Origin: Bacteroidota bacterium
GTDB taxonomy: Bacteria > Bacteroidota > Ignavibacteria > UBA10030 > UBA6906
Direction: 5' to 3'
DNA length: 64,000 bases
Assembly (NCBI GenBank): GCA_019637975.1
Contig: JAHBUR010000004.1
Location: forward strand, 96,209 to 160,208
In this document: positions 1 to 64,000 of the stretch, piece after piece
Layout: the number at the start of each line of letters is the position of its first letter
Numbering within the stretch: the stretch's first letter is position 1
Program-made: the position numbers and the translations under genes
Notes under the pieces: model-generated
Seen by the model: the letters and a program-made list of their open reading frames with translations, nothing else
The model's database searches: none
What the model was told of the DNA's origin: nothing

Positions 1-22
1 ACTTCTTTTCGAATTCACCAGA

Positions 23-51
23 TAGTCGATTGACGTAGCGGGAAATCGACA
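23..51 (-). promoter_or_regulatory. ECF42-type promoter (copy 1)
   Basis: Read on the minus strand this 29-base element begins TGTCGATTT and ends CAATCGACTA, the same ends and length as the element at 913-941. TGTCGA fits the -35 box reported for ECF42 sigma factors. It points out of the window to the left, so its target, probably another DGPF gene, begins within the first bases or beyond the edge. Confidence 0.6.
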
Positions 52-59
52 TCCCTGAT

Positions 60-431
60 TCAACTGTACCGTCGTTCCTCGGGCAATCCCTCTTCGATGG
101 GCCTCACTTCAATACTGCCAAACCGTGCCGAGGGCCACTTCACTGCAACCTGAATCGCTTCGTTCAGATCCCTCGCGTTAATCAGAAAGAATCCCCCTAA
201 TGTCTCTTTCGTTTCGGCGAAGGGGCCGTCGGTAATCGACACTTTGCCGCCGCGGACGCGAACAGTCGAGGCGAGCTTCACACTTTGCAGTGGCTCGGCG
301 GTGATAAGACGGCCGTTGTTCTTAAGATCGTTCACGTAGTCAAGCGTTTCCTTTCTCAAGACTTCCCACTCAGTTTTCGTGAGGGAGTTGAGAATGCCTT
401 CCTCTTCGTACGCCAGACAAATGTACTTCAT
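60..431 (-). CDS. YCII/DGPF domain protein
   Basis: A 123-residue protein of the YCII-related (DGPF) family. It opens with MKYICLAYEE, the usual first strand of the fold, and carries the signature TDGPFAETKE near residue 67 followed by LGGFFLI. DGPF proteins are small dimeric ferredoxin-like-fold proteins of unproven function, typically encoded next to ECF42 sigma factors, as here. A second copy lies just upstream (523-888) and the sigma factor after that. The start has a GGAG-type ribosome site about 8 bases upstream, and a weaker ECF-type promoter lies at 470-498. It probably belongs to the regulon of the neighbouring sigma factor; the biochemical role is unknown. Confidence 0.88.
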   Translation of the reverse strand: MKYICLAYEEEGILNSLTKTEWEVLRKETLDYVNDLKNNGRLITAEPLQSVKLASTVRVRGGKVSITDGPFAETKETLGGFFLINARDLNEAIQVAVKWPSARFGSIEVRPIEEGLPEERRYS

Positions 432-469
432 GAGTTCTCCTTCAGAAATAGAAAGCCGTTTGCACCAGT

Positions 470-498
470 TAGTCGATTCGCGGACGGCGGAATCGCAT
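470..498 (-). promoter_or_regulatory. ECF42-type promoter (weaker copy)
   Basis: On the minus strand this 29-base stretch ends GAATCGACTA, matching the -10 half of the elements at 23-51 and 913-941 at the same spacing. Its -35 half (ATGCGATTCC) is degraded relative to TGTCGATTTC. It sits about 40 bases before the DGPF gene starting at 431. Confidence 0.45.
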
Positions 499-522
499 CG
501 TGCAGAAATTTGGTAAAACAGT

Positions 523-888
523 CTACTGCCTCTTCTCGCCGGGCAAGCCCGGAATCTCCAGCACAGGACGAATTTCTATCGTTCCGAGAGTCGCAACGGG
601 AATTCGGGTCGCAATTCCGATTGCTTCGTCTAAGTCGTTGGCATCTATGAGATAATAGCCGCCGAGTTGTTCGTGCGTCTCGGCAAAGGGCCCGTCGGTT
701 ACAAGTGTTTTGCCATTGCGCACCCGGACACTCGTCGCTGTGTCAACCAATTGCAGCGGACTTGCGTCGACGAACTTGCCTTCCGCCGCAAGGTCACAAG
801 AGAGCCGGGCGGAATCAACATAGCACCGATCCCGCTCGGAGTCGCTCATTTCCTTTTCGCTGTAATACACCAGCAGCATGTATTTCAT
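523..888 (-). CDS. YCII/DGPF domain protein
   Basis: A 121-residue DGPF/YCII family protein, paralogous to the gene at 60-431. It begins MKYMLLVYYSEKEM and carries TDGPFAETHEQLGGYYLI in the middle. The frame stays open to 1188, but that extension overlaps the sigma factor gene and has no family similarity. The start at 888 is preceded by a GGGAG ribosome site and an ECF-type promoter (913-941), which fixes the start. Function is unknown; the pairing with an ECF42 sigma factor is characteristic, and the protein is probably the main output of that regulator. Confidence 0.88.
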   Translation of the reverse strand: MKYMLLVYYSEKEMSDSERDRCYVDSARLSCDLAAEGKFVDASPLQLVDTATSVRVRNGKTLVTDGPFAETHEQLGGYYLIDANDLDEAIGIATRIPVATLGTIEIRPVLEIPGLPGEKRQ

Positions 889-912
889 AGGTATTCTCTC
901 CCTTTCAACTTG

Positions 913-941
913 TAGTCGATTGGCACAGGCTGAAATCGACA
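913..941 (-). promoter_or_regulatory. ECF42-type promoter
   Basis: Minus-strand element with TGTCGATTT at the -35 end and CAATCGACTA at the -10 end, 29 bases in all. It lies 25 bases upstream of the DGPF gene start at 888 and matches the element at 23-51 base for base at both ends while the middle differs. That pattern is expected of two separate boxes read by one sigma factor. Confidence 0.65.
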
Positions 942-973
942 GGGGGGGGAACCAGAAGATTCCTCCCTTCACA

Positions 974-2248
974 TCACGCCAAATCATGTAGTCTTCTCTC
1001 CAAAAACCTTCGCTCCGGCTCAAGCTTCGTAAGTGCAAGCGCCCGCTCGTACGACTCCCTCGCCTCGGCAAAGCGTCCCATTCTTCGGCACAAATCCGCA
1101 CGGGCGGAATGTGCAAGATGATAGTCGGATAGCTCGCCGCGGGCAAGAATGCCGTCAATAAGCTGCAACCCGGCTTCGGCGCTGTCACTCAGCGCAACGG
1201 CAACGGCGCGGTTCAACTCGACAACGGGCGAAGGGGCAACCTGCAGCAACACATCGTACAACGCAACAATCTGTGCCCAATCTGTTGCGGCCGCGGCGGG
1301 CGCTTCGGCATGAACGGCGGCAATTGCCGCCTGCACTGTGTAGGCTCCGAAGCTCTGCGAAGCAAGGGCTCGCCTCACGAGTTGCGTTCCCTCACGAATC
1401 ATCTCCTGATTCCAGAGGGAACGATCCTGATCCTCCAACAAAACAAGATCGCCTTCAGCAGACGAACGGGCAGCCCTCCTTGACTCTTGCAAGAGCATCA
1501 ATGCAACCAGCCCCCTCACTTCCGGCTCGAACGGTGCCGCTTGCGGATTGGCAGGCAGCAACTCCAGCAGCAATCTGCCAAGCCTGATTGCCTCGCCCGA
1601 CAAATCGGCCCGCGTCAGCGAGTCGCCCGACGATGCCGAATAGCCTTCATTGAACACAAGATAGATGACATGGAGAACGGCTTCGAGACGTCCCGGCAGA
1701 TCATCGTGTGAAGGGATTTTGTACGGAATTCCCGCATCACGGATTTTTGCCTTTGCGCGGACAATGCGTTGCGCAAGAGTTGAGGGAGTTGTCAGAAACG
1801 CCCTGGCGATTTCTTCGGTGGTAAGTCCGCACACCTCGCGAAGCGTCAATGCGATGCGCGCATCCGGCGCAAGGGCCGGATGGCAGCAGGTGAAGATCAG
1901 TCGCAGTTCGTCGTCTTTAACGGCACGGTCGGCGAACTCGGCGGGATCGCCGTTGTCCGCCTCAAGGTGTTCAATGATTTCCGCCCCGGACTCGTCTATC
2001 CGCGATCGCCGCCGCATGACGTCAATCCCCTTGAAGCGCCCTGCGGAAACAAGCCATGCCCGGGGGTTGGCGGGAATGCCCTCTTCTGCCCATTTCTCCA
2101 TTGCAGCGGCAAAGGCATCGTGCATTGCCTCTTCGGCAAGATCAAAATCTCCGAGAAGACGAATCAGCGTTGAGAGAATGCGGCGCGATTCAGTCCGATA
2201 GAGTTCGTCGATTGTTCCGCGAACATTGATGTTCGACGCTTCATTCAT
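974..2248 (-). CDS. ECF42-type RNA polymerase sigma factor
   Basis: A 424-residue sigma-70 family protein. The N-terminal 180 residues are a sigma-2/sigma-4 pair (LLGDFDLAEEAMHDAFAAA, then the helix-turn-helix LTTEEIARAFLTTPSTLAQR). A roughly 230-residue TPR-like C-terminal region follows, with the ECF42 hallmark LLEDQDRSLWN near residue 275. That extension is known to be needed for activity in studied ECF42 members. No anti-sigma factor is next to it, which is usual for the group. It lies upstream of two DGPF genes, and three shared promoter-like elements (23-51, 470-498, 913-941) are its likely targets. The inducing signal is unknown. Confidence 0.9.
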   Translation of the reverse strand: MNEASNINVRGTIDELYRTESRRILSTLIRLLGDFDLAEEAMHDAFAAAMEKWAEEGIPANPRAWLVSAGRFKGIDVMRRRSRIDESGAEIIEHLEADNGDPAEFADRAVKDDELRLIFTCCHPALAPDARIALTLREVCGLTTEEIARAFLTTPSTLAQRIVRAKAKIRDAGIPYKIPSHDDLPGRLEAVLHVIYLVFNEGYSASSGDSLTRADLSGEAIRLGRLLLELLPANPQAAPFEPEVRGLVALMLLQESRRAARSSAEGDLVLLEDQDRSLWNQEMIREGTQLVRRALASQSFGAYTVQAAIAAVHAEAPAAAATDWAQIVALYDVLLQVAPSPVVELNRAVAVALSDSAEAGLQLIDGILARGELSDYHLAHSARADLCRRMGRFAEARESYERALALTKLEPERRFLERRLHDLA

Positions 2249-2442
2249 TCTTCAACCTCATCCTCCCTCTGTCACATACGGGATAGAGATCCCGCCGGGA
2301 GAGGCGAGTACAAACGAGACTAAAACGGACGAAACAGGTTTGCGCATATGGGGCTGATTGACTTTTGTGCGACAGAGACGGGAACTAAAAACGGAAATAT
2401 CGGGTGGAAAAACAAGCGCCTGAAGCTCTCATCTACAAAAGG

Positions 2443-2475
2443 AAAATGCCATCCGGCAACTATCGATGGCATTTT
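2443..2475 (-). terminator. Intrinsic terminator after the outer-membrane protein gene
   Basis: An 11-bp perfect stem (AAAATGCCATC / GATGGCATTTT) with an 11-base loop, about 27 bases past the stop codon of the gene at 2502-3209. On the minus strand it is followed by TTTTCCTTTTG. Confidence 0.7.
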
Positions 2476-2501
2476 CGAGATGCACACTGAACCACGCCGA
2501 G

Positions 2502-3209
2502 TTAGAATCGGAGCGCAACACCAATCTGGATTGTCATAATATCGGTATGGGATTTCAGAACATCGTACTTGACCTGGCCATTTTCACGGCGAATAGAGCC
2601 TTGCTTCAAATACTCGGCCTCGCCTCCTTTGATATAGCGGCCGCGGAAATCAAGCAACACTTCGTTGAGTCCCGATCCTTCATGCTCCGAAGAGTAAAGC
2701 TGGATCATCAAGCCGCCGCCGCCGCCGTAGCTGAAGGCAATATCGTCCTTGTTGTTGGAACTGGCAACTTCCTCGCCGCCCCGTCCCCGATTCTGGATTT
2801 CGGTTTGCGTGTACAGATAATTGATTCCGGCCACGCCTTCAAGGTACGGGCGGATGCTTCCCTGGTTCGGTTGAAGTCTGAACACGCCGTGAATGAGAGC
2901 GAAATTATTCGACGTTTCGACATCAACCATCACATCCGGAATTGTGCTGCTGAACGGCTCCCGCCTGCGTTCAGTGCCGTACCGCATGAATCCCGCTTCG
3001 ACACCCACCATGAAAATTGAGCTGACGGGCGCAATGCCGATACTTGCCGAAAGGCCGTAGCCGTTTTTGTCAACATTCGATTTGAAATCGCCCATCGGTA
3101 CGCCGACGAGGAAATTCAGTCCGCCAAGCGCATTTTGTGCGAATGCAGCCGGTTGCGCAGCTATCCCGAACAACAAAATCACACTCACTGCAAAAAGTAT
3201 TCTCTTCAT
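2502..3209 (-). CDS. Outer-membrane beta-barrel protein
   Basis: A 235-residue exported protein. Residues 1-25 form a signal peptide ending AAFAQ. The rest alternates short amphipathic strands (GYGLSASIGIAP, FMVGVEAGFMRYG, IRPYLEGVAGINYLYTQ) and ends in IGVALRF, the aromatic C-terminus typical of barrels inserted by BAM. Its size suggests an 8-10-stranded OmpA/OprF-like barrel with no periplasmic domain. It stands alone between the sigma factor cluster and a divergent lipoprotein gene, with its own terminator (2443-2475). The ligand or role cannot be read from sequence. Confidence 0.75.
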   Translation of the reverse strand: MKRILFAVSVILLFGIAAQPAAFAQNALGGLNFLVGVPMGDFKSNVDKNGYGLSASIGIAPVSSIFMVGVEAGFMRYGTERRREPFSSTIPDVMVDVETSNNFALIHGVFRLQPNQGSIRPYLEGVAGINYLYTQTEIQNRGRGGEEVASSNNKDDIAFSYGGGGGLMIQLYSSEHEGSGLNEVLLDFRGRYIKGGEAEYLKQGSIRRENGQVKYDVLKSHTDIMTIQIGVALRF

Positions 3210-3395
3210 AAACTCAATCCTGAAGTTAATAGATCGGGAAAATCAAAACACTCGCTGGAAACATCTCCATTCAACGTTGCCGAAACGAAAACAGCAAAGT
3301 CCCGTACTTATACGTATCCGGCGGCAAAAAGATTCCTACATAGAAATGCGGGTGGGAAGACCAATGCCGTCAGGGAGACTGTTGCTTATGGTTTG

Positions 3396-3425
3396 TTGAC
3401 AAATCCCAAGGAAGTATGGTATATT
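3396..3425 (+). promoter_or_regulatory. Sigma-70-like promoter
   Basis: TTGACA (3396-3401) and TATATT (3420-3425) are separated by 18 bases and lie just upstream of the plus-strand lipoprotein gene at 3454, which also has a GGAGG ribosome site. Confidence 0.55.
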
Positions 3426-3453
3426 TGGAATGAAATGAGAATGGAGGCCGATT

Positions 3454-4086
3454 ATGAAACGCCTCGAATGTGCAGTACTCGTGTGTGCGGTTATGTTGTG
3501 GGGATGCACGCACACACGCCCTCTTGACGTTCCGCATCCTGAACTTGTACGTATTTCTTCCCTTCCGTCGTTCTCATCATTTATATACAAGGATAAACTC
3601 ACACTAAGCGTGTTGTTTCGTGTTGTTGAGGACGGAACAATTGCGGAAGTGAAAATGTTGGGATCGAGCGGCGATCCGCGATGGGACGCCGTTGCAATTG
3701 ATTCGATGAAGCACTGGCGGTTTCATCCTCTCGCCGGTGAGTGCCCGCCCGACGGCATCTGGGTTCGCAATGCTCTCGTGGTTCAGGTTGAAGAACAGGT
3801 TGTCATGGCGCTGGCCGGCCTGACAGCGCCGGATGAACGCGGAGCCGATTCGTTGTATGCACTGCTTGAGCAGGGAGTTCCGTTTGAAGCTCTCGCCCGG
3901 GATGAGGGAGAGACACCGGGGTTCAGCGCCCCGGCATCAAGAAACATTGCACAGTTCCCGCGAAAAGTGCGGGATGAAGTCCGTAAGTTGCGCGTAGGCA
4001 ATTTCACCAAGCCAATCCGCGTCGGCGAACGGTATGTTATTTATCAACGGTTCGAACAGAATTCGGGGCAGTCGATAGTTCAGTAG
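3454..4086 (+). CDS. Lipoprotein with TonB-C domain and parvulin-like tail
   Basis: A 210-residue predicted lipoprotein: a hydrophobic N-terminus with a lipobox ending LWGC (Cys18). Residues about 45-115 resemble a TonB C-terminal domain (LFRVVEDGTIAEVKMLGSSG, then DAVAIDSMKHWRFHPL). Residues about 125-205 resemble half of a PpiC/parvulin rotamase (LLEQGVPFEALARDEG, then KLRVGNFTKPIRVGERYVIYQ). The start has a strong GGAGG site and a sigma-70-like promoter. Neither half looks complete as an enzyme, so a scaffold or envelope-chaperone role is as likely as TonB-type energy transduction. The pairing of domains is unusual. Confidence 0.7.
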   Translation: MKRLECAVLVCAVMLWGCTHTRPLDVPHPELVRISSLPSFSSFIYKDKLTLSVLFRVVEDGTIAEVKMLGSSGDPRWDAVAIDSMKHWRFHPLAGECPPDGIWVRNALVVQVEEQVVMALAGLTAPDERGADSLYALLEQGVPFEALARDEGETPGFSAPASRNIAQFPRKVRDEVRKLRVGNFTKPIRVGERYVIYQRFEQNSGQSIVQ

Positions 4087-4106
4087 AGCGGGTACCCTAC
4101 GGAAAT

Positions 4107-4136
4107 GGAAAAGCTCCCTGAATAGGGAGCCTTTCC
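4107..4136. terminator. Bidirectional terminator between convergent genes
   Basis: GGAAA-A-GCTCCCT / AGGGAGC-C-TTTCC forms a 12-pair stem with one mismatch and a GAAT loop. It lies between the converging ends of the lipoprotein gene (4086) and msrA (4155). Confidence 0.65.
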
Positions 4137-4154
4137 AACATCCGGAAATCAACA

Positions 4155-4730
4155 TCAATCCGGCAGCTTCAGTTTCTTCAGCTTCGGCTTGATCACGAAC
4201 TGGCAGTAGGGTTGGAATTTGTTGTCGTTGTAGTAATTCTTGTGATACTCTTCCGCTTCGTAGAATCTGGTCAACGGCTGAAGCTCGGTAACAATGGGAG
4301 TATCGAAATCTTTCTGTGCTCCCTTTCTTGATTTGCCGGCAATCGCCTTCTGCGTTTCGTCGTGGTAGAAGATGACAGAGCGGTATTGCGTTCCGACATC
4401 GGCGCCTTGCCGGTTCAATATTGTCGGGTCATGCGCCTGCCAGAAGATATCGAGAATTCTTTCGTAACTCACTTTCGCCGGATCGAAGGTAATCTGTGCA
4501 ACTTCCGCGTGGCCGGTTTTGCCGGTTGTGACTTCCTTGTAGGTCGGGTTTTCCTTCTGCCCGCCCGCATATCCCGGAAGAACCGACGTTACGCCGTCGA
4601 TCCGCTGAAACACCGCTTCAACACACCAGAAACAGCCGGCACCCAATGTCGCCTTTTCCAAAAGACGTGACTCCTTTCCTTTCTGACCTCCTCCTCCGAG
4701 AAGCATCAGGACAATCAAGAATGTATTCAT
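4155..4730 (-). CDS. msrA: Peptide methionine sulfoxide reductase A
   Basis: A 191-residue MsrA, which reduces the S epimer of methionine sulfoxide in proteins using thioredoxin. The active site GAGCFWCVEAVF places the catalytic cysteine at about residue 33. GYAGG, the GHAEVAQITFDP stretch and the IFYHDE strand are all family hallmarks. An AGGAGGATGC ribosome site fixes the start at 4730 rather than the longer open frame. The N-terminus (MNTFLIVLMLLGG) is hydrophobic and precedes the domain, so the enzyme may be exported or membrane-tethered rather than cytosolic. It is convergent with the lipoprotein gene and downstream of a rhomboid protease gene. Confidence 0.93.
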   Translation of the reverse strand: MNTFLIVLMLLGGGGQKGKESRLLEKATLGAGCFWCVEAVFQRIDGVTSVLPGYAGGQKENPTYKEVTTGKTGHAEVAQITFDPAKVSYERILDIFWQAHDPTILNRQGADVGTQYRSVIFYHDETQKAIAGKSRKGAQKDFDTPIVTELQPLTRFYEAEEYHKNYYNDNKFQPYCQFVIKPKLKKLKLPD

Positions 4731-4782
4731 GCATCCTCCTTCCGCCACAATCTAACAAACAAACATCACAAATCGTTCACGT

Positions 4783-5541
4783 CTATCTGATTCTTCCGAC
4801 AAATACATCCGGCTCGCGGCGGCTTGCAGCAAACAGTTTGACGAGAACCAATCCGGCAATGAAGCCGCCGATATGCGCTGCATACGCAACACCTCCTCCG
4901 TGCGAACCAATTGCGCCCGCGCCGCTGATCACCTGGAAGAGAAACCACAACCCGATAGCAATGATAGCGGGAACCTCCGTCAGCATGTTGAACATGATAA
5001 CGCGAACGCGCTTGCGCGGAAACAACAGGAGATATCCGCCCAGCACGCCCGATATAGCCCCTGATGCCCCGACCATGGGGATATACGGATTGCCGCCGAA
5101 GGCAACCGTCGAGAACACATGCGCAAGCGCCGCAAGCACGCCGACGACGATATAAAACATGAAATACCGCGCATGCCCGAGGCGATCCTCGATATTGTCG
5201 CCGAATATCCAGAGGTATAACATGTTGCCTGCTATATGCATGAACCCGCCGTGCATGAACATGGATGTTAGAAGAGTGAGGTAGATGGAAATCGGCGTCG
5301 GCTGCAGGTCGAGGTGGCCCAATTCTTCTCCTGTTTGTATGTCCTTCAGCAGGACAGGTGTGTCGATGTCGGTTCCCGTCAGAATCTCTTGCGGCACGGC
5401 GGCGTACGCATACGTGAACTCTGTATTCGAACCGAGCCCTTGAAGAAACACGAACACGACGACGTTTATAACGATGAATGCAATATTGACAACCGGAAGA
5501 ATCCGGCGGTCAGTGTTGTCATCTCCGATAGGGAGTATCAC
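4783..5541 (-). CDS. Rhomboid-family intramembrane serine protease
   Basis: A 252-residue polytopic membrane protein of the rhomboid family, which cleaves transmembrane helices within the bilayer. The catalytic serine lies in VGASGAISGVLGG and the catalytic histidine in AYAAHIGGFIAG, both in membrane helices; a hydrophilic stretch follows the first helix as in bacterial rhomboids. I place the start at a GTG (5541) because TAAGGAGG stands 6 bases before it and the protein then opens ILPIGDDN, the usual beginning. The start lies inside the tail of the frameshifted DUF493 gene upstream, so the two were probably translationally coupled. The substrate is unknown. Confidence 0.9.
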   Translation of the reverse strand: MILPIGDDNTDRRILPVVNIAFIVINVVVFVFLQGLGSNTEFTYAYAAVPQEILTGTDIDTPVLLKDIQTGEELGHLDLQPTPISIYLTLLTSMFMHGGFMHIAGNMLYLWIFGDNIEDRLGHARYFMFYIVVGVLAALAHVFSTVAFGGNPYIPMVGASGAISGVLGGYLLLFPRKRVRVIMFNMLTEVPAIIAIGLWFLFQVISGAGAIGSHGGGVAYAAHIGGFIAGLVLVKLFAASRREPDVFVGRIR

Positions 5542-5844
5542 GGCAATCCTCCTTAGGTAAAATTGCGAACAGGTTCCGGGCATACTCTATGACGATTGTC
5601 GTAGAGGGATGATCGTTCAACAATTGATAGATGTGCCCGCGATCATTTTCGTCGTTCACGATTAGCGACACGTGAAGGGACACGTACTTTCCTGCGCGCT
5701 TGGCTTCGAAAACACAATCTCATAGGAGCGCTCATGCAACACTTCCCCGATTGCAGTTCGTACGTTGTGCTCGTTCAGTCCGATTGCAGCGTACGTCCAT
5801 TGATGAGGATCGATGAGTGAGAGTTCATCGTTGCTGTTTTTCAC
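5519..5844 (-). pseudogene. DUF493/YbeD-like gene with a frameshift
   Basis: Two reading frames together make one DUF493 (YbeD-like) protein of about 108 residues. The first runs from a GTG at 5844 through LHERSYEIVFSKPSA to a stop at 5662. Stepping back one base near 5690 continues with AGKYVSLHVSLIVNDEND and IYQLLNDHPSTTIVIEY before a stop at 5519. The GKYVSL and LNDHP motifs are the core of the family, so both halves are clearly related. No classical slippery heptamer is visible at the junction. It may be a genuine pseudogene, a sequencing indel or a programmed -1 shift. The tail overlaps the rhomboid gene start by 23 bases. Confidence 0.62.
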
Positions 5845-5852
5845 TCTTCTTT

Positions 5853-7367
5853 CTAATCCAATCTGGTAAAATCGTCAGAAGCTCCGTACAACTCGTTGAT
5901 GTTCACTTGCTTGATGTTGCGACGGTTTTGCGGATTGAGAATGTAGCGCGCCAGAATCTTGTACGCATCATAATCAAAACGGCTCACACCCTTGAACAAT
6001 TCCGTCTGCCCGTATTCGGTAAATCTGAAGCACGACAGCAAACACCAGTTATCAATAAGAAAGGCCTCGCCTTCATTTGTTACCGGATTCCGTTCTTCGA
6101 TAACAATGCCGCCGTTAAACGGCCACGCCTTCACCCGTCTTTCGGTAAACGCTTCTTCAACGCGGGCATTGTAGGTTTCAGGCGGCTCCTCGCCCATGCA
6201 AGCCCCGTCGCATTGATGCAAGTGATATGCAAAGCAATAGGAATTGGATTGATGAATCCCGAGAAGCTTCTGACAGAGACGAAACTCCCTTGTAATCTGC
6301 GCGAGATATTCCTTCGCCTGCGGCATGTTTTTGAAGATACCCATAATCGGGGCTTCAAGATCGATTTCTATTTCATGTGTCTTCTCAAGAACAATGCTTG
6401 CATACCCGTGTGATGTCATCACGCGGCGGGCGAGAACGAGATCGCGATGGCGGCGCGACGCAACGTTGTACATCGGGCGCAGTTCTTTGATGAGCTGCGA
6501 TTCGAGAAGCAGGGCGCCAAGTTCGCCGGTTGTTTGCCGCGTTTCGATGCGGGCCACCTGATGCGCCATCTCCATCTCCTTCGATGAACGATGGTCGCCT
6601 GAAAAATGCGACATCACGCGATCCCGGAGAGAGACGCTTTTGCCAACGTAGAGCAGTTCCCCTTTCGTTCCGTAGAACAGATACACGCCGGGTGTTTCCG
6701 GCAACGCATCGAGCGACTCTTTGTCGAGTTGAGGCGGAAGGCTGCTCGACTTCAGAATTGCATTGACGGCAAGCGTCAGCAGGTCGGGCGTTGCCTCGTT
6801 CTGCACTTTGCGGAGGAACTCAAGCACAACGCCGGCATCAGCCATTGCGCGATGACGTGCCGGACACTCAATCCCGTGACGCTGCATGACGCTGTCGAGA
6901 TTGTGGTTGCGGTGCATCGGAAAGAGCTTACGGGAGAGTTTCACAGTGCACAAACATTTCGCGCTGAATTCCCTTCCCAATCGTCTGAATTCGTTCTTGA
7001 CGAACGCATAATCGAACCGTGCGTTATGTGCAACAAAAATCGCCCCGTCAAGTATCTTATACAACTCCCGCGCTATCGAATGAAACATCGGCGCCCGGGA
7101 CAGGCTTTCAGCGTTAATTCCCGTAAGCAACTCAATCTCATGCGGAACGAACCGGTCAGGGTTGACCAGCGATTGAAACTCCTTGACAACTCTCCCCTTC
7201 TCGACACGAATGACCGCGACATCAATGACGCGGCCATACAATGCGTTGCCGCCCGTTGTTTCAACATCAACAATGGCATAAGGGCGGTCATCCAAAAAGG
7301 AGAGCCGGGGTTCGGAGCTCATGTTCGAGAATTGATCAAGGGTATCCGCTTGTGTGGTGATTGCCAT
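5853..7367 (-). CDS. DEDDh exonuclease fused to GIY-YIG nuclease domain
   Basis: A roughly 504-residue two-nuclease protein. The N-terminal part is a DnaQ-like 3'-5' exonuclease with the DEDDh residues in YAIVDVETTG, FVAHNARFDYAFVK and ARHRAMADAG. A GIY-YIG (UvrC N-terminal/Cho-like) domain follows, with ETPGVYLFY and LLYVGKSVSLRDR. The C-terminal 200 residues hold a Cys-rich segment (CFAYHLHQCDGACMG) as in Cho/UvrC relatives. This architecture is widespread and annotated as epsilon-subunit-like; a role in DNA repair is inferred. I chose the ATG at 7367 because the frame upstream runs through a heptamer repeat array (7371-7434); a start at 7322 is also possible. Confidence 0.85.
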   Translation of the reverse strand: MAITTQADTLDQFSNMSSEPRLSFLDDRPYAIVDVETTGGNALYGRVIDVAVIRVEKGRVVKEFQSLVNPDRFVPHEIELLTGINAESLSRAPMFHSIARELYKILDGAIFVAHNARFDYAFVKNEFRRLGREFSAKCLCTVKLSRKLFPMHRNHNLDSVMQRHGIECPARHRAMADAGVVLEFLRKVQNEATPDLLTLAVNAILKSSSLPPQLDKESLDALPETPGVYLFYGTKGELLYVGKSVSLRDRVMSHFSGDHRSSKEMEMAHQVARIETRQTTGELGALLLESQLIKELRPMYNVASRRHRDLVLARRVMTSHGYASIVLEKTHEIEIDLEAPIMGIFKNMPQAKEYLAQITREFRLCQKLLGIHQSNSYCFAYHLHQCDGACMGEEPPETYNARVEEAFTERRVKAWPFNGGIVIEERNPVTNEGEAFLIDNWCLLSCFRFTEYGQTELFKGVSRFDYDAYKILARYILNPQNRRNIKQVNINELYGASDDFTRLD

Positions 7368-7370
7368 GAC

Positions 7371-7434
7371 AGATTGTAGATTTGAGATTGTGGGGCGGGT
7401 ATCGTCTGTACTCCCTTCTCCACAATCGCTAATC
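7371..7434. repeat. Heptamer repeat array with inverted ends
   Basis: Three 7-bp units (AGATTGT, AGATTTG, AGATTGT) at 7371-7391 are mirrored by their reverse complement (CCACAATCGCTAATC) at 7420-7434. This gives an imperfect 15-bp inverted repeat across the junction of the PfkB kinase and the exonuclease gene, and overlaps the last bases of the kinase gene. Confidence 0.65.
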
Positions 7435-8412
7435 ATCGTTCTTCCTCTTCAAAAATCGTACAACATCGGCCGGAAACGGAACCGCTGCTGCCCCACCGCG
7501 CTTCCGCGATGTTAATGCCCCGACGGCATTCGCAAAGCGACACATGGAAGTTAACTCTTCCGCGGACAAATCACCAATCGGCATGTTCACACTCGCAATG
7601 CGGTGAAGCAATGCTGCAAAGAAGGCATCGCCGCATCCCGTTGTGTCAACCGCTTTAACGTTGAAACCTGGTATAAACCCGCTTGATGATGCCGCTTGAA
7701 AATAGCTTCCCCTCACTCCTAACGTGATGGCAACAAGTTCCGGTCCGAGCAACCGGAGTTTTGCTGCTGCCCTCTCGAGAGTTGCGTGACCCGTGAGGAA
7801 GGTCGCTTCTTCATCATTCAGTCGAAGCACGGATGTTCGTCTTGCCATGTGCAGCATCACCCTCTTTGCTTCAGCGGCGGATTTCCACAAGCCCAGGCGG
7901 ACGTTCGCATCGAACGCAACAATGCCACCCGAGGATTTGACATCGTCGGCAATCTCAAATGCCGTCGAGCGTGCCGGTTGCTTCGGCAGCAGCAAGGGGG
8001 CAATGTTCACGATACGCGACGCTTTGAATATGGACGAGTTTAGTTCTGACGCGAGCAGTTGTTCACCGGCGGGCGTTTTCTCCCAAAACTCGAAATCCCG
8101 CTCTCCCTCTTTCGTCAGGGAGACGAATGCAAGCCGGGTTCTGTGAACCTTGTCGATTACAACTCCCCCCACATCAACCTTGTCCTTCTCCAACTCCTTA
8201 ACCAGGAATCTCCCGAACGAGTCCGCCCCCACTTTGCCGACAAAGCAAGAATGCGACCCGAGCTTCGCAAGCCCGACGGCAACGTTCGCCCCTTCACCGC
8301 CGAGAGCCTTGACGAACCCCGGAGCGTCAACCAACAGACCGGGCGCCGTTGAGACAAAGTCAACTATCGCCTCACCAACTGTTGTGATTGTATGAGAATC
8401 GGAACCCGCCAT
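7429..8412 (-). CDS. PfkB-family sugar kinase
   Basis: A 327-residue ribokinase/fructokinase-type (PfkB) enzyme that phosphorylates a sugar or nucleoside with ATP. The N-terminal GG motif lies in ALGGEGANVAVGLAKLG and the C-terminal signature in VDTTGCGDAFFAALLH, where the Asp of GCGD is the catalytic base (the usual sequence is GAGD). The exact substrate cannot be told from the sequence; fructose is the usual default. The ATG at 8412 is preferred over an in-frame GTG at 8430, since neither has a strong ribosome site and the domain begins soon after. It is divergent from the semialdehyde dehydrogenase gene. Confidence 0.85.
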   Translation of the reverse strand: MAGSDSHTITTVGEAIVDFVSTAPGLLVDAPGFVKALGGEGANVAVGLAKLGSHSCFVGKVGADSFGRFLVKELEKDKVDVGGVVIDKVHRTRLAFVSLTKEGERDFEFWEKTPAGEQLLASELNSSIFKASRIVNIAPLLLPKQPARSTAFEIADDVKSSGGIVAFDANVRLGLWKSAAEAKRVMLHMARRTSVLRLNDEEATFLTGHATLERAAAKLRLLGPELVAITLGVRGSYFQAASSSGFIPGFNVKAVDTTGCGDAFFAALLHRIASVNMPIGDLSAEELTSMCRFANAVGALTSRKRGGAAAVPFPADVVRFLKRKNDD

Positions 8413-8540
8413 TTGGATTCTGTTTTCCACAAGCTAGATGATTTGTGACGGATGAACAAGCCACACCGATTGATTTTGTACGCTTCGATGCCTACCTTGA
8501 ACCCACAACTTTTACCTCCACCAACATTGAGGAGATGAAC

Positions 8541-10049
8541 GTGACAACCGCAGTCGATCAACCCGGCATTACGTCCGCTACAAAACTATCCAACGACATT
8601 CGCGTGCTGATGAACTACGTGAACGGAAGATGGATTGATTCCCGCAGTACGAATCTCCAACCTGTCATGAACCCGTCGGTGGGACAGATGATTGCAACGG
8701 TTCCTTTCTCCCTCTCTCAAGATGTTGACGATGCAGTTGTCTCGGCACGGAAGGCCTTTCCAACATGGTCGAACACGCCTATCAAGGAACGCGTGCAGGT
8801 GTTTTTCAAATACAAGACGTTGATGGAACGGGACATCGAATCGCTGACGGCTCTGGTTCATGAGGAGAATGGCAAGACGATGAGCGAGGCGCGGGCGGAG
8901 GTGGAGAAAGCCATCGAGGTGACGGAGTTCGCCTGCTCGATGCCGCAGTTAGTATCCGGAGAGATTCTTGAAGTTAGTAAGGGAGTTGAGTGCAGAATTG
9001 ACCGCTACCCTGTCGGCGTAGTGGCTTCAATCACGCCCTTCAACTTCCCGAACATGGTGCCGAACTGGACAATCCCGAATGCGCTGGTTCTCGGCAATAC
9101 GATAATTCTCAAGCCGTCCGAACTCGTTCCGCTCAGTTCCATCCGTATCGCAGAACTGTTAAAGGAAGCAGGATTGCCGGACGGTGTCTTCAACATCGTG
9201 CACGGCGGCCAGGAAGCCGTAGAAGCGATTTGTGATCATCCCGGCATTGATGCAGTGACGTTCGTCGGTTCGACGAAGGTTGCAAAGCTTGTGTATGCAC
9301 GGGCAACTTCGCACTGTAAGCGGGCGCTTTGTCTCGGCGGAGCAAAGAATCATCTCATCGTCCTTCCTGATGCGCATGAAGACATGACTGCCTCAAACGT
9401 AGCAGCAAGCATGAGCGGCTGCGCGGGACAGCGGTGTATGGCAGCCTCGGCGATGGTTGCCGTCGGTAACGTTGACCACATAGTCAAGAAATTGTGTGAC
9501 GAAGCGAAGAAGATCGTTCCGGGAAAGAACCTCGGCTCCGTCATCTCTAAAAAGGCAAAAGAACGAATCGAGAGCTACATCACCGACGCGGAGAAGCAAG
9601 GGGCGAAGATTCTCGTTGACGGCCGCAACTGTGTTGTGGAAGGGAAAGAAGAAGGCTACTACGTCGGTCCGACGGTGATTGATTATGTTCGCCCCGACAT
9701 GCGCATCGCGCAAGAGGAAGTGTTCGGCCCCGTTCTCGCAATCATGAGGGCGGACAATGTTGACGATGCATTGAAGATCGAGAACAGCAATCCGTATGGC
9801 AACGCGGCAAGCGTCTTTACACAAAGCGGAGGCGCTGCTCGTTATGTGATCGAGCGGGCAAGCGCAGGAATGATCGGCGTGAACATCGGCGTCCCGGTTC
9901 CCCGCGAACCGTTCTCCTTCGGCGGCTGGAACGAATCGAAGTTCGGCGCTGGAGATATTACCGGCAAGAGTTCTATCGAGTTCCTGACAAAACCAAAGAA
10001 GACCACCATCAAATGGAATCCCGAATCGAAGGTGAATTGGATGAGCTGA
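8541..10049 (+). CDS. mmsA: Methylmalonate-semialdehyde dehydrogenase (CoA-acylating)
   Basis: A roughly 502-residue CoA-dependent aldehyde dehydrogenase. It converts methylmalonate semialdehyde to propionyl-CoA and malonate semialdehyde to acetyl-CoA, with NAD+ reduction and CO2 loss. MMSDH hallmarks are the CoA-type active site SGCAGQRCMAAS (catalytic Cys in QRC), the YPVGVVASITPFNFP stretch and the EVFGPVLA motif. TGAGGAG lies 6 bases before a GTG at 8541, favouring that start; an ATG at 8535 is closer than usual to the site. It faces away from the pyrimidine operon but completes it, since thymine and uracil breakdown yield its two substrates. Valine degradation is another possible use. 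Confidence 0.93.
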   Translation: MTTAVDQPGITSATKLSNDIRVLMNYVNGRWIDSRSTNLQPVMNPSVGQMIATVPFSLSQDVDDAVVSARKAFPTWSNTPIKERVQVFFKYKTLMERDIESLTALVHEENGKTMSEARAEVEKAIEVTEFACSMPQLVSGEILEVSKGVECRIDRYPVGVVASITPFNFPNMVPNWTIPNALVLGNTIILKPSELVPLSSIRIAELLKEAGLPDGVFNIVHGGQEAVEAICDHPGIDAVTFVGSTKVAKLVYARATSHCKRALCLGGAKNHLIVLPDAHEDMTASNVAASMSGCAGQRCMAASAMVAVGNVDHIVKKLCDEAKKIVPGKNLGSVISKKAKERIESYITDAEKQGAKILVDGRNCVVEGKEEGYYVGPTVIDYVRPDMRIAQEEVFGPVLAIMRADNVDDALKIENSNPYGNAASVFTQSGGAARYVIERASAGMIGVNIGVPVPREPFSFGGWNESKFGAGDITGKSSIEFLTKPKKTTIKWNPESKVNWMS

Positions 10050-10053
10050 ACGG

Positions 10054-10120
10054 GGTTCAAGGTTTGTGGTTCGGAGATCACGATACAAGAAGTTGAATCT
10101 TGGATTCTGGATTCTGGTGC
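10054..10120. repeat. Two short heptamer repeat arrays
   Basis: Units GGTTCAA, GGTTTGT, GGTTCGG run from 10054 to 10074. Units TGAATCT, TGGATTC, TGGATTC, TGGTGCC run from 10094. They fill the space between mmsA and the ORF6N gene. Confidence 0.6.
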
Positions 10121-10141
10121 CAAAAGTCTGATTGGAAAATC

Positions 10142-10702
10142 ATGAAGAAGTCGGGTTCCAAAACGTCATCCATTATTCCCTTGGAGCAAGTGCAGAGAAC
10201 GATCCTGCTCATCCGGGGAAAGCGTGTAATGATAGATTCAGACCTCGCTCGCCTTTATGGGGTAAGCTCGAAGCGACTGAACGAGCAGGTAAAGCGCAAT
10301 AGGGATCGATTTCCTGCAGACTTCATGTTTCAACTGACGGCAGATGAGGCGTCACCTTTAAGGTCGCAAAATGCGACCTTAAAGACAGGTCGAGGCCGGC
10401 ATAGGAAGTATCTTCCGTTTGCCTTTACCGAACACGGAGCGCTTCAGCTTGCCAGCGTTCTCAACGGCCCTACAGCAACCGAGGTAAGCATACTCATTGT
10501 CCGAGCGTTTGTTCAATTGCGCGAGATTCTCTCTTCTCACACCCAAATAGCCCGCAAGTTGGAAGACCTTGAGCGCAAGATCGCATCTCACGACGAAACC
10601 ATCACATCAATCATTCAGGCAATTCGCCGGCTGATGGAACCTATCGAACCGGCGAAGCGACGGCCTATCGGGTTCCGGCCACCGGAGGAAGATATCAGCT
10701 AA
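10142..10702 (+). CDS. ORF6N domain protein
   Basis: A 186-residue protein whose first 120 residues are an ORF6N (KilA-N-like) DNA-binding domain: RTILLIRGKRVMIDSDLARL, YGVSSKRLNEQVKRN, RFPADFMFQLTADE, then FAFTEHGALQLASVL. The last 60 residues form a likely coiled coil (LEDLERKIASHDETITSII). ORF6N proteins are common in phages and as stand-alone genes scattered in Bacteroidota, where their role is unknown. The ATG at 10142 is chosen because the domain starts shortly after; the ribosome site is weak. Its stop codon is 2 bases from the stop of the convergent NCS1 transporter gene. It looks like an isolated insertion between two pyrimidine-catabolism genes. Confidence 0.85.
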   Translation: MKKSGSKTSSIIPLEQVQRTILLIRGKRVMIDSDLARLYGVSSKRLNEQVKRNRDRFPADFMFQLTADEASPLRSQNATLKTGRGRHRKYLPFAFTEHGALQLASVLNGPTATEVSILIVRAFVQLREILSSHTQIARKLEDLERKIASHDETITSIIQAIRRLMEPIEPAKRRPIGFRPPEEDIS

Positions 10703-10704
10703 TC

Positions 10705-12111
10705 TTACTTCTTTCGCATTGCCACAACATACACACCAAAAGAAGCCGCGAAGCCCACGAACCATGCATAATCATACAGGAACCGCAGAGGTTCGTACAG
10801 AAGTCCGACGAGCGCGATAAACACTCCTGCTGCAAGCGCAAACAGTGCCTTCATGTTGAATCCGCCGGAAAATTCGTACTCGCCACTGCGTATGTAGAGA
10901 TCGGCAACATTCAGTTTCTGTTTGCGGACGATGAAGTAATCCGCAATCAGCACGCCGGCGATGGGACCGAGGAAGCTTGAGTAGCCGACAAGCCACCCGA
11001 AGATGTACGTTCCGTAATCCGACAACAGTTTCCACGGCATCATCACGATGCCGAGCACGGCGGTGATGAGGCCGCCGGTTTTGAAACTGATTTTTCTCGG
11101 AAAAAGGTTAGCGAAGTCGTTTGCCGGTGAGACGACATTTGCAGCGATGTTCGTCGTGAGCGTGGCAACGGAAAGAGAGAAGAGCGCTAGCAGAATAACA
11201 ATTGGATTTTCGAACTTTGAGAGAAGAACAACCGGATCCCAGATTGCTTCACCAAAAATCACAACCGTCGCTGAAGTAACCGCAACGCCGATGAACGAGA
11301 AGAGCGCCATCGTCGGCGGAAGGCCGATTGCCTGCCCGATCATCTGATCGCGCTGACTTCGGGCATAGCGTGTGAAGTCAGGAATATTCAGTGAAAGCGT
11401 AGCCCAAAATCCCACCATCCCTGTCAACGACGGAACAAAAACCTTCCAGAACTCGCCGACAGTTTCAAACTTGCTCGGCTGCGCAAACATCGGCCCGAAA
11501 CTGCCGATCGTGAAGTATGCCCACGCAAGCAATCCCAATCCCATAACAATCAAAAACGGAGCCGCATACGATTCCAGCCATTTGATCGACTCGGTTCCTT
11601 TCACGATGAAGTAGACATTCATCGACCAGAAAATCAGAAATCCGATTGCCGGACCCCATTCGAAGATTGCCCACTCGGGCAGCAGCAGAATGATCATCGA
11701 ATTGAATGCCTGTCCGCCGATCCACGATTGAATGCCGAACCAGCCGCACGCAACTACAGCGCGCAATAGTGCCGGCACATTCGAGCCGAGTGTGCCGAAC
11801 GATGCACGTGCAAGGACGGGAAACGGAATGCCGTACTTCGTTCCGGCGTGCGCGTTCAAGACCATCGGAATCAACACAATGATGTTGCCGAGTGTCACCG
11901 TCATCAGCGCCTGCCACCAATTCATTCCGCTTGCGATGAGTCCGCTTGCGAGCATGTAGGTGGGGATGCAGACACTCATTCCGATCCAGAGCGCAGCAAT
12001 ATTGTAGGTACTCCAGGTCCGTTGCGAAATTCTTGTCGGCGCAATGTCATCGTTAATAAGAGGACTTTGCCGGACCAAAGTGAGGTCGACTTCGACCAAG
12101 TCGGTATTCAT
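10705..12111 (-). CDS. NCS1-family nucleobase/hydantoin transporter
   Basis: A 468-residue protein with about 12 membrane helices of the nucleobase:cation symporter-1 family, which imports uracil, allantoin, hydantoins or similar compounds with Na+ or H+. The segment ACGWFGIQSWIGGQAFNS matches the substrate-binding helix 3 of Mhp1, including the Trp and Gln that stack on the ligand; the N-terminal RTWSTYNIAALWIGMS is also typical. It is encoded after dihydropyrimidinase and ends the pyrimidine-catabolism run, so uracil/thymine or dihydropyrimidine uptake is the natural inference. A cytosolic N-terminus of about 35 residues precedes the first helix. Confidence 0.92.
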   Translation of the reverse strand: MNTDLVEVDLTLVRQSPLINDDIAPTRISQRTWSTYNIAALWIGMSVCIPTYMLASGLIASGMNWWQALMTVTLGNIIVLIPMVLNAHAGTKYGIPFPVLARASFGTLGSNVPALLRAVVACGWFGIQSWIGGQAFNSMIILLLPEWAIFEWGPAIGFLIFWSMNVYFIVKGTESIKWLESYAAPFLIVMGLGLLAWAYFTIGSFGPMFAQPSKFETVGEFWKVFVPSLTGMVGFWATLSLNIPDFTRYARSQRDQMIGQAIGLPPTMALFSFIGVAVTSATVVIFGEAIWDPVVLLSKFENPIVILLALFSLSVATLTTNIAANVVSPANDFANLFPRKISFKTGGLITAVLGIVMMPWKLLSDYGTYIFGWLVGYSSFLGPIAGVLIADYFIVRKQKLNVADLYIRSGEYEFSGGFNMKALFALAAGVFIALVGLLYEPLRFLYDYAWFVGFAASFGVYVVAMRKK

Positions 12112-12137
12112 AAACGATGATATGATTTGCTAAAGAG

Positions 12138-12158
12138 CGGATTGTGGATTGTGTGTGT
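12138..12158. repeat. Short heptamer repeat array
   Basis: CGGATTG, TGGATTG, TGTGTGT in tandem, between the NCS1 transporter gene and dihydropyrimidinase; the same 7-bp period is seen in other intergenic spaces of the window. Confidence 0.5.
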
Positions 12159-12208
12159 GAGTCAATACTGTCACTTGTTAGAATAAAATCTGCTCAACAC
12201 ATCGACCG

Positions 12209-13597
12209 TCAACTGCCATAATGCGCATCCCGTTTGAGCAACTTGCCCCGCCCGACCGTGCCGACGAACTTCCCGTCACGCGCCGCAACTTCACCGCGCA
12301 CTGTCACAATGTGCGGCCTGCCCTTGATTTGCCACCCTTCAAACGCGCTGTAGTCAAGATTGAGATGATGTGTCCGGGCTGAAATTGTACCACGATAGTT
12401 CGGATCGTACACGACCAAATCGGCGTCGCTGCCAACGGCAATCGTGCCTTTGCGCGGATACAAGCCGAACAATTTCGCCGCCTTCGTGCTGGCGCAATCA
12501 ACAAGCGTGTTCAAATCCAGGCGGCCTTCACACACGCCGTGAGTGTACAGCAAGTTGACACGGTCTTCGAGTGACGGGATGCCATTGGGGATTTTCGTGA
12601 AGTCATTCCGCCCCACTTCCTTCTGCCCGACAAAGTCAAATGGCGCGTGGTCGGTGGCAACTGTTGAGACGAATCCCTGACGCAAAGCGTTCCAGAATAC
12701 GTCTTGATTCTTTTTCTCCCGCAACGGCGGCGACATGACATACTTCGACCCTTCAAAATTCGGCAGCTCAGCATAGCTCTTATCCAACAGCAGATACTGG
12801 ATCAACGTCTCAACGTGCACATTGATGCCGCGCTGCTTCGCCAGCAACGCTTCCTGCAACGATTCTTCGCAGCTTGTGTGAACGATGTAGCAGTGCGTGC
12901 CGTGCAATTCAGCAAATGTCAGAAGATGATGAACGCCTTCGGCTTCGACGCGAGGCGGCCGGCTCCAGTAATGCCATTCAGGGCCCGTCTTTCCTTCACC
13001 AAGAAGCTTCTGCTGCAACTCGAAGACGGCGTCCGCGTTCTCGCAATGCGCCGTGACGATAACGCCCAACTCTTTCGCAAGGCGCATGGCGTGGTACAAC
13101 TCTTCATCCGAAATGCCGAACGCCCCTTTGTAGGCCAGAAACACTTTGAAACTGGAAATACCGCTTCGGACAATTTCGATCAATTGTCCCTCCGTCTCCT
13201 TGTCGAGGCGACTCACCGTTTGATGAAATGTGAAATCGCATGCACTTTTGCCTTCGGCCTTGCCAAGCCACAATTCGAATCCATCGGCAAGCGGCTCCTC
13301 AGACCGGGCCTGGCATATCATCTCGATGAAGGTTGTAGTACCGCCGACGAGAGCTGCTTTACTCGCGGTTTCATGGGTATCTTTGGCGAACGTGCCCATA
13401 AACGGCAGGTAAATATGCACGTGCGGATCGATGAAGCCGGGGAACACATATTTTCCTGCGGCATCAATGACAGTGGCGTTCGGCGGCGCATCAAGTTGTT
13501 TTCCGATGCGCGTGATTTGGTCACCTTCGCAATAGATATCCGCTGAATAGTCTTGATCGGCAGTGATTATGCGCCCGTTTTTGACTAGCATTGACAT
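12209..13597 (-). CDS. hydA: Dihydropyrimidinase (D-hydantoinase)
   Basis: A 462-residue amidohydrolase that opens dihydrouracil or dihydrothymine to the N-carbamoyl beta-amino acid. All metal ligands are present: HVH in FPGFIDPHVHIYLP, the carboxylated Lys in SSFKVFLAYKG, His in VTAHCENAD and in CYIVHTSCEES, and Asp in STVATDHAPFDF. This is the second step of the reductive pathway, after PreTA and before beta-ureidopropionase, all on the same strand. AAAGGAAA lies 5 bases upstream of the first ATG. A repeat array (13619-13699) separates it from the DinB gene upstream, so it may have its own promoter. Hydantoins may also be substrates. Confidence 0.95.
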   Translation of the reverse strand: MSMLVKNGRIITADQDYSADIYCEGDQITRIGKQLDAPPNATVIDAAGKYVFPGFIDPHVHIYLPFMGTFAKDTHETASKAALVGGTTTFIEMICQARSEEPLADGFELWLGKAEGKSACDFTFHQTVSRLDKETEGQLIEIVRSGISSFKVFLAYKGAFGISDEELYHAMRLAKELGVIVTAHCENADAVFELQQKLLGEGKTGPEWHYWSRPPRVEAEGVHHLLTFAELHGTHCYIVHTSCEESLQEALLAKQRGINVHVETLIQYLLLDKSYAELPNFEGSKYVMSPPLREKKNQDVFWNALRQGFVSTVATDHAPFDFVGQKEVGRNDFTKIPNGIPSLEDRVNLLYTHGVCEGRLDLNTLVDCASTKAAKLFGLYPRKGTIAVGSDADLVVYDPNYRGTISARTHHLNLDYSAFEGWQIKGRPHIVTVRGEVAARDGKFVGTVGRGKLLKRDAHYGS

Positions 13598-13618
13598 TGC
13601 TGTTTCCTTTGGTGATAA

Positions 13619-13699
13619 GGTTCGAGGTTTGCGGTTAGGGTTTCAGGGTTCGAGGTTGATGGATTCATCACTCACACCTCCCATCCCGAACGTCGAACC
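13619..13699. repeat. Heptamer repeat array with inverted arm
   Basis: Seven 7-bp units in a row (GGTTCGA, GGTTTGC, GGTTAGG, GTTTCAG, GGTTCGA, GGTTGAT, GGATTCA) at 13619-13667. An inverted copy (CGAACGTCGAACC and flanks) lies at 13681-13699, able to pair with the units at 13647-13662. It fills the gap between dihydropyrimidinase and DinB genes. Confidence 0.7.
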
Positions 13700-13704
13700 G
13701 AGTT

Positions 13705-14196
13705 CTACATCCACGGTTCATCCGCTGTGGGGCCGTAGATGGATGGCACCTTGCCGTCGGCAAGACGGATATACACCGAGAGTTGTCCGCGATGATGTAC
13801 CGAATCCAACAACATCATCCAGCAGAGATCCATCTTTCTGACCGGAGCCATCGTCTTCGGCGCTACGGGGAACGTGACGCTGTCTTCAAAGCTTGAATCC
13901 GGCATGCTCTTGAGTTTTGCCACAATTGCCGCGTTTCCTTTTTCTGTCGCGCTGACAATTTCCGCCAGTGTGGGCAGCGGCTGGGGCGCTTGCGAAGTAA
14001 AGTCGAGGGCGCCGTCAAGTATCTGAGAGAAAAAATGCTGCTCGTTGATGAATACTGAAAGCAATTCACGAGCCGACTTCGATTTTGCCGCGGGCTTCAG
14101 ATCGAGCTTGTCTGATGGATAGGCCTTCAGTACTTTAACCGTCGTTTGAAACTCGTGTTCCCAAACGCCAATGAAGTCTTCTTTCTGCGTTGGCAT
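13705..14196 (-). CDS. DinB-family protein
   Basis: A 163-residue four-helix DinB/YfiT-like protein. Likely metal ligands are a histidine in the N-terminal helix (GVWEHEFQ), one in FINEQHFFSQILDG, and the HHRGQ motif in DSVHHRGQLSVYIR. Members act as thiol-dependent transferases or hydrolases, but most have no assigned reaction. It lies inside the pyrimidine-catabolism run between PreA and dihydropyrimidinase, on the same strand. Whether it serves the pathway, for instance in detoxifying reactive aldehydes, is open. An AGGAGG site stands upstream of the ATG. Confidence 0.85.
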   Translation of the reverse strand: MPTQKEDFIGVWEHEFQTTVKVLKAYPSDKLDLKPAAKSKSARELLSVFINEQHFFSQILDGALDFTSQAPQPLPTLAEIVSATEKGNAAIVAKLKSMPDSSFEDSVTFPVAPKTMAPVRKMDLCWMMLLDSVHHRGQLSVYIRLADGKVPSIYGPTADEPWM

Positions 14197-14238
14197 GCAG
14201 CCTCCTTGTTGGTGAAATCTGGATTGTTCGTGTATTCT

Positions 14239-15573
14239 CTAATGGATTTCAATACCGTGTTTCTTCTGAAACGCCCGCAGATCCTCCCACGTCATCGGTT
14301 GCGGGAGTTCCTTCACGAGTTCATTCCATGTTTTTGATTGTTTCCCGTCATCAAGTTGTACCATCGAAACACAGCCGTCAACCGGACAGACGATGTAGCA
14401 CAACCGGCAACCAACGCAATCGTTTTCGCGGACTCTCGGCTGCTTCACAATCTCGGTAGAGCCGTTCGTGCCGATAACTGTGTCAACAAGGTCAATGCAC
14501 TGGTGTGCCGTGTCTTCACAGGCAACGTAGCAGAGATTGCACCGGATGCACTTTGATTCATCTATGCGTGCCGCTGCTTTGAAGAGAAGGTTGAGATTGC
14601 CGAAGTCGTCAATCCGATGCAACGCCTTGCCGCGGACTTGATCAAGCGACGTGTAGCCTTTCTCTTCCATCCAATTCTCCATCCCCTCAATCATATCTTC
14701 AACAATGCGGAAGCCGTAGTGCATTGCGGCGGTGCAGACTTGTACGCTGCTTGCGCCAAGAAGAATAAACTCCAGCGCGTCTCGCCACGTTGAAATGCCA
14801 CCGATACCGGAAATCGGCAGATTGATTTCCGGGTCGGTTGCGATTTGCGAGACCATATTAAGCGCAATCGGTTTTACAGCGGGACCCGCGTACCCGCCGT
14901 GTCCTCCTTTTCCTCCCACCGATGGCTTCAGTTCAAAGGTGTCGAGGTCAACGCCCATAATAGTATTGATGGTGTTGATAAGGGAAATCCCATTAGCCCC
15001 TGCACGCTTCGCGGCACGGCCGGGAAAGCGAACATCGGCAACGTTCGGCGTCAGTTTCACGAGAACGGGAATCGTTGAAGCTTCCATCACCCACTCGGTG
15101 ATCATCTGGCAGTACTCCGGTACCTGTCCGACCGCTGAACCCATGCCGCGCTCGCTCATGCCATGCGGGCAGCCGTAGTTCAGCTCGATACCGTCCGCGC
15201 CGGTATCGATCGAACGTTTCACGATGTCGTGCCACGTTTCGCGTTTGGATTCCACCATCAACGACACAATCACAGCGCGGTCAGGCCAGAGTTTCTTTGT
15301 CTCGGCAATCTCGCGCAAGTTCGTTTCAATCGGCCGGTCGCTGATAAGTTCGATGTTGTTGAGGCCAAGAATTTTCTGTCCGTTATAGTCAACCGAACCG
15401 TAGCGGTTGCAGACGTTCATCACCGGCTCGCCGATCGTCTTCCAGACGGCCCCGCCCCAGCCCGCTTCAAAGGCCTTGCAGACTTGATAGCCGCTGTTCG
15501 TCGGCGGCGCAGACGCGAGCCAGAAAGGGTTAGGCGATTTGATACCACCGCAATCAACTGTCAAATCAATCAT
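14239..15573 (-). CDS. preA: NAD-dependent dihydropyrimidine dehydrogenase, PreA subunit
   Basis: A 444-residue FMN-binding catalytic subunit that reduces uracil or thymine to the 5,6-dihydro form. The N-terminal 320 residues are a dihydroorotate-dehydrogenase-like barrel (NPFWLASAPPTNSGYQV, GIELNYGCPHGMSERGMGSA, VKLTPNV, GISLINTINTIMGVD). The C-terminal 110 residues carry two [4Fe-4S] motifs (CIRCNLCYVACED and CVGCRLCYIVCPVDGC) that receive electrons from PreT. A GGAG site lies 7 bases before the ATG. In most genomes preT and preA are adjacent; here a toxin-antitoxin pair and a remnant preT end lie between them. Confidence 0.95.
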   Translation of the reverse strand: MIDLTVDCGGIKSPNPFWLASAPPTNSGYQVCKAFEAGWGGAVWKTIGEPVMNVCNRYGSVDYNGQKILGLNNIELISDRPIETNLREIAETKKLWPDRAVIVSLMVESKRETWHDIVKRSIDTGADGIELNYGCPHGMSERGMGSAVGQVPEYCQMITEWVMEASTIPVLVKLTPNVADVRFPGRAAKRAGANGISLINTINTIMGVDLDTFELKPSVGGKGGHGGYAGPAVKPIALNMVSQIATDPEINLPISGIGGISTWRDALEFILLGASSVQVCTAAMHYGFRIVEDMIEGMENWMEEKGYTSLDQVRGKALHRIDDFGNLNLLFKAAARIDESKCIRCNLCYVACEDTAHQCIDLVDTVIGTNGSTEIVKQPRVRENDCVGCRLCYIVCPVDGCVSMVQLDDGKQSKTWNELVKELPQPMTWEDLRAFQKKHGIEIH

Positions 15574-15585
15574 ACAAATCTCCGG

Positions 15586-15669
15586 TTATTTGCCGAAACA
15601 AAACTCATGAATCCCGTATGCCGCCTTCTTCCCATCAGCCGCGGCATTCACTACTTCCTTGCCGCCATT
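15586..15669 (-). pseudogene. Remnant of a preT 3' end
   Basis: This stretch encodes NGGKEVVNAAADGKKAAYGI followed by HEFCFGK and a stop, right before preA. It is nearly the same as the end of the intact preT (NGGKEVVNAAADGKKAAHGI) at 16330-16410, but three of the four base differences in the shared part are silent. Upstream of it the similarity stops abruptly. It looks like the original end of preT, displaced from the gene body by the toxin-antitoxin pair at 15775-16315. Confidence 0.75.
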
Positions 15670-15774
15670 CCTCATGAACTCCCGTTCTCTGTCTTCAACT
15701 CAAACGTCATTGCGTTCGGTTGCGTTACGAAGAGTGGCGTTGAGAATCTCGAAGCAGGTCAGTTCCTGTCACCT

Positions 15775-16044
15775 CTAGTCAATTTTGTCGAGAGACATTT
15801 GCAACAATTGGTTCACAACTTCATGTTGTGGAAGTCTCTTCTTGCGTGCAAGCGATCGAATCCTTCTTGCAACTTTATCGTCAATGAGGATTGCGTGCTT
15901 TTCTCCGATCAAGTCAAACGTGACATCAACCTCTTTGATGTCGTCGAACTCAACAAGGCTGTGTTCATCCCAGAAATCGGAGGCTTCACGCACCGTCATG
16001 TGTTCTTTGTATCCTGCCGGATACTTCTTCTTACTTTTTGCCAT
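15775..16044 (-). CDS. BrnA/CopG-type antitoxin
   Basis: An 89-residue antitoxin-like protein. The C-terminal half (AILIDDKVARRIRSLARKKR followed by a second helix, EVVNQLLQMSL) is a ribbon-helix-helix/CopG-like DNA-binding unit. The N-terminal half (MTVREASDFWDEHSLVEFDD) resembles the segment that BrnA/CopG-family antitoxins place before it. It overlaps the toxin gene by 14 bases, and toxin-first order is normal for BrnTA. It is expected to neutralise the toxin and repress the pair. The module separates preT from preA and is the only defence-type module in the window. Confidence 0.8.
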   Translation of the reverse strand: MAKSKKKYPAGYKEHMTVREASDFWDEHSLVEFDDIKEVDVTFDLIGEKHAILIDDKVARRIRSLARKKRLPQHEVVNQLLQMSLDKID

Positions 16045-16315
16045 AACGTTTTCTCTCTGCGTTTGTCATATCTCGAGCCGACAGAATCAGCGCATCACTA
16101 CTTGTCTTGTGAATGTAGAATATGGAAAGGTATCTCCCCGCCTCTGTCCTTCCCAGTGCATTGTACAAATCTTCTCCATCAACGTCACCTTTTTCCTTGA
16201 AAAGAACCTTCGGTTTTGAGTGCAAGACTTCTTTGACCTCATCTTTTGTGATGTTGTGCTTCCATACGAGTTTGTCTTCAACGTAATCGAGCCAAATGAG
16301 GTACCGGATCGTCAT
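16031..16315 (-). CDS. BrnT-like toxin
   Basis: A 94-residue protein resembling BrnT/RelE-fold ribonuclease toxins. The KHNITKDEVKEVLHSKPKVL stretch fits the first helices, GRTEAGRYLSIFYIH the central strands and ALILSARDMTNAERKRYGKK the conserved C-terminal SAR...E..RY motif. BrnT cleaves RNA and halts translation when freed from its antitoxin, here the gene at 15775-16044. It starts 11 bases after the stop of preT, so it is probably transcribed from the pyrimidine operon promoter as well as any of its own. The immediate surroundings show duplicated preT sequence, pointing to acquisition by insertion. Confidence 0.8.
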   Translation of the reverse strand: MTIRYLIWLDYVEDKLVWKHNITKDEVKEVLHSKPKVLFKEKGDVDGEDLYNALGRTEAGRYLSIFYIHKTSSDALILSARDMTNAERKRYGKK

Positions 16316-16326
16316 ACAGCTTTTGG

Positions 16327-17670
16327 CTATACGAACAATATCGAGTGAATCCCGTGTGCCGCCTTCTTCCCATCAGCCGCGGCATTCACCACTTCCTTTC
16401 CCCCGTTGATGCAATCACCACCGGCAAAGTATTTCTGGTTGGATGTTTGAAGGGTGTCAGGGTTCACCCAGACCTTGCCACTCTCGATCTTGAGGTTTGA
16501 AATCTGAGCGAGAAACGCCTGCTCGATGTTTTGCCCCACGGACTTGATAATCATGTCCACCGGAATCTGAAACTCGGAATCCGGCACAGGAACAGGTCGT
16601 CGGCGTCCTTCTTCATCCCGCTCGCCCAACTTCATTTGAATGCACTCGAGAGCTTCAACATGACTATGTCCTATGATGCGGCTCGGTGCAGTGAGAAATT
16701 GAAACTGCACGCCATCACTTTTCGCAAGTTCGTATTCAAAGTCGTACGCCGGCATTTCCTCCTGGCTTCTTCTGTAGATGATCATTACCTGCTCTGCGCC
16801 GAGCCGACGTGCTTCGGTTACCGCATCAATAGCCGTGTTACCCGCACCGATAACGGCAACGCGCTTGCCGACATCAATGGAAGTCCAATTCCGCGTTGTG
16901 ACTTTTCCAATGAAGTCGAGTGCGTCAACAACGCCGGGAAGATTCTCGCCCGAAATGTTCAATCGGGAGGGGAAACCGAGTCCGACGCCGAGGAAAATTG
17001 CATCGTGCTTCTGTTCCAGCTCCGCAAGCTGGATATCCCTGCCGACACGCACGCCGGATTGAATCTTCACGCCGAAACTCTGTACGAGCTTCACTTCATT
17101 CAATGCGTCTTCCTGCGTCATTTTGTACGGCGCGATGCCCCACGTGTTGAGGCCGCCCGGTTTTTCGTTCGCGTCATAGACGGTGACATCGAACCCGAGC
17201 AATGCAGCCTCGGCGGCACATGAAAGACCTGCAGCCCCCGCTCCAATCACACCGATACTCTTGCCGTTCTTCGGCGCCGGTGTGAACAGCGGCGACATGC
17301 CGTGTTCAAAGTACCGATCCATCGCGTAGCGTTGGAGCCGTCCGATCTGGATCGGCTCCTCACCACGTTCGTTGTACACACAAGCCCCTTCACACAATAC
17401 GTCCACCGGACACGCCTTCGCGCACGTAAGCGCAGCCCAGTTCGATTTGAGAATCGTCTTGGCCGAACCCTTCAGATTTCCCGTCGCGATTTTCTTGATG
17501 AACGTGGAGATGTCTATATGCGTGGGACAGGCCTTCATACATGGCGAATCGTAGCAATACAAACACCTGTTCGCTTCCGCCGTCGCAGAATTTTCTGTGA
17601 ACGGGGGGTGAATCTCCGCGAAGTTGGATTCGTATTGTTCGTGTGAAAGCTTGGCGGCAAGATTCTTCAT
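16327..17670 (-). CDS. preT: NAD-dependent dihydropyrimidine dehydrogenase, PreT subunit
   Basis: A 447-residue subunit that takes electrons from NADH through FAD and Fe-S clusters and passes them to PreA. The N-terminus holds the Cys sets CLYCYDSPCMKACP and CAKACPVDVLCEGAC, as in glutamate-synthase small subunits. Two Rossmann motifs follow: IGVIGAGAAGLSCAAEA for FAD and RVAVIGAGNTAIDAV for NADH. The end reads YFAGGDCINGGKEVVNAAAD then IHSILFV. The last eight codons differ from the tail preserved at 15586-15610, so its present C-terminus was probably supplied by the inserted toxin-antitoxin segment. The start overlaps the upstream aminotransferase stop by 4 bases. Confidence 0.94.
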   Translation of the reverse strand: MKNLAAKLSHEQYESNFAEIHPPFTENSATAEANRCLYCYDSPCMKACPTHIDISTFIKKIATGNLKGSAKTILKSNWAALTCAKACPVDVLCEGACVYNERGEEPIQIGRLQRYAMDRYFEHGMSPLFTPAPKNGKSIGVIGAGAAGLSCAAEAALLGFDVTVYDANEKPGGLNTWGIAPYKMTQEDALNEVKLVQSFGVKIQSGVRVGRDIQLAELEQKHDAIFLGVGLGFPSRLNISGENLPGVVDALDFIGKVTTRNWTSIDVGKRVAVIGAGNTAIDAVTEARRLGAEQVMIIYRRSQEEMPAYDFEYELAKSDGVQFQFLTAPSRIIGHSHVEALECIQMKLGERDEEGRRRPVPVPDSEFQIPVDMIIKSVGQNIEQAFLAQISNLKIESGKVWVNPDTLQTSNQKYFAGGDCINGGKEVVNAAADGKKAAHGIHSILFV

Positions 17671-19010
17671 TGAACCTCCGCATCCGCAATGCTCAAGGCT
17701 TCGTCCAACGCCCGAACCCCTTCATCAATCTCTTCTTTTGAAACAATCAACGGCGGCGCCACAACAAAGTGGCTGATCCACGCCTGAATAAACACGCCGT
17801 TCTTCATCATTTCGGCGGCGACTCTGTCGACAACCAACGGTTTTCCGGACACTTTGTCTGTTTTCGTGTTGAACGGTTCTTTTGTGTCTTGATTCTTCAC
17901 CAACTCAACAGCCCAGAACAACCCGATGCCGCGGACCTCACCGATGCTCGGATGCTTCGCCTTCAGCGCGTTCAGCTTCTCTCCGAGATACGTTCCCATT
18001 TCCTTCGCACGTTGATTGGTATTCAGCCGCTTCATCTCGTTTATCGCGGCAATGGCCGGCGCCAATGTTATCGGATGCGCTTCGTATGTGTGTCCGTGTG
18101 AGAAGTAATGATCGTCGAAGTAGTCTGCAATCTTCTTTGATGTTGCGCAGAGTCCGAGCGGAACGTACGCCGCGGTGATGCCTTTCGCTGTCGTAAGAAT
18201 ATCCGGTTTCACGCCCCAATGATTGACGGCAAACCACTCGCCCGTTCTCCCCCATCCGCTCATGACTTCGTCGGCGATGAGCAACACGTTGTACTTGTCG
18301 CAGATTTGACGAAGGCGCGGAAGATATTCCCTCGGTGGAATGAGCACGCCGTTGGTTCCCACAACCGGCTCGATGAGCACGGCGGCAACGTCGCTTTCAT
18401 TTTCGATCATGTGTTCGATGTACTCAACGCATGCAATGCCGCAGCCGGGATAGGTATGCAGCATCGGGCATTTGTAGCAGTTGACTTCGGGGGCAAAGAT
18501 GACGCCGGGAATTTTTCCCGCCGGTTCCATCGCCCAGCGGCGCGGATCGCTTGTCGCGGCAATCGAACCCATTGTTGAACCGTGATACGAACGATAGCGG
18601 GCGATGATTTTCGTTTTACCCGTGTACATGCGCGCAATCTTGAATGCCGCTTCGTTCGCCTCAGTGCCGGATGTCGTGAAGAAGAATTTCTCCAATCCTT
18701 CCGGTAACACTTCAAGCAACATCTTGCTCAGTTCGGCGCGCACATCTGTTGCAAATCCTGGTGCAATGAAAGGGAGCTTCCTCGCTTGTTCATCAATCGC
18801 CTTGATAACCGCGGGATTCTTGTGCCCCAGATTCGAGCACATAAGCTGCGATGAAAAATCGAGATACTTCTTGCCGCTGCCGTCAACAAAGTAACAGCCT
18901 TCGGCGTCGGCGACGTGCATCGGCTTCCAGCCTTTTTGAAAGCGCCATGTGCCGTAGGTATAGCGGGCGGTGAGTTGGGTGATTTCTTGGGAGGAGAGAG
19001 TCTTGCTCAT
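17667..19010 (-). CDS. Class III omega-aminotransferase (beta-alanine/beta-aminoisobutyrate)
   Basis: A 447-residue PLP enzyme of aminotransferase class III. PLP-site features are TTSGTEANEAAFKIAR, the Asp-bearing LIADEVMSGWGRTGEW and the Schiff-base Lys in ILTTAKGITAAYVPLG. Placed between PreT and beta-ureidopropionase it most likely moves the amino group of beta-alanine or 3-aminoisobutyrate to a keto acid, making malonate or methylmalonate semialdehyde for MmsA. The class also includes taurine, GABA and other omega-amino-acid enzymes, so the substrate rests on context. It shares an ATGA overlap with preT. Confidence 0.88.
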   Translation of the reverse strand: MSKTLSSQEITQLTARYTYGTWRFQKGWKPMHVADAEGCYFVDGSGKKYLDFSSQLMCSNLGHKNPAVIKAIDEQARKLPFIAPGFATDVRAELSKMLLEVLPEGLEKFFFTTSGTEANEAAFKIARMYTGKTKIIARYRSYHGSTMGSIAATSDPRRWAMEPAGKIPGVIFAPEVNCYKCPMLHTYPGCGIACVEYIEHMIENESDVAAVLIEPVVGTNGVLIPPREYLPRLRQICDKYNVLLIADEVMSGWGRTGEWFAVNHWGVKPDILTTAKGITAAYVPLGLCATSKKIADYFDDHYFSHGHTYEAHPITLAPAIAAINEMKRLNTNQRAKEMGTYLGEKLNALKAKHPSIGEVRGIGLFWAVELVKNQDTKEPFNTKTDKVSGKPLVVDRVAAEMMKNGVFIQAWISHFVVAPPLIVSKEEIDEGVRALDEALSIADAEVQ

Positions 19011-19195
19011 GATTTCCTTTTGATGACAATGTATGGGGTCTTCGGTATCCCGGACCCTGAATCCAATCGGCCGACTATTTCAGTTTGGATTGGGTTTGCC
19101 ACAAGAAATTAGCAGGAAAGAACAGATCACAAATTGTGACCAGTTCTTCGCGTTCCGATTTCGTCAGCTGAGACACTCAGGGTTCAAGATGTCTC

Positions 19196-20065
19196 TCATA
19201 TCTCGACAAGTTGCCTGTACATATCCGGCCGCCGGTCGCGAAAGAACTGCCATGTCTCACGAACTTCCTTAATCATATCCAAATCCAAATCAGCAACGAC
19301 AAGTTCCGACTTGTCACGACTTGCCTGCGCGATGATTTTACCGCGGGGATTGCAGAAGTAGCTTTTGCCGTAGAACTCGCCGATGTTCCACGGCGCTTCA
19401 ACGCCAACGCGATTGATCGCGCCCACGAAGTAGCCGTTAGCCACCGCATGAGCAGGCTGTTCAAGTTCCCACAAATATTCGGAGAGGCCGGCAACAGTGG
19501 CCGAAGGATTAAACACGATCTCCGCGCCGCTCAGTCCGAGACAGCGCGCTCCCTCTGGAAAATGCCTGTCGTAACAAATATACGCGCCTATTTTCGCGTA
19601 ACGCGTCTGGAACACCGGGTAACCGAGATTGCCCGGCCGGAAGTAAAACTTCTCCCAAAAACCCGGGTCAACCTGCGGAATGTGTGTCTTCCGATACTTG
19701 CCGAGATATGAACCATCTGCGTCAATCACGGCCGCGGTGTTGTAGTACACGCCCGTCATTTCTTCTTCATAGATCGGCACGATGATTACCATCTGATACT
19801 TCTTTGCAAATTCCTGCATCAGCTTCACCGTCGGGCCGTCCGGAATGCGTTCGGTGGAGTTGTACCATTTCGTTTTTTGTTCCGCGCAGAAGTAGGGACC
19901 ATAGAAAATCTCCTGCAGGCAGAGGATCTGTACACCTTTTCTGCCGGCATCTTCAATAAAGGGAATATGTTTGTCGATCATTGCCTTCTTGATCACCTCA
20001 ATCGGCTGATCGTTGGATGTGGCGATAGAACATTGAATGAGACCGCATTTCACGATGCGCGACAT
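19196..20065 (-). CDS. Beta-ureidopropionase (N-carbamoyl-beta-alanine amidohydrolase)
   Basis: A 289-residue nitrilase-superfamily enzyme that hydrolyses N-carbamoyl-beta-alanine or its 2-methyl form to the beta-amino acid, CO2 and ammonia. The catalytic triad is visible: Glu in LCLQEIFYGPYFC, Lys in GKYRKTHIPQV, and Cys in IGAYICYDRHFPEGAR. The GPYFC and HIPQV contexts are typical of the carbamoyl-beta-alanine branch. It is the first gene of the minus-strand pyrimidine run. The upstream space (20066-20153) is short and holds the promoter, if any. Agmatine-derived N-carbamoylputrescine is a related possible substrate but the context argues against it. Confidence 0.9.
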   Translation of the reverse strand: MSRIVKCGLIQCSIATSNDQPIEVIKKAMIDKHIPFIEDAGRKGVQILCLQEIFYGPYFCAEQKTKWYNSTERIPDGPTVKLMQEFAKKYQMVIIVPIYEEEMTGVYYNTAAVIDADGSYLGKYRKTHIPQVDPGFWEKFYFRPGNLGYPVFQTRYAKIGAYICYDRHFPEGARCLGLSGAEIVFNPSATVAGLSEYLWELEQPAHAVANGYFVGAINRVGVEAPWNIGEFYGKSYFCNPRGKIIAQASRDKSELVVADLDLDMIKEVRETWQFFRDRRPDMYRQLVEI

Positions 20066-20153
20066 TACTGCTCCTGATGGTAGTTATTGTGGTCAGTGGA
20101 AAGACGTTTGTGCGTGCTGAAAATAGTAGGCACAATTTTCGTTTATGTCAATA

Positions 20154-21488
20154 CTACTGAAGCACGACAAGCTTCCGGCTGCGGAAAACCCCCTCCGCTT
20201 CGAGGCGGTAGAAGTAGATTCCGGCGGAAATCCCTGTCATATCAACTGCGACGCGGTGAAATCCTGCCTGCTGCTGTCCGTTCACAAGTTTCTGAATCGT
20301 CCGGCCGAGAACATCATATATAATCAGCCTGATATTCATGTCGCGAGGCAGGCCGTATTCAATGATCGTTGTTGGATTGAACGGATTGGGATAATTCTGC
20401 AGGAGAATGATTTCGGTCGGCATCTGGAGTTTATCAACGCCGACCGATGTCGGGCTTACATATTGAAGAACTCGCTTCCAGTAGATCTTGACAGTATCCG
20501 AACCAGTTACGACTCTGGCGGTAATCGTATCATCGCCTGCGGTGAGCGGGGCGGTAACCGTTGCCGAGTACGTTCCGTTCCCAAGGTTGTTAACGGCACC
20601 GAGCGTCCCGCTTCCGGTTCCATGTAAAAGGACCGTCCGCCCGCTGGAGAGCAATGTATCCGAGTTGTTTTTCGGCGTAATGAGAATTGTTGCAGTTGAA
20701 GTTCCGTTGGCAATCAACGTGTCGGGAGTGATGGTGAGTTGAGAGAGAAAGGGATCGACTTTGGTGCGCAGTGAATCTTTCCACTGATTGAATTGCGCAC
20801 GCAGCAGATCGATGGGATCCACGCCGACGGACGTCGTCGGAATGATTTTTTGCAGGTAAGGAACTCCTCCATCACCAATCCGCACAACTTTGATGAAGCC
20901 GGACTGTGACGACGTGTTGCGGACGGCGCATCGCGTATCGGCACCGATGATCTTCGCCGCTTCAAGGGTTGCCATCAAGCGATCTGCGAGCGGACCGGGT
21001 GTGCGCAGAAACGTATTTCTCATCGTGTCAATAATGACCTGTCCGGATAGGATATTCCCCTGCACGGCGTAACCGGGGCCGGTTGCATGGTTCTTGTAGT
21101 TCGTGCAATTCACGCCCGTATACGCGGCGCTTTCACCATTGCGCCGCAGGTCAACAATTCCGTACTGGCGGATGGTGGGGTTACCCTGTGCATCATTCGC
21201 CACCATGTAGTTGATGATTTGTTGGGGTGAGTCGCCTGCCAACATTCGCTGACGTGCGGCAATTTGGTTGGATTCAAGCCACGACGCTTGGGTATGAATT
21301 GCGCCGATTCCTTCCAGCACATCGCTCAAAATAAAGGCGCCGACTCCGTTGATCGCGCCTACGCACGACGCACCCGCGCTGCCGATTTCACCCGTCACCG
21401 TGTCAACGGCAACGATGGAAAAGGTATCCTGCGCCGGAAGCGATGAAACGGCGGCGAACAGAGCAATTGCTACGTAAACGGTTTTCAT
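20154..21488 (-). CDS. Secreted DUF1028 protein with T9SS sorting domain
   Basis: A 444-residue exported protein. Residues 1-20 form a signal peptide. Residues about 21-215 are a DUF1028 domain, an Ntn-hydrolase-like fold (FSIVAVDTVTGEIGSAGASC, GIGAIHTQASW). Residues about 245-345 form an immunoglobulin-like invasin/Big-type module (TPDTLIANGTSTATILITPK). The last 80 residues are a type IX secretion sorting domain (LLQNYPNPFNPTTIIEYGLP and GIYFYRLEAEG). It is probably secreted or surface-attached. DUF1028 proteins have no settled activity; the nearby pyrimidine operon makes an amidase-type role tempting but unproven. This is the clearest taxonomic marker in the window. Confidence 0.88.
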   Translation of the reverse strand: MKTVYVAIALFAAVSSLPAQDTFSIVAVDTVTGEIGSAGASCVGAINGVGAFILSDVLEGIGAIHTQASWLESNQIAARQRMLAGDSPQQIINYMVANDAQGNPTIRQYGIVDLRRNGESAAYTGVNCTNYKNHATGPGYAVQGNILSGQVIIDTMRNTFLRTPGPLADRLMATLEAAKIIGADTRCAVRNTSSQSGFIKVVRIGDGGVPYLQKIIPTTSVGVDPIDLLRAQFNQWKDSLRTKVDPFLSQLTITPDTLIANGTSTATILITPKNNSDTLLSSGRTVLLHGTGSGTLGAVNNLGNGTYSATVTAPLTAGDDTITARVVTGSDTVKIYWKRVLQYVSPTSVGVDKLQMPTEIILLQNYPNPFNPTTIIEYGLPRDMNIRLIIYDVLGRTIQKLVNGQQQAGFHRVAVDMTGISAGIYFYRLEAEGVFRSRKLVVLQ

Positions 21489-21557
21489 GATGGCATGAAG
21501 AACTGTTGAGGAAAGTTCTGATGAAGGATAGGAGAAATACGTCAGGAAAGCAAGGAA

Positions 21558-21788
21558 CTACGCCGTGCTCGAGGCCTTGTAAGCGGCAGCTGCCTGAAGA
21601 TCAACAGAATAGCGCTCTTTGAGGCAGTGAACGCACATCTCTTCTTTTGCCCCGGCACTCGGATACTCCAGAACAATCTCGTACTCATGCACGCCAAACA
21701 TGCAGCAGAGCCGTTTCCAGATATCCCCGAACGACGGATGATAGATCACCGTTTTACGGGAAGAGATATGCACGCGAATGAATCGCAT
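21558..21788 (-). CDS. Small hypothetical protein with a CxxC motif
   Basis: A 76-residue protein not recognised as a known family. It has a basic N-terminus (MRFIRVHISSRKT), a central CCMFGVHEYEIVLEYP and a CVHCLKERYSVD motif that could bind zinc. There is no signal peptide. A GAGT-type upstream region gives only weak start support. It lies between hemN and the DUF1028 gene on the same strand, after a hairpin at 21856-21885. Confidence 0.5.
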   Translation of the reverse strand: MRFIRVHISSRKTVIYHPSFGDIWKRLCCMFGVHEYEIVLEYPSAGAKEEMCVHCLKERYSVDLQAAAAYKASSTA

Positions 21789-21855
21789 GACTCGTTATAG
21801 ATGATGTTGAACTTGAAAAACAGAGGGTGAGATGTGTTGCTGATACAAATATATA

Positions 21856-21885
21856 ACGCGGGCCTCCATAATACAAGGCCCGCGT
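21856..21885 (-). terminator. Hairpin terminator after hemN
   Basis: A perfect 9-bp GC-rich stem (ACGCGGGCC / GGCCCGCGT) with a 12-base loop, 44 bases past the hemN stop and followed on the minus strand by an A/T-rich run, not a pure T tract. Confidence 0.6.
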
Positions 21886-21929
21886 CACACTTTGAAGAAA
21901 TTAATTTGCGGTCGGTTACTTGTGAGTGA

Positions 21930-23321
21930 TCACACGGTACGTGAGAACACCGGCTTCGTTTTCCCGATGGCGTCGATGTACGCATCGAAACACATCGCGA
22001 TGTTACGCAGCAACAACCGGCCTGCTCCTACAATCGTGATCTTGTCGGAACTGATCTCAACCAGCCCGTCATCAACGAAGCGACCGAGTTGGGAAATGGA
22101 GCTTCCGAAGTATTCATTGAAATCGATCCCGAACTTCTCCTCCACCGCAGGAATCGTCAGCTCGAGATCACACATCAACCGCATAATGACATACTTGCGG
22201 ACATGATCATCTTCCGTCATTTTGTAACCGACGTGTGTAGCGAGCCTGCCGGAATCAATCGCTTTGTAATATTCCTGCAGGGTCTTTTCGTTCTGCGCGT
22301 AGATGTTTTGGAAATGACTGATGGACGACATGCCGAACCCGTACAAATCAGCGCCGGATTTTGTCGAATAGCCTTGGAAGTTTCTATACAGAGTCTTTTC
22401 CTTTTGCGCAACCGAAAGCTCGTCCGTCGGTTTTGCAAAATGATCCATGCCGATGTACTCGTAGCCGTGCGATGCAAGTAATTCAATTGTCATCTTGAGA
22501 ATATCCAGCTTCTGTTCCGGCGTCGGCAGATCTTCAGGATGAATGAGTTGCTGATGTTTCTTCATCCAGGGGACATGGGCATAGTTGAAGACGGCAATAC
22601 GATCCGGGGAGAAATGAAGGACTTTCTTCACCGTCTTCTCAAACGACTCGACGGTTTGAAACGGAAGTCCGTAAATCAAATCAAGATTGATCGAATGGAA
22701 GTCCAATGCCTCGGCCCATTTCAGCACTTGCAGCGAAAGCTCTTCGGGCTGAATACGATTAACGGCCTTCTGCACCCTCTCGTCAAAATCTTGCACACCC
22801 ATACTCATCCGGTTGAAGCCGATATGCCGCAACGTGCCGAGATGTTTCTGTGTCAACTCACGCGGATCAATCTCAACACTCATCTCCACTTCGGGATCGA
22901 CATTGAATTTCGCCTTGATGTACTCGCCAATGTCGAGAAGTTCTTCAGGAGAAAGATGCGTCGGGGTTCCGCCTCCCCAATGGATTTGCGTTACCTTCCG
23001 GTTGCGCCCGAGCAACGGCGCAATCATGTCGATTTCTTTTTTGAGATAGCGCAGATATTCGGCAATGCGGTTACGATCCCGCGTCACCATCATCGTGCAG
23101 CCGCAGAAGTAGCAGAGCGTGTCGCAAAACGGAAAATGAAAATACAGCGAAATATCCGACGTGACATCATCGGTGTTAGTGTCGAGTATTTCCTGCCTGT
23201 AATCTTCTGCCGTAAATGACGTGCTGAATAACGGCGCGGTGGGGTAACTGGTGTAACGCGGACCTGGGGTATCGTACTTTTTGAGTAATCCGATATCAAC
23301 TTGAGAGAACGGGGCTTGCAT
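21930..23321 (-). CDS. hemN: Oxygen-independent coproporphyrinogen III oxidase
   Basis: A 463-residue radical-SAM enzyme that decarboxylates coproporphyrinogen III to protoporphyrinogen IX without oxygen. The [4Fe-4S] Cys set is in YFHFPFCDTLCYFCGC. WGGGTPTHLSPEEL, MGVQDFDERVQKAVNRIQP and the C-terminal HemN region (SISHFQNIYAQN) all fit authentic HemN, not HemW-type relatives. An AAGGAG site lies 9 bases before the ATG at 23321; a longer frame with a GTG inside that site is unlikely. Haem supply is relevant here because the window encodes an unusually large demand for c-type haems. It is transcribed alone, with a terminator downstream. Confidence 0.94.
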   Translation of the reverse strand: MQAPFSQVDIGLLKKYDTPGPRYTSYPTAPLFSTSFTAEDYRQEILDTNTDDVTSDISLYFHFPFCDTLCYFCGCTMMVTRDRNRIAEYLRYLKKEIDMIAPLLGRNRKVTQIHWGGGTPTHLSPEELLDIGEYIKAKFNVDPEVEMSVEIDPRELTQKHLGTLRHIGFNRMSMGVQDFDERVQKAVNRIQPEELSLQVLKWAEALDFHSINLDLIYGLPFQTVESFEKTVKKVLHFSPDRIAVFNYAHVPWMKKHQQLIHPEDLPTPEQKLDILKMTIELLASHGYEYIGMDHFAKPTDELSVAQKEKTLYRNFQGYSTKSGADLYGFGMSSISHFQNIYAQNEKTLQEYYKAIDSGRLATHVGYKMTEDDHVRKYVIMRLMCDLELTIPAVEEKFGIDFNEYFGSSISQLGRFVDDGLVEISSDKITIVGAGRLLLRNIAMCFDAYIDAIGKTKPVFSRTV

Positions 23322-23492
23322 CAAACAGAACTCCTTCACTGGTTACGCACAGGTTTTTGCAAACCCAATGCCAAGGAACTGCCTCCAATATAGCCATTTC
23401 CGGCTGAAATTCAGCCGTTCTTGACTGAAAGGAGATTCGCCATGCAGAATGTGAGAAGATTTGTCACCTTTTTCCCAGCTTTGGGAAACAGG

Positions 23493-23987
23493 TCAGGCTG
23501 GCTGCCCGACAAGACGTTTCCTCGTATATGCAATCAATCCCCCTGCATCAATAATCGCCTGTCGGGATTTCGGAAGCGGGACGATCTTGAATGTCTTCCC
23601 CGTCGTCTTGTTCAGAACGAAGTCGTGGCCGATATTCAATTCATCCCCCTCGTTCGCTTCGATGTCGGGGACTTCCACCAATCGAAGTCCGAGATTGACG
23701 GAGTTCTGGAGAAAGATGCGTGCAAAACTCTTCGCAACAATGACAAGCTCGTGACCCTTCAACGTCGAGACGGCCTGTTCACGCGACGAGCCGCAACCGA
23801 AGTTCTTTCCTGCAACAATCACGCTGCCCGCCGGAATCTGTTTTGCCTTCAGCTTTCCGTTAAACTCCGTCATATCAGCAAATGCAAACTGCGGCGTCTC
23901 CGTCGGCAGCACCGTTGCCATGTAGCGGCCGGGATAAATGACGTCGGTGGAAATGTCGTTGTCAAGCTTCAGCACAACCTGCGGCAT
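23493..23987 (-). CDS. LeuD-like small subunit of an aconitase-family hydro-lyase
   Basis: A 164-residue small (swivel) subunit of the 3-isopropylmalate dehydratase/homoaconitase type. Seen are DNDISTDVIYPGRY, GKNFGCGSSREQAV and IFLQNSVNLGLRLVEV. The substrate loop after PGRY reads MATV. In studied archaeal enzymes that position is YLVY for isopropylmalate isomerase and YLRT for homoaconitase, so this subunit matches neither. It forms a two-subunit enzyme with the gene at 24140-25426. The operon context suggests a C5 or C6 hydroxy-acid such as citramalate, but isopropylmalate or isocitrate are not excluded. No leuA or leuB of the biosynthetic type is nearby. Confidence 0.85.
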   Translation of the reverse strand: MPQVVLKLDNDISTDVIYPGRYMATVLPTETPQFAFADMTEFNGKLKAKQIPAGSVIVAGKNFGCGSSREQAVSTLKGHELVIVAKSFARIFLQNSVNLGLRLVEVPDIEANEGDELNIGHDFVLNKTTGKTFKIVPLPKSRQAIIDAGGLIAYTRKRLVGQPA

Positions 23988-24034
23988 GACGGATTCTCCT
24001 TCTATGATCCTATGTATTAAATACGAAATGCTAA

Positions 24035-24128
24035 TTTCTAAATCCTAAACAAATTCGAAGTACGAATATCACTCCCGACGGTCGATTTTGAGATTTGGAT
24101 TTGTTTCGAGCATCAATATTCGTGCTTC
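24035..24128. repeat. Degenerate heptamer array with inverted repeat
   Basis: Between leuD-like and leuC-like genes. Units CTAATTT, CTAAATC, CTAAACA lead into GAAGTACGAATAT (24057-24069). This is mirrored by ATATTCGTGCTTC (24116-24128), a 13-bp inverted repeat with one G-T type mismatch and a loop of about 46 bases. Confidence 0.6.
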
Positions 24129-24139
24129 GGATTTCCTTC

Positions 24140-25426
24140 TTAGACTGTCCTTGGGTCTGTAATTGTTCCCGTTATCGCCGATGCCGCTGCTACTGCGGGC
24201 GAACAGAGATACACTTCGCCGGTCGGATTGCCCATTCTTCCCTTGAAGTTTCTGTTGGTGGTAGAAAGCGCAACCTCGTTATCGCCAAGCGCGCCTTCAT
24301 GCACGCCAAGGCACGGGCCGCAGCCGGGATTCATCACGACAGCGCCTGCGTTCATGAATTCCGAAATATAGCCTTTCCCCAATGCTTGTCGGTAGATCTT
24401 CGCCGAAGCAGGAAACACCAGCATGCGGACATTCTTCGCAACCTTCTTGCCGTGAAGAATTTTCGCCGCAATCTCCAGATCGTCAAGGCGGCCATTTGTG
24501 CATGAACCGATAACGATCTGGTTCACTTTCACGGTGTTGATCTTGTCAATGGGTTTCACATTGTCAACTGTATGCGGGCATGCAATCTGCGGCTTCAAAT
24601 CCGATACATCAATATTGATGATCTTTTCATACTGTGCGCTCGCATCCGGTTGCACGAGCTCGACGTCATTCGTTACTCCGGCCTCATGACGCAAATAGCG
24701 GAGGGTTTCATCATCGCCGGGAACAATGCCCGATGTCGCTCCGGCTTCAACAGACATGTTGCACAACACGAGCCTGCCGGATGTCGGCATGGCATCAATC
24801 GTCTCGCCGCCGAACTCAATCACCTTGAAGTTTGCCCCTTCCGCCCCGATCTTTCCGATCAAATGCAGAATCAAGTCTTTGGCGCTGACGAACTCGGGAA
24901 AATGTCCCGTCACGTTCACGCGTATCGTCGCGGGCACCTCGACATTCAGCACCGTGCCGAGCGCCCACACGCTCGCCATTTCCGTTGCGCCAATGCCGAA
25001 CGCAAACGCGCCAAGCGCGCCGTGACTCGTCGTGTGCGAGTCCGTTCCGACAACAACATAGCCCGGACGAACATAGCCGTTTTCCGGAAGGATCTGATGA
25101 CAAATCCCGCCGACATCGCCGCGAATATCGTGGAACTTGCGGATCGCGTACGATGCAACAAAGTCACGGATCTTCTTCTGGTTCGTTGCCGTCTTGGGAG
25201 ATTCGGCGGGCACGCGGTGATCGAAAATGATCGCGACCCTGTCATGATCCCAGACTTTCGGTTGACGATCGGTTCCTTTGTAGATTTCCAAGAATTGGTT
25301 GATAACCAGCGCTGCATTTTCGTGCGACATCGCCAAATCAACTTTCGGCTCGACAACTTCTCCCACTTTCACCGATGCGCGCCCCGTTGCTTTCGCCAGA
25401 ATTTTCTCTACGACAGTCATTCCCAT
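24140..25426 (-). CDS. LeuC-like large subunit of an aconitase-family hydro-lyase
   Basis: A 428-residue Fe-S subunit of the isopropylmalate dehydratase/homoaconitase family (short, archaeal-type class). The three cluster cysteines are in VIGSCTNGRLDD and NPGCGPCLGVHEGAL. GTDSHTTSHGALGAFAFGIG and AMSHENAALVINQF are also diagnostic. It isomerises a hydroxy-diacid by dehydration and rehydration. With the small subunit, a class III CoA-transferase, an HMG-CoA-lyase-like and an isocitrate/isopropylmalate-dehydrogenase-like gene, it makes an operon. Candidate substrates are citramalate/methylmalate, isocitrate or isopropylmalate. The first ATG is 4 bases past a GAGGA site; the second ATG (25420) is also possible. 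Confidence 0.87.
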   Translation of the reverse strand: MGMTVVEKILAKATGRASVKVGEVVEPKVDLAMSHENAALVINQFLEIYKGTDRQPKVWDHDRVAIIFDHRVPAESPKTATNQKKIRDFVASYAIRKFHDIRGDVGGICHQILPENGYVRPGYVVVGTDSHTTSHGALGAFAFGIGATEMASVWALGTVLNVEVPATIRVNVTGHFPEFVSAKDLILHLIGKIGAEGANFKVIEFGGETIDAMPTSGRLVLCNMSVEAGATSGIVPGDDETLRYLRHEAGVTNDVELVQPDASAQYEKIINIDVSDLKPQIACPHTVDNVKPIDKINTVKVNQIVIGSCTNGRLDDLEIAAKILHGKKVAKNVRMLVFPASAKIYRQALGKGYISEFMNAGAVVMNPGCGPCLGVHEGALGDNEVALSTTNRNFKGRMGNPTGEVYLCSPAVAAASAITGTITDPRTV

Positions 25427-25461
25427 AGAATCCTCATTCGTATCAATAGATCATGTTTGAC

Positions 25462-26667
25462 TCACACCACCCCTTGTTGTTTCAACGCTTCAATCTTCTC
25501 ACTTGAATATCCGATCTCACGCAAAATCTCATCGGTATGCTCGCCGAGTGTGGGCGGCGGGCATTCGACTTTGCCGGGCGTCTTTTCGAATTTCGCCGTC
25601 AAATTGAACAGCTTCAGTTCTCCAATTCCTTCAGCAGGAATTGTCGCAATCGTCTCACGATGCTTGATCTGCGGCTGCTCAAGCGCATCCTGCAGGCTCA
25701 GAATCTCGCCTGATGGCACACCGCGTTTGTTCAGCACTTCAACCCACCATTTAGTCGGACGCTCTTTTAGCTTCGCTTCGAGCAGCGGCGTCAACTCTTT
25801 TCTATTCTTCTTTCGGACATCACGCTTTTGAAACCGTGGATCGGTTTTTAGTTCCGGCACGCCGAGTTCTTCTGCAACGGCTTCCCATTGTTCCTGCTTG
25901 TTGGCGGCAATGTTGATGTAGCCATCTTGCGTCACAAACACGCCGGACGGCGCGGCAGTGAAGTTGTCGTTGCCCATAAGCACAGGCGGCTGTTTGCCGA
26001 TGAGCCAGTTTGCCGCAACCCAGCCCATCAGCGGCATGATCGAATCGAGCAACGCGATGTCAATGAATTGTCCCTCGCCCGTTCGCTCGCGATAAAACAG
26101 CGCGGCCATGATTGCAAAGGCAGCGTTTAATCCACCGACCGTGTCGCAAACAGGGAAGCCCGCACGCAACGGATTCAGCCGTTCGTCGCCGTTGATGGCC
26201 ATCTCACCGCTGAGGCCCTGAATGATCTGATCGTACGCGGGCTTCATGGCATCGGGACCTGTTTTGCCGAAACCCGATATGCCGCAGTAGATGATTTTCG
26301 GATTGACGTTCTTCAGCACGTCGTAGCCGACGCCGAGCCGATCCATCACATCGGGACGGAAATTTTCGACGACGACATCGGCTGTTTTCACGAGCTTCAG
26401 GAAAATGTCCTTCGCTTCTTCTTGTTTGAGATTGAGAGTAAGAGATTTCTTGTTCGCGTTCTGTGCAAGAAAACTCGTTCCCATCAGCTTCTCGTTCAAC
26501 TCCGGAACGTTGCCGAGCTTCCGGGCAAGATCGCCATCCTTCGGATTTTCGATTTTAATGACTTCGGCGCCGAGCAACGACAGATGCAGCGTCGCAAACG
26601 GTCCGGAGAGGACGTTCGTGAGGTCGAGGACTCGTATTCCTGAGAGAAGTTTTTGATCAGATTTCAT
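25462..26667 (-). CDS. CaiB/BaiF class III CoA-transferase
   Basis: A 401-residue class III CoA-transferase, which moves CoA between carboxylic acids via an aspartyl intermediate. It opens with LLSGIRVLDLTNVLSGPFAT and contains VVVENFRPDVMDRLG; the conserved catalytic Asp is likely in GEGQFIDIALLDS. I start at the ATG at 26667 because the open frame upstream runs into the lipoprotein gene. Family members include formyl-CoA, carnitine and succinyl-CoA:citramalate transferases. Adjacency to an HMG-CoA-lyase-like gene recalls the Chloroflexus pair for R-citramalate activation and cleavage. The substrate is inferred, not shown. Confidence 0.87.
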   Translation of the reverse strand: MKSDQKLLSGIRVLDLTNVLSGPFATLHLSLLGAEVIKIENPKDGDLARKLGNVPELNEKLMGTSFLAQNANKKSLTLNLKQEEAKDIFLKLVKTADVVVENFRPDVMDRLGVGYDVLKNVNPKIIYCGISGFGKTGPDAMKPAYDQIIQGLSGEMAINGDERLNPLRAGFPVCDTVGGLNAAFAIMAALFYRERTGEGQFIDIALLDSIMPLMGWVAANWLIGKQPPVLMGNDNFTAAPSGVFVTQDGYINIAANKQEQWEAVAEELGVPELKTDPRFQKRDVRKKNRKELTPLLEAKLKERPTKWWVEVLNKRGVPSGEILSLQDALEQPQIKHRETIATIPAEGIGELKLFNLTAKFEKTPGKVECPPPTLGEHTDEILREIGYSSEKIEALKQQGVV

Positions 26668-26692
26668 AGCACATTGTTGCTTGCGCGTCCAT

Positions 26693-27112
26693 TCAACGAT
26701 TGATACCTCCCAAGGCAAAACTCAACGTTCCGCTGAAACGCGAGAACCTCAGCTTGACAATTTTCGGGATACAGCCGAAGGAGAACGTCATCGCTTGATT
26801 GGTGTTGAACGTCAAATCCAACGTACGATACGAAATACTATCGGCTTGGATTTCAACTGAAGCGACACCCGAAGAATAGCCCGCTACTGCAAGACTGAAC
26901 GCAAGCGAATCACACGTAAACGAGAGCGGAACACTCTGCTCCAGTGTGAAGTTTTGCGCGCTCACGAAATAACTGAACCCGTTTGGTCCGCTCGAAAACG
27001 ACGGGTTGTTGAAGCTTCCCGGCTGCACAACTTCGTTCTTTGTGCATGAGAGGGAAAGCACTGTCATTCCGACAAATAGTAAGGCAAGGAGAGACTTTTT
27101 CAGAGGGGACAT
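26693..27112 (-). CDS. Small lipoprotein
   Basis: A 139-residue predicted lipoprotein with a signal sequence ending LSLSC (Cys near residue 23), then a beta-rich domain of about 110 residues (SVEIQADSISYRTLDLTFN). A perfect AGGAGGT site lies 5 bases before the ATG at 27112, whereas the longer frame overlaps the lyase gene. I do not recognise the family. It is embedded in a cytosolic-enzyme operon, directly after the lyase stop, which is unexpected for a lipoprotein. Confidence 0.7.
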   Translation of the reverse strand: MSPLKKSLLALLFVGMTVLSLSCTKNEVVQPGSFNNPSFSSGPNGFSYFVSAQNFTLEQSVPLSFTCDSLAFSLAVAGYSSGVASVEIQADSISYRTLDLTFNTNQAMTFSFGCIPKIVKLRFSRFSGTLSFALGGINR

Positions 27113-27113
27113 T

Positions 27114-28031
27114 TTACACCTCCTGAGTCCTTTGATGAATAATTCGACCAGTTCTATGCACCATTCCCGGCATCTCTCTTCCGAAAAAGAGTGCAATATC
27201 TGCTGCCGTAGTAATCAAATTGTCGAGAGAGAGATCGTCGCGCAGACCCATCTGGTGCAGCATGTGCACAAAGTCCTCTGTACACGTATTGCCACCTGCA
27301 ATTTTCGTGAACGGGCAGCCGCCGAGTCCCGCCACCGACGATTCGAACGACGTTACGCCGACCTTCATCGCCGCATAGCAGTTGGCAAGCGCAAGGCCGT
27401 ACGTGTTGTGAAAATGACAGGCGGCTTCAATGTTCTCGTCATATTCTAAAATTGCGCTGAACATCTTCTCCACGTGATCAGGCGTTGCGTGTCCGGCGGT
27501 GTCGGCAAGACTGATGTTGCGGAGTCCTGCTTCGAGATACTGTTCAACTATTTTCATCACCCGTTCCTGCGGCACATGTCCCTCGTAGCCGCAGCCGAAC
27601 GCAGACTGCACAGAAACCTGCACCTTTCTCCCCGAAGCTCCCGCCAGCTTCGCCATTTCAATGATGCGGCCCGTCGCTTCGGTAACAGACATTCCGGTGT
27701 TCTTCTTGCTATGTGTCTCGCTTGCCGAAACTCCCATGCAAATCATCTCGACGTCGCATTCAAGCGCCCGTTCCAACCCCTTCTCATTCAACACAAGGGC
27801 GGAGAGAATTGTATTAGCCGGCTTCTGTCCAAGGAAGTGACTGAACAGCTTATCCGTATCCGCCATTTGCAGTACTTTGTCTGCACGAACGAACGATCCG
27901 ACCTGAATGATGTCCACGCCCGATGCGATCAAACGCTCGATCCATTCAATTTTCTTCTCGAGCGGAACAACCTGCTTTTCCATCTGCAAGCCGTCCCGCA
28001 TTCCTACTTCATGTATGATGATGTCTTTCAT
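27114..28031 (-). CDS. HMG-CoA lyase-family enzyme
   Basis: A 305-residue TIM-barrel lyase of the HMG-CoA lyase branch of the DRE-TIM family. The start IIHEVGMRDGLQMEKQVV corresponds to the metal-binding EVGPRDGLQ of authentic lyases, with Met for Pro. ACHFHNTYGLALANC carries the metal histidines, and SSVAGLGGCPFTKIAGGN holds the catalytic Cys. The reaction is retro-aldol cleavage of a 3-hydroxy-3-methyl acyl-CoA: HMG-CoA in leucine breakdown, or citramalyl-CoA, which in Chloroflexus is cleaved by an enzyme of this family. No methylcrotonyl-CoA carboxylase is in view, and a CoA-transferase is. Hence I favour, without certainty, a citramalyl-CoA role. Confidence 0.85.
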   Translation of the reverse strand: MKDIIIHEVGMRDGLQMEKQVVPLEKKIEWIERLIASGVDIIQVGSFVRADKVLQMADTDKLFSHFLGQKPANTILSALVLNEKGLERALECDVEMICMGVSASETHSKKNTGMSVTEATGRIIEMAKLAGASGRKVQVSVQSAFGCGYEGHVPQERVMKIVEQYLEAGLRNISLADTAGHATPDHVEKMFSAILEYDENIEAACHFHNTYGLALANCYAAMKVGVTSFESSVAGLGGCPFTKIAGGNTCTEDFVHMLHQMGLRDDLSLDNLITTAADIALFFGREMPGMVHRTGRIIHQRTQEV

Positions 28032-28050
28032 GACACCTCCGCGTCAGAAT

Positions 28051-29175
28051 CTAATACGCTACATGCTGTGCGATGGCATTTGCCATATCGAGCGTCGAGC
28101 TTGTTCCGCCCATGTCGTACGTGCGGACTTTGCCCTCTTTGATTACCGATGCAGTTGCTTTCTCGATGCGTTCTGCTTTCTCCGTCTCGCCCAACCAATC
28201 GAGCATCATCTTCGCCGCGAGAATCGTGGCGATGGGATTCACTTTGTATTGTCCGGCGTACTTCGGTGCTGAACCGTGAGACGGTTCGAACACAGCAAGC
28301 TTCTCCCCGATATTTCCCGAACACCCGAACCCCAGGCCTCCGACCATTTGCGCGCCGAGATCGGAGATGATGTCGCCGTAGAGGTTTGGAGCGACAAGCA
28401 CATCATAGCTGTGCGGATTTTTCAGAAGCCACATGCAAATCGCATCAACGTTGGCATCGTCCATCTGGATTTCGGGAAAGTCCTTCGCCACCTTCTTTGC
28501 TTCTTCGAAGAAGAGTCCGTCCGTTGCGCGCACGACGTTCGCCTTGTGAACAACGGTGACTTTCTTCCGCCTGTGTTTCCGTGCAAAATCAAACGCCGCT
28601 CGAACGATCCGCTCCGAACCTTTTTGTGTGTTCACCTTGCAGGAGATTGCATAGTGGGTTAAGGGCAGATCGTTGAACGGCGCAAATGGTTTTGAGATTC
28701 TTGCAAGAACATCGGCAAGTTCCTGCGGCACGGGACTGAATTCCACTCCGGCATAGAGATCTTCCGTGTTCTCGCGGAATACAACAATATCAATTCCTTC
28801 TCTGAAATTGAGAGGATTGCCCGCGTATGCTTTGCAGGGACGCAAACATGTGTAGAGATCGAACAGCTGTCGCATGCGGACGATGGGCGAACGGTAGGTT
28901 AATCCCTTCCCTTTCAATTCGGGGACGAGTTCCTGCTCGGCGGCTTTCACCGGTTTGGAAGTGATCGCGCCGAACATCGCTGCATCAACGTTCTTCAGCA
29001 AATCGACTGTTCTTTGCGGAAAGGCATCGCCTTCTTTGCACCAAAACTCCCAGCCGATATCGCCGTGGATGTAGTTCACGTCGATCTTGACAGCATCCAA
29101 CACGATTTTCGTTGCGTCCATGACATCCTTCCCGATACCATCGCCGGGAAGCCATGCGATATTGTATTTTGCCAT
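28051..29175 (-). CDS. Isocitrate/isopropylmalate dehydrogenase-family enzyme
   Basis: A 374-residue NAD(P)-dependent beta-decarboxylating dehydrogenase. Motifs: GDGIGKDVM, VFRENTEDLYAGVE (the substrate-loop region, closest to NAD-isocitrate dehydrogenases), VVHKANVVRATDGLF with the catalytic Lys, LYGDIISDLGAQMVGGLG with metal Asp residues, and FEPSHGSAPKYAG. Members oxidise isocitrate, isopropylmalate, homoisocitrate, tartrate or 3-methylmalate. It heads the operon on the minus strand, followed by lyase, lipoprotein, CoA-transferase and LeuCD. Isocitrate is the conservative guess; 3-methylmalate to 2-oxobutyrate fits the rest of the operon. Confidence 0.88.
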   Translation of the reverse strand: MAKYNIAWLPGDGIGKDVMDATKIVLDAVKIDVNYIHGDIGWEFWCKEGDAFPQRTVDLLKNVDAAMFGAITSKPVKAAEQELVPELKGKGLTYRSPIVRMRQLFDLYTCLRPCKAYAGNPLNFREGIDIVVFRENTEDLYAGVEFSPVPQELADVLARISKPFAPFNDLPLTHYAISCKVNTQKGSERIVRAAFDFARKHRRKKVTVVHKANVVRATDGLFFEEAKKVAKDFPEIQMDDANVDAICMWLLKNPHSYDVLVAPNLYGDIISDLGAQMVGGLGFGCSGNIGEKLAVFEPSHGSAPKYAGQYKVNPIATILAAKMMLDWLGETEKAERIEKATASVIKEGKVRTYDMGGTSSTLDMANAIAQHVAY

Positions 29176-29304
29176 GCAAATCCTCTTTCATTCAATAGTG
29201 TTCAGTATAGATAGTTCTACAGCGATGCACATCGCCACGATGGACGATGAGAATTCCCACGCCATCACGGCGATCAGCGATCGTAAATAAGGAACAGAAT
29301 ACTT

Positions 29305-29880
29305 CTACGCCTTCGCGGCCGAATGCGCCTTGTGTTCTTCCCACGAGTGAATCAGCGATTCGGCACCTTCAACGCCGAGGCCGATTCCCAACCCGATGAG
29401 AAGTCCGTCAACCCAGTTGTCGCGAAAGAGGGATGCCGGCAGCATTTCCACTCCGGTAAGTACCGCAACCAACAGTGTCAGCAACACAAACATGATGCTA
29501 TACACGAGGGCAACAACCGTGAATTTCGCCTGGCGGAAATGTGCGAGCTTGCGCTCGAACGTGAATGCGAGCGCAACAACAGGCATGTTCACCCCGAACG
29601 ACCAGACAAGCGCGTTCACCCACGGAAACCACGCCGTTCCGATGATGAATTGAACCGTACTCACAACGATCGCTGCGACCACCGTTTCCGAAACGTTGCG
29701 GACGTGATAGAATGCAAAAATGAATGAGCCGCTCAACCCGAACGAGAAGAACGCAAACGCCACGGATTCCGGTTTCATGACGCTCCCGCCATAGAAAATC
29801 AATCCCACAGCAACACTCGCGGCAGTTCCTGCAAACGTGATAAGAAAGAGCCTAAAGATTTGTGTCCAGTTTAGTTTCAT
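29305..29880 (-). CDS. Multi-pass membrane protein of unknown function
   Basis: A 191-residue integral membrane protein with about six hydrophobic segments. Examples are FRLFLITFAGTAASVAVGLI, VVAAIVVSTVQFIIGTAWF and TVVALVYSIMFVLLTLLVAV. A glycine-rich stretch (LLIGLGIGLGVEGAESLI) precedes a short charged C-terminus. An AGGAGG site lies 5 bases before the ATG. I do not recognise a family. It lies between the dehydrogenase operon and the half-ferritin genes on the same strand. Confidence 0.7.
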   Translation of the reverse strand: MKLNWTQIFRLFLITFAGTAASVAVGLIFYGGSVMKPESVAFAFFSFGLSGSFIFAFYHVRNVSETVVAAIVVSTVQFIIGTAWFPWVNALVWSFGVNMPVVALAFTFERKLAHFRQAKFTVVALVYSIMFVLLTLLVAVLTGVEMLPASLFRDNWVDGLLIGLGIGLGVEGAESLIHSWEEHKAHSAAKA

Positions 29881-30012
29881 ATCAGCCTCCTGTGAAAGAG
29901 TTGATTACTCCTGTATGCACAGCACGCAAGCGATGTGGAGTAGTGCCGCTTGCGCTTGTCGAGATGGAACTCACCTCCTTGCGAGTTCGTTACGAGTTCC
30001 GTTTCTACGGTC

Positions 30013-30264
30013 TCAATCCGCCATGCCGGCTTCTTCCTGCCGTTCGATGCGGAGTTCCTCCAATTCCTTCCGCAACGCATCCGCATGACCTTGTTCCATT
30101 TCGGAGAGTTGCAGCAGCATCTCCCGCGTGTGCGGATTGCCGGCCAGTGCGGCGGCATTTTTATAGTAGTCTCGCGCGTACTCTTCATCTGCTATTGCGA
30201 ATTCGAAGATTTCCTCCAACGTCGCTTCTTTCCAATCTATGTCGTCATGTCGCTGATGCGTCAT
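30013..30264 (-). CDS. Half-ferritin-like two-helix protein
   Basis: An 83-residue protein predicted as two long helices: EEIFEFAIADEEYARDYYKN and REMLLQLSEMEQGHADALRK. The E-E-x-x-A-x-x-Y pattern plus ExxH is one half of the di-iron site of ferritin-like proteins. Two chains would have to pair to build a full site, as encapsulated ferritins do. No encapsulin shell gene is in the window. It is encoded 15 bases downstream of a second half-ferritin (30280-30528). Rubrerythrin-like peroxide handling or iron storage are both possible. Confidence 0.65.
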   Translation of the reverse strand: MTHQRHDDIDWKEATLEEIFEFAIADEEYARDYYKNAAALAGNPHTREMLLQLSEMEQGHADALRKELEELRIERQEEAGMAD

Positions 30265-30279
30265 GCTTGCCTCCGTTTG

Positions 30280-30528
30280 TCAGGTGAAGCTGTCCGTTAT
30301 GCGGTCAATCGCATCGAACTTCGCTGCAAGAATCGATCGTTTTTCCTGAAGCAAACGCAGCGAATGCTCTCTGTCCTTGATCATGTCCTCAAGCAGGACG
30401 CGTACATCGGGGTAGTCGCAGTTCTCGGCAAAGCGTCTGTATTCTTTGATCGCTTCCTTCTCGCGATGCTCGGCGACTTCCAGCGCGCTGCAAAGCCCTT
30501 TGCACGAGTGAACGCAGGTCATGTTCAT
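30280..30528 (-). CDS. Half-ferritin-like protein with N-terminal cysteines
   Basis: An 82-residue two-helix protein. The helices (ALEVAEHREKEAIKEYRRFA and DVRVLLEDMIKDREHSLRLL) carry the same E...E..Y / D.EH pattern as its neighbour at 30013-30264. An N-terminal CVHSCKGLC could bind metal. Two different half-ferritins in tandem suggests a heteromeric di-iron assembly, although each could form its own homodimer. A heptamer repeat pair (30545-30611) lies directly upstream. No function is established. Confidence 0.62.
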   Translation of the reverse strand: MNMTCVHSCKGLCSALEVAEHREKEAIKEYRRFAENCDYPDVRVLLEDMIKDREHSLRLLQEKRSILAAKFDAIDRITDSFT

Positions 30529-30544
30529 GATTCATCCTCAGTTA

Positions 30545-30611
30545 TGATTACGAATTGGAGATTACAGATTACCGTGGGAGAACCTCCGCAGTAATCCGTA
30601 ATCAGTAATCT
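30545..30611. repeat. Heptamer repeat array with inverted arms
   Basis: Left arm units GATTACA, GATTACC (30569-30582) after GATTACG. The right arm, GTAATCC, GTAATCA, GTAATCT (30591-30611), is their reverse complement. The arms can fold into a hairpin around GTGGGAG/CCTCCGC, in the gap between the oxidoreductase gamma gene and the half-ferritin pair. Confidence 0.65.
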
Positions 30612-30614
30612 TAT

Positions 30615-31163
30615 CTATACTTCAACATTCGCCACCAACTCCTGTCCGCGGCGCAACGCTTGCTCATTCAGCGGCAGCAAGTGATGATAGCGTTCGGGCA
30701 ACACCTTCTTCAGCGCCGCCATAACGGAATCCAACGCAACGACGTCTTTTCGAGCGAGGAAAGCGCCGAGCACGATCATATTCATGATTTTCGAATTCTT
30801 CATGTTCGATGCTTCTTCACTTGCCGCTATCGGCTGCACGTCGATATCCGTACGAGTCGGCGGATTGATAATGTTGGTGGATTCGTAGATCAGCAGGCCG
30901 CCGGGTTTTACCGCCTTCTCGAACTTGTCGAGCGAGGGTTGGTTCAGCGCGACGACAGTGTCAAACGTCGTGATGATCGGCGAGCTGATGCGCTTATCCG
31001 ATACAATCACGATGCAGTTCGCCGTTCCGCCCCGCATTTCGGGTCCATACGACGGCATCCAGCTGATTTCTTTCTTTTCAATCATAGCGGCATAACCGAG
31101 CGTCATCCCCATCGAGAGGACGCCCTGTCCGCCGAAGCCTGCGATAAGTAGTTCGTGTGTCAT
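30615..31163 (-). CDS. 2-oxoacid:ferredoxin oxidoreductase gamma subunit
   Basis: A 182-residue gamma-type subunit of the 2-oxoacid:ferredoxin oxidoreductase family. Typical segments are [40 protein letters not shown] and [20 protein letters not shown]. The fold helps bind CoA and dimerise the complex. Alpha and beta partners are at 32757-33854 and 31973-32755, and a ferredoxin subunit at 34261-34539. Unusually, an outer-membrane-protein gene lies between it and beta. The complex converts a 2-oxoacid plus CoA to acyl-CoA and CO2, reducing ferredoxin reversibly. Confidence 0.9.
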
Positions 31164-31181
31164 TCTTTTCCTGTATTCATA

Positions 31182-31916
31182 TTAGAAATAAATACTCAAG
31201 CCGAATTTGACGGCGTTGCCGCTAATCTGCCATCCCTTTGAGGTTCTTTCGAACTTGAAATCATAAAACGTGTTCGTGGAGTTCTTCGACTTTTCCGACA
31301 CTGTCTCCGTGGAATACCTGACGGACAAACCGTACTCCGCATGAAGCGAGAACCGCGTTGAAGCAAACCATTCAGCTCCAATGAGCCCTGAAGCTCCGAA
31401 AGACCATGTTGTGCCCTGCTGTTCAAATGTCCTTCCACTAGAAGCTGGATTAAGCAAATCCAGATCATCAATCTGACGAGTAGCCCTTGAATGCGATACC
31501 AAAGGTCCAAAACCAAAGTACAGATTCACCTCATCCTCCGGATTGGGATAAACATGATATTGTGCATCAATCTGAATGTTTTGGCCTGTTCTCGACGTGC
31601 CCGCAGTGTTTCCTCTATACATCGTATCAGCTGCGAAATAGCGATAGTCTACATCCTCCTTCGATCCATCAATTCCAATTGAAATTCCGAATCGAAGTGC
31701 GCTATTGGGACCTAACTGGCATTTCCCAGAAATGGCTGTGCCTTGGAACGACGTAAGGGTTAAGTTGTTGCTGATTTGAAACTGCAACGCCCAAGCCCCT
31801 TCCTTGAGCGAGTTGTGAGATTGAGTTTCCTCCGTCTGTGCAGAAACACGTACTGCGCCGAACGAGGCCGCAAGCATCACAACGAGGACGATATGCGAGT
31901 AGTGTTTGCGTAGCAT
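31182..31916 (-). CDS. Outer-membrane beta-barrel protein
   Basis: A 244-residue exported protein with a signal peptide (IVLVVMLAASFGAVRVSAQ) and alternating strand pattern (SALRFGISIGIDG, EVNLYFGFGPLVSHSRAT, RFSLHAEYGLSVRYST). It ends AVKFGLSIYF as BAM-inserted barrels do. An AAGGAG site 9 bases upstream fixes the ATG at 31916; the frame extends further but overlaps the beta subunit. It is placed inside the ferredoxin oxidoreductase operon, between the beta and gamma genes, with no obvious link to that enzyme. It could be an insertion that uses the operon promoter. Confidence 0.72.
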   Translation of the reverse strand: MLRKHYSHIVLVVMLAASFGAVRVSAQTEETQSHNSLKEGAWALQFQISNNLTLTSFQGTAISGKCQLGPNSALRFGISIGIDGSKEDVDYRYFAADTMYRGNTAGTSRTGQNIQIDAQYHVYPNPEDEVNLYFGFGPLVSHSRATRQIDDLDLLNPASSGRTFEQQGTTWSFGASGLIGAEWFASTRFSLHAEYGLSVRYSTETVSEKSKNSTNTFYDFKFERTSKGWQISGNAVKFGLSIYF

Positions 31917-31972
31917 GATTGAATTCTCCTTCTTCGTGTTGTCTCTCCGTTTGAATAGCGGTTGAAAGTTTT

Positions 31973-32755
31973 TTACTTCGGAACCTTGATTTCTCCGGGA
32001 GGATAGAGCGGGAACATATTCTCCTCCATCCACTTGTTTGCCTGCAACGGCGTCATCTTCCAGCCGCTCGGGCAGTTGGAAACGACTTCGATGAAGCAGG
32101 TTCCCTTCTTTTCTTTTTGATATTGGAATGCCTTCGTGATCGCCTTCTTCAGATAGCGAACGGCATTCGGTGTGTGAACGGAATTTCTGCTCACGTAGTA
32201 TGCGCCGGGAAGCGTTGCCACCATTTCGGTAATCTTCATCGGAAAGCCGGCAGTTTCCACCGTGCGTCCGGCGGGCGATGTTGTGGTTTTCATGTTCAGC
32301 AGCGTTGTCGGAGCCATTTGCCCGCCCGTCATGCCGTAAATCGCGTTGTTGATGAACACCACAAGAATATTCTCGCCACGGTTGACGGTGTGAATCGTCT
32401 CGGCAGTTCCAATCGCCGCAAGGTCCCCGTCGCCCTGATACGAGAAGACATATTTGTCAGGGAGAATGCGCTTGATTCCCGTCGCCACCGCCGATGCACG
32501 ACCGTGCGCGGCTTCCTGCATGTCAACGTTCATGTAGTGATAGGCAAAAACCGAGCAGCCTACCGGCGCAACGCCGATTGTCTGCTCCGCAATGCCGAGT
32601 TCATCAATCACTTCCATCAATACGCGATGGGCAACGCCGTGTCCGCAGCCGGGACAATAATGCAAACGCATGTCGGTAAGCGTGTCGGGTTTTTCGTACA
32701 CGCAATCCATGTTTGCGATTTCGGGTTCGATCAAATCGAGAGTTTCGAGTGACAT
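31973..32755 (-). CDS. 2-oxoacid:ferredoxin oxidoreductase beta subunit (TPP-binding)
   Basis: A 260-residue thiamine-pyrophosphate subunit. The Fe-S/TPP motif HYCPGCGHGVAHRVL, GVAPVGCSVFAYHY, and the TPP-Mg signature YQGDGDLAAIGTAE with NNAIYGMTGGQMAPTT are all present. It starts one base after the alpha stop, so the two are coupled. With alpha, gamma and a separate ferredoxin it forms the four-subunit VOR/KOR-type layout. Substrates of this branch include 2-oxoisovalerate, 2-oxobutyrate and 2-oxoglutarate. Confidence 0.93.
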   Translation of the reverse strand: MSLETLDLIEPEIANMDCVYEKPDTLTDMRLHYCPGCGHGVAHRVLMEVIDELGIAEQTIGVAPVGCSVFAYHYMNVDMQEAAHGRASAVATGIKRILPDKYVFSYQGDGDLAAIGTAETIHTVNRGENILVVFINNAIYGMTGGQMAPTTLLNMKTTTSPAGRTVETAGFPMKITEMVATLPGAYYVSRNSVHTPNAVRYLKKAITKAFQYQKEKKGTCFIEVVSNCPSGWKMTPLQANKWMEENMFPLYPPGEIKVPK

Positions 32756-32756
32756 A

Positions 32757-33854
32757 TCAGTATGCCTCCGCGGTCTGTGCTACATTCTTCCGTATCAATT
32801 TGTCAAGCGCTTTGACAATTTCTTCCGGCGATGGGATAATGCCGCCCATGCGTCCGTAAAACTCAACCGGCACGCGGCCCTCGACGGCAAGCCGAACATC
32901 TTCCACCATTTGCCCGGCGTTCATTTCCACAGTCAGCATTCCCTGCACACGCCCGGCAAGATCAGCCAACGCTTTGGAGGGAAACGGGTAAAGGGTTTGA
33001 GGCCGCAACAGCCCGACACGAATTCCCTGGTCACGCGCCAACTCTACTGCACGATGCGCGATGCGCGCAACGAGTCCGTACGCGACAATGAGAAACTCTG
33101 CATCGTCTGCATCCATCAATTCGTAACGAACCTCGTTCTCCGTCACTTTGCGGTATTTTTCTTGAAGATGGAGATTGATCTCTTCCATCTTTTCGGGCTG
33201 AATATGCAACGACGTGATGATGTTCCGGGGACGTTCTGCCGGTTTGCCGGTTGTTGCCCACGGTTTCACAGGGACATGATCTTTGGGATCATACTCACGG
33301 AATTCGACCTTCTCCATCATCTGTCCGAGAGCACCATCGGCAAGAATCATCACCGGATTGCGATACTTATCCGCAAGATCGAAGCCGTCGAACACAAAGT
33401 CCGCCATTTCCTGCACGCTCGCCGGGGCGAGAACAATAAGCCTGTAGTCACCATGCCCGCCGCCTTTCGTTGCCTGGAAGTAATCACCCTGCGACGGCTG
33501 AATGGTGCCGAGGCCGGGTCCGCCGCGGTTTACATTCGCGAGAAGACAGGGAAGCTCGGCACATGCGATGTATGACAAGCCTTCCTGCATGAGACTGATG
33601 CCGGGACTTGACGACGAAGTCATGACGCGGGCGCCCGCGCCGGAAGCTCCGTACACCATGTTGATCGATGCAACTTCACTTTCGGCCTGCAACACAATCA
33701 TGCCGCGCTTTCGCCCTTCGTCGGCGAGGTACTCCAGCACTTCCGACTGCGGGGTGATAGGATAGCCGAAGTACGCCTGGCAGCCCGCACGGATAGCGGC
33801 TTCTGCAAGCGCTTCGTTTCCTTTCATAAGTCTGATGTTGTCATTGTCAGCCAC
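32757..33854 (-). CDS. vorB: 2-oxoacid:ferredoxin oxidoreductase alpha subunit (VorB-like)
   Basis: A 365-residue alpha subunit resembling proteins annotated as 3-methyl-2-oxobutanoate dehydrogenase subunit VorB. Features: RLMKGNEALAEAAIRAGCQA, FGYPITPQSEVLEYLADE, VMTSSSSPGISLMQEGLSYI, ATKGGGHGDYRLIVLAPASV. AAAGGA stands 6 bases before a GTG at 33854, which I take as start; no ATG lies between it and the Met of RLMKG. Branched-chain 2-oxoacids or 2-oxobutyrate are favoured over 2-oxoglutarate by this resemblance. A terminator-like hairpin (33913-33947) upstream separates it from the ferredoxin transcript. Confidence 0.92.
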   Translation of the reverse strand: MADNDNIRLMKGNEALAEAAIRAGCQAYFGYPITPQSEVLEYLADEGRKRGMIVLQAESEVASINMVYGASGAGARVMTSSSSPGISLMQEGLSYIACAELPCLLANVNRGGPGLGTIQPSQGDYFQATKGGGHGDYRLIVLAPASVQEMADFVFDGFDLADKYRNPVMILADGALGQMMEKVEFREYDPKDHVPVKPWATTGKPAERPRNIITSLHIQPEKMEEINLHLQEKYRKVTENEVRYELMDADDAEFLIVAYGLVARIAHRAVELARDQGIRVGLLRPQTLYPFPSKALADLAGRVQGMLTVEMNAGQMVEDVRLAVEGRVPVEFYGRMGGIIPSPEEIVKALDKLIRKNVAQTAEAY

Positions 33855-33912
33855 GTTGGTTCCTTTCTTCTTGCAGTGAAAATTAACAGTTTGAACATCC
33901 GTGAAAACACAA

Positions 33913-33947
33913 AACGCCGAAGGCACGACCATGCTGACTCCGGCGTT
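33913..33947 (-). terminator. Terminator-like hairpin before the oxidoreductase genes
   Basis: Stem AACGCCG / CGGCGTT with a 21-base loop, followed on the minus strand by TTTTGTGTTTTC. It lies downstream of the ferredoxin and small membrane protein genes and about 60 bases before vorB, so it could end or attenuate that transcript. Confidence 0.5.
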
Positions 33948-34056
33948 CTGATTTTGAAATAACATTTTCTCTTCTTGTCACATGACGATGAACCGTCATG
34001 CCGTTTACATCAAGGATGATACATCATCTTCAAGAAACATCCGTCATACCGGCTTT

Positions 34057-34224
34057 CTACCGTGCCTGCGTCTTCTTTCGTCGCCGGCGCATCGGCGGAA
34101 ACAGCGGCCTGCGGCCCCGTTCATCCTCCTCCGTTGTTCCCTGAAACACCCATGCAATCACGTACACGAACGCGAGAAAGCCAAGCACAAGCGTTATGAT
34201 TTTGATGAAGGCTGCGAGTTCCAT
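34057..34224 (-). CDS. 55-residue single-pass membrane protein
   Basis: A small gene with a textbook AAGGAGG site 5 bases before the ATG at 34224. It encodes one hydrophobic helix (FIKIITLVLGFLAFVYVIAW) followed by an acidic patch (TTEEDERGRR) and a very basic tail (MRRRRKKTQAR). It sits 36 bases after the ferredoxin gene and before a terminator-like hairpin, on the same strand. I know no named family. The strong ribosome site, the helix and the spacing make it a real gene; it might anchor the ferredoxin or the oxidoreductase to the membrane. Confidence 0.72.
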   Translation of the reverse strand: MELAAFIKIITLVLGFLAFVYVIAWVFQGTTEEDERGRRPLFPPMRRRRKKTQAR

Positions 34225-34260
34225 GGTTTCCTCCTTTCGGTGGAATGATTCGGCCAGGCT

Positions 34261-34539
34261 CTACGAGACTGTAACCGTGATATCCTGCTTCACGTTGCTG
34301 ATCGTCGCAACAGGCGTTTTGCCTTTCTTTTTCTCCCGATAGACGGTAATCACCGCATCGGGACACACGAGCGCACAGTTGACGCAGCCTGTGCAGTTAT
34401 CCTTCACAAGCACCGCATAGTGGTACCCTTGCTTGTTGAGATGGGGTGATAGTTCGATGCTTCCCTGCGGACACGCTTCGATACATAACTCACACCCTTT
34501 GCAGGTTTCAACTTCAAATTTGACTGTTCCTTTTGCCAT
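34261..34539 (-). CDS. 2x[4Fe-4S] ferredoxin subunit of the 2-oxoacid oxidoreductase
   Basis: A 92-residue ferredoxin with two cluster motifs, CKGCELCIEACPQGSIEL and CTGCVNCALVCPDAVITV, in the spacing of VorD/KorD-type delta subunits. It probably carries electrons out of the TPP site of the oxidoreductase encoded downstream. A 30-residue basic extension (YREKKKGKTPVATISNVKQD) follows the second motif. It is preceded closely by the acyl-CoA hydrolase/transferase gene and followed by a small membrane protein gene, all on the same strand. Confidence 0.9.
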   Translation of the reverse strand: MAKGTVKFEVETCKGCELCIEACPQGSIELSPHLNKQGYHYAVLVKDNCTGCVNCALVCPDAVITVYREKKKGKTPVATISNVKQDITVTVS

Positions 34540-34564
34540 GTGTTCTCCTTGGTTCTGCGCTTGT

Positions 34565-35902
34565 CTAACACGTGAAATACTGTTCTCTTGCGAAATCCTC
34601 CAACTCCGGCCGGAATTTCGGATGCGCTATACTGATCAACAACTCAATACGTTCACGGACTGATTTGCCGTGAAGATTTACAATACCGTATTCCGTGACA
34701 ACGTAGTGAACATCGCCACGCGTTGTTGTCACTCCGGCTCCCTCTCTCAGATGCGGCGTGATGCGGGAAACGGTATCATCCTTTGCGGTCGAAGGAAGGG
34801 CAATGATCGGCTTGCCTCCTTCGGAACGTGACGCCCCACGAATGAAATCCGTTTGCCCGCCGAAACCGCTGAAGAATTTGTAGCCCATCGAGTCGGCACA
34901 CACTTGTCCGGTCAAATCGATTTCGATTGCCGAGTTGACGGCAACCATTTTACGGTTGCGCGCAACCGTAAACGGATCGTTGGTGAACTGTGTCGGGCGA
35001 AACTCCATAAACGGGTTATTGTCGATATAGTTGAACAATTCGTGCGAACCGAGCACGAACGAAGTCACGGTTTTCCCGGGCAGTAATGTTTTCCGTTGGT
35101 TGGTAATCACGCCCGACTCAATCAGCGGAATGATGCCATCCGATACCATTTCGGAGTGAATGCCGAGATGTTTTCTATCGGTCAGGAACTTCACCGTTGC
35201 ATCCGGGATGCGTCCGATGCCGAGTTGCAACGTTGAGCCGTCCTCAATCAGACTCGCAACATTCTCGCCGATTTTCCTGTAATTCTCCAATTCTTCCGGC
35301 GTTTCGTCACCTTCCATCTGCGGAAGCTCGCGCAGGGGCGTATCCACCTCAACACAATAATCGATTTTGTTGATATGAATAAAGGAATCACCGAGTGTCC
35401 GGGGCATATTGGAATTGATTTGGGCAACTACAACTTTTGCAACATCTGTTGCCGTCTTTGTGCATTCAACACCGACTCCAAAACTGCAATATCCGTGTTC
35501 GTCGGGCGGCGAAACCTGAATGAGCGCAACATCAATACGGTAGTTCTTGCTTTGAATCAGTGACGGAATTTCCGAAAGAAAGATCGGTGTGAAATCCGCC
35601 CGGCCCTCGCAGACCGCCTTCCGGACATTCTTTCCGATAAAGAATGCATTGTGCCGGAAGTGTCCCTTCATCTCGGGGCGGACATACACCGCTTCGCCGA
35701 CGCCGAGCAAATGACAGACTTCAACATCGAACAACTCTTCGTAGCGCCCGACCATCGCATCCACCAGCACCTGCGGAACAGCACAGCCGGGATGAATGTA
35801 GACGCGGTCGCCCGAACGGATAACAGAAACGGCTTCTTCCGCACTGACGAATTTTCTTTCGTATTTTGATTTTATTGCCGGTGAAACTGAACTGTAGTGC
35901 AT
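34565..35902 (-). CDS. Acetyl-CoA hydrolase/CoA-transferase family protein
   Basis: A 445-residue class I-type acyl-CoA:carboxylate CoA-transferase (Cat/4-hydroxybutyrate CoA-transferase group). It has AEEAVSVIRSGDRVYIHPGC at the start, LQLGIGRIPDATVKFLTDRK, GIHSEMVSDGIIPLIESG where the catalytic Glu is expected, and GFGGQTDFIRGASRSEGGK near the end. It exchanges CoA between acetate, propionate, butyrate or succinate. Placed beside the 2-oxoacid oxidoreductase it could conserve or recycle the acyl-CoA made there. Substrate choice cannot be read from sequence. Confidence 0.9.
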   Translation of the reverse strand: MHYSSVSPAIKSKYERKFVSAEEAVSVIRSGDRVYIHPGCAVPQVLVDAMVGRYEELFDVEVCHLLGVGEAVYVRPEMKGHFRHNAFFIGKNVRKAVCEGRADFTPIFLSEIPSLIQSKNYRIDVALIQVSPPDEHGYCSFGVGVECTKTATDVAKVVVAQINSNMPRTLGDSFIHINKIDYCVEVDTPLRELPQMEGDETPEELENYRKIGENVASLIEDGSTLQLGIGRIPDATVKFLTDRKHLGIHSEMVSDGIIPLIESGVITNQRKTLLPGKTVTSFVLGSHELFNYIDNNPFMEFRPTQFTNDPFTVARNRKMVAVNSAIEIDLTGQVCADSMGYKFFSGFGGQTDFIRGASRSEGGKPIIALPSTAKDDTVSRITPHLREGAGVTTTRGDVHYVVTEYGIVNLHGKSVRERIELLISIAHPKFRPELEDFAREQYFTC

Positions 35903-35927
35903 ACTCCTGTTCGATCCTTTCCTGCAA

Positions 35928-37250
35928 CTAATGGGTTTCGTCTAACGATACTGCAAGATCCCTGATGATATCTTCCGGTTTCTCGAGTCCGGGCGCCAGG
36001 CGAATTCCGCCGGGATTCATTCCTGCCGCCATTTGTTCTTCGGGAGGAATTGCCGAATGCGTCATCGAACCGGGATGCTCAATCAGCGTTCTGATGTTGC
36101 CGAGACTGACGGCAAGCGTGATGCAATACGCGTGCTTCGCCACGTGGTTGATGAAACGTTCTGCACGCTTGAGGCGATCGGCCGGACTTTCGCCCTTCAT
36201 CACGAAGTAAAGCATCGCGCCCGGGGCAAAGTTGCCGTCGTAGTCAACCATTTGGCGTCGCGCCAGTTCCGCTTGACCAAATTGCGCCAACCCCGGATAG
36301 TGGACACATTCAATTTCCGGGCGCGTTGTGAGAAACTCTGCAACCCTTTGCGCGGTTGCCTGCATTTGTCGCATCCGGACGGCCAGCGAGGGCAATCCCT
36401 GCACAAGCACGGGCCACGCCGCCTTCGACGACAACACGCCGCCGAAATCTTTGCGGTACAACATCAGCCTGTCATGACTCCACTTCGGACCGATGACAAC
36501 TCCGCCGATGTCGGTTCCGAATCCCCCGATGGCTTTTGTGAGCGAGTGAACGACGAAGTCAATCCCCAAAGAAATCGGGCGCTGGCAGAACGGTGTTGCA
36601 AACGTGCTGTCAACAACCGTATAGATCCTCTCTTCTTCCGATCTGTTCCGGTTCAAATCTTTCACAATATCCGCAACGGCTTTCAAGTCAATGAGGCGAA
36701 GTGTCGGATTGACGGGTGATTCGAGATATACAACACGAGTGTTTTTTGTGACGTGACGGAGAATCACATTCGGATTCGTCATGTCAACAAACGCTGTTTC
36801 GATCTTGAGCCGGGGATACCAGTTCGTCAACAGCGAGTACGTGCAGCCGTACAACGTTTTGTGCGCAATGATCTCGCTGCCGCTTCCCGTCAGCATTCCT
36901 AAAATGCCTGAGATTGCCGCCATGCCGCTTGCAAACGTAACGGCAACATCCCCGCCTTCAGCATACGCGAGATTCTCTTCCAGCATATCCTTGTTCGGTT
37001 CGCCGAGCCTGTCGTAGATGTAAATGGGAGCCTTACTCCTGACGGTAACTTCGTCGCTTGAATGCGCAAACTCCGCAAATCCCTCTGCGCCGCGTTGTGC
37101 CGAGTCGAGACGGAACGTTGCCGACGACGAGATGGGCGGGAGAAGATGGTGGCTGTAGTCCCATCGCGGATTTTGCGATTGTCCATAGATCAAATGAGCT
37201 TCAACCGAATGGCCGTCTTCTTTCTTGTTGAGTTTTTCTGTCGATTTCAT
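35928..37250 (-). CDS. Methionine gamma-lyase / cystathionine gamma-synthase family enzyme
   Basis: A 440-residue PLP enzyme of the Cys/Met metabolism family. PLP features are FASGMAAISGILGMLTGSG, YLESPVNPTLRLIDL, VVDSTFATPFCQRP and the Schiff-base Lys in VVHSLTKAIGGFGTDIGG. The C-terminus has SLGNIRTLIEHPGSMTHS. Its likely reaction is elimination from methionine (or homocysteine) giving 2-oxobutyrate, ammonia and a thiol, but gamma-synthase activity is possible. The longer frame overlaps the nitroreductase gene, so I start at the ATG at 37250. The product 2-oxobutyrate would feed the oxidoreductase encoded downstream. Confidence 0.85.
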   Translation of the reverse strand: MKSTEKLNKKEDGHSVEAHLIYGQSQNPRWDYSHHLLPPISSSATFRLDSAQRGAEGFAEFAHSSDEVTVRSKAPIYIYDRLGEPNKDMLEENLAYAEGGDVAVTFASGMAAISGILGMLTGSGSEIIAHKTLYGCTYSLLTNWYPRLKIETAFVDMTNPNVILRHVTKNTRVVYLESPVNPTLRLIDLKAVADIVKDLNRNRSEEERIYTVVDSTFATPFCQRPISLGIDFVVHSLTKAIGGFGTDIGGVVIGPKWSHDRLMLYRKDFGGVLSSKAAWPVLVQGLPSLAVRMRQMQATAQRVAEFLTTRPEIECVHYPGLAQFGQAELARRQMVDYDGNFAPGAMLYFVMKGESPADRLKRAERFINHVAKHAYCITLAVSLGNIRTLIEHPGSMTHSAIPPEEQMAAGMNPGGIRLAPGLEKPEDIIRDLAVSLDETH

Positions 37251-37272
37251 AACATCACCGTAGACTTGTTTA

Positions 37273-38352
37273 TCAGCGCAAAATGCAATCTTCCACCGGT
37301 CTTCTCGGACTCGGCGCCGGTTGGTCCAACGAATACCCGATGCGGAGCAGAAGTTGCGGCAACATGCCCAAGCCGAGTATCTTCTGCAGGTGCAGTCGTG
37401 CTTCCGGTATTTCGATCGGCATGTTGAAGAAGCTGAATTGCAACCCGTCACGCGTCAGGCCGAGAAGAATTCCCTCCAGTGTTTCCCCGACGCCAAGCCA
37501 TGCCGGAATGGAATCTTCACTATACAGAACGAGAAGCGCCGGCGCCTCACGGCAGAGGCGCTCGTCGTGCTTTGCCCGTATTCCACCCATATCAATTGTC
37601 TTCACTGCCCACGGCGCAACGGTCGAAGGCAAATCACCGATTCCAAAGGAAGCGCCCGTCATGCCGTCGGGCTTCTGTGTTGCGTTCGGACGAAGCCATT
37701 CGCCGAGTTCCTTTCTGAATTCCGGATCGGCCTGTTGAAGGCGGTCGGCGTGTGCTACCAGTTTTGCCACCGCTGCATTCCTTTTCGAATCTGTCGAGAT
37801 GAAGATGGAAGCCTCCGATTCTTCTCTCGCTTCGCGATATCGTTCCATTATTACGTCCGGAACACGTGCCGCCAGAAACGCATTCCGGTTGGTGTGCCGA
37901 CGGGCAATGACAGGAAACAACTGCTCAATCTTTTTGTCTCGATTACTCTGCAACGAGGGAGAGAGGGAGACAAAGGCAATCGGCATTTCGCTGTCGCCGC
38001 TGAAATTGTAATCCGCACGGACATCAAACCCGAAGTGAATTGCGGCAATGCGCAAATTCATAATCGCCGCTCCGACACCCATCAACAATTCCCTGTTGCT
38101 CGGATCGGCAACCGGAAGCCGCCGTGTGTAATCCGCATACACGGCAATCCCGTTATCGAACAGCCGGAACAACCAAGGTTGCGTGTTGTGGCTCGACGGT
38201 GCAAGAATTGCGTATCGCAGCAAATGCGTGAACCGTTCTTCATGAGGCCCGTTTTGCGGAAACGCGAGGTTCTCCACTTCATACGGGGTTCTCAAAGGAT
38301 CATACGCGTCTGCCTTCATCACTTGTATATCATCAACCTCGATTGTTGCCAT
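37273..38352 (-). CDS. Acg-type nitroreductase-family protein
   Basis: A 359-residue FMN-binding protein of the Acg group (two fused nitroreductase-like halves). HLLRYAILAPSSHNTQPWLF is the N-terminal FMN-phosphate loop, followed by RLPVADPSNRELLMGVGAAI, and the second half begins near EKIEQLFPVIARRHTNRNAF. Acg proteins in Mycobacterium belong to the hypoxia regulon and may sequester flavin rather than catalyse. The ATG at 38352 overlaps the ferredoxin stop by about 20 bases, implying coupling; the longer frame lies over the ferredoxin gene. A redox role with that ferredoxin is plausible. Confidence 0.82.
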   Translation of the reverse strand: MATIEVDDIQVMKADAYDPLRTPYEVENLAFPQNGPHEERFTHLLRYAILAPSSHNTQPWLFRLFDNGIAVYADYTRRLPVADPSNRELLMGVGAAIMNLRIAAIHFGFDVRADYNFSGDSEMPIAFVSLSPSLQSNRDKKIEQLFPVIARRHTNRNAFLAARVPDVIMERYREAREESEASIFISTDSKRNAAVAKLVAHADRLQQADPEFRKELGEWLRPNATQKPDGMTGASFGIGDLPSTVAPWAVKTIDMGGIRAKHDERLCREAPALLVLYSEDSIPAWLGVGETLEGILLGLTRDGLQFSFFNMPIEIPEARLHLQKILGLGMLPQLLLRIGYSLDQPAPSPRRPVEDCILR

Positions 38353-38611
38353 GATCATCTTCTTGAAGCTGTGGCTCAGCCACTTCATCTTCCGACCGGA
38401 TTGCGTCGAGCGGGCAATCTTCTTTCGCCTCCAATACCAATTCTTCTTCTTCACTGTCAACAGGCTGCTTTCCGACGAAGTATGTGTTTGTCGGTTTGTG
38501 AAACTCGAAATTGTCGGGTGCCACAGCCGCGCAGTACGCGCAGCCGTCACACTCTTCTGTTGTGTGATATTTTCCCGGCACATTCTCCGGTAGTTTCGCC
38601 GCTTCGCTCAT
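38333..38611 (-). CDS. Single-cluster [4Fe-4S] ferredoxin
   Basis: A 92-residue ferredoxin of the C-x2-C-x2-C ... C type: ECDGCAYCAAVAPDNFEF and, about 40 residues on, LEAKEDCPLDAIRSED. It should bind one low-potential [4Fe-4S] cluster. The acidic C-terminal tail (SEDEVAEPQLQEDD) may help docking. It is followed by an overlapping Acg-type nitroreductase gene and preceded by ccmF. The partner is unknown; the overlap points to the nitroreductase. Confidence 0.85.
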   Translation of the reverse strand: MSEAAKLPENVPGKYHTTEECDGCAYCAAVAPDNFEFHKPTNTYFVGKQPVDSEEEELVLEAKEDCPLDAIRSEDEVAEPQLQEDDHGNNRG

Positions 38612-38616
38612 GGTGT

Positions 38617-40857
38617 TTACGCCTCCTTCAAGCGTTTGAACATTGCTATGAAAAATCCGAGGGTCATGATCACCGTCCCCCCCCAGAGAAGATTGATATA
38701 CGGTTTGATGCTCGCTTCGACCACCAGTGTTTCCGGTGTTGACGATTCAGACTCGCCGTCGCGATGGAGCGTGACTGTTATCGTGGAGGGCTCAGTGCCC
38801 ATCCCGACATTCAATGACACAAGCTGGATTTCGCCGTTTACCAGCTTGGAGGGCGTCGAGGTGTAATGGGGTTCTCCGTTGCCCGAATAGTGCATCGCAG
38901 GGACAACGGTTTCGCGTGCCGAACCGTTAGTCAATTCAAGCACCGATCCGATGGTCATACCTTGCGAGCTTGCCGCCATTCCTTCCTGCGAATGGTCATT
39001 CATATCAAACTTGACGAACTTTGCTTTCACGTCACCCCATACAACGGTTTCGCCTTTCGGCATCGTGTACGTGTCGTGGGTATGTGATGCATGCGCGTCG
39101 TCCTGCTGCAGGGAAACAGGTGAGACGTACACATCCTTTGTCAGAAACGACACGATGTCCGGGTTACGCATCAGGCCTTGCTGGCCGGCATCGAACATGA
39201 CCGGATCGAGCAGGAATGTCTTTCCATCTTTTTCCGCCGCCACATGAAAAGCAAATTTGCCATCCCCGGTCGGGTGATAGCCTGTGTATGTCATCGTATA
39301 ACCGAGAACCTGCTGCGGCTGATTGAGGGGGAGGGAAAGGTGTTGCGAACTGCTGTACTTGCCCGTCGCAATGATACCGAGGAACATCAACGCAAGCCCG
39401 AGGTGGGCAAACTTTCCGCCGAGCAGCAACACGTTGCCGTTCATTGTTCGCGCGCCGGTTTCTATGTTAACGAAGAACGCAAACGTAGCAGAGAAGGCGA
39501 ACAGTGCAAACATCCAATCCCTCACGCCGATAAACCAGAGCACCGCCGTAACGACAACCGATGCGAGAAGGGACATCATTGATCGTTTGAGCATTGACTT
39601 CCACTCATCAATTCCCCATTGCACAAAAAGACTGAAGCCTATCAACAACCCGATTGCAATGCCGATGGGCAGATGGGTCCTGTCGTAGAACGAGGGCTCG
39701 ACGGTTGTTTTCGATACAATCGGCAGACTCGTACCGAACAGAACAACAGCCGCGCTGATGAGAAGAATGATCATCCCCGCACCAAGCGCTGTTTCCCTGC
39801 TGATGAACGCTGTTTCTCCGTTTTCCGGTCTCAGTTCTTTCCTGCGGGCCGCCATCATGCCGAGCCCGAGAGCCGCAATGAACGCGAGGTACATCACGAG
39901 CAACGAATACACAAACATACCGGGATCGGCAAACGAGTGAACGGACGAATCGCCCAACACTCCGCTGCGCGTGAGAAACGTGCTGTACACCACCAGGAAG
40001 TAGGAGATGATTGCAAGGAAGAGGTTCGTGCGAACAAACTTCCCGGAACGCCGCTGGGCGAGCAGCGTATGAATAAGCGCAACCGACGTAATCCAGGGAA
40101 CAAGCGATGAATTCTCGACGGGGTCCCAACCCCAGTAACCACCCCACCCCAACACTCCGTACGCCCAATACGCACCGATGATAAGACCCATGCCGAGTGA
40201 CACGGAGGCAAACAGCACCCAAGGGAATGCCTGCAGAATCCACTCCTGATAGTCCTTTCGCCACAAGCCGGCAACCGCGAAGCTGAACGGCACCGACATC
40301 GCTGCAAACCCGACGAACAGCACCGGCGGATGGATGACCATCCAGAAATTCTGCAACAACGGGTTCAGTCCGCTTCCGTCAGGGGGCATGTGACCAACCG
40401 CAGCATCCGGAAACATTTCCCACAAATGGATGAACGGAGTTTTTACCACGAGCAACAACAAGAGAAACGACTGAAGTGCCATGAACACACCCATCACATA
40501 CGGCTCCGTTTTGCGTTTTGCCGTAAAGGGCGAAAGCCAAAGAGCTATCAACGATGAACAGAGTGCCCAGAACAGAAAACTCCCTTCCTGCCCTGCCCAG
40601 AATGTCGAAGCAAGAAGAAAGAACGGCAACGAACGGTCACTGTAGCTGTACACGTAACCGTTTGCAAAATCGTGATTGATAATGAGTGCAAGAAGAAGTG
40701 CCGATGCAGCAAGAATACTTGCCACACTGAGCTTCATCCAGACACGGGCGGGATAAAGAAGGAACCGCTGATGATTCGCATTACGATAGTAGTTGAGGCT
40801 CGCCACCAGTGAAGTGACCAACGCCAGAACAGTGACCCAGAAACCGAGAACAGTCAT
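38617..40857 (-). CDS. ccmF: Cytochrome c haem lyase subunit CcmF
   Basis: A 746-residue polytopic protein of the CcmF/CcsA family, which attaches haem to CxxCH motifs. The haem-handling WWD-type motif is WGGYWGWDPVENSSLVPW, and about 14 membrane helices surround it. Conserved histidines for haem b or c ligation are in MVIHPPVLFVGFA and LIHTLLAQRR. A periplasmic domain of about 200 residues lies before the last helix. It has a sigma-54-like promoter (40899-40915) 32 bases upstream of the expected start of transcription, so its expression may rise together with the cytochrome genes. The other ccm genes are not in the window. Confidence 0.92.
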   Translation of the reverse strand: MTVLGFWVTVLALVTSLVASLNYYRNANHQRFLLYPARVWMKLSVASILAASALLLALIINHDFANGYVYSYSDRSLPFFLLASTFWAGQEGSFLFWALCSSLIALWLSPFTAKRKTEPYVMGVFMALQSFLLLLLVVKTPFIHLWEMFPDAAVGHMPPDGSGLNPLLQNFWMVIHPPVLFVGFAAMSVPFSFAVAGLWRKDYQEWILQAFPWVLFASVSLGMGLIIGAYWAYGVLGWGGYWGWDPVENSSLVPWITSVALIHTLLAQRRSGKFVRTNLFLAIISYFLVVYSTFLTRSGVLGDSSVHSFADPGMFVYSLLVMYLAFIAALGLGMMAARRKELRPENGETAFISRETALGAGMIILLISAAVVLFGTSLPIVSKTTVEPSFYDRTHLPIGIAIGLLIGFSLFVQWGIDEWKSMLKRSMMSLLASVVVTAVLWFIGVRDWMFALFAFSATFAFFVNIETGARTMNGNVLLLGGKFAHLGLALMFLGIIATGKYSSSQHLSLPLNQPQQVLGYTMTYTGYHPTGDGKFAFHVAAEKDGKTFLLDPVMFDAGQQGLMRNPDIVSFLTKDVYVSPVSLQQDDAHASHTHDTYTMPKGETVVWGDVKAKFVKFDMNDHSQEGMAASSQGMTIGSVLELTNGSARETVVPAMHYSGNGEPHYTSTPSKLVNGEIQLVSLNVGMGTEPSTITVTLHRDGESESSTPETLVVEASIKPYINLLWGGTVIMTLGFFIAMFKRLKEA

Positions 40858-40898
40858 TACAACCTCCAGAATGAATACATGAACACACGGTATCTATA

Positions 40899-40915
40899 GG
40901 TCAACCCGTGTGCCA
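40899..40915 (-). promoter_or_regulatory. Sigma-54-like promoter before ccmF
   Basis: On the minus strand: TGGCACACGGGTTGACC. TGGCAC fits the -24 box and TTGA the -12 box, with GG and GA separated by 10 bases; the -12 box has A where TTGC is standard. Its first 14 bases are identical to those of the site at 47969-47984. Confidence 0.55.
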
Positions 40916-41039
40916 CTGCCCGCCGCAGGCAAACTGCAAATGCGGGCGCTATTCACGACTTTTTGACGTGATGAAAATTCCAACATTGTTGAAATTCCGA
41001 TTCGTGGGAAACATTTTGCAGGAGTGATAAAGGCAGGAA

Positions 41040-41312
41040 TTACCGGATTTGCGCCGTGCAGGCCCGGTGGCAGCAATCCATTTCAGGCCACAACGAGCAG
41101 GCTTTCACAATCCGTATCTCTTTGGGAATGAGAACTGAAGAAACGGCAGCAATCCTGGGGGAAACTGCAACTGTTGCTTGTTGTTTCTTTTCAGGGCAGA
41201 TGACAAGTTTGCCGCGACTATAACGCTGGTAGGTATCCACTATTGTGGGCATCGCAATCGAGATTGCCACAAAGTTGATGAGAAAGCTGATGACAAACAG
41301 AAACTCAATCAT
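41040..41312 (-). CDS. Small membrane-anchored Cys-rich protein
   Basis: A 90-residue protein with one N-terminal helix (FLFVISFLINFVAISIAMP) and a C-terminal domain. The domain holds VICPEKK and ACSLWPEMDCCHRACTAQI, five cysteines (39, 72, 80, 81, 85) arranged around a Trp-Pro-Glu. Proteins with this tail recur beside respiratory cytochrome genes in several phyla, as far as I recall, but have no name. A GGGTGATC site precedes the ATG. It follows the Cys-rich gene at 41322-41669 by 9 bases on the same strand, and the two were probably transcribed with TonB. Confidence 0.6.
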   Translation of the reverse strand: MIEFLFVISFLINFVAISIAMPTIVDTYQRYSRGKLVICPEKKQQATVAVSPRIAAVSSVLIPKEIRIVKACSLWPEMDCCHRACTAQIR

Positions 41313-41321
41313 CTGATCACC

Positions 41322-41669
41322 CTATCTGCTTGCCGCGATATGTGATCGCTTCTGAGTTTCTTCAATCACCTCCACGATCAGCGGGAAATACCGGTCGAGC
41401 GCACAGTCAACCTCCTCGCGCAGCGAACAACTTCCGTTGGACGATTGATGTTTGCATGAGCCGCATACATGCCTCCGCAACTGTTCCTCGTACGGAATAA
41501 TCGAATGGCTGTACACAGAATTGACAGCTTCAATAACCGCGGGCAAGTATTCCTTCATTGCGCAGAACCCGTCTCCCGCGATACGGCAGTGACCGTCTCC
41601 ACTTCCATCGAGGCACCTCACACAAATCCTCGCTTGAAATGCCTCCCAGTATTCTTCTCGCGTCGGCAT
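41322..41669 (-). CDS. Duplicated Cys-quartet protein
   Basis: A 115-residue soluble protein built from two copies of one motif. Each has cysteines at the exact spacing C-x2-C-x8-C-x7-C (residues 16, 19, 28, 36 and 69, 72, 81, 89), followed by a similar helix (CAMKEYLPAVIEAVNSVY and CALDRYFPLIVEVIEE). The quartets probably bind two [4Fe-4S] clusters or zinc ions. An AAAGGA site 8 bases upstream fixes the ATG at 41669; the longer frame would need a TTG start. No family name is known to me. It lies between TonB and the Cys-rich membrane protein gene. Confidence 0.7.
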   Translation of the reverse strand: MPTREEYWEAFQARICVRCLDGSGDGHCRIAGDGFCAMKEYLPAVIEAVNSVYSHSIIPYEEQLRRHVCGSCKHQSSNGSCSLREEVDCALDRYFPLIVEVIEETQKRSHIAASR

Positions 41670-41714
41670 AACTACAATCCTTTCGCTCAACGGAGCATAA
41701 AGCGCTTTCGTCTG

Positions 41715-42479
41715 CTACCCGGATGCCGCGTCTTTCAGTGCAAACTTAAACGGTATAGACACCCATACTCTTACCGGCCCTTGATTCATCACTGCCGGGG
41801 TGAATACAAATCCCATAGCGGCTTCAACCGCCGGATCGTTGAACAGTTCGGCGGTTGACTTTATCACAACCGCTTTCTTCGGCAAGCCATCTTTATCCAC
41901 CAGAATCTTCACCCACACTGTCCCTTCCAGTCCGGCGCGGATTGCCATATCGGGATACTTCGGGATGACGCGCTTGACAATCTGCGGCTGCTTTTCAACA
42001 GGAATGAAGGCATCCATCTCCGGATCATCATCAATGAGAATATCCTGCTGTATCTGGACGCCTTCACCCACTCCGGCGGCTTGCTCAAGCGCGGGTGATG
42101 GTGTTGCACTCAGTTCGGCTTGCGTGGCGAATGTTTGTTCGGCGGTCGCTTCCGCATCGGGTACCGGGACGGGAACGCCGATGGACGGCTTAACGTTTGC
42201 GGCAACCCCAACTGCGGGCGGCGGCGGCACAGCCGAGATGGACGGAGGCGGACCAAGGTCGCTGTACTTCATAATGCGCACAGATACCATGGGAATATCG
42301 TCTTCCGCATTCAGGTATTTGATCAGATAGTACGAGCCCAAGAAAACCGTGTGGACAACAAAAGAAATCACCATACCCTTGAAGTAGTTCTTGTGAAAAA
42401 CCTTCTTCAGTTCCGATCGTCCGTAGGTCATCTTTTGTGCCCCGGCCTGAGCCGTAGCGGTGATTGCTTCATCTCTCAT
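41715..42479 (-). CDS. tonB: TonB-family energy transducer
   Basis: A 254-residue TonB: a cytosolic N-terminus, one membrane helix (MVISFVVHTVFLGSYYLI), a long Pro-rich periplasmic linker and a C-terminal TonB domain. The domain has IVKRVIPKYPDMAIRAGLEG and VWVKILVDKDGLPKKAVVIK, with the conserved YP motif. It passes energy from the inner-membrane motor to an outer-membrane receptor. AAGGAG lies 8 bases before the ATG at 42479. No exbB, exbD or TonB-dependent receptor is nearby. A sigma-54-like promoter lies about 360 bases upstream, with two tiny hydrophobic frames between. Confidence 0.88.
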   Translation of the reverse strand: MRDEAITATAQAGAQKMTYGRSELKKVFHKNYFKGMVISFVVHTVFLGSYYLIKYLNAEDDIPMVSVRIMKYSDLGPPPSISAVPPPPAVGVAANVKPSIGVPVPVPDAEATAEQTFATQAELSATPSPALEQAAGVGEGVQIQQDILIDDDPEMDAFIPVEKQPQIVKRVIPKYPDMAIRAGLEGTVWVKILVDKDGLPKKAVVIKSTAELFNDPAVEAAMGFVFTPAVMNQGPVRVWVSIPFKFALKDAASG

Positions 42480-42532
42480 CGTAATAACTCCTTCCGTTTC
42501 GAGCGTGTGCCTGCAGGGAAACCGTTCCCCTT

Positions 42533-42616
42533 TCATGTAAACCGCAATACTAATGCCAGCAAAAGGAGGGGGAAAACGCCATAAGAGGAAGAGAATAGCG
42601 AATCGAACGCGTTCAT
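42533..42616 (-). CDS. Possible 27-residue hydrophobic peptide
   Basis: Open frame starting MNAFDSLF with a hydrophobic second half (VFPLLLLALVLRF), weak GAGAAA site upstream. It is one of two tiny frames between a sigma-54-like promoter and TonB; support is only positional and by hydrophobicity. Confidence 0.25.
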   Translation of the reverse strand: MNAFDSLFSSSYGVFPLLLLALVLRFT

Positions 42617-42715
42617 TTTCTCAATACTGAGAATCCAAACTGATGGAAAGAAACAGGGAAAGGGTGTACTACGGACGCCCTCCATCGGAAATTCGAACGA
42701 AAAGAGGCTCGAATA

Positions 42716-42796
42716 TTACCGCGCAAATGCAGCGGCAACGAGAAGGAGAAACAGAAAGGGTAACACGAGCGCAACAAGGCACATCTGAATACGCAT
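42716..42796 (-). CDS. Possible 26-residue membrane peptide
   Basis: A 26-residue frame: a short start (MRIQMC), one strongly hydrophobic helix (LVALVLPFLFLLLVAAAFA) and a terminal Arg. A GGAG site stands 11 bases upstream. Its start lies about 34 bases after the expected transcription start of the sigma-54-like promoter at 42840-42856, the same leader length as for ccmF and the porin gene. That is the main support. Small peptides of this form often assist membrane oxidases. The remaining 42480-43017 otherwise holds only the other small frame, the promoter and the terminator. Confidence 0.42.
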   Translation of the reverse strand: MRIQMCLVALVLPFLFLLLVAAAFAR

Positions 42797-42839
42797 GGAA
42801 GTAACCACTCCGAAATGTATATCAATTCAACACTTGATG

Positions 42840-42856
42840 GGGCAATTGATGTGCCA
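42840..42856 (-). promoter_or_regulatory. Sigma-54-like promoter before the TonB region
   Basis: On the minus strand: TGGCACATCAATTGCCC. GG and GC are exactly 10 bases apart, and TGGCAC-N5-TTGC is the full sigma-54 consensus form. This is one of the two best matches of the five sites. Confidence 0.68.
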
Positions 42857-42962
42857 TTCCGAGGACACATGATTGGACAGTGAATGACAGAGTATGCACA
42901 AGAAGTGAAGCTGCGCCTTCCTAAATCTGGGAAGAACGCCGCGCCCGTTCCTAAAAATGAAA

Positions 42963-42992
42963 TGTCCCGTCTGCCGGAAGGCAAACGGGACA
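42963..42992 (-). terminator. Intrinsic terminator after the 9-heme cytochrome gene
   Basis: An 8-bp perfect outer stem (TGTCCCGT / ACGGGACA), an inner TGCC/GGCA pair and a small loop, 26 bases past the stop at 43018. On the minus strand it is followed by TTTCATTTTT. Confidence 0.8.
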
Positions 42993-43017
42993 TTCACGTC
43001 ATCCACTATGCTGCGGA

Positions 43018-44094
43018 TCAATAGTCGATCTCAGCGCCGCCGATATTGAGCTTGCCGTTTATGTGTTTGGAGGGATTGATGATCTGTGTGTTGGCATTGA
43101 CTACATCGCCATGGCAATTCGCGCATGTCCATCCCTGCGGAATAGGAGGATGTGACCCGCCTTCAGCCGCCGTTTTCGGAAGGGCGCGCAACATCAACGT
43201 CGGGCGGGATACATCGCCGTGACATGTGCCGCATGCCATCTGACTTCCACTCGGATCGTTCCACACGGGGGCAAACTCAGGATTCCCATTCTTGAAGTTC
43301 CCGTGACAATACGTTGACGAGCATTTCAACGTAATCGGGTCGTACACCGGGTTCGGTGTGAACAAGGGAAGATTCGGGCTGTAGTTCGGAGTCCCGGGCT
43401 TGTTCGTGACTGTACGGGTGAGTGTGTTATTCATAATCACTTCAGCACCGGGAGTTTGATCGATATGACCCGGAGCATACGTCGGCCCCGGAACCGCATG
43501 GCACTCGTTGCAGAGAATAGGGAATGCCAGCGAACTTCCCAGAAAATGAATCTGATGGGCACCGACTCCGCGTGCAGTCCGCGCCGTGTTGCCGCTGAGA
43601 TCACGCGGCGGTGCAGGATTCGTTGTGCCATGACACGTTACGCAATTTTCCGGTCCTCCGGGTTGATTATGGCACGTTCTGCAAGACGAAGGCACTGTAC
43701 CGCCGGCGTAACTTGCCCCGTGGCAAGTCTGACACGGACGCATATCCCAGTTGTTCGCTGCAATTGCCTTGCCGTGAAAGTTGGGAGATGACGGATCTTC
43801 AAATCCGCGGCCGTGAATATTCGCCCCCGTCGCGTTATGACAGGTGATGCAGGAAACCTGCGAGCTGCCGCCGTTATAATCCTGCCCGTGACACACAAAG
43901 CACGACGCAACGGTCGCGCTGCCGGTTTTAAGAACCGTGCCGTGGAAATTCGTCGACGCCGTGTCGAGCCAGCTGTCGAGGTGAACCTGCGTTCCGGGTG
44001 AAACCGGGGGCAGGCCCTCCTTCAGTTCTGTGCAGCCATTCCAGAGAACGGCTGCACCAAAGATGATTGTGAGAAGTACAATTCTCGTTTTCAT
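43018..44094 (-). CDS. Nine-haem CxxxxCH/CxxCH lipoprotein cytochrome c
   Basis: A 358-residue predicted lipoprotein (lipobox LWNGC) with eight CxxCH motifs and one CxxxxCH (KCSSTYCHG), as in the family found in Geobacter surface cytochromes. The first half has closely spaced CHG motifs (CFVCH, CITCH, CQTCH, CRTCH, CVTCH). The ATG at 44094 is chosen because the lipobox follows it directly. It is the last gene of a three-cytochrome unit (12-, 6-, 9-haem), ended by the terminator at 42963-42992. As a lipoprotein with stacked haems it could sit on the outer face of an electron conduit. Confidence 0.85.
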   Translation of the reverse strand: MKTRIVLLTIIFGAAVLWNGCTELKEGLPPVSPGTQVHLDSWLDTASTNFHGTVLKTGSATVASCFVCHGQDYNGGSSQVSCITCHNATGANIHGRGFEDPSSPNFHGKAIAANNWDMRPCQTCHGASYAGGTVPSSCRTCHNQPGGPENCVTCHGTTNPAPPRDLSGNTARTARGVGAHQIHFLGSSLAFPILCNECHAVPGPTYAPGHIDQTPGAEVIMNNTLTRTVTNKPGTPNYSPNLPLFTPNPVYDPITLKCSSTYCHGNFKNGNPEFAPVWNDPSGSQMACGTCHGDVSRPTLMLRALPKTAAEGGSHPPIPQGWTCANCHGDVVNANTQIINPSKHINGKLNIGGAEIDY

Positions 44095-44107
44095 ATTCGT
44101 CACCACG

Positions 44108-45265
44108 TTAAGGTGTTCGCAATGCTTGCAGAGATGAGTTGAGCAATGCCTGTGCATACTTCTTATTGTGCATGCCGCGGCTCATGTCATGTTCAATGAA
44201 GAAGTAGTTGTAGAGAGCCCCGGCTTTGTAGGCAGGGGATATTCGTAACGGGTTACCCCCACTTGCATTGATGCTTCCCGATGCGGTCACCCAATTCCGC
44301 TGGCGCAGCAAAGTGAACAAGGAATGCAGCGAGTCTTCAATTGCCTTTTCGGATGCAAGCAACGTCGCCTTCGTGAACCCGCCCGTTCCGTGGCAGCCGC
44401 TCACGTTACATCCTGCCAGAACGAACAACGTATCTGTTCCTGCTTCCGTTGACGAATACCGGATTTTCATCGTGTGCCCGCCTCCGCGTCCGGCACCGAG
44501 ATCGGGCGGATAGACTTGCGAGGCCATATGGCACGCCACGCAACCTTCTTCCTTGATAGCGGTGTTCAATGTGTGACCGGAATTTTCATACGCCGTTCCC
44601 CGGAACTGGAAGCCTCCTGTGCCCATCAGCATCTGCGCCTGAACACCGTAGTGCGGGTACCATCGCGATGATGTGATGACAATGGTATCGGAAGCAGCAT
44701 ACTTCGAGGTATCGGGCCTCGGACTCAATGAACGGGGCTGGTGGCATTGTGCACACACGTTTCCCTTGCCATAATCAAACGTTGCAGCGGAGTACCCAAC
44801 AATTGTTGAGGCAAGTGTCACCGGATTGGAACTACGGAGAGAGAAGTCACCCCGTGAGTGCGGAGAATGGCAGGCAAAGCATCCGGGTGGGCTGGGGTTG
44901 TTCTTCGGCGCCACGATCTGCGATGCAAAATTGTTCTTCCATCGTTCAATAAAACCCTCGGTCGTGTGACATCCGGCGCAATCGGGGCCGTTGCGTTCCA
45001 GATCGCCGCCGTAGGCATGCAGCGAACGCTCCCATTGATACCGGCGTGCCCACAGGTAATAGGTCGTATCAATATCGGGGTTATGGCATGAACCGCAATT
45101 GATGTTCGGTGCAAATCCTTCGAGGTTCAGAACGCCTGTGGCCCCGTCTTTCCCGTCCTTTCCGTCCTTGCCGTCGGACCCTGCCGGTCCTTCGCAACCG
45201 AAAAGCACAAGCGCAACTGCGACCAGCACTGCAAGCAATGCTAATGGGGTGAATGGTTTTTTCAT
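44108..45265 (-). CDS. Six-haem lipoprotein cytochrome c with collagen-like linker
   Basis: A 385-residue predicted lipoprotein (lipobox LVLFGC). Directly after the lipid Cys comes a collagen-like Gly-X-Y run (GSDGKDGKDGKDGATG), encoded by 9-bp DNA repeats near 45144-45173. Then come five CxxCH (CGSCH, CAGCH, CFACH, CAQCH, CVACH) and one CxxxxCH (CNVSGCH). The C-terminal 100 residues lack haem motifs. AAGGAGA lies 7 bases before the ATG at 45265; the gene begins inside the last bases before the 12-haem stop region, in the same transcript. The linker would hold the haem domain away from the membrane. Confidence 0.84.
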   Translation of the reverse strand: MKKPFTPLALLAVLVAVALVLFGCEGPAGSDGKDGKDGKDGATGVLNLEGFAPNINCGSCHNPDIDTTYYLWARRYQWERSLHAYGGDLERNGPDCAGCHTTEGFIERWKNNFASQIVAPKNNPSPPGCFACHSPHSRGDFSLRSSNPVTLASTIVGYSAATFDYGKGNVCAQCHQPRSLSPRPDTSKYAASDTIVITSSRWYPHYGVQAQMLMGTGGFQFRGTAYENSGHTLNTAIKEEGCVACHMASQVYPPDLGAGRGGGHTMKIRYSSTEAGTDTLFVLAGCNVSGCHGTGGFTKATLLASEKAIEDSLHSLFTLLRQRNWVTASGSINASGGNPLRISPAYKAGALYNYFFIEHDMSRGMHNKKYAQALLNSSLQALRTP

Positions 45266-45336
45266 GACGATGTCTCCTTGTGATTCGAAGTATATTCGAC
45301 TTTGCTTTCTCAACAATCTGTTACTGGAACTACACT

Positions 45337-46419
45337 CTACCGGACCCGGCCATTATCCATATGGCACGTGAGACACGACGGATCTCTTCCGGTTACATCA
45401 TGACAGGTGATACATGTTTCCATATCGCGCCGGGCTTCTTCGGCGTGCAGCCCGCCGCCTGAGCCGCGTCCGAGCGTCGTGAACCCCGGAATGCCATGCG
45501 ATGCAGGTTTAAACCGCAGCTGTGAAATGTTGCCTCCCGTGCTGTGGCATTCTGTGCAGAATGTTTGCACTGAATGGCATGATTGACAATCTGCTTCTCT
45601 CGCTTTTGCATCAATGCCGTGCGTAAAGCGGTAATTCAGATCGTGAACGTTCTGCAATAATGTTTGCCTGGGCGAATCCTTTGTCGAGGTTTTGTGTGAC
45701 GGTTCTGTCGCCAAATCTCTGCCGCGACCGTAGCTGTACGATTTCAATCCCGGATCGAGATGGCATTGCTGGCAGAATGTTTCCTTGTGACACATCTGGC
45801 AATCGGCGTTCAACGCTCCGAGACGCGTCATATCGCGATGGTTTCTCGAGAAATCGGATCGTTCATGGTCGGGAGGAATCAAAGTAACAAAATTCGTGTG
45901 GCAGGCTTCGCAGGTATTCGTGGCCTTCCGGTCGTTGTGGCATGTGTTGCAGGTCGCCATCGAGGGGAAATTCGCCGCCGATACGTTGGCGACGTTTTCC
46001 ACGCCGGCGTGGCACGTGGCGCATTCAACCCCCTCCATCGCAACGTGTGCTTCATGCGAGAAAATCAGGTCCCGTTTCACCTGCGGTGCAGCCTGGAAAT
46101 CACTGGTGTTTTTGTGGCAGTACCCGCATTGAATCATTTCCGGATCGTTTACCTGTTCCTCATGGCAAGTGATACATGCATCATGATTGGCTGCGAGATT
46201 GTCGGATGTGAGTTTGCTGGTTTTCGCGGCCGCGTGGCAGGTTGCGCAATCTTCAATTCCCGCTTCTTTGATGTGGAACTCGTGCGAGAATTTCACCGTC
46301 GGGACTCTGCCCACTTCAGGAGAACTCCCTCCTGCACTCAGCGGAGATTTCTCCGAAAGAACAACAACGCCAAGCCCGACGGCACATGCAACGAGAAGTA
46401 TGATGTATCGGCGTATCAT
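45337..46419 (-). CDS. Twelve-haem periplasmic cytochrome c
   Basis: A 360-residue exported protein (hydrophobic N-terminus YIILLVACAVGLGVVVLS) with twelve CxxCH motifs. The spacing resembles strings of c7-type modules (KFSHEFHI... CATCH, LIFSHEAHVAMEGVECATCH), with distal His residues before each set. Such proteins thread outer-membrane porins (MtrA/OmaB-like) or act as periplasmic carriers. An AAGGGATAAG site precedes the ATG, and a strong terminator lies between it and the porin gene upstream, so it is either a separate transcript or read through at low level. Confidence 0.85.
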   Translation of the reverse strand: MIRRYIILLVACAVGLGVVVLSEKSPLSAGGSSPEVGRVPTVKFSHEFHIKEAGIEDCATCHAAAKTSKLTSDNLAANHDACITCHEEQVNDPEMIQCGYCHKNTSDFQAAPQVKRDLIFSHEAHVAMEGVECATCHAGVENVANVSAANFPSMATCNTCHNDRKATNTCEACHTNFVTLIPPDHERSDFSRNHRDMTRLGALNADCQMCHKETFCQQCHLDPGLKSYSYGRGRDLATEPSHKTSTKDSPRQTLLQNVHDLNYRFTHGIDAKAREADCQSCHSVQTFCTECHSTGGNISQLRFKPASHGIPGFTTLGRGSGGGLHAEEARRDMETCITCHDVTGRDPSCLTCHMDNGRVR

Positions 46420-46453
46420 AATCTTATCCCTTTACTTGGAAACTCAACCATAG

Positions 46454-46493
46454 AAAAAATCGCGTCTGCCTCCATGGTTACATGGAGGCAGAC
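46454..46493 (-). terminator. Strong intrinsic terminator after the porin gene
   Basis: A perfect 13-bp stem (GTCTGCCTCCATG / CATGGAGGCAGAC) with a 4-base loop. On the minus strand it is followed by GCGATTTTTTC. It lies 147 bases after the porin stop and 35 bases before the 12-haem gene. Confidence 0.85.
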
Positions 46494-46639
46494 AGGAAAA
46501 AGACACTCAGCCAACGGCTGTTCCGCATGCCGTGCAACGTCAGGCGGATAATTCGCCACAAAGTTGTATTGCGGGTTATTTCTCTCAGTGTTCATGCAGA
46601 GTTCTTTGCGCGTCATTTGTGTCTTTGATTCACAGCCTA

Positions 46640-47926
46640 TCAGAACTGCGTTGTAAACCAGTAGTTGACCTTTCCAAAAACACGGATGTCACTACGGACA
46701 ATTTTGTTCTGCAGCCACTGTCCCTGCAGGTCGAACGAAAGCTGCGACATGGGACGAAACGTTGCGCCGAGAGTTGTTGCAATGCCCTCTTCACGCTTTG
46801 CGTACTTGTCCAGTTTGTACGTGATGTACGCAACCCCCAGCGAGGGGACGAACATATTGTCGAAGAAGGGGTACGTTGCCTGGATGCTTGCATTATCCTG
46901 CTCGCCGGCATACCCTGTTGTACCGCGATACGACAATCCGATGTAGCGGTGGACAAGGCCCACCGTATAGCGGAAACCCTTGTCGTCGGAGTACTTCACG
47001 TACGCGCCGCGGGCAAACGCCCGCACGTCGGGGAACATGATGTAATCGGCGCCGAGCTCAAATTCATCCACCGACTTCAAATCGAACAGCGAGAAGAACG
47101 AATTGTACATCACCCGCGGCTCACGACGAATGAAGTCGCCGCTGACACTCAGGTCATCGAACAAGCCAAGCCGGATACCCAACTGGCCGCGCTGCATTTT
47201 CTTGAAATTCAAATCATAATCATACCTGCCGTACACACGGGAAGCGCCGAACCGGTACGACACATCGCCGCTGACGTATTGTTCCTTTTCTGTTTCGGGC
47301 ATGACATAGACAAGAAAGGGATTGAACAGCGAGTCGGCACGGGAGGCCCAATATCCGATTCGCTCACGATTGCGGTTGATATAGCTGATGCCTACGCGTG
47401 CATTCTCGATTGCATTCACGAGGAACTGGCCGCCAACGGTAAAATTGTTTTTCAACTTCTTCCACTCGCGCAATTCGTACTCAACCGGAGTCGTTTGACC
47501 GCCGTAGGCTGTAAACCGGAATTTATTTTCCGCAAAACGGAGTGTCAGCAATCCGCCATCGATGGTCCCATTGCCCACACCGGCAAAATACGGAACACGT
47601 CCGAACGAAAGATCAGCAGTGTTGAAAATATTCTTCCACTGTCCGTACACATAGTAAAAGCGATAGTCGGGACGTTCATCGAGCGTCTTCTGCAACATTC
47701 CCGATACTTGGAAGTGCGTGTGAATACTGAAGTCGGAGAACGCCGCATCGAGAATCGCGGACTGGAACCCGCGCACAAATCTCTTCGAGACATCGACCGT
47801 ATCGTACTTCTCGTACGTGTAGAACGAGCCGATTAAGCGACCGTTGATGACCTGCGCCGGGGCACTCGCTTGAACCAGGAACGAAATAAGTGCGAAAGAA
47901 AGAACGAAAGGAGTGAACGTTTTCAT
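46640..47926 (-). CDS. Outer-membrane porin-like beta-barrel
   Basis: A 428-residue exported protein with a signal peptide (ending QASAPAQ) and repeated amphipathic strands (RFYYVYGQWKNIF, NNFTVGGQFLVNAIENARVG, ELGADYIMFPDVRAFARGAY). It ends in aromatic residues (FGKVNYWFTTQF), so it is a barrel of roughly 18-22 strands. Adjacent multiheme cytochrome genes make it a candidate for the porin of an extracellular electron conduit, like MtrB/OmbB, although no sequence motif proves this. The start at 47926 is supported by the signal peptide. A sigma-54-like promoter (47969-47984) lies 43 bases upstream. Confidence 0.72.
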   Translation of the reverse strand: MKTFTPFVLSFALISFLVQASAPAQVINGRLIGSFYTYEKYDTVDVSKRFVRGFQSAILDAAFSDFSIHTHFQVSGMLQKTLDERPDYRFYYVYGQWKNIFNTADLSFGRVPYFAGVGNGTIDGGLLTLRFAENKFRFTAYGGQTTPVEYELREWKKLKNNFTVGGQFLVNAIENARVGISYINRNRERIGYWASRADSLFNPFLVYVMPETEKEQYVSGDVSYRFGASRVYGRYDYDLNFKKMQRGQLGIRLGLFDDLSVSGDFIRREPRVMYNSFFSLFDLKSVDEFELGADYIMFPDVRAFARGAYVKYSDDKGFRYTVGLVHRYIGLSYRGTTGYAGEQDNASIQATYPFFDNMFVPSLGVAYITYKLDKYAKREEGIATTLGATFRPMSQLSFDLQGQWLQNKIVRSDIRVFGKVNYWFTTQF

Positions 47927-47968
47927 AGGTATCTCAGTAGTGTTTGAGATAGGATATGTCTGTTGCAC

Positions 47969-47984
47969 GGCAACCCGTGTGCCA
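47969..47984 (-). promoter_or_regulatory. Sigma-54 promoter before the porin gene
   Basis: On the minus strand: TGGCACACGGGTTGCC. GG and GC are 10 bases apart and both boxes fit the sigma-54 consensus. The expected transcription start is near 47958, 32 bases before the start codon. Confidence 0.68.
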
Positions 47985-48222
47985 CGGTTAATGAGCCAAA
48001 AGTGGCGAATTTATATCAAAGAAAGCCAACTTCCCGACATGCCAAGGCTTCCGGATTCCAATTTTTAAGAGAACTTCTTTGGGATTTCCGACAAATAAGA
48101 ACTCTTATCGGGAATGTGTGCGCTGTAATCGAAAAAGATATCGCTCTTAGCGGGCCGACCATCTGGAGAATGAAGCGCCGAACCCCGGAAGTGTTCGCCC
48201 ACCCAGCACCTCCTTGTGCTTC

Positions 48223-49686
48223 TCAGAGAACAGTTGCTTTCTGCTGCTTTTTCTCAATGCGTCGAATGGTCAGGTATAATGAAACAACCAAAACTGACAG
48301 AATCAAGGTCGCTATCCCCAAGCCGAAACGACGGAAATAATACTCGTCAACCGCAGCGTGTGCCTCGCCGTGCACTGTTGAGGCAACGGCAAGCCCTTTT
48401 CCGATCACCTCGCTGAACTTCTCGCTGTCAAAAGCATGTACCATCGTCCGTGCTTCCAATCGCGCTTGTCGTGCGTCGCGGAGTTTGTATTTTGCTTCGC
48501 TGATCTCCATCCCTTTTTGCTCGGCTTCATCGACCAGCCGTTGAGCCCGTTGTTCATCCGATTCAAGACTGTCGGCAAGAAGCCGCATCAACGCCGCCGC
48601 TTGAAATCCCTTTGCGTTGTCTTCTTCACTGTGACATCTGCCGCATGTTGCTTCGGGCGCCGTACCAAGAAGCTCATTCGTCGCAGCGACGATTTCATGA
48701 TTGCCGTGACAGGTCTCGCATTCAGGCAGCAGTAGATCATCGAACGCCCTTTTGTGCGGACTCGCGGAGAACAAGTCCGCATTCAACGCATGGCATGTGC
48801 CACACACTTTCGAAATGGACTCGACGCCGGGGGGAGTCGCTGCATGGTTGCCGTGACAACTGTTGCACGCAGGCGCGCCGAGATCGTGCTTTTGCAGCAA
48901 TGCAATGCCGTGCACACTTGAGGAGAATTTCTCAAGCTGGTCAGTCGGAATGCCATACTCCTTCATGTACTCCGCGTTGCTGTGGCATGAGCCGCATGTT
49001 GCCGGCAGGTTTGTCGCGTACACTTTCGACTTCAGGTCCTTTGCCGAGCGGATGTCATGCGCGCCATGACAGCTTGCGCATTCCGCCACTTTTGCATCCC
49101 CCTTCGCGTTGCGCATGCCGTGGATACTTGTTCTATATTTCTCCATCTGATCGACAGGCAACGACGGGTTGTACGACCGCATATAAACGGCATTGGAATG
49201 ACACGTTGCGCATGTCTTCACTACATGCAACGGGTGCACGGGAGAAGCAGGGTTCTTCGCCGACACTATGCCGTGCGCGCCATGGCATGTTGTACATTGC
49301 GCGATATGTTCCTTTCCCGTCACGGCTAATTTACCGTGAACGCTTGTCTGCAAGAACTTCCATTGGTTTACAGGCAGTGCCGAGCCGAATGATTTCATCG
49401 TTGCTTCATCCGCATGACATTTCGCGCACGCTTCGGAAATCGCATCGCCCTTCGGTATGCCGATGAACCCGGCGGCTTTGCTCATTGCGCGTTCCATGTC
49501 GTCAGATTTGGGGTTTCCGCCGTGGCAATCCGCACACGAGATTCCCTTTGAGGCGTGAATATCCTTCTTGAACAGTTGCGTCGGCTTGTCTCCCAACAAT
49601 TGATGGCACTTCACACATTCATCCGCTCCGTGCGAGTAGCCTGCACACACAACCAGCAACACCGATATTGCAGCGAGTTGTTTCAT
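48223..49686 (-). CDS. Eleven-haem membrane-anchored cytochrome c
   Basis: A 487-residue exported cytochrome: a signal peptide, eleven CxxCH motifs (CVKCH through CGRCH) up to about residue 350, an alpha-helical region rich in Glu/Arg/Ala, and one C-terminal membrane helix ([19 protein letters not shown]) with a basic tail. SVHG and SIHGMRN repeats place distal histidines near haems. Its ATG overlaps the cytochrome b stop in an ATGA. It is the last gene of the nine-gene run, with cytochrome b and Rieske just upstream, and probably takes electrons from that complex into the periplasm. Confidence 0.86.
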
Positions 49687-50762
49687 AGCAGCCACCCGAG
49701 AATAGTGAGAATAATGATGTACCCGACTACAAATATTCCGATGTATGTAATGGTCCGGTTCTGCTCGCCGCGGGCGCTTTTTCTGTCCCAGAAAGGAACC
49801 AGCATCCAGAGCAAGCCCGCAATCCCGAATGTCACTATCCCAAGTACTTCTCCGTCAATGAACCAGACGTGCGCAGGGATCATCTTGAGTGTCTGGAACA
49901 TGAACAGGAAATACCATTCGGGCAGAATTCCCGCCGGAGCGGGAGCAAACGGGTCGGCCTTCTGCCCCAATTCCCACGGAAAGAACACCGCAAGAATCGC
50001 CAGAATATTCAACACAATGAGCCAAAGAAGAAGATCTCTGAGCAGGAAATTGGGAAAGAACGGCATCGTCGTTTGTGTTGCCGCGGCTCCACTCTCCGCT
50101 CCAATCGGCTCGCTCATGCCTTGTCGTTGAACAAGCAGCAGGTGAATCCCCAACAGCACGGTAAAAATTCCCGGAAAGACTGCAACATGAAAACCGAAGA
50201 ACCGTGAGAGTGTCGCTCCGGTTACATCTTCTCCTCCCCGAAGGAAGATCATAATCGGTTTGCCGATTACCGGTACTACGCCCGCGATATCGGTGCCGAC
50301 TTTGGTTGCGAAGAAGGCGAGTTCATTCCACGGAAGCAGGTAGCCGCTGAATCCGAAGCCGAGACCGAGAAACAGCATCAGCATCCCGGTAAGCCACGTG
50401 AGTTCACGCGGTTTCCGATATGCCCTCTCGAAGAAAACGCTGAACATATGAACCATCGCCGCAAGGATAAACAGGTTTGCAGCCCAGCTGTGAATCGAGC
50501 GAATCAGCCAACCAAACTGCACTTTCGACATGATGAACTGAATGCTCTCGAAAGCAAGTTCTTCCCCGCTTTTGTAGTACAGGAGGAGAAGAATTCCTGT
50601 CACAACCTGGATGAGAAAAAGAAACAGCGTGATACCGCCAAAATAATACCACACGGAATGCCGGTGCACGGGAACATATTTCTTTCCCATGAAATGGACG
50701 AGGTCTTCGAGCTGTACACGCTCATCAACCCATGCATAGAGTTTTGTCAGGAAGGTTTTCAT
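49683..50762 (-). CDS. Cytochrome b of a bc-type quinol oxidoreductase
   Basis: A 359-residue cytochrome b with about eight membrane helices, the b6 and subunit-IV parts fused. The bis-His haem-b helices are [23 protein letters not shown] and [43 protein letters not shown] and the PEWYFLF motif of the quinol site are present. It oxidises quinol (usually menaquinol) together with the Rieske protein encoded upstream, which it overlaps by 4 bases. The 11-haem gene overlapping its end replaces cytochrome c1. Confidence 0.93.
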
Positions 50763-51214
50763 GATTTCTTCGAGATGAGAACCTCCTCTCCTTGCAGCAC
50801 AACCCGGTATTCATCAAGAGGTCGAGGCGGCGGGCCGGCTATATTACGGCCGTTGAAATCATACTTGCCGTTGTGGCACGCACACCAGATAACGCCCATC
50901 TCCTTGTGGTACTGCACCGTACAATCGAGATGGGTGCATGTTGCATCGAACGCACGGAGTTCACCGGCGGCCGAGCGGACGAGAATAACAGGCTTATTGC
51001 CGAACCGGACGATCATGCCGCTGTCTTTTTCAATCGAGGACAGTGTGCCGACTTTAACGCTTGTTACTTCAACTTCGGCTTGCTTGGGTGGTTTGAGATA
51101 TGCAAAGAGCGGATAGAGAATCGAGGCAGCCCATGCGACGAGGCTGCCGCCGAGAATGAGTTTCAGAAAATCACGTTTCCCGGGTTGTACGTGATCGTCG
51201 GGATCGCTGGTCAT
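50759..51214 (-). CDS. Rieske [2Fe-2S] protein
   Basis: A 151-residue Rieske protein. A membrane anchor ([20 protein letters not shown]) follows a short N-terminus, then come the cluster-binding motifs CTHLDC and CACHNG with an [13 protein letters not shown] stretch after. It takes electrons from quinol at the cytochrome b site. It shares a 4-base overlap with cytochrome b downstream. The gap to the NapC-like gene (51215-51328) is short and holds no other gene. Confidence 0.94.
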
Positions 51215-51328
51215 GAATGACCTCCAAAATGTCAGTTGGACTTACGGCAATCGCTTCGGTTGATGCTTTCCATTTCACAATGTTTGGATTGTTCTCTCTC
51301 CGGAATTCAGGATCGCATGAACAAGACC

Positions 51329-52825
51329 CTATTGCCCGGAATGGCAATCCCGGCACAACGTTTCCTTCCAGGTATCGCCTATGTCTTCGGGATGCTCGAA
51401 CTCAAGTCCCGCAATGTTCAGTGTTGTCGGAACGGGGGCGGTACCCTGATAGAGAATTGTGTGGCATGTGTTGCAATCGCTGGAGATTGTTTTTCCTCCG
51501 GGACTCACATGCTTGCCTCCGTGGCAACGGAAGCAGCCGATGTTCGTCATGTGATCGACATTGTTGGGATATGCTTTCCAACTCACTTTCATGCGGGGAA
51601 AGAAATTGCGACTGTACTGCAACTTCAATTCCTCGGAAGCAAGCCGGATCACTTCTTCTTTCTCGCTTGCTACAGAGGGATAGTTGTCGCGGTAATATTC
51701 GCGTAACAACAGCGGAATACTGTCCATCGCCGCAGCGGTTGATGAGTAGGGCTGTACGAGAGCATTAACAGACGTTGCGCGCACGTTCGGTAATTCCGTA
51801 CTGATACGCCCCAACGTCATGCTCTGGTCGACAATGCGGACGGGAGGCCTGTAGATGTGTGACGGCCGGTTGTGGCAATCGATGCAATCCATCTTGTTCT
51901 TCGGTAGCTTCGCCAGCTCTTCTTCAGAAATATTTTCCTCAGTGGAGAAGTACTCAGTTACCTCACCCGTGTTCTTGTTCATCATGCGCACCCACGGAAT
52001 TACCTGCCTCTGGCTGTCGGTTGCAGCGTACGTCACCTCGTTGGCAATATTCATATGCCAGTGAATACCGCTCGTGGGGCCCCGGTCGGTGCTGCCGCCG
52101 CCGGTTTTCATCAGCAAGGCGATCGTCCAGCGCGTGTTTTCCTCGTCCGATTTGAAGTATGTATTCACGTACTTCTTCTCGCCTGCAAAATGCGACGGCC
52201 AGTGACATTGTTCGCACGTCTCTTGAGCGGGTCGCAAATTCGCAATCGGTGTAGGAATCGGGCGGGGATAGTTATTTACTGCAACAGCGTACACCTGGTA
52301 CGCCCCCGACAATTTCGATCTTACATACCAACCGGCACCCGAACCGACATGGCAGTCGACACATTTTACGCGGGCATGAGGCGAGTTCTGGTACGCAACA
52401 AACTCGGGCTCCATTACAGAGTGGCACGCCTCTCCGCAGAATTCCGTTGACTCGGTCCACTCGAATGACCGGTAACTTCCGTATGCCGTAAACAGCAGAA
52501 AGAGAACCGTCCCGGCTGAGAACACTGTAATCGCCGAGCGCTGTCGCGGGTTGTTCAGATCGACCAGGAATGACATACGACTCGCCGGAAGGCCCTTGGC
52601 GCGTCGGCGTTTTTCCCGCCATATTCCCAAGGGGATAAGAACGAGCCCGAGAACAAGCGGAATCGGCAGCATCACATACGAAATAATGCCGATGTATGCC
52701 GGGGCATGCTCCTGAAACACTTCAATGAACGTGAGAAAGAGGATGGTTGCAAAGCTGGCAACCGCAAGCGCCGTCCCGGTTATGGTTATCGGGTTATAAA
52801 AACTATCGGGCAGTTTTCGTTTCAT
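51329..52825 (-). CDS. NapC/ImcH-like heptahaem membrane cytochrome c
   Basis: A 498-residue inner-membrane cytochrome. Three N-terminal helices (around ITGTALAVASFATILFLTF, YVMLPIPLVLGLVLIPLGI, TVFSAGTVLFLLFTAYGSY) precede a NapC-like domain. Seven haem motifs follow: one CxxxCH (CGEACHSVMEPE, the NapC-type first site), then CVDCH, CEQCH, CIDCH, CFRCH, CNTCH and CRDCH. The combination of three helices and seven haems resembles Geobacter ImcH, which passes quinol electrons to the periplasm for extracellular acceptors. The start at 52825 is set by the first helix; the ribosome site is weak. Confidence 0.85.
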   Translation of the reverse strand: MKRKLPDSFYNPITITGTALAVASFATILFLTFIEVFQEHAPAYIGIISYVMLPIPLVLGLVLIPLGIWREKRRRAKGLPASRMSFLVDLNNPRQRSAITVFSAGTVLFLLFTAYGSYRSFEWTESTEFCGEACHSVMEPEFVAYQNSPHARVKCVDCHVGSGAGWYVRSKLSGAYQVYAVAVNNYPRPIPTPIANLRPAQETCEQCHWPSHFAGEKKYVNTYFKSDEENTRWTIALLMKTGGGSTDRGPTSGIHWHMNIANEVTYAATDSQRQVIPWVRMMNKNTGEVTEYFSTEENISEEELAKLPKNKMDCIDCHNRPSHIYRPPVRIVDQSMTLGRISTELPNVRATSVNALVQPYSSTAAAMDSIPLLLREYYRDNYPSVASEKEEVIRLASEELKLQYSRNFFPRMKVSWKAYPNNVDHMTNIGCFRCHGGKHVSPGGKTISSDCNTCHTILYQGTAPVPTTLNIAGLEFEHPEDIGDTWKETLCRDCHSGQ

Positions 52826-52938
52826 GTGGATTGTTGGATTGGGAAGTGTCGGGAAAATATTCCCATTGCATATAGCGCGAAGAGTCTGAATAAATGGGTT
52901 TTTCCAGACCCTTCGCACGATCGGAGATTATGATAATT

Positions 52939-53472
52939 CTATTTCTTGGTTGCGTGGGCGATCTTGGCCCATTCTGTATCGAACTTGAAGCCCTTGAACG
53001 TCGGGCTTTCGGAGTTGTGGCATGTGATACAGGCTTTTTCGTTCTTCTCGGCCACAATCAAGCCGGCTTCCTTCGATTTTGCCAGGTCGCCTTTGCTGTG
53101 AAGCATCTTGTACGCCGATGCCGCGCCGTGGCACGATTCGCATGTCACGCCTTCTTCCTTTTTGAAGCTGGCTTCAACGTTCTTCGCCATACCGCCGCCG
53201 GTCACGTGGCATTTCAAGCATTCGGGTGCCTCGTGCGGGGCTGCTTTCAGGCCTTTGTCTTTGGCGATCTTCTTCGACTCTTCGCTCAGAAGCGTTTTGT
53301 ATGCGTTTGCGTGGGCGCTTTTCTCCCATACGGTGTATGCTGTTCCGCCTTTGCCGCCTTTATGGCACGCGGCGCACATTTTTGCACCGCTGAATTTATT
53401 TTGTGCAAGGCTTGTCCCCATAACCAGAACAAGCATTGCCATACACAGAAATACGAACCGGGTTGTTCTCAT
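52939..53472 (-). CDS. Tetrahaem periplasmic cytochrome c (c554-like)
   Basis: A 177-residue exported protein: signal peptide (FVFLCMAMLVLVMGTSLAQ), then four CxxCH (CAACH, CLKCH, CESCH, CITCH) with distal histidines in SAHANAYKTL and APHEAPECLK. Its layout fits cytochrome c554-like tetrahaem electron carriers. AGGAGG lies 9 bases before the ATG at 53472; the longer frame overlaps the cytochrome b gene. As a small soluble carrier between membrane complexes it would shuttle electrons within the periplasm. Confidence 0.85.
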   Translation of the reverse strand: MRTTRFVFLCMAMLVLVMGTSLAQNKFSGAKMCAACHKGGKGGTAYTVWEKSAHANAYKTLLSEESKKIAKDKGLKAAPHEAPECLKCHVTGGGMAKNVEASFKKEEGVTCESCHGAASAYKMLHSKGDLAKSKEAGLIVAEKNEKACITCHNSESPTFKGFKFDTEWAKIAHATKK

Positions 53473-53591
53473 CGATATTGTCCTCCTTTTGGCTTGTGTT
53501 GTTGAAATGGAGTCAACCATCTCCACGTTAAGGTATAACATTAGACTGCAAAATTCAATTCCTTTGTGCTGTCGGCACACCGGGAAGAACA

Positions 53592-54485
53592 TCACTGGTA
53601 TGCGAACAGCATTGCATAAATAATCCACACAACAATGCTGAATCCGATCGTGAGTGCAGTCCAACCGAATACGCGTATAGCTCTGATGACAATCGGCGGA
53701 TACGGTTCGACCAGATGTTTCTCCAACTCGCCGCTTTCTACAAGAGCTTCGTATTCCAGCGGCTTATCGCGCTTGAATTCTTCAAAATCCATCCGGCCGC
53801 TGAACACACAAATATCCATCGGGAATTTTTCCGGACGCAGGTGCGTGTTGAAGAAATGCACGGTGAAGATGAAACCGACCGCGAGCAAGGCTTCATCGCT
53901 GTGAATTATAGTGGCGACATTCAATACCTGCCCGGGCATGAATCGTGTAAAAAACTCTGAAAACCATAACATAAACCCGGTTGAGCCGATTACAAAGATT
54001 CCCCAAAACACGGCGAAGTAGTCGAACTTCTCCCAATATGTCCATCGCCCGTACTTCGGGCGCGGCCCTTTGCCAAGAAACCATTTAATGTTGCCGACGA
54101 AATCCTGCCAATCTTTTTTATTAAAGAGCATGGAATCCGGGCCAAAGAGAAGAGCTTTCCAGGATCCAAATTCTTTTCGTCTTCTCTGAACAAGATTCGT
54201 GATGTGGGCTACAAAAATCCCTACCATCAACACCGCGGCGAACCGGTGAATGTACCCCGCAGACTCAAAGCCGCCAAAGAATTTCCCCAAAATCACAGCC
54301 CAGCCCGTGTACGAGAATTTCAGAGTCATGCCGGTGAGTGCGAGACTCATGAAGCTGACAATCATGATAATATGCAGAGTTCTGTTGAGACGCGAGAAGC
54401 GGAGAAACTGCTTCTCTCCTGCAACAACTTCAACAATTGCTGGCTTCGGCGCTACACCCTCTGCTGCATGTGAAGCATTTTCCAT
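53592..54485 (-). CDS. Membrane cytochrome b, CbcL-type domain
   Basis: A 297-residue cytochrome b of the formate-dehydrogenase-gamma/b561-like type with four to five helices. Haem His candidates are in RTLHIIMIVSFMSLALTG, YIHRFAAVLMVGIFVAHIT, NVATIIHSDEALLAVGFIFT and VHFFNTHLRPEKFP. It is paralogous to the C-terminal half of the 13-haem fusion (56520-58709), sharing PK(F/Y)GR(F/W)(S/T)Y and the LWF... strip. It follows the 19-haem gene, so together these may form a split two-gene version of the same fused unit. Confidence 0.88.
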   Translation of the reverse strand: MENASHAAEGVAPKPAIVEVVAGEKQFLRFSRLNRTLHIIMIVSFMSLALTGMTLKFSYTGWAVILGKFFGGFESAGYIHRFAAVLMVGIFVAHITNLVQRRRKEFGSWKALLFGPDSMLFNKKDWQDFVGNIKWFLGKGPRPKYGRWTYWEKFDYFAVFWGIFVIGSTGFMLWFSEFFTRFMPGQVLNVATIIHSDEALLAVGFIFTVHFFNTHLRPEKFPMDICVFSGRMDFEEFKRDKPLEYEALVESGELEKHLVEPYPPIVIRAIRVFGWTALTIGFSIVVWIIYAMLFAYQ

Positions 54486-54509
54486 GGATGAACCGAGGAT
54501 CGTGATTCC

Positions 54510-56516
54510 TTATGATGTTCTACCTTCATCATCGTCTGACTTTTGCTCCTGCGCCGGCAACAGGGGCAGCTTCCCTGCTTTTTCTCTGTTCAATTCGCGA
54601 CGCATTTGCACAGCACGGGGAAGCCAGAGAAGCGTGTGAAGACCCCCGAATATGAACGTGCCTACAAGCAACGAAGTCATCCCCCAGAATGTCCAAAAGA
54701 GAATCGGATACTTTTCGGGGTCGTGGTGTGTCGCATGTGTGAGGTAGCCGGCGAATCTGCGTGTGGCCCCTTCGTGGCATTTCTGACATGTGGCGACGAC
54801 GTTCTCCCGGCTCAAGTGTGATTCAGGATCGGATATTGGAAGAATGTCGTGGGCGCCGTGACAATCATAGCACTTTGCGGTTTTTGTGTAGCCGAGTTGC
54901 GATACTTTGCCATGATATGTGTCGAAATACGTCTTTGCAATATCTTCATGACAGCGGCCGCATTTCGACATGATTTCCAGTTTGAACCCCTGGGCATCAG
55001 CACGTTGGATTGTGTGCGCGCTGTGACAATCGCTGCAAATTGGCAACTGTTTGTCTGTTTGACCGATCTTTTTGAAGTGAATACTCTTTTCGAACTGATC
55101 CTCGATACCGTGGTGGCAGCGACCGCAGGTGGCGGGAACATTCTTCGGATTGACACTTGATGCTGTATCGCTTTTCGGCAAAATGCCGTGGGCAGTATGG
55201 CAGTTTGTGCATGTTGCTGTAACCGTGAGCCCGCTCTTCATCAAGCCTTTACCATGGATACTTTCGGTGTAGTGTGCAATAATATCGTGTTGTTCGCCGG
55301 TGTAGCGAACGGCGGCCTTCTCTCCCTCGCGATGACAGCGTTCACACAAACCGGGAATGTTCGTTGCAAAGATCGGCGAGTTCGGATCAACTTTCCCTTT
55401 AACGGCATGCGTTCCGTGACACTCTTTGCAAGTCGGCCCGTTGGGATCATCCTTCGCAACAAGCCGGCCGTGCATACTGTTCGTAAACTGCTGGCCGACT
55501 TCTTCATGACACGAGGCGCAATCAACTTCTTTCGTAATCGTCTCGCATGGCCGGACGTGTGACGCGTTCACCCCCGAGTGACATTGGCTGCACGCAATTT
55601 TCGAGTGGCGGGAGTGATGCAGATCTTCTTCGCGAGCAAAGAGCGAACGCCCATCTTCGCTTGACTTCAGATCCCGGTTACTGTGGCAACGGAGACAATC
55701 GGCATTCGACATGCCGAGGGAGTAGAAGACCTTTCTGATTTTATGGGGCTGATGGCAATCAACACACGCCGGCAGAATATGTGCCTGTTTCTCCCATAAC
55801 TCACCGCTAATCACCTTGCGGTGCACGGTTTCAATTTGTGCGTGACACTTCGTGCAGGTCGCCGCAATATTTCTGCGCGCAATAGATGAAGCAGGATCGG
55901 TATGCGGCAGAATGGAATGGGCGGTGTGGCAGGTGGCACAATGTGGTGCAACAATGAGGCCTTTCCGCAGCAACCCTTCGCCGTGAATACTCTCGGAGAA
56001 ATTCTCAAGAATATGATCCTGGTGAATTGTACGTTGTTTGGTCACCGGCGTTCCCTCTTGATGGCATTTGCCGCAGAGGTACGGTACTTGCAGGGCCGCT
56101 ACCGGCGAAAGCGGATCCTTCCCCGATACGACATCATGATATCCGTGACAATCCTTGCATTGCGGTGCGAGAGGGTCACCGCGAAGTATTGCTTTGCCGT
56201 GCAAGGATTTGGCGTGCTGCTCCTGTTGCGTATCGTGGCATGTGCCGCACGTAACGATCGCAAGTTCATCCTCGTGCGGAAGTTCTTTCCCTTCAAGATC
56301 CGCGTGACACGAAATGCAGCCGAGTGATCCGTGAACCGAGTTTGCAAACTTCTTTTCGTTAACAAAAACGGAGATCGTCTTCCCTTTCCGTTTTCCAACC
56401 TGTGTTCTTTCCCCGTGACACAAGAAGCAATCACTATTCTCCTGCGCCAACAGCGATGACATACCCGCTGCCAAGCTTACAGCAACGACAAGAAGATGTT
56501 TTGAAAGCTTCTTCAT
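54510..56516 (-). CDS. Nineteen-haem membrane-anchored cytochrome c
   Basis: A 668-residue cytochrome with a signal peptide and nineteen CxxCH motifs spread over residues 30-600, roughly one every 30 residues. The pattern repeats as CxxCH-TAHxILPxxD...CxxCH, which suggests duplication of a two-haem unit. One C-terminal membrane helix (ILFWTFWGMTSLLVGTFIFG) and a basic/acidic tail of about 45 residues end the protein. It is encoded directly before the stand-alone cytochrome b (53592-54485) and after the 13-haem fusion. It probably accepts electrons from quinol via that cytochrome b. Confidence 0.87.
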   Translation of the reverse strand: MKKLSKHLLVVAVSLAAGMSSLLAQENSDCFLCHGERTQVGKRKGKTISVFVNEKKFANSVHGSLGCISCHADLEGKELPHEDELAIVTCGTCHDTQQEQHAKSLHGKAILRGDPLAPQCKDCHGYHDVVSGKDPLSPVAALQVPYLCGKCHQEGTPVTKQRTIHQDHILENFSESIHGEGLLRKGLIVAPHCATCHTAHSILPHTDPASSIARRNIAATCTKCHAQIETVHRKVISGELWEKQAHILPACVDCHQPHKIRKVFYSLGMSNADCLRCHSNRDLKSSEDGRSLFAREEDLHHSRHSKIACSQCHSGVNASHVRPCETITKEVDCASCHEEVGQQFTNSMHGRLVAKDDPNGPTCKECHGTHAVKGKVDPNSPIFATNIPGLCERCHREGEKAAVRYTGEQHDIIAHYTESIHGKGLMKSGLTVTATCTNCHTAHGILPKSDTASSVNPKNVPATCGRCHHGIEDQFEKSIHFKKIGQTDKQLPICSDCHSAHTIQRADAQGFKLEIMSKCGRCHEDIAKTYFDTYHGKVSQLGYTKTAKCYDCHGAHDILPISDPESHLSRENVVATCQKCHEGATRRFAGYLTHATHHDPEKYPILFWTFWGMTSLLVGTFIFGGLHTLLWLPRAVQMRRELNREKAGKLPLLPAQEQKSDDDEGRTS

Positions 56517-56519
56517 GGT

Positions 56520-58709
56520 TCAGGCAGTTGTCTGCTGTTGCTCCTTTTCCTGTTTGGCTCGCTCGGCCAGTTCCGCCGCTTCACGTTTCTTGATTTCTGC
56601 CAGTTCCAGCGGGTGTTCTTCGGCCATCTCTTCTTCCGTCAAAGTACCTTTCCAGAATGCGAGGTTGAGCGGATACGAATCAGGGTTGAAGATGACGAAG
56701 TAGAAATGCCAAACGATAATGGCGAGCGTCGCAAGCCATGCCTCGTAGAAGTGGATTGTGCGTGCAATATCCCAACCCATTTTCGTGAACAGGCCCATGA
56801 ACGTATTGTCAAACCACAGTATCACGCCGGTGACTGCCATAACAACTGTTCCCCAGATCAGCGCCCAATACTCAGCTTTTTCAATGTAGCTGAAACGGCC
56901 GAATTTGGGCTTTTCTTCGGAAAACCGCAGGTAGTATTTCATCATTGCCACCACGTCCAAAATGTCTTGGCGAACCGGCAACAAATCCTGCAGGAGACGT
57001 TTCCCTCGCGGCACGGCGAGAACATAATACACGTGATAGAGACTCACCAGCACAAGCACAACGCCGGCAATGCGGTGCAGCAAACTGCGCAGTTCAAACA
57101 TCCAGGGACTGATGTCACGAACGGGGACTACCCACCACGCATCGGGGTAGCGCAATGCAAAGCCCGTCACAACAAGTATCATGAAGCTGATTGCCAGGGT
57201 AGCATGTTGAATGCGCTCGTTCAGCGACATGCGGAGATACAGCTTGTTGGAATGATGCTCGCGCTCGAGAAGGCCGCGCCGATACATAAGCTGGCGTTTT
57301 GACTTCTTGACAAAATCCAACGCATTGTGAACGAACATCCCACCAATAGTCAAAATGATGAGAGCAATGTAGCCCGTCGCAATGTAGTACAGGATCGCAT
57401 CTTCACCCGAGGTCGCAATAACGTGCACTCTTCCCCTGGTGAAGTTCTCGTTGGCGCCCGGATGGCACGAGCCGCAGGTGTTCACAAGGTTCGAGGGATG
57501 GATGAGGGATGTCGAATCCGTTGATGGTTTGATGTCGTGCACACCGTGGCAGCTCGCACAATTTGCCACCTCGACAGAGCCTCCTCTGCTTGCGAGTCCA
57601 TGATAACTATCTGTAAAACTCTTGAAGCGGTTGGCCGCCAACCCGTACTTCTCTGTCAACTTCAGGGAGGCGTGACACGGTGTACACACTTGTGAAGAAA
57701 CGTTGCGCGGTGCGACGGGGGAGCGGGAATCCTTGGGAGAGAGAATATTATGTTCGCCATGACAATCCGTACAGGTTGCGGAGGCGGTGATGCCCCGCAT
57801 CAACGCTTTGGCGTGAATACTCTCATCGAATTGTGCTTGAATGTCGCCGTGACACTGCCCGCATGTCTCGGCAATATGTTTTTTCGACACTTTGGAATCC
57901 GGATCTGAGCCTTTCTTCATTTCATGGCTGCCATGACAATCGCTGCAGGTTGCGGCTCCTTCATTGCCATGCTGTACAGCCTGTCCGTGAACGCTGTTCT
58001 CGTAGCTTGCAATGAAACCCGCTGAAGGGCCGACCCGCTTTCTCACTTCTTCATCATCCAAATGGCAGCTCAGGCACATCCTTGCTTCCTGTTTGCGGCT
58101 TGTCTTGGCATCCTCGGACGTGGGTGCGACGACTTCATGTTCGCCGTGGCAATCAATACACGTCGGGGCACCTTTGATGGCAGCAGCGAGGGCCTTCCCG
58201 TGATCGGACGCTATGTACTTTGTTGCAACGGACGTGTGACATGTCGCGCAGATTTGTTCTGTAAATGCCTTCTTCTCCGACAAGGGCATCTCGGACAACT
58301 TCCGGATCGAATGCGTAGTGTGGCAATCTGTACATGAGGCGGCGGGCTTCCCCTTTTTCAGCGCGCCGTGAACGCTTTGCTGGTAGTTCGTGAACTTCTC
58401 ATCGGCGTGGCACGATCCGCAATCAACCGGTTTGATGCGTTTGGCGTGCGGCAACTGGTCGGCCTTGAATCCTTCGTGGCAGGAGACGCATCCCAGGTCT
58501 GCGTGGGCCGATTGGTCAAAATGTGCTCCATCGACAAACAGCGAAACGGACTTTCCCTTCCGTTCCATCGTCAACGACTTCTCCGAATGGCAAACAAGGC
58601 AATCTTCTTTGTCCTGAGCCTTGAGGTAGAGTGGATTCCATACGGCTGCTGCCGCAAACAGCAACCCGGCAGTTCTTACACTTCGAAACCAAAGATGTCG
58701 TAAACTCAT
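56520..58709 (-). CDS. Thirteen-haem cytochrome c fused to cytochrome b (CbcL-like)
   Basis: A 729-residue fusion. After a signal peptide come thirteen CxxCH motifs (residues about 35-415), then a helix (YYIATGYIALIILTIGGMFV) and a b-type domain with four helices. The domain's His candidates are in RIQHATLAISFMILVVTGFA, LLHRIAGVVLVLVSLYHVYY and TIHFYEAWLATLAIIVWHFY. The tail is charged (EEEMAEEHPLELAEIKKREA). Geobacter CbcL has the same order with nine haems; it moves quinol electrons to the periplasm at low potential. The gene heads the nine-gene run and has a sigma-54-like promoter (58762-58778). Confidence 0.88.
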   Translation of the reverse strand: MSLRHLWFRSVRTAGLLFAAAAVWNPLYLKAQDKEDCLVCHSEKSLTMERKGKSVSLFVDGAHFDQSAHADLGCVSCHEGFKADQLPHAKRIKPVDCGSCHADEKFTNYQQSVHGALKKGKPAASCTDCHTTHSIRKLSEMPLSEKKAFTEQICATCHTSVATKYIASDHGKALAAAIKGAPTCIDCHGEHEVVAPTSEDAKTSRKQEARMCLSCHLDDEEVRKRVGPSAGFIASYENSVHGQAVQHGNEGAATCSDCHGSHEMKKGSDPDSKVSKKHIAETCGQCHGDIQAQFDESIHAKALMRGITASATCTDCHGEHNILSPKDSRSPVAPRNVSSQVCTPCHASLKLTEKYGLAANRFKSFTDSYHGLASRGGSVEVANCASCHGVHDIKPSTDSTSLIHPSNLVNTCGSCHPGANENFTRGRVHVIATSGEDAILYYIATGYIALIILTIGGMFVHNALDFVKKSKRQLMYRRGLLEREHHSNKLYLRMSLNERIQHATLAISFMILVVTGFALRYPDAWWVVPVRDISPWMFELRSLLHRIAGVVLVLVSLYHVYYVLAVPRGKRLLQDLLPVRQDILDVVAMMKYYLRFSEEKPKFGRFSYIEKAEYWALIWGTVVMAVTGVILWFDNTFMGLFTKMGWDIARTIHFYEAWLATLAIIVWHFYFVIFNPDSYPLNLAFWKGTLTEEEMAEEHPLELAEIKKREAAELAERAKQEKEQQQTTA

Positions 58710-58761
58710 TTAAATACCGGTGTTATCGTTTAGGCTGTGTCATGTAAATTGCCAATGGTTA

Positions 58762-58778
58762 GGTCAATTCACATGCCA
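58762..58778 (-). promoter_or_regulatory. Sigma-54-like promoter of the nine-gene cytochrome run
   Basis: On the minus strand: TGGCATGTGAATTGACC. The -24 part differs from TGGCAC by one base and the -12 part is TTGA. It lies about 50 bases before the start of the 13-haem fusion gene. Confidence 0.5.
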
Positions 58779-58915
58779 ATCATTTGAGCGGAAATAAGGT
58801 AGATTTTGTTGAAAAACACAACACTTTTCAACTCCTCACCGACGTTCTGTTCCAAAAAGTGGGACTATTTTGCATTTGCGGGAAAATCTCGGATGCGGGT
58901 CCTGTGGACGAAGCT

Positions 58916-59284
58916 TCAGACAGGCAAGAGTTCATTGATGCGCTTCGACATTGCTGAAAGATCGAAGGGCTTGTAGAACACGGAATCCACTTCGTTTCGG
59001 GCAATCGCATCAAGGCCCGAATCTTTGGGGCTGTACACGTACACCATGATGATGGGGAGGTCCGTGTTGAGTTCCTTTACATGATGCAAGAGCCGGATGA
59101 GTTTCTCCGTAGGCGACGCATCAACAATCAGCAGGCTTGCAGCATAATGCGTCACCAATTCTTCCAACATCGAAGAACTCGTGGTCGTAATAACATTATA
59201 TCTGTCTTGAAACAGCATGGAAAGACTGAAACAGAAATTCAGATCGGGACTGTAAATGAGTATAGTCTTCTTCTTCTCATCCAT
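58916..59284 (-). CDS. Degenerate receiver-domain protein
   Basis: A 122-residue protein with the fold of a response-regulator receiver. TILIYSPDLNFCFSLSMLFQ stands where the acidic pair usually is (here Ser-Pro-Asp). An Asp remains at the phosphorylation position (LLIVDASP) and the conserved Lys in FYKPF, but the switch Thr/Ser is replaced (IIMVYVY). It may act without phosphorylation, as such pseudo-receivers do. There is no output domain. It is transcribed after the stress protein gene and next to the NtrC/NtrB-type pair, suggesting a role in tuning that system. Confidence 0.75.
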   Translation of the reverse strand: MDEKKKTILIYSPDLNFCFSLSMLFQDRYNVITTTSSSMLEELVTHYAASLLIVDASPTEKLIRLLHHVKELNTDLPIIMVYVYSPKDSGLDAIARNEVDSVFYKPFDLSAMSKRINELLPV

Positions 59285-59365
59285 GGTCGTTACGCCGCCC
59301 GGTTCGTTCTTTGACTGGTTCTTGTCGTATTCAAGTGTCACTGAAAGCCATCCTCTTCTTGCCGG

Positions 59366-59866
59366 TCAGCGAATGTGCAATTCCTGCTCAATGTCTTCTT
59401 TGCAGACAATTTCCTCACGCATCGGGATCGGCTTCACCGTCAAAACGGGAACTGTTGAACCTCTCAGCACTTTTTCGGCCACACTGCCCATCAGTATATG
59501 ACGCAACCCGGTCCATCCGTGCGTTGCGAGTACAATCAGGTCAATCCCTTCTTCCTCGGCAAACCGGATGATCTCAACCTCGGGAACGCCTGCGCGTACC
59601 ACAGGAACCACTTTCCTTTCCGTTCCAACATGCGTAGTGATGAACTGATCGAGTTTTTCGCCGGGGGATTCAAGTTCACGATGGTGTTCGGGCCGGAGAA
59701 CCGTATCAAGTCCGTACAGTCTGAACATCGGCTGTGCGTCTTCGGCAACATACATCACGTATATTTTCGACGCGTACAGAAGGCCGAGCGAAAACCCGTG
59801 ATCGAACGCGGCGACAGAATGTTCCGACATGTCGGTTGTGATAAGAATTTTCTTGAGATTTATCAT
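59366..59866 (-). CDS. Universal stress protein (UspA family)
   Basis: A 166-residue single-domain UspA-type protein. KKILITTDMSEHSVAAFDHG opens it, and the ATP-type loop GxxGS appears as THGWTGLRHILMGSVAEKVL with VPVLTVKPIP after. Such proteins bind ATP or act as sensors in stress and anaerobic growth. The start is one of two adjacent ATGs (59869 or 59866) after a GAGGG site. A sigma-54-like promoter (59920-59934) lies upstream, and a degenerate receiver gene downstream on the same transcript. Confidence 0.88.
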   Translation of the reverse strand: MINLKKILITTDMSEHSVAAFDHGFSLGLLYASKIYVMYVAEDAQPMFRLYGLDTVLRPEHHRELESPGEKLDQFITTHVGTERKVVPVVRAGVPEVEIIRFAEEEGIDLIVLATHGWTGLRHILMGSVAEKVLRGSTVPVLTVKPIPMREEIVCKEDIEQELHIR

Positions 59867-59919
59867 CATGCCCTCGTGTCCTGCACAAGACGACATGTCT
59901 CATGCTCACAGCACATTTT

Positions 59920-59934
59920 TCAACATATGTGCCA
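59920..59934 (-). promoter_or_regulatory. Sigma-54-like promoter before the stress protein gene
   Basis: On the minus strand: TGGCACATATGTTGA. It has the full TGGCAC box and TTGA at the -12 position, with GG and GA 10 bases apart, about 55 bases before the start codon. Confidence 0.5.
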
Positions 59935-60057
59935 AACACACAGGATACCCCGGGCGCATTACGGGGGATGAATAGGGCAAATCAGGCTGATTTTACAGCG
60001 GAGATGTGAAAGACAGGCTCGGTTTCCAATTTGTGGGAATCGGAGGAAATTGGATTC

Positions 60058-61416
60058 TCAACTCTGAGAAGGGATGTTGAGTTCTTCAATCTTTCGATAG
60101 AGTGAAGAGAGGCTGATGTTGAGCGCCTTCGCGAGTTCATCTTTGCTCGGATGAATACGCAACATGTGCCCGATGTACTCGCGTTCAAATTCGGCGACGG
60201 CTTCTTTGAGAGGCTTGTTACCGCCGACTGAAAATGAGCCGGAGGATTGACCGAAAAAGGCCGGAAGTTCTTTCGTCGTGATCATATTGCCTTCGGCGAA
60301 GATCGTCGCCCGCTCGATGATGTTTTCCAACTCGCGGACTTCTCCCTTCCAGTTGTGCGCAAGAAGAAGTTTCATGGCTTCATGGTCAACGCCGCGCACA
60401 TCTTTGTTCATTTCGCTTGCGTACCGTGACACAAAATGCTGGACAAGCAAGGGAATATCATCAATGCGCTCGCTCAGCGGCGGCAGTTCAATACCCACAA
60501 CATTCAACCGGTAGAACAAATCCTCGCGGTATTTTCCGTCCTGAACTGCTTTTTCGAGGTTGCGATTGGTGGAGGCAATAATCCGGACATCGACGGGTAT
60601 TTCATGCGATGTGCCGACGGGGGTCACCTGTTTCATTTCGATGGCACGCAACAGCTTCACCTGTAAATGCAGGGGAATCTCGCTCACTTCGTCGAGGAAG
60701 ATAGTTCCACCGTCGGCGGTTTTGAAGAATCCGACACGATCCATTGAAGCCCCTGTAAAGGCTCCTTTTTTGTGGCCGAACAATTCACTCTCGAACAGGT
60801 TTTCCACAAGGGCCCCGCAGTTCACCGGAATGAACGGCTTCTCCTTTCGCTTGCTGTTATAGTGAACGGCCCGAGCGACAAGTTCTTTTCCGGTTCCGCT
60901 CTTTCCGGTAATCAACACCGTGCCGTCCGTTTGCGCGACCTTCTTGATTGTTTCAAACACCCTCTGCATTGCGGAACTTTTGCCGATGATGTTCTCAAAA
61001 TCATAGTGCCGGTGAATTTCGCTGCGCAGCAATTTATTCTCCAACCGTATCCGGCGGTCGCCTAACAAACGCCTCGTCTTCACCAGCAATTCATCAAACT
61101 CGACCGGTTTCAGCACGTAGTCGATGGCGCCTCTGCGGAGCGCGGCAATGGCACTTTCAATAGAGCCGTATGCGGTAATCACGACAACCATGGTTTCAGG
61201 ACTCAGACGGGAGATGTTCTCCATTAACTCAATCCCCTTCATCTCAGGCATTTCGATGTCGGTGATTACGAGATCGAAGGCGCGTTCTTTGATATACTCG
61301 AGCGCCACTTTGCCGTTCTCGGCTTCCTGAACAGAGTATCCTTCTTTCTTCAGAACAAACGAAAGAGATTCGCGAATGATCTCCTCATCATCAACTATAA
61401 GAATAGACTCTGCCAT
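60058..61416 (-). CDS. NtrC-family sigma-54 activator
   Basis: A 452-residue response regulator with the three NtrC domains. The receiver has the phospho-Asp at residue 53 in LVITDIEMPEMK. The AAA+ domain has GKSGTGKELVARAVHY (Walker A), the sigma-54-contacting GAFTGAS loop, and GGTIFLDEVSEIPL (Walker B). The C-terminus is a Fis-type helix-turn-helix (KDELAKALNISLSSLYRKIE). It needs sigma-54 polymerase; the five TGGCAC-N5-TTG elements in the window are natural targets. It is co-transcribed with the kinase gene at 61421-62833, 4 bases apart. Confidence 0.94.
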   Translation of the reverse strand: MAESILIVDDEEIIRESLSFVLKKEGYSVQEAENGKVALEYIKERAFDLVITDIEMPEMKGIELMENISRLSPETMVVVITAYGSIESAIAALRRGAIDYVLKPVEFDELLVKTRRLLGDRRIRLENKLLRSEIHRHYDFENIIGKSSAMQRVFETIKKVAQTDGTVLITGKSGTGKELVARAVHYNSKRKEKPFIPVNCGALVENLFESELFGHKKGAFTGASMDRVGFFKTADGGTIFLDEVSEIPLHLQVKLLRAIEMKQVTPVGTSHEIPVDVRIIASTNRNLEKAVQDGKYREDLFYRLNVVGIELPPLSERIDDIPLLVQHFVSRYASEMNKDVRGVDHEAMKLLLAHNWKGEVRELENIIERATIFAEGNMITTKELPAFFGQSSGSFSVGGNKPLKEAVAEFEREYIGHMLRIHPSKDELAKALNISLSSLYRKIEELNIPSQS

Positions 61417-61420
61417 GAAC

Positions 61421-62833
61421 TTATTCCTTTGGATGGAATGGAAGAATAATCGTAAATGTTGTGCCCTCGCCGCGCTTGCTCTTCAGCCTGATATCGCCGT
61501 GAAAACTCTTGATGATTCCGTGACTTACCCAGAGCCCCAGGCCTGTTCCCTGCCCGACGGGCTTTGTCGTGAAGAACGGTTCGCCGATCTTTGCCAGATG
61601 GTCTTCGTCAATCCCGCAGCCGCTGTCCGAAATGGCAATGCGGATGTCGTCGTCACCTCTCTCAACAACAACATCAATGCGGCCTTCTTTTCCGTCCATC
61701 GCATCAACACCATTCAGCAGGATGTTGATGAACACCTGTGAGATCTGATCAGGCACCAGAGACAACAAGGGAATGTCGTTCCTGACATCGACGAAGAACT
61801 TCACGTTCCTGGCTTTCTTGGCCATCTTCACAATTTCCACCGCTTCCTTCACGTTGCTGACGATGCTCGTCGGCTGCAACTGATAATTGGAGGGACGGGA
61901 AAAATCAACAAGATCTCTGATAATTTTCGTGATACGATGAACCTGCGATTGCACAAGTCCGAGCTTCTCTTTTGCGAATTCATCGTTGATCGTACGTTGA
62001 AGAACCTGCACAATTGATGAGATAGAGGTGAGGGGATTGCCGACTTCGTGGGCAATCCCGGCGGCGAGAGTCCCCATGCTTTCCATCTTCTGGGAATGCA
62101 TTAATTGCTGTTCAAGTTGTTTCTGCTCGGTAATGTCGCGATGCGAACCGAGATAGCCAACAACTTTTCCGTCGGCATCAACAATGGGAGAGATCAATAC
62201 TTGAGTGTAGAGCGAGGAACCATCTTTGCGTTTATTCTCGATCTCTCCCTGCCAGATCTTTCCAATGCTGATTTTTGCCCACACCTTCGACCAGAATTCT
62301 TTGCTGTACTTTCCGCTTGAGACAACGTTGGGGTTTTTGCCGATGAGTTCATCCTTCGAGTAGCCGGTGGATTTTTCGAACGCAGGATTTACGTACACCA
62401 TCCGGCCCCGTGCATCGGTAATCTGTATCGGATTGACGGTATAATGAACCACGTTGGAGAAACGCAGAAGGTCGAGTTCCTTCTTCTTCTCTTCGGAAAC
62501 ATCGCGGGCAATCACATACAGGAATTCGGTGTTCGGGCCTGATATTTTTCTGATTGCCAACTCGGTATCAACAATCTGGCCGTTCATGCCTTTGAACCGG
62601 GCCTCCGCCTCACGCGCGCTGTCTGTTGCCCGCAACACGGCAAGCAACGGGCGGGGCGAATCATCAACAAGAAGGTCATAGAAATTGATGTCACCCGTCG
62701 GCACATCCGGCAAACCAAGCAACTCGCGGGCCCGCTGGTTATACGCAAGAACAGCCCGTTCGCTCGACACGACGAAGCACATGTCGGGAATGAGGTCGAT
62801 AAAGATATTGGCGATGCTGGATTGGATTGCCAT
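61421..62833 (-). CDS. PAS-domain sensor histidine kinase (NtrB-like)
   Basis: A 470-residue kinase with no membrane helices. There are two PAS domains (residues about 1-115 and 125-245, the second with a PAC motif), then HisKA with the phospho-His at residue 262 in [19 protein letters not shown], and HATPase with [12 protein letters not shown] (N box), [20 protein letters not shown] (G1) and [13 protein letters not shown] (G2). It senses a cytosolic signal, perhaps redox through a PAS-bound cofactor, and phosphorylates the NtrC-type regulator encoded next. The sensory ligand is unknown. Confidence 0.93.
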
Positions 62834-63281
62834 GGGCAGAAATGACTTTCTTTAACTTAATCAAAGAGGGGGGGAATTCCAACGCGAACCGCAGCCGTAA
62901 TCCACTCTCCGGCATACAGTTACTGAATTCAGAATCACCAGCAACATGCTTGCGTTTTAGTTGTGAGTTCTTTAGTATGAGTGCGCGAATCGGACGCTTT
63001 GCAGATTCCCCGCCTGCGCCCATGCGGCACTTGCTTCATACGCTTGTCCGTTTCGACGGGGAGTTCACCTCATAGCGATCCCCGCACTCCCCGAAATGCC
63101 AGAATGTTGTATTGCAACGGGAGCGTCTTCTTATGTACTATTCCTGTTTTGAGAAGAGCCGGCGTACAGAGGCATACAGCGACGCTTTCCCACGCATGAG
63201 CCTTGCCCAATCGAATCCGGATCAATACAAGCCCCACCTGAAAGTTGACATCCGCATCAAGGTTAGTTGCCGGGCCACGAC
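62834..63281. other. Intergenic region between divergent genes
   Basis: About 450 bases between the NtrB-like kinase gene and the plus-strand sensor gene. I see no supported gene, RNA or clear terminator in it. It must hold divergent promoters; a TTGACA at 63245 is not followed by a convincing -10 box at normal spacing. A run of G residues lies near 62870. Confidence 0.6.
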
Positions 63282-64000
63282 ATGAACCACACGCCGATAA
63301 TGTTGACAGCAGGTAGACGTGTCGCCTGGATTTGCGCGCTTCTTGCCGCAGCGATTGGCGGTGCAGCTATTGCCGGTTGGATCTGGGGCTCGCGAGCACT
63401 CACCAGCTTTGATGCCCATTATATCCCCATGGCGCCAAACACTGCAATCTTCTTCCTGTTGCTTGGCATTTCGACATTTCTTCTCTGGTTTCCCGCAAGA
63501 ATCAACCTCCTGATTATTCGACTTGTCGGACTGTTCGTTGTACTGCTCTCGTTCATGCGCTTGTGCGAGTTCGTATTCGACTTCGATATCGGTGTTGACA
63601 GGTGGATTTTTGCTGCTCCGGAAGCGTATTTCGGCCTTGCTCCCGCCGGGCGTATGGCATTCTTCACGGCAGTGAATTTCCTGTTTACAGGCAGTTCTCT
63701 CATTATTTTATCGATTTCCGGCGAACGTCACAACCTCAACAATATCGCCGGGGTAAACACCATTGTTGTCGTATGCCTTGGGGCAGCATTCTGTACGGCG
63801 TATTTTCTTGATGCTCCATTGTTCTATAGCGAGGCAATCATACCAATGGCTCTCAATACGGCCATCAGCTTTTTCCTTCTCGGTATGGCGCTATTCGCAA
63901 CGGTAACCGTGAAGGATTTCTCCCGGCAGTATGAAACAGAGAAACATCTTCATATTTCGCTCGACAGAAAAATTCTCGCCGCGTTCGGCCTGGCATTCTC
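63282..64000 (+). CDS. Membrane sensor protein, N-terminal part (runs off the window)
   Basis: An open frame of 239 codons that continues past the window end. It encodes about seven hydrophobic segments (ICALLAAAIGGAAIAGWIW, NTAIFFLLLGISTFLLWF, INLLIIRLVGLFVVLLSF, NTIVVVCLGAAFCTAYF, AISFFLLGMALFATVTV). A linker of charged residues (DFSRQYETEKHLHISLDRKI) follows, then the start of another helix. This is the usual input half of membrane-bound histidine kinases or diguanylate cyclases. The PxxNTA...FFLLG pattern appears twice, suggesting a duplicated unit. The output domain lies outside the window, so the class is unresolved. Confidence 0.72.
   Translation, partial: MNHTPIMLTAGRRVAWICALLAAAIGGAAIAGWIWGSRALTSFDAHYIPMAPNTAIFFLLLGISTFLLWFPARINLLIIRLVGLFVVLLSFMRLCEFVFDFDIGVDRWIFAAPEAYFGLAPAGRMAFFTAVNFLFTGSSLIILSISGERHNLNNIAGVNTIVVVCLGAAFCTAYFLDAPLFYSEAIIPMALNTAISFFLLGMALFATVTVKDFSRQYETEKHLHISLDRKILAAFGLAF

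What the first reader, a model, noticed from the sequence alone, without database searches (positions are those of the whole stretch)
43018..47926. Candidate outer-membrane electron conduit: barrel plus 12-, 6- and 9-haem cytochromes
A 428-residue porin-like barrel is followed by a periplasmic 12-haem protein and two lipoprotein cytochromes carrying CxxxxCH sites, in the order expected of a porin-cytochrome conduit. The porin has its own sigma-54 promoter and terminator, so the cytochromes may be made at a different level. Nothing in the barrel sequence identifies it as MtrB-like, so it may be an independent type of conduit.
Basis: inference. Interest (0 to 1): 0.6.

Follow-up and report, generated by a model that had tools for sequence, protein, structure and literature searches.

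The report
Ignavibacterial outer-membrane porin-cytochrome electron conduit
Four neighbouring genes very probably build a protein wire, a pore in the outer membrane filled and capped by haem proteins, that carries electrons between the cell and material outside it; it is a well-conserved lineage version of a machine already described in the relative Ignavibacterium album, and the same genes occur in the Fe(III)-respiring Melioribacter roseus.

Summary
On the minus strand there is a 428-aa outer-membrane barrel followed by a 12-haem cytochrome and two lipoprotein cytochromes with 5+1 and 8+1 haem motifs (CxxCH + CxxxxCH). Barrel, 12/14-haem cytochrome and CxxxxCH lipoprotein stay adjacent in every locus examined across the class, and the barrel is in 225 of 369 good class genomes, almost always single copy. 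AlphaFold2 gives 22 strands, no plug and a lumen wide enough for a haem chain. The barrel is not MtrB-like (hhalign probability 12%; MtrAB pairs sit elsewhere in some of the same genomes) and matches no substrate-specific porin by sequence. So the conduit reading is supported. "An independent type" is only partly right: the same layout was published as the pcc cluster of Ignavibacterium album (IALB_1840-1837), and I find it in a held genome with exactly the chromosome length of Melioribacter roseus, an Fe(III) respirer. The window's version has 12 rather than 14 haems, an optional 6-haem lipoprotein with a collagen-like stalk, and a genus-specific terminator after the barrel. Sequence kinship to Geobacter OmbB/ExtB could not be tested. 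Verdict: new member (lineage variant) of the known porin-cytochrome kind.

The parts
46640..47926 (-). 22-stranded outer-membrane beta-barrel (Pcc-type porin), 428 aa, signal peptide ending ..AQ
   Evidence: sequence; signal peptides; AlphaFold2 pLDDT 81, 22 strands; alternating strands with conserved polar lumen face; conservation
45337..46419 (-). 12-haem cytochrome, 360 aa, of repeated c7-like type; predicted trans-barrel / periplasmic wire; orthologues have 12 or 14 haems
   Evidence: the 12 motifs conserved, one row losing a single His; profile hits 3ov0, E 5.6e-25
44108..45265 (-). 6-haem lipoprotein cytochrome (5 CxxCH + 1 CxxxxCH) with a collagen-like Gly-X-Y linker after the lipid Cys; present in only part of the relatives
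   Evidence: weak MtrC similarity E 0.002
43018..44097 (-). 9-haem lipoprotein cytochrome (8 CxxCH + 1 CxxxxCH), GSu_C4xC__C2xCH family; core member of the cassette
   Evidence: TIGR01904 E 4.6e-13 over cut-off; invariant CxxxxCH
47969..47984 (-). sigma-54 (-24/-12) like promoter 42 nt before the barrel start codon
   Evidence: background 0.007 per 300 nt
46463..46494 (-). intrinsic terminator between barrel and 12-haem gene, genus-specific
42960..42995 (-). intrinsic terminator after the 9-haem gene, end of the unit
48223..49689 (-). 11-haem cytochrome with C-terminal membrane helix, likely inner-membrane partner
   Evidence: conserved upstream of the barrel in many loci
49683..50762 (-). cytochrome b (b6/petB type), quinol side
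   Evidence: PF00033 E 5e-49
50759..51214 (-). Rieske iron-sulfur protein (assigned from the sequence read directly: CTHLDC...CxCHxG)
   Evidence: sequence; not scanned against a library
51329..52834 (-). NapC/NirT-like membrane cytochrome with 7 haem motifs (6 CxxCH + 1 CxxxCH)
52939..53469 (-). 4-haem cytochrome c554-like; sits directly before the barrel in many relatives
53592..58709 (-). second redox module: FdhG-like cytochrome b, large multihaem cytochrome (668 aa; 19 motifs in orthologues), multihaem cytochrome fused to cytochrome b561 (729 aa; 13 motifs in orthologues)
60058..62833 (-). PAS histidine kinase and sigma-54-activating response regulator, candidate regulator of the conduit

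Best explanation
The genes encode a porin-cytochrome (Pcc-type) conduit. The 22-strand barrel forms a wide, plugless hole in the outer membrane. The 12-haem cytochrome enters or abuts it from the periplasm as a haem wire, and the 9-haem lipoprotein, with the optional 6-haem lipoprotein on a flexible collagen-like stalk, takes the electrons at the surface and passes them to an extracellular acceptor such as Fe(III) minerals, electrodes or partner cells. Electrons come from quinol through the neighbouring cytochrome b-Rieske / NapC-like / multihaem modules. Shown here: gene content, haem motifs, conserved adjacency, barrel size and lumen conservation by prediction, co-occurrence with quinol-linked modules. 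Inferred: threading, surface exposure of the lipoproteins, direction of flow and the acceptor. It is the lineage form of the published Ignavibacterium album pcc cluster.
For: Conserved barrel, 12/14-haem, CxxxxCH-lipoprotein order across the class and in one distant phylum member, usually with overlapping or near-abutting genes. 22-strand plugless barrel of TonB-receptor barrel size (Z about 20), C-alpha diameter about 40 A against 47 A for 26 strands. Lumen-facing positions more conserved (2.81 vs 2.33 bits) and more charged (24% vs 7%) than lipid-facing ones. A 3,300,414-bp contig, the exact M. roseus chromosome length, carries the cassette; M. roseus respires Fe(III) (PMC3534657). Layout equals IALB_1840-1837 as described in PMC4245776. 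Cytochrome b/Rieske/NapC-like modules adjoin in this window and many relatives.
Against: No protein of this lineage has been shown to move electrons across the outer membrane. The 12-haem protein lacks a clear signal-peptidase site in the window and may be anchored in the inner membrane. Its AlphaFold2 model is unusable (pLDDT 47), so threading could not be tested. Lipoprotein surface exposure is not shown.
Confidence: 0.82

Rival explanations
1. The barrel is an ordinary diffusion or substrate-specific porin that happens to lie beside multihaem cytochromes that work in the periplasm.
For: Foldseek ranks pilus-usher, AlgE and Occ-type barrels highest; weak Pfam Porin_4 hits in 3 of 27 homologues; the barrel has its own promoter-like site and terminator in this genus.
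Against: Adjacency to the 12/14-haem gene holds across the class, 22 strands instead of 16-18, conserved charged lumen, no sequence match to any named porin.
Confidence: 0.08
2. A conduit used inward: electrons from Fe(II), a cathode or a partner cell are taken up and fed to the quinone pool, as in Pio/Mto-type systems.
For: Such conduits can in principle run either way; quinone-linked modules of more than one type adjoin; sequence cannot give direction.
Against: The contig with the M. roseus chromosome length carries the cassette and that isolate respires Fe(III); [quoted passage not shown]
Confidence: 0.1
3. The 12-haem protein is tethered in the inner membrane and bridges the periplasm, and the barrel is filled by one of the lipoprotein cytochromes instead.
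For: Long N-terminal hydrophobic helix without a clear cleavage site in the window, helix 2-23 predicted at high confidence.
Against: Many orthologues have a small-residue Ser/Ala-x-Ala-like site after the helix, compatible with cleavage; by gene order the 12/14-haem gene is the fixed partner of the barrel.
Confidence: 0.15

Closest known systems
pcc cluster of Ignavibacterium album, IALB_1840-1837 (PMC4245776)
   Same: Order periplasmic cytochrome, porin, 14-haem 400-aa cytochrome, outer-membrane cytochrome with atypical motif; held genomes G148/G149 show exactly 4-haem, 421-aa barrel, 400-aa 14-haem, 6+1-haem, and G148's barrel and cytochromes are homologous to the window's (34-50%).
   Different: Window has 12 haems in the middle cytochrome, an extra 6-haem lipoprotein, a cytochrome b-Rieske module directly upstream and a terminator after the barrel. 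The IALB sequences themselves could not be aligned here.
Geobacter Pcc OmbB-OmaB-OmcB and ExtABCD (PMC4245776, PMC6148476)
   Same: Porin + periplasmic multihaem + outer-membrane lipoprotein multihaem; ExtABCD likewise has a 12-haem periplasmic cytochrome and two lipoproteins, one pentahaem; published Pcc porins have 18-22 strands.
   Different: Gene order and lipoprotein haem numbers differ (8/12 for OmaB/OmcB, 12/5/12 for ExtA/C/D); sequence homology could not be tested, no Geobacter sequence was reachable. PMC4245776 calls the I. album porin distantly related to the rest.
MtrCAB / PioAB / MtoAB (MtrB family, TIGR03509)
   Same: Works-like analogy: barrel sheath, haem wire, surface cytochrome.
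   Different: Barrel 22 strands and 428 aa against 26 strands and about 700 aa (Mtr figures from own knowledge); no TIGR03509 hit, hhalign probability 12%, and MtrAB pairs exist separately in some of the same genomes.
12-haem cytochrome with solved structure 3ov0 (GSU1996, name from own knowledge)
   Same: Profile of the 12-haem protein matches it best among solved structures, E 5.6e-25, so it is built of c7-like repeats.
   Different: Local match to repeats (best stretch profile 34-169), not shown over the whole length; 3ov0 is not known to sit in a barrel.

Membership tests
Pcc porin-cytochrome conduit | Adjacent genes for porin-like outer-membrane protein, periplasmic multihaem cytochrome and (mostly) outer-membrane multihaem cytochrome | tested here: met
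Pcc porin-cytochrome conduit | Porin with 18-22 transmembrane strands (PMC4245776) | tested here: met
   22 strands in the AlphaFold2 model
Pcc porin-cytochrome conduit | Periplasmic cytochrome with 5-14 haems (PMC4245776) | tested here: met
   12 haems; periplasmic placement itself predicted only
Pcc porin-cytochrome conduit | Sequence similarity to OmbB/OmaB/OmcB (BLAST E<0.01 in the original definition) | not testable with these tools
   no Geobacter sequence reachable; only literature says Ignavibacterial porins are OmbB-like (PMC7399161)
Pcc porin-cytochrome conduit | Electron transfer across the membrane by the complex | not testable with these tools
   needs proteoliposomes or a deletion
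MtrB/PioB family | Match to TIGR03509 / profile similarity to MtrB homologues | tested here: not met
   no hit in 27 members at E<=1; hhalign probability 12% against six class proteins found with TIGR03509
MtrA / DmsE decahaem family | Match of the 12-haem protein to TIGR03508 over cut-off | tested here: not met
   15.3 bits against cut-off 192.2
GSu_C4xC__C2xCH cytochromes | TIGR01904 over curated cut-off | tested here: met
   48.7 bits against 27 for the 9-haem protein
Substrate-specific porins | Sequence match to a curated porin family | tested here: not met
   window protein no hit; only scattered weak hits in homologues
TonB-dependent receptor | N-terminal plug domain inside a 22-strand barrel | tested here: not met
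   mature chain begins with strand 1, no plug; only the barrel size is shared

The most novel reading that the evidence does not exclude
The barrel is an evolutionarily separate 22-strand sheath family, unrelated by descent to OmbB, ExtB and MtrB, that forms a core cassette (4-haem, barrel, 12/14-haem, CxxxxCH lipoprotein) into which different quinone-side modules are plugged across the Ignavibacteria branch of Bacteroidota.
Probability: 0.35. Interest if true: 0.45.

Novelty: new member of a known kind. Interest (0 to 1): 0.3.

Why it matters
It shows that one conduit cassette is a core trait of a large, mostly uncultured class (225 of 369 good genomes, 115 of 182 genera), and that the cassette is fixed while its inner-membrane partners vary. 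The barrel's sequence profile gives a marker for this conduit that Pfam, NCBIfam and the MtrB model miss, and M. roseus is a cultured Fe(III)-respiring isolate in which to test it.

Tried and rejected
Barrel against Pfam, NCBIfam and the PDB by sequence and profile: nothing convincing. MtrB family in the own genome: none, but its control genomes were silent too; the class-wide search then found it in a few relatives. AlphaFold2 of the 12-haem protein failed (pLDDT 47), so no fold search was made with it. MtrB did not appear among the 50 listed VIA-align rows, which is not evidence of a different fold. I considered G148/G149 as I. album, but could not confirm it: their contigs are 3,665,746 and 3,737,057 bp, and the I. 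album length I recall (3,658,997 bp, own memory) fits neither.
Full report
What is there. The five-kilobase stretch is read from right to left. It holds a 428-residue protein without cysteines (47926-46640), a 360-residue protein with 12 CxxCH motifs (46419-45337), a 385-residue lipoprotein with 5 CxxCH + 1 CxxxxCH (45265-44108) and a 359-residue lipoprotein with 8 CxxCH + 1 CxxxxCH (44097-43018), 27 haem motifs in all. The atypical sites are probably real: that of the 9-haem protein is invariant in 13 homologues, and at homologous positions CxxCH and CxxxxCH replace each other. The 9-haem protein passes the TIGR01904 cut-off.

The barrel. It matches nothing in Pfam, NCBIfam or the PDB by sequence (the 27-member family gives only scattered weak hits). 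AlphaFold2 with 19 sequences gives pLDDT 81 and 22 strands covering the whole mature chain, without a plug (the strand count is mine from the listed elements, leaving out two short ones). Structural alignment finds the barrels of 22-strand TonB-dependent receptors best, Z about 20 over about 350 residues. Positions on the polar side of the strands are more conserved (2.81 against 2.33 bits) and more charged (24% against 7%) than those on the other side, as expected of a barrel that holds a fixed partner; no control set of ordinary porins was run.

Conservation. The barrel occurs in 89 of 120 near relatives and in 225 of 369 good genomes of the class (115 of 182 genera), nearly always once. Outside the class one genome in the phylum sample had it, again with 4-haem, 12-haem and CxxxxCH-lipoprotein genes alongside. 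In 20 of 20 loci of one sample and 20 of 20 of a second (one genome is in both), and in the named loci with enough sequence, the barrel is followed by the 12- or 14-haem gene (a few have 11) and then the CxxxxCH lipoprotein. The 6-haem lipoprotein is optional. What lies upstream varies: cytochrome b, Rieske, NapC-like and 11-haem membrane cytochromes as in this window; a cytochrome b561 fused to a multihaem part; or neither. This suggests a fixed outer-membrane cassette with exchangeable inner-membrane inputs (inference).

Regulation. The 217-nt gap with terminator between barrel and 12-haem gene is found in the window and its nearest relatives only (188-218 nt; the stem itself is conserved in L051 but not visible in L052); elsewhere the gap is -4 to 70 nt. 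A sigma-54-like site lies before the barrel in the window and in CHB1 and in two more-distant loci, against a background of 0.007 per 300 nt. A histidine kinase and a sigma-54 activator are encoded upstream. Separate control of the porin is therefore plausible for this genus, not a general property.

Comparison with known systems. Membership of the MtrB family fails: none of 27 homologues hits TIGR03509, and the profile comparison with six proteins found by TIGR03509 in the class gives 12% probability. A genus mate (G002) carries an MtrAB-like pair at another locus, and one genome carries such a pair just upstream of the cassette. The 12-haem protein is not of the MtrA/DmsE family (TIGR03508, 15 bits against a cut-off of 192) but of c7-repeat type, nearest 3ov0. 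The architecture equals the pcc cluster described for Ignavibacterium album: IALB_1840 periplasmic cytochrome, 1839 porin, 1838 with 400 residues and 14 motifs, 1837 outer-membrane cytochrome with an atypical motif (PMC4245776). Two held genomes show 4-haem, 421-aa barrel, 400-aa 14-haem and 6+1-haem proteins in that order. A single held contig of 3,300,414 bp has the chromosome length published for Melioribacter roseus and carries the cassette, with barrel 35%, 14-haem 38% and 9-haem 37% identical to the window's. M. roseus uses Fe(III) as an electron acceptor (PMC3534657). PMC7399161 calls the Ignavibacterial porins OmbB-like. Kinship to OmbB or ExtB could not be tested.

Mechanism. Quinol is oxidised by the cytochrome b-Rieske and NapC-like modules; electrons pass over periplasmic multihaem proteins to the 12-haem wire, through the barrel, to the 9- and 6-haem lipoproteins and out. 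Content, order and barrel size are shown or predicted; threading, surface exposure, direction and acceptor are inferred. The main open point is the N-terminus of the 12-haem protein, which lacks a clear cleavage site in the window and may be a membrane anchor.

Verdict. A real and well-conserved electron conduit by strong inference; a new member, with lineage-specific changes, of a kind described in 2014.

Noticed in passing
window 45265-45130 (6-haem lipoprotein N-terminus) and orthologues: A collagen-like Gly-X-Y stretch follows the lipid-bearing cysteine of the 6-haem cytochrome in nearly all orthologues, as if the haem domain stood on a flexible stalk.
   Followed up: partly
window 44097-43960 and orthologues: Most 9-haem lipoproteins share C-[ST]-[DE/K]-L-K right after the lipidated cysteine, which could be a surface-export signal as known for Bacteroidota lipoproteins (own knowledge).
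   Followed up: no
L128:3777-7223 (G002) and L126:592-3995 (G046): MtrA-like and MtrB-like pairs occur in a few class members, once directly upstream of the barrel cassette, so two conduit types coexist.
   Followed up: partly
L031 / L052 (G002 barrel): The barrel gene of the genus mate G002 carries an in-frame TAG, splitting it into 329- and 75-codon open frames; pseudogene or assembly error not distinguished.
   Followed up: no
window 38333-42536: A TonB-like gene, a CcmF-like cytochrome c assembly gene and a small ferredoxin follow the conduit; CcmF and ferredoxin keep this place in many relatives.
   Followed up: partly
window 58912-59863: A universal-stress-like protein and a small receiver-like protein lie between the sigma-54 regulator pair and the multihaem genes (read by eye, not scanned).
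   Followed up: no
L108 (G508, other family of the phylum): A distant barrel relative (E 1e-16) sits in a full cassette with 4-, 12- and 8+3-haem cytochromes, so the cassette reaches beyond the class.
   Followed up: partly
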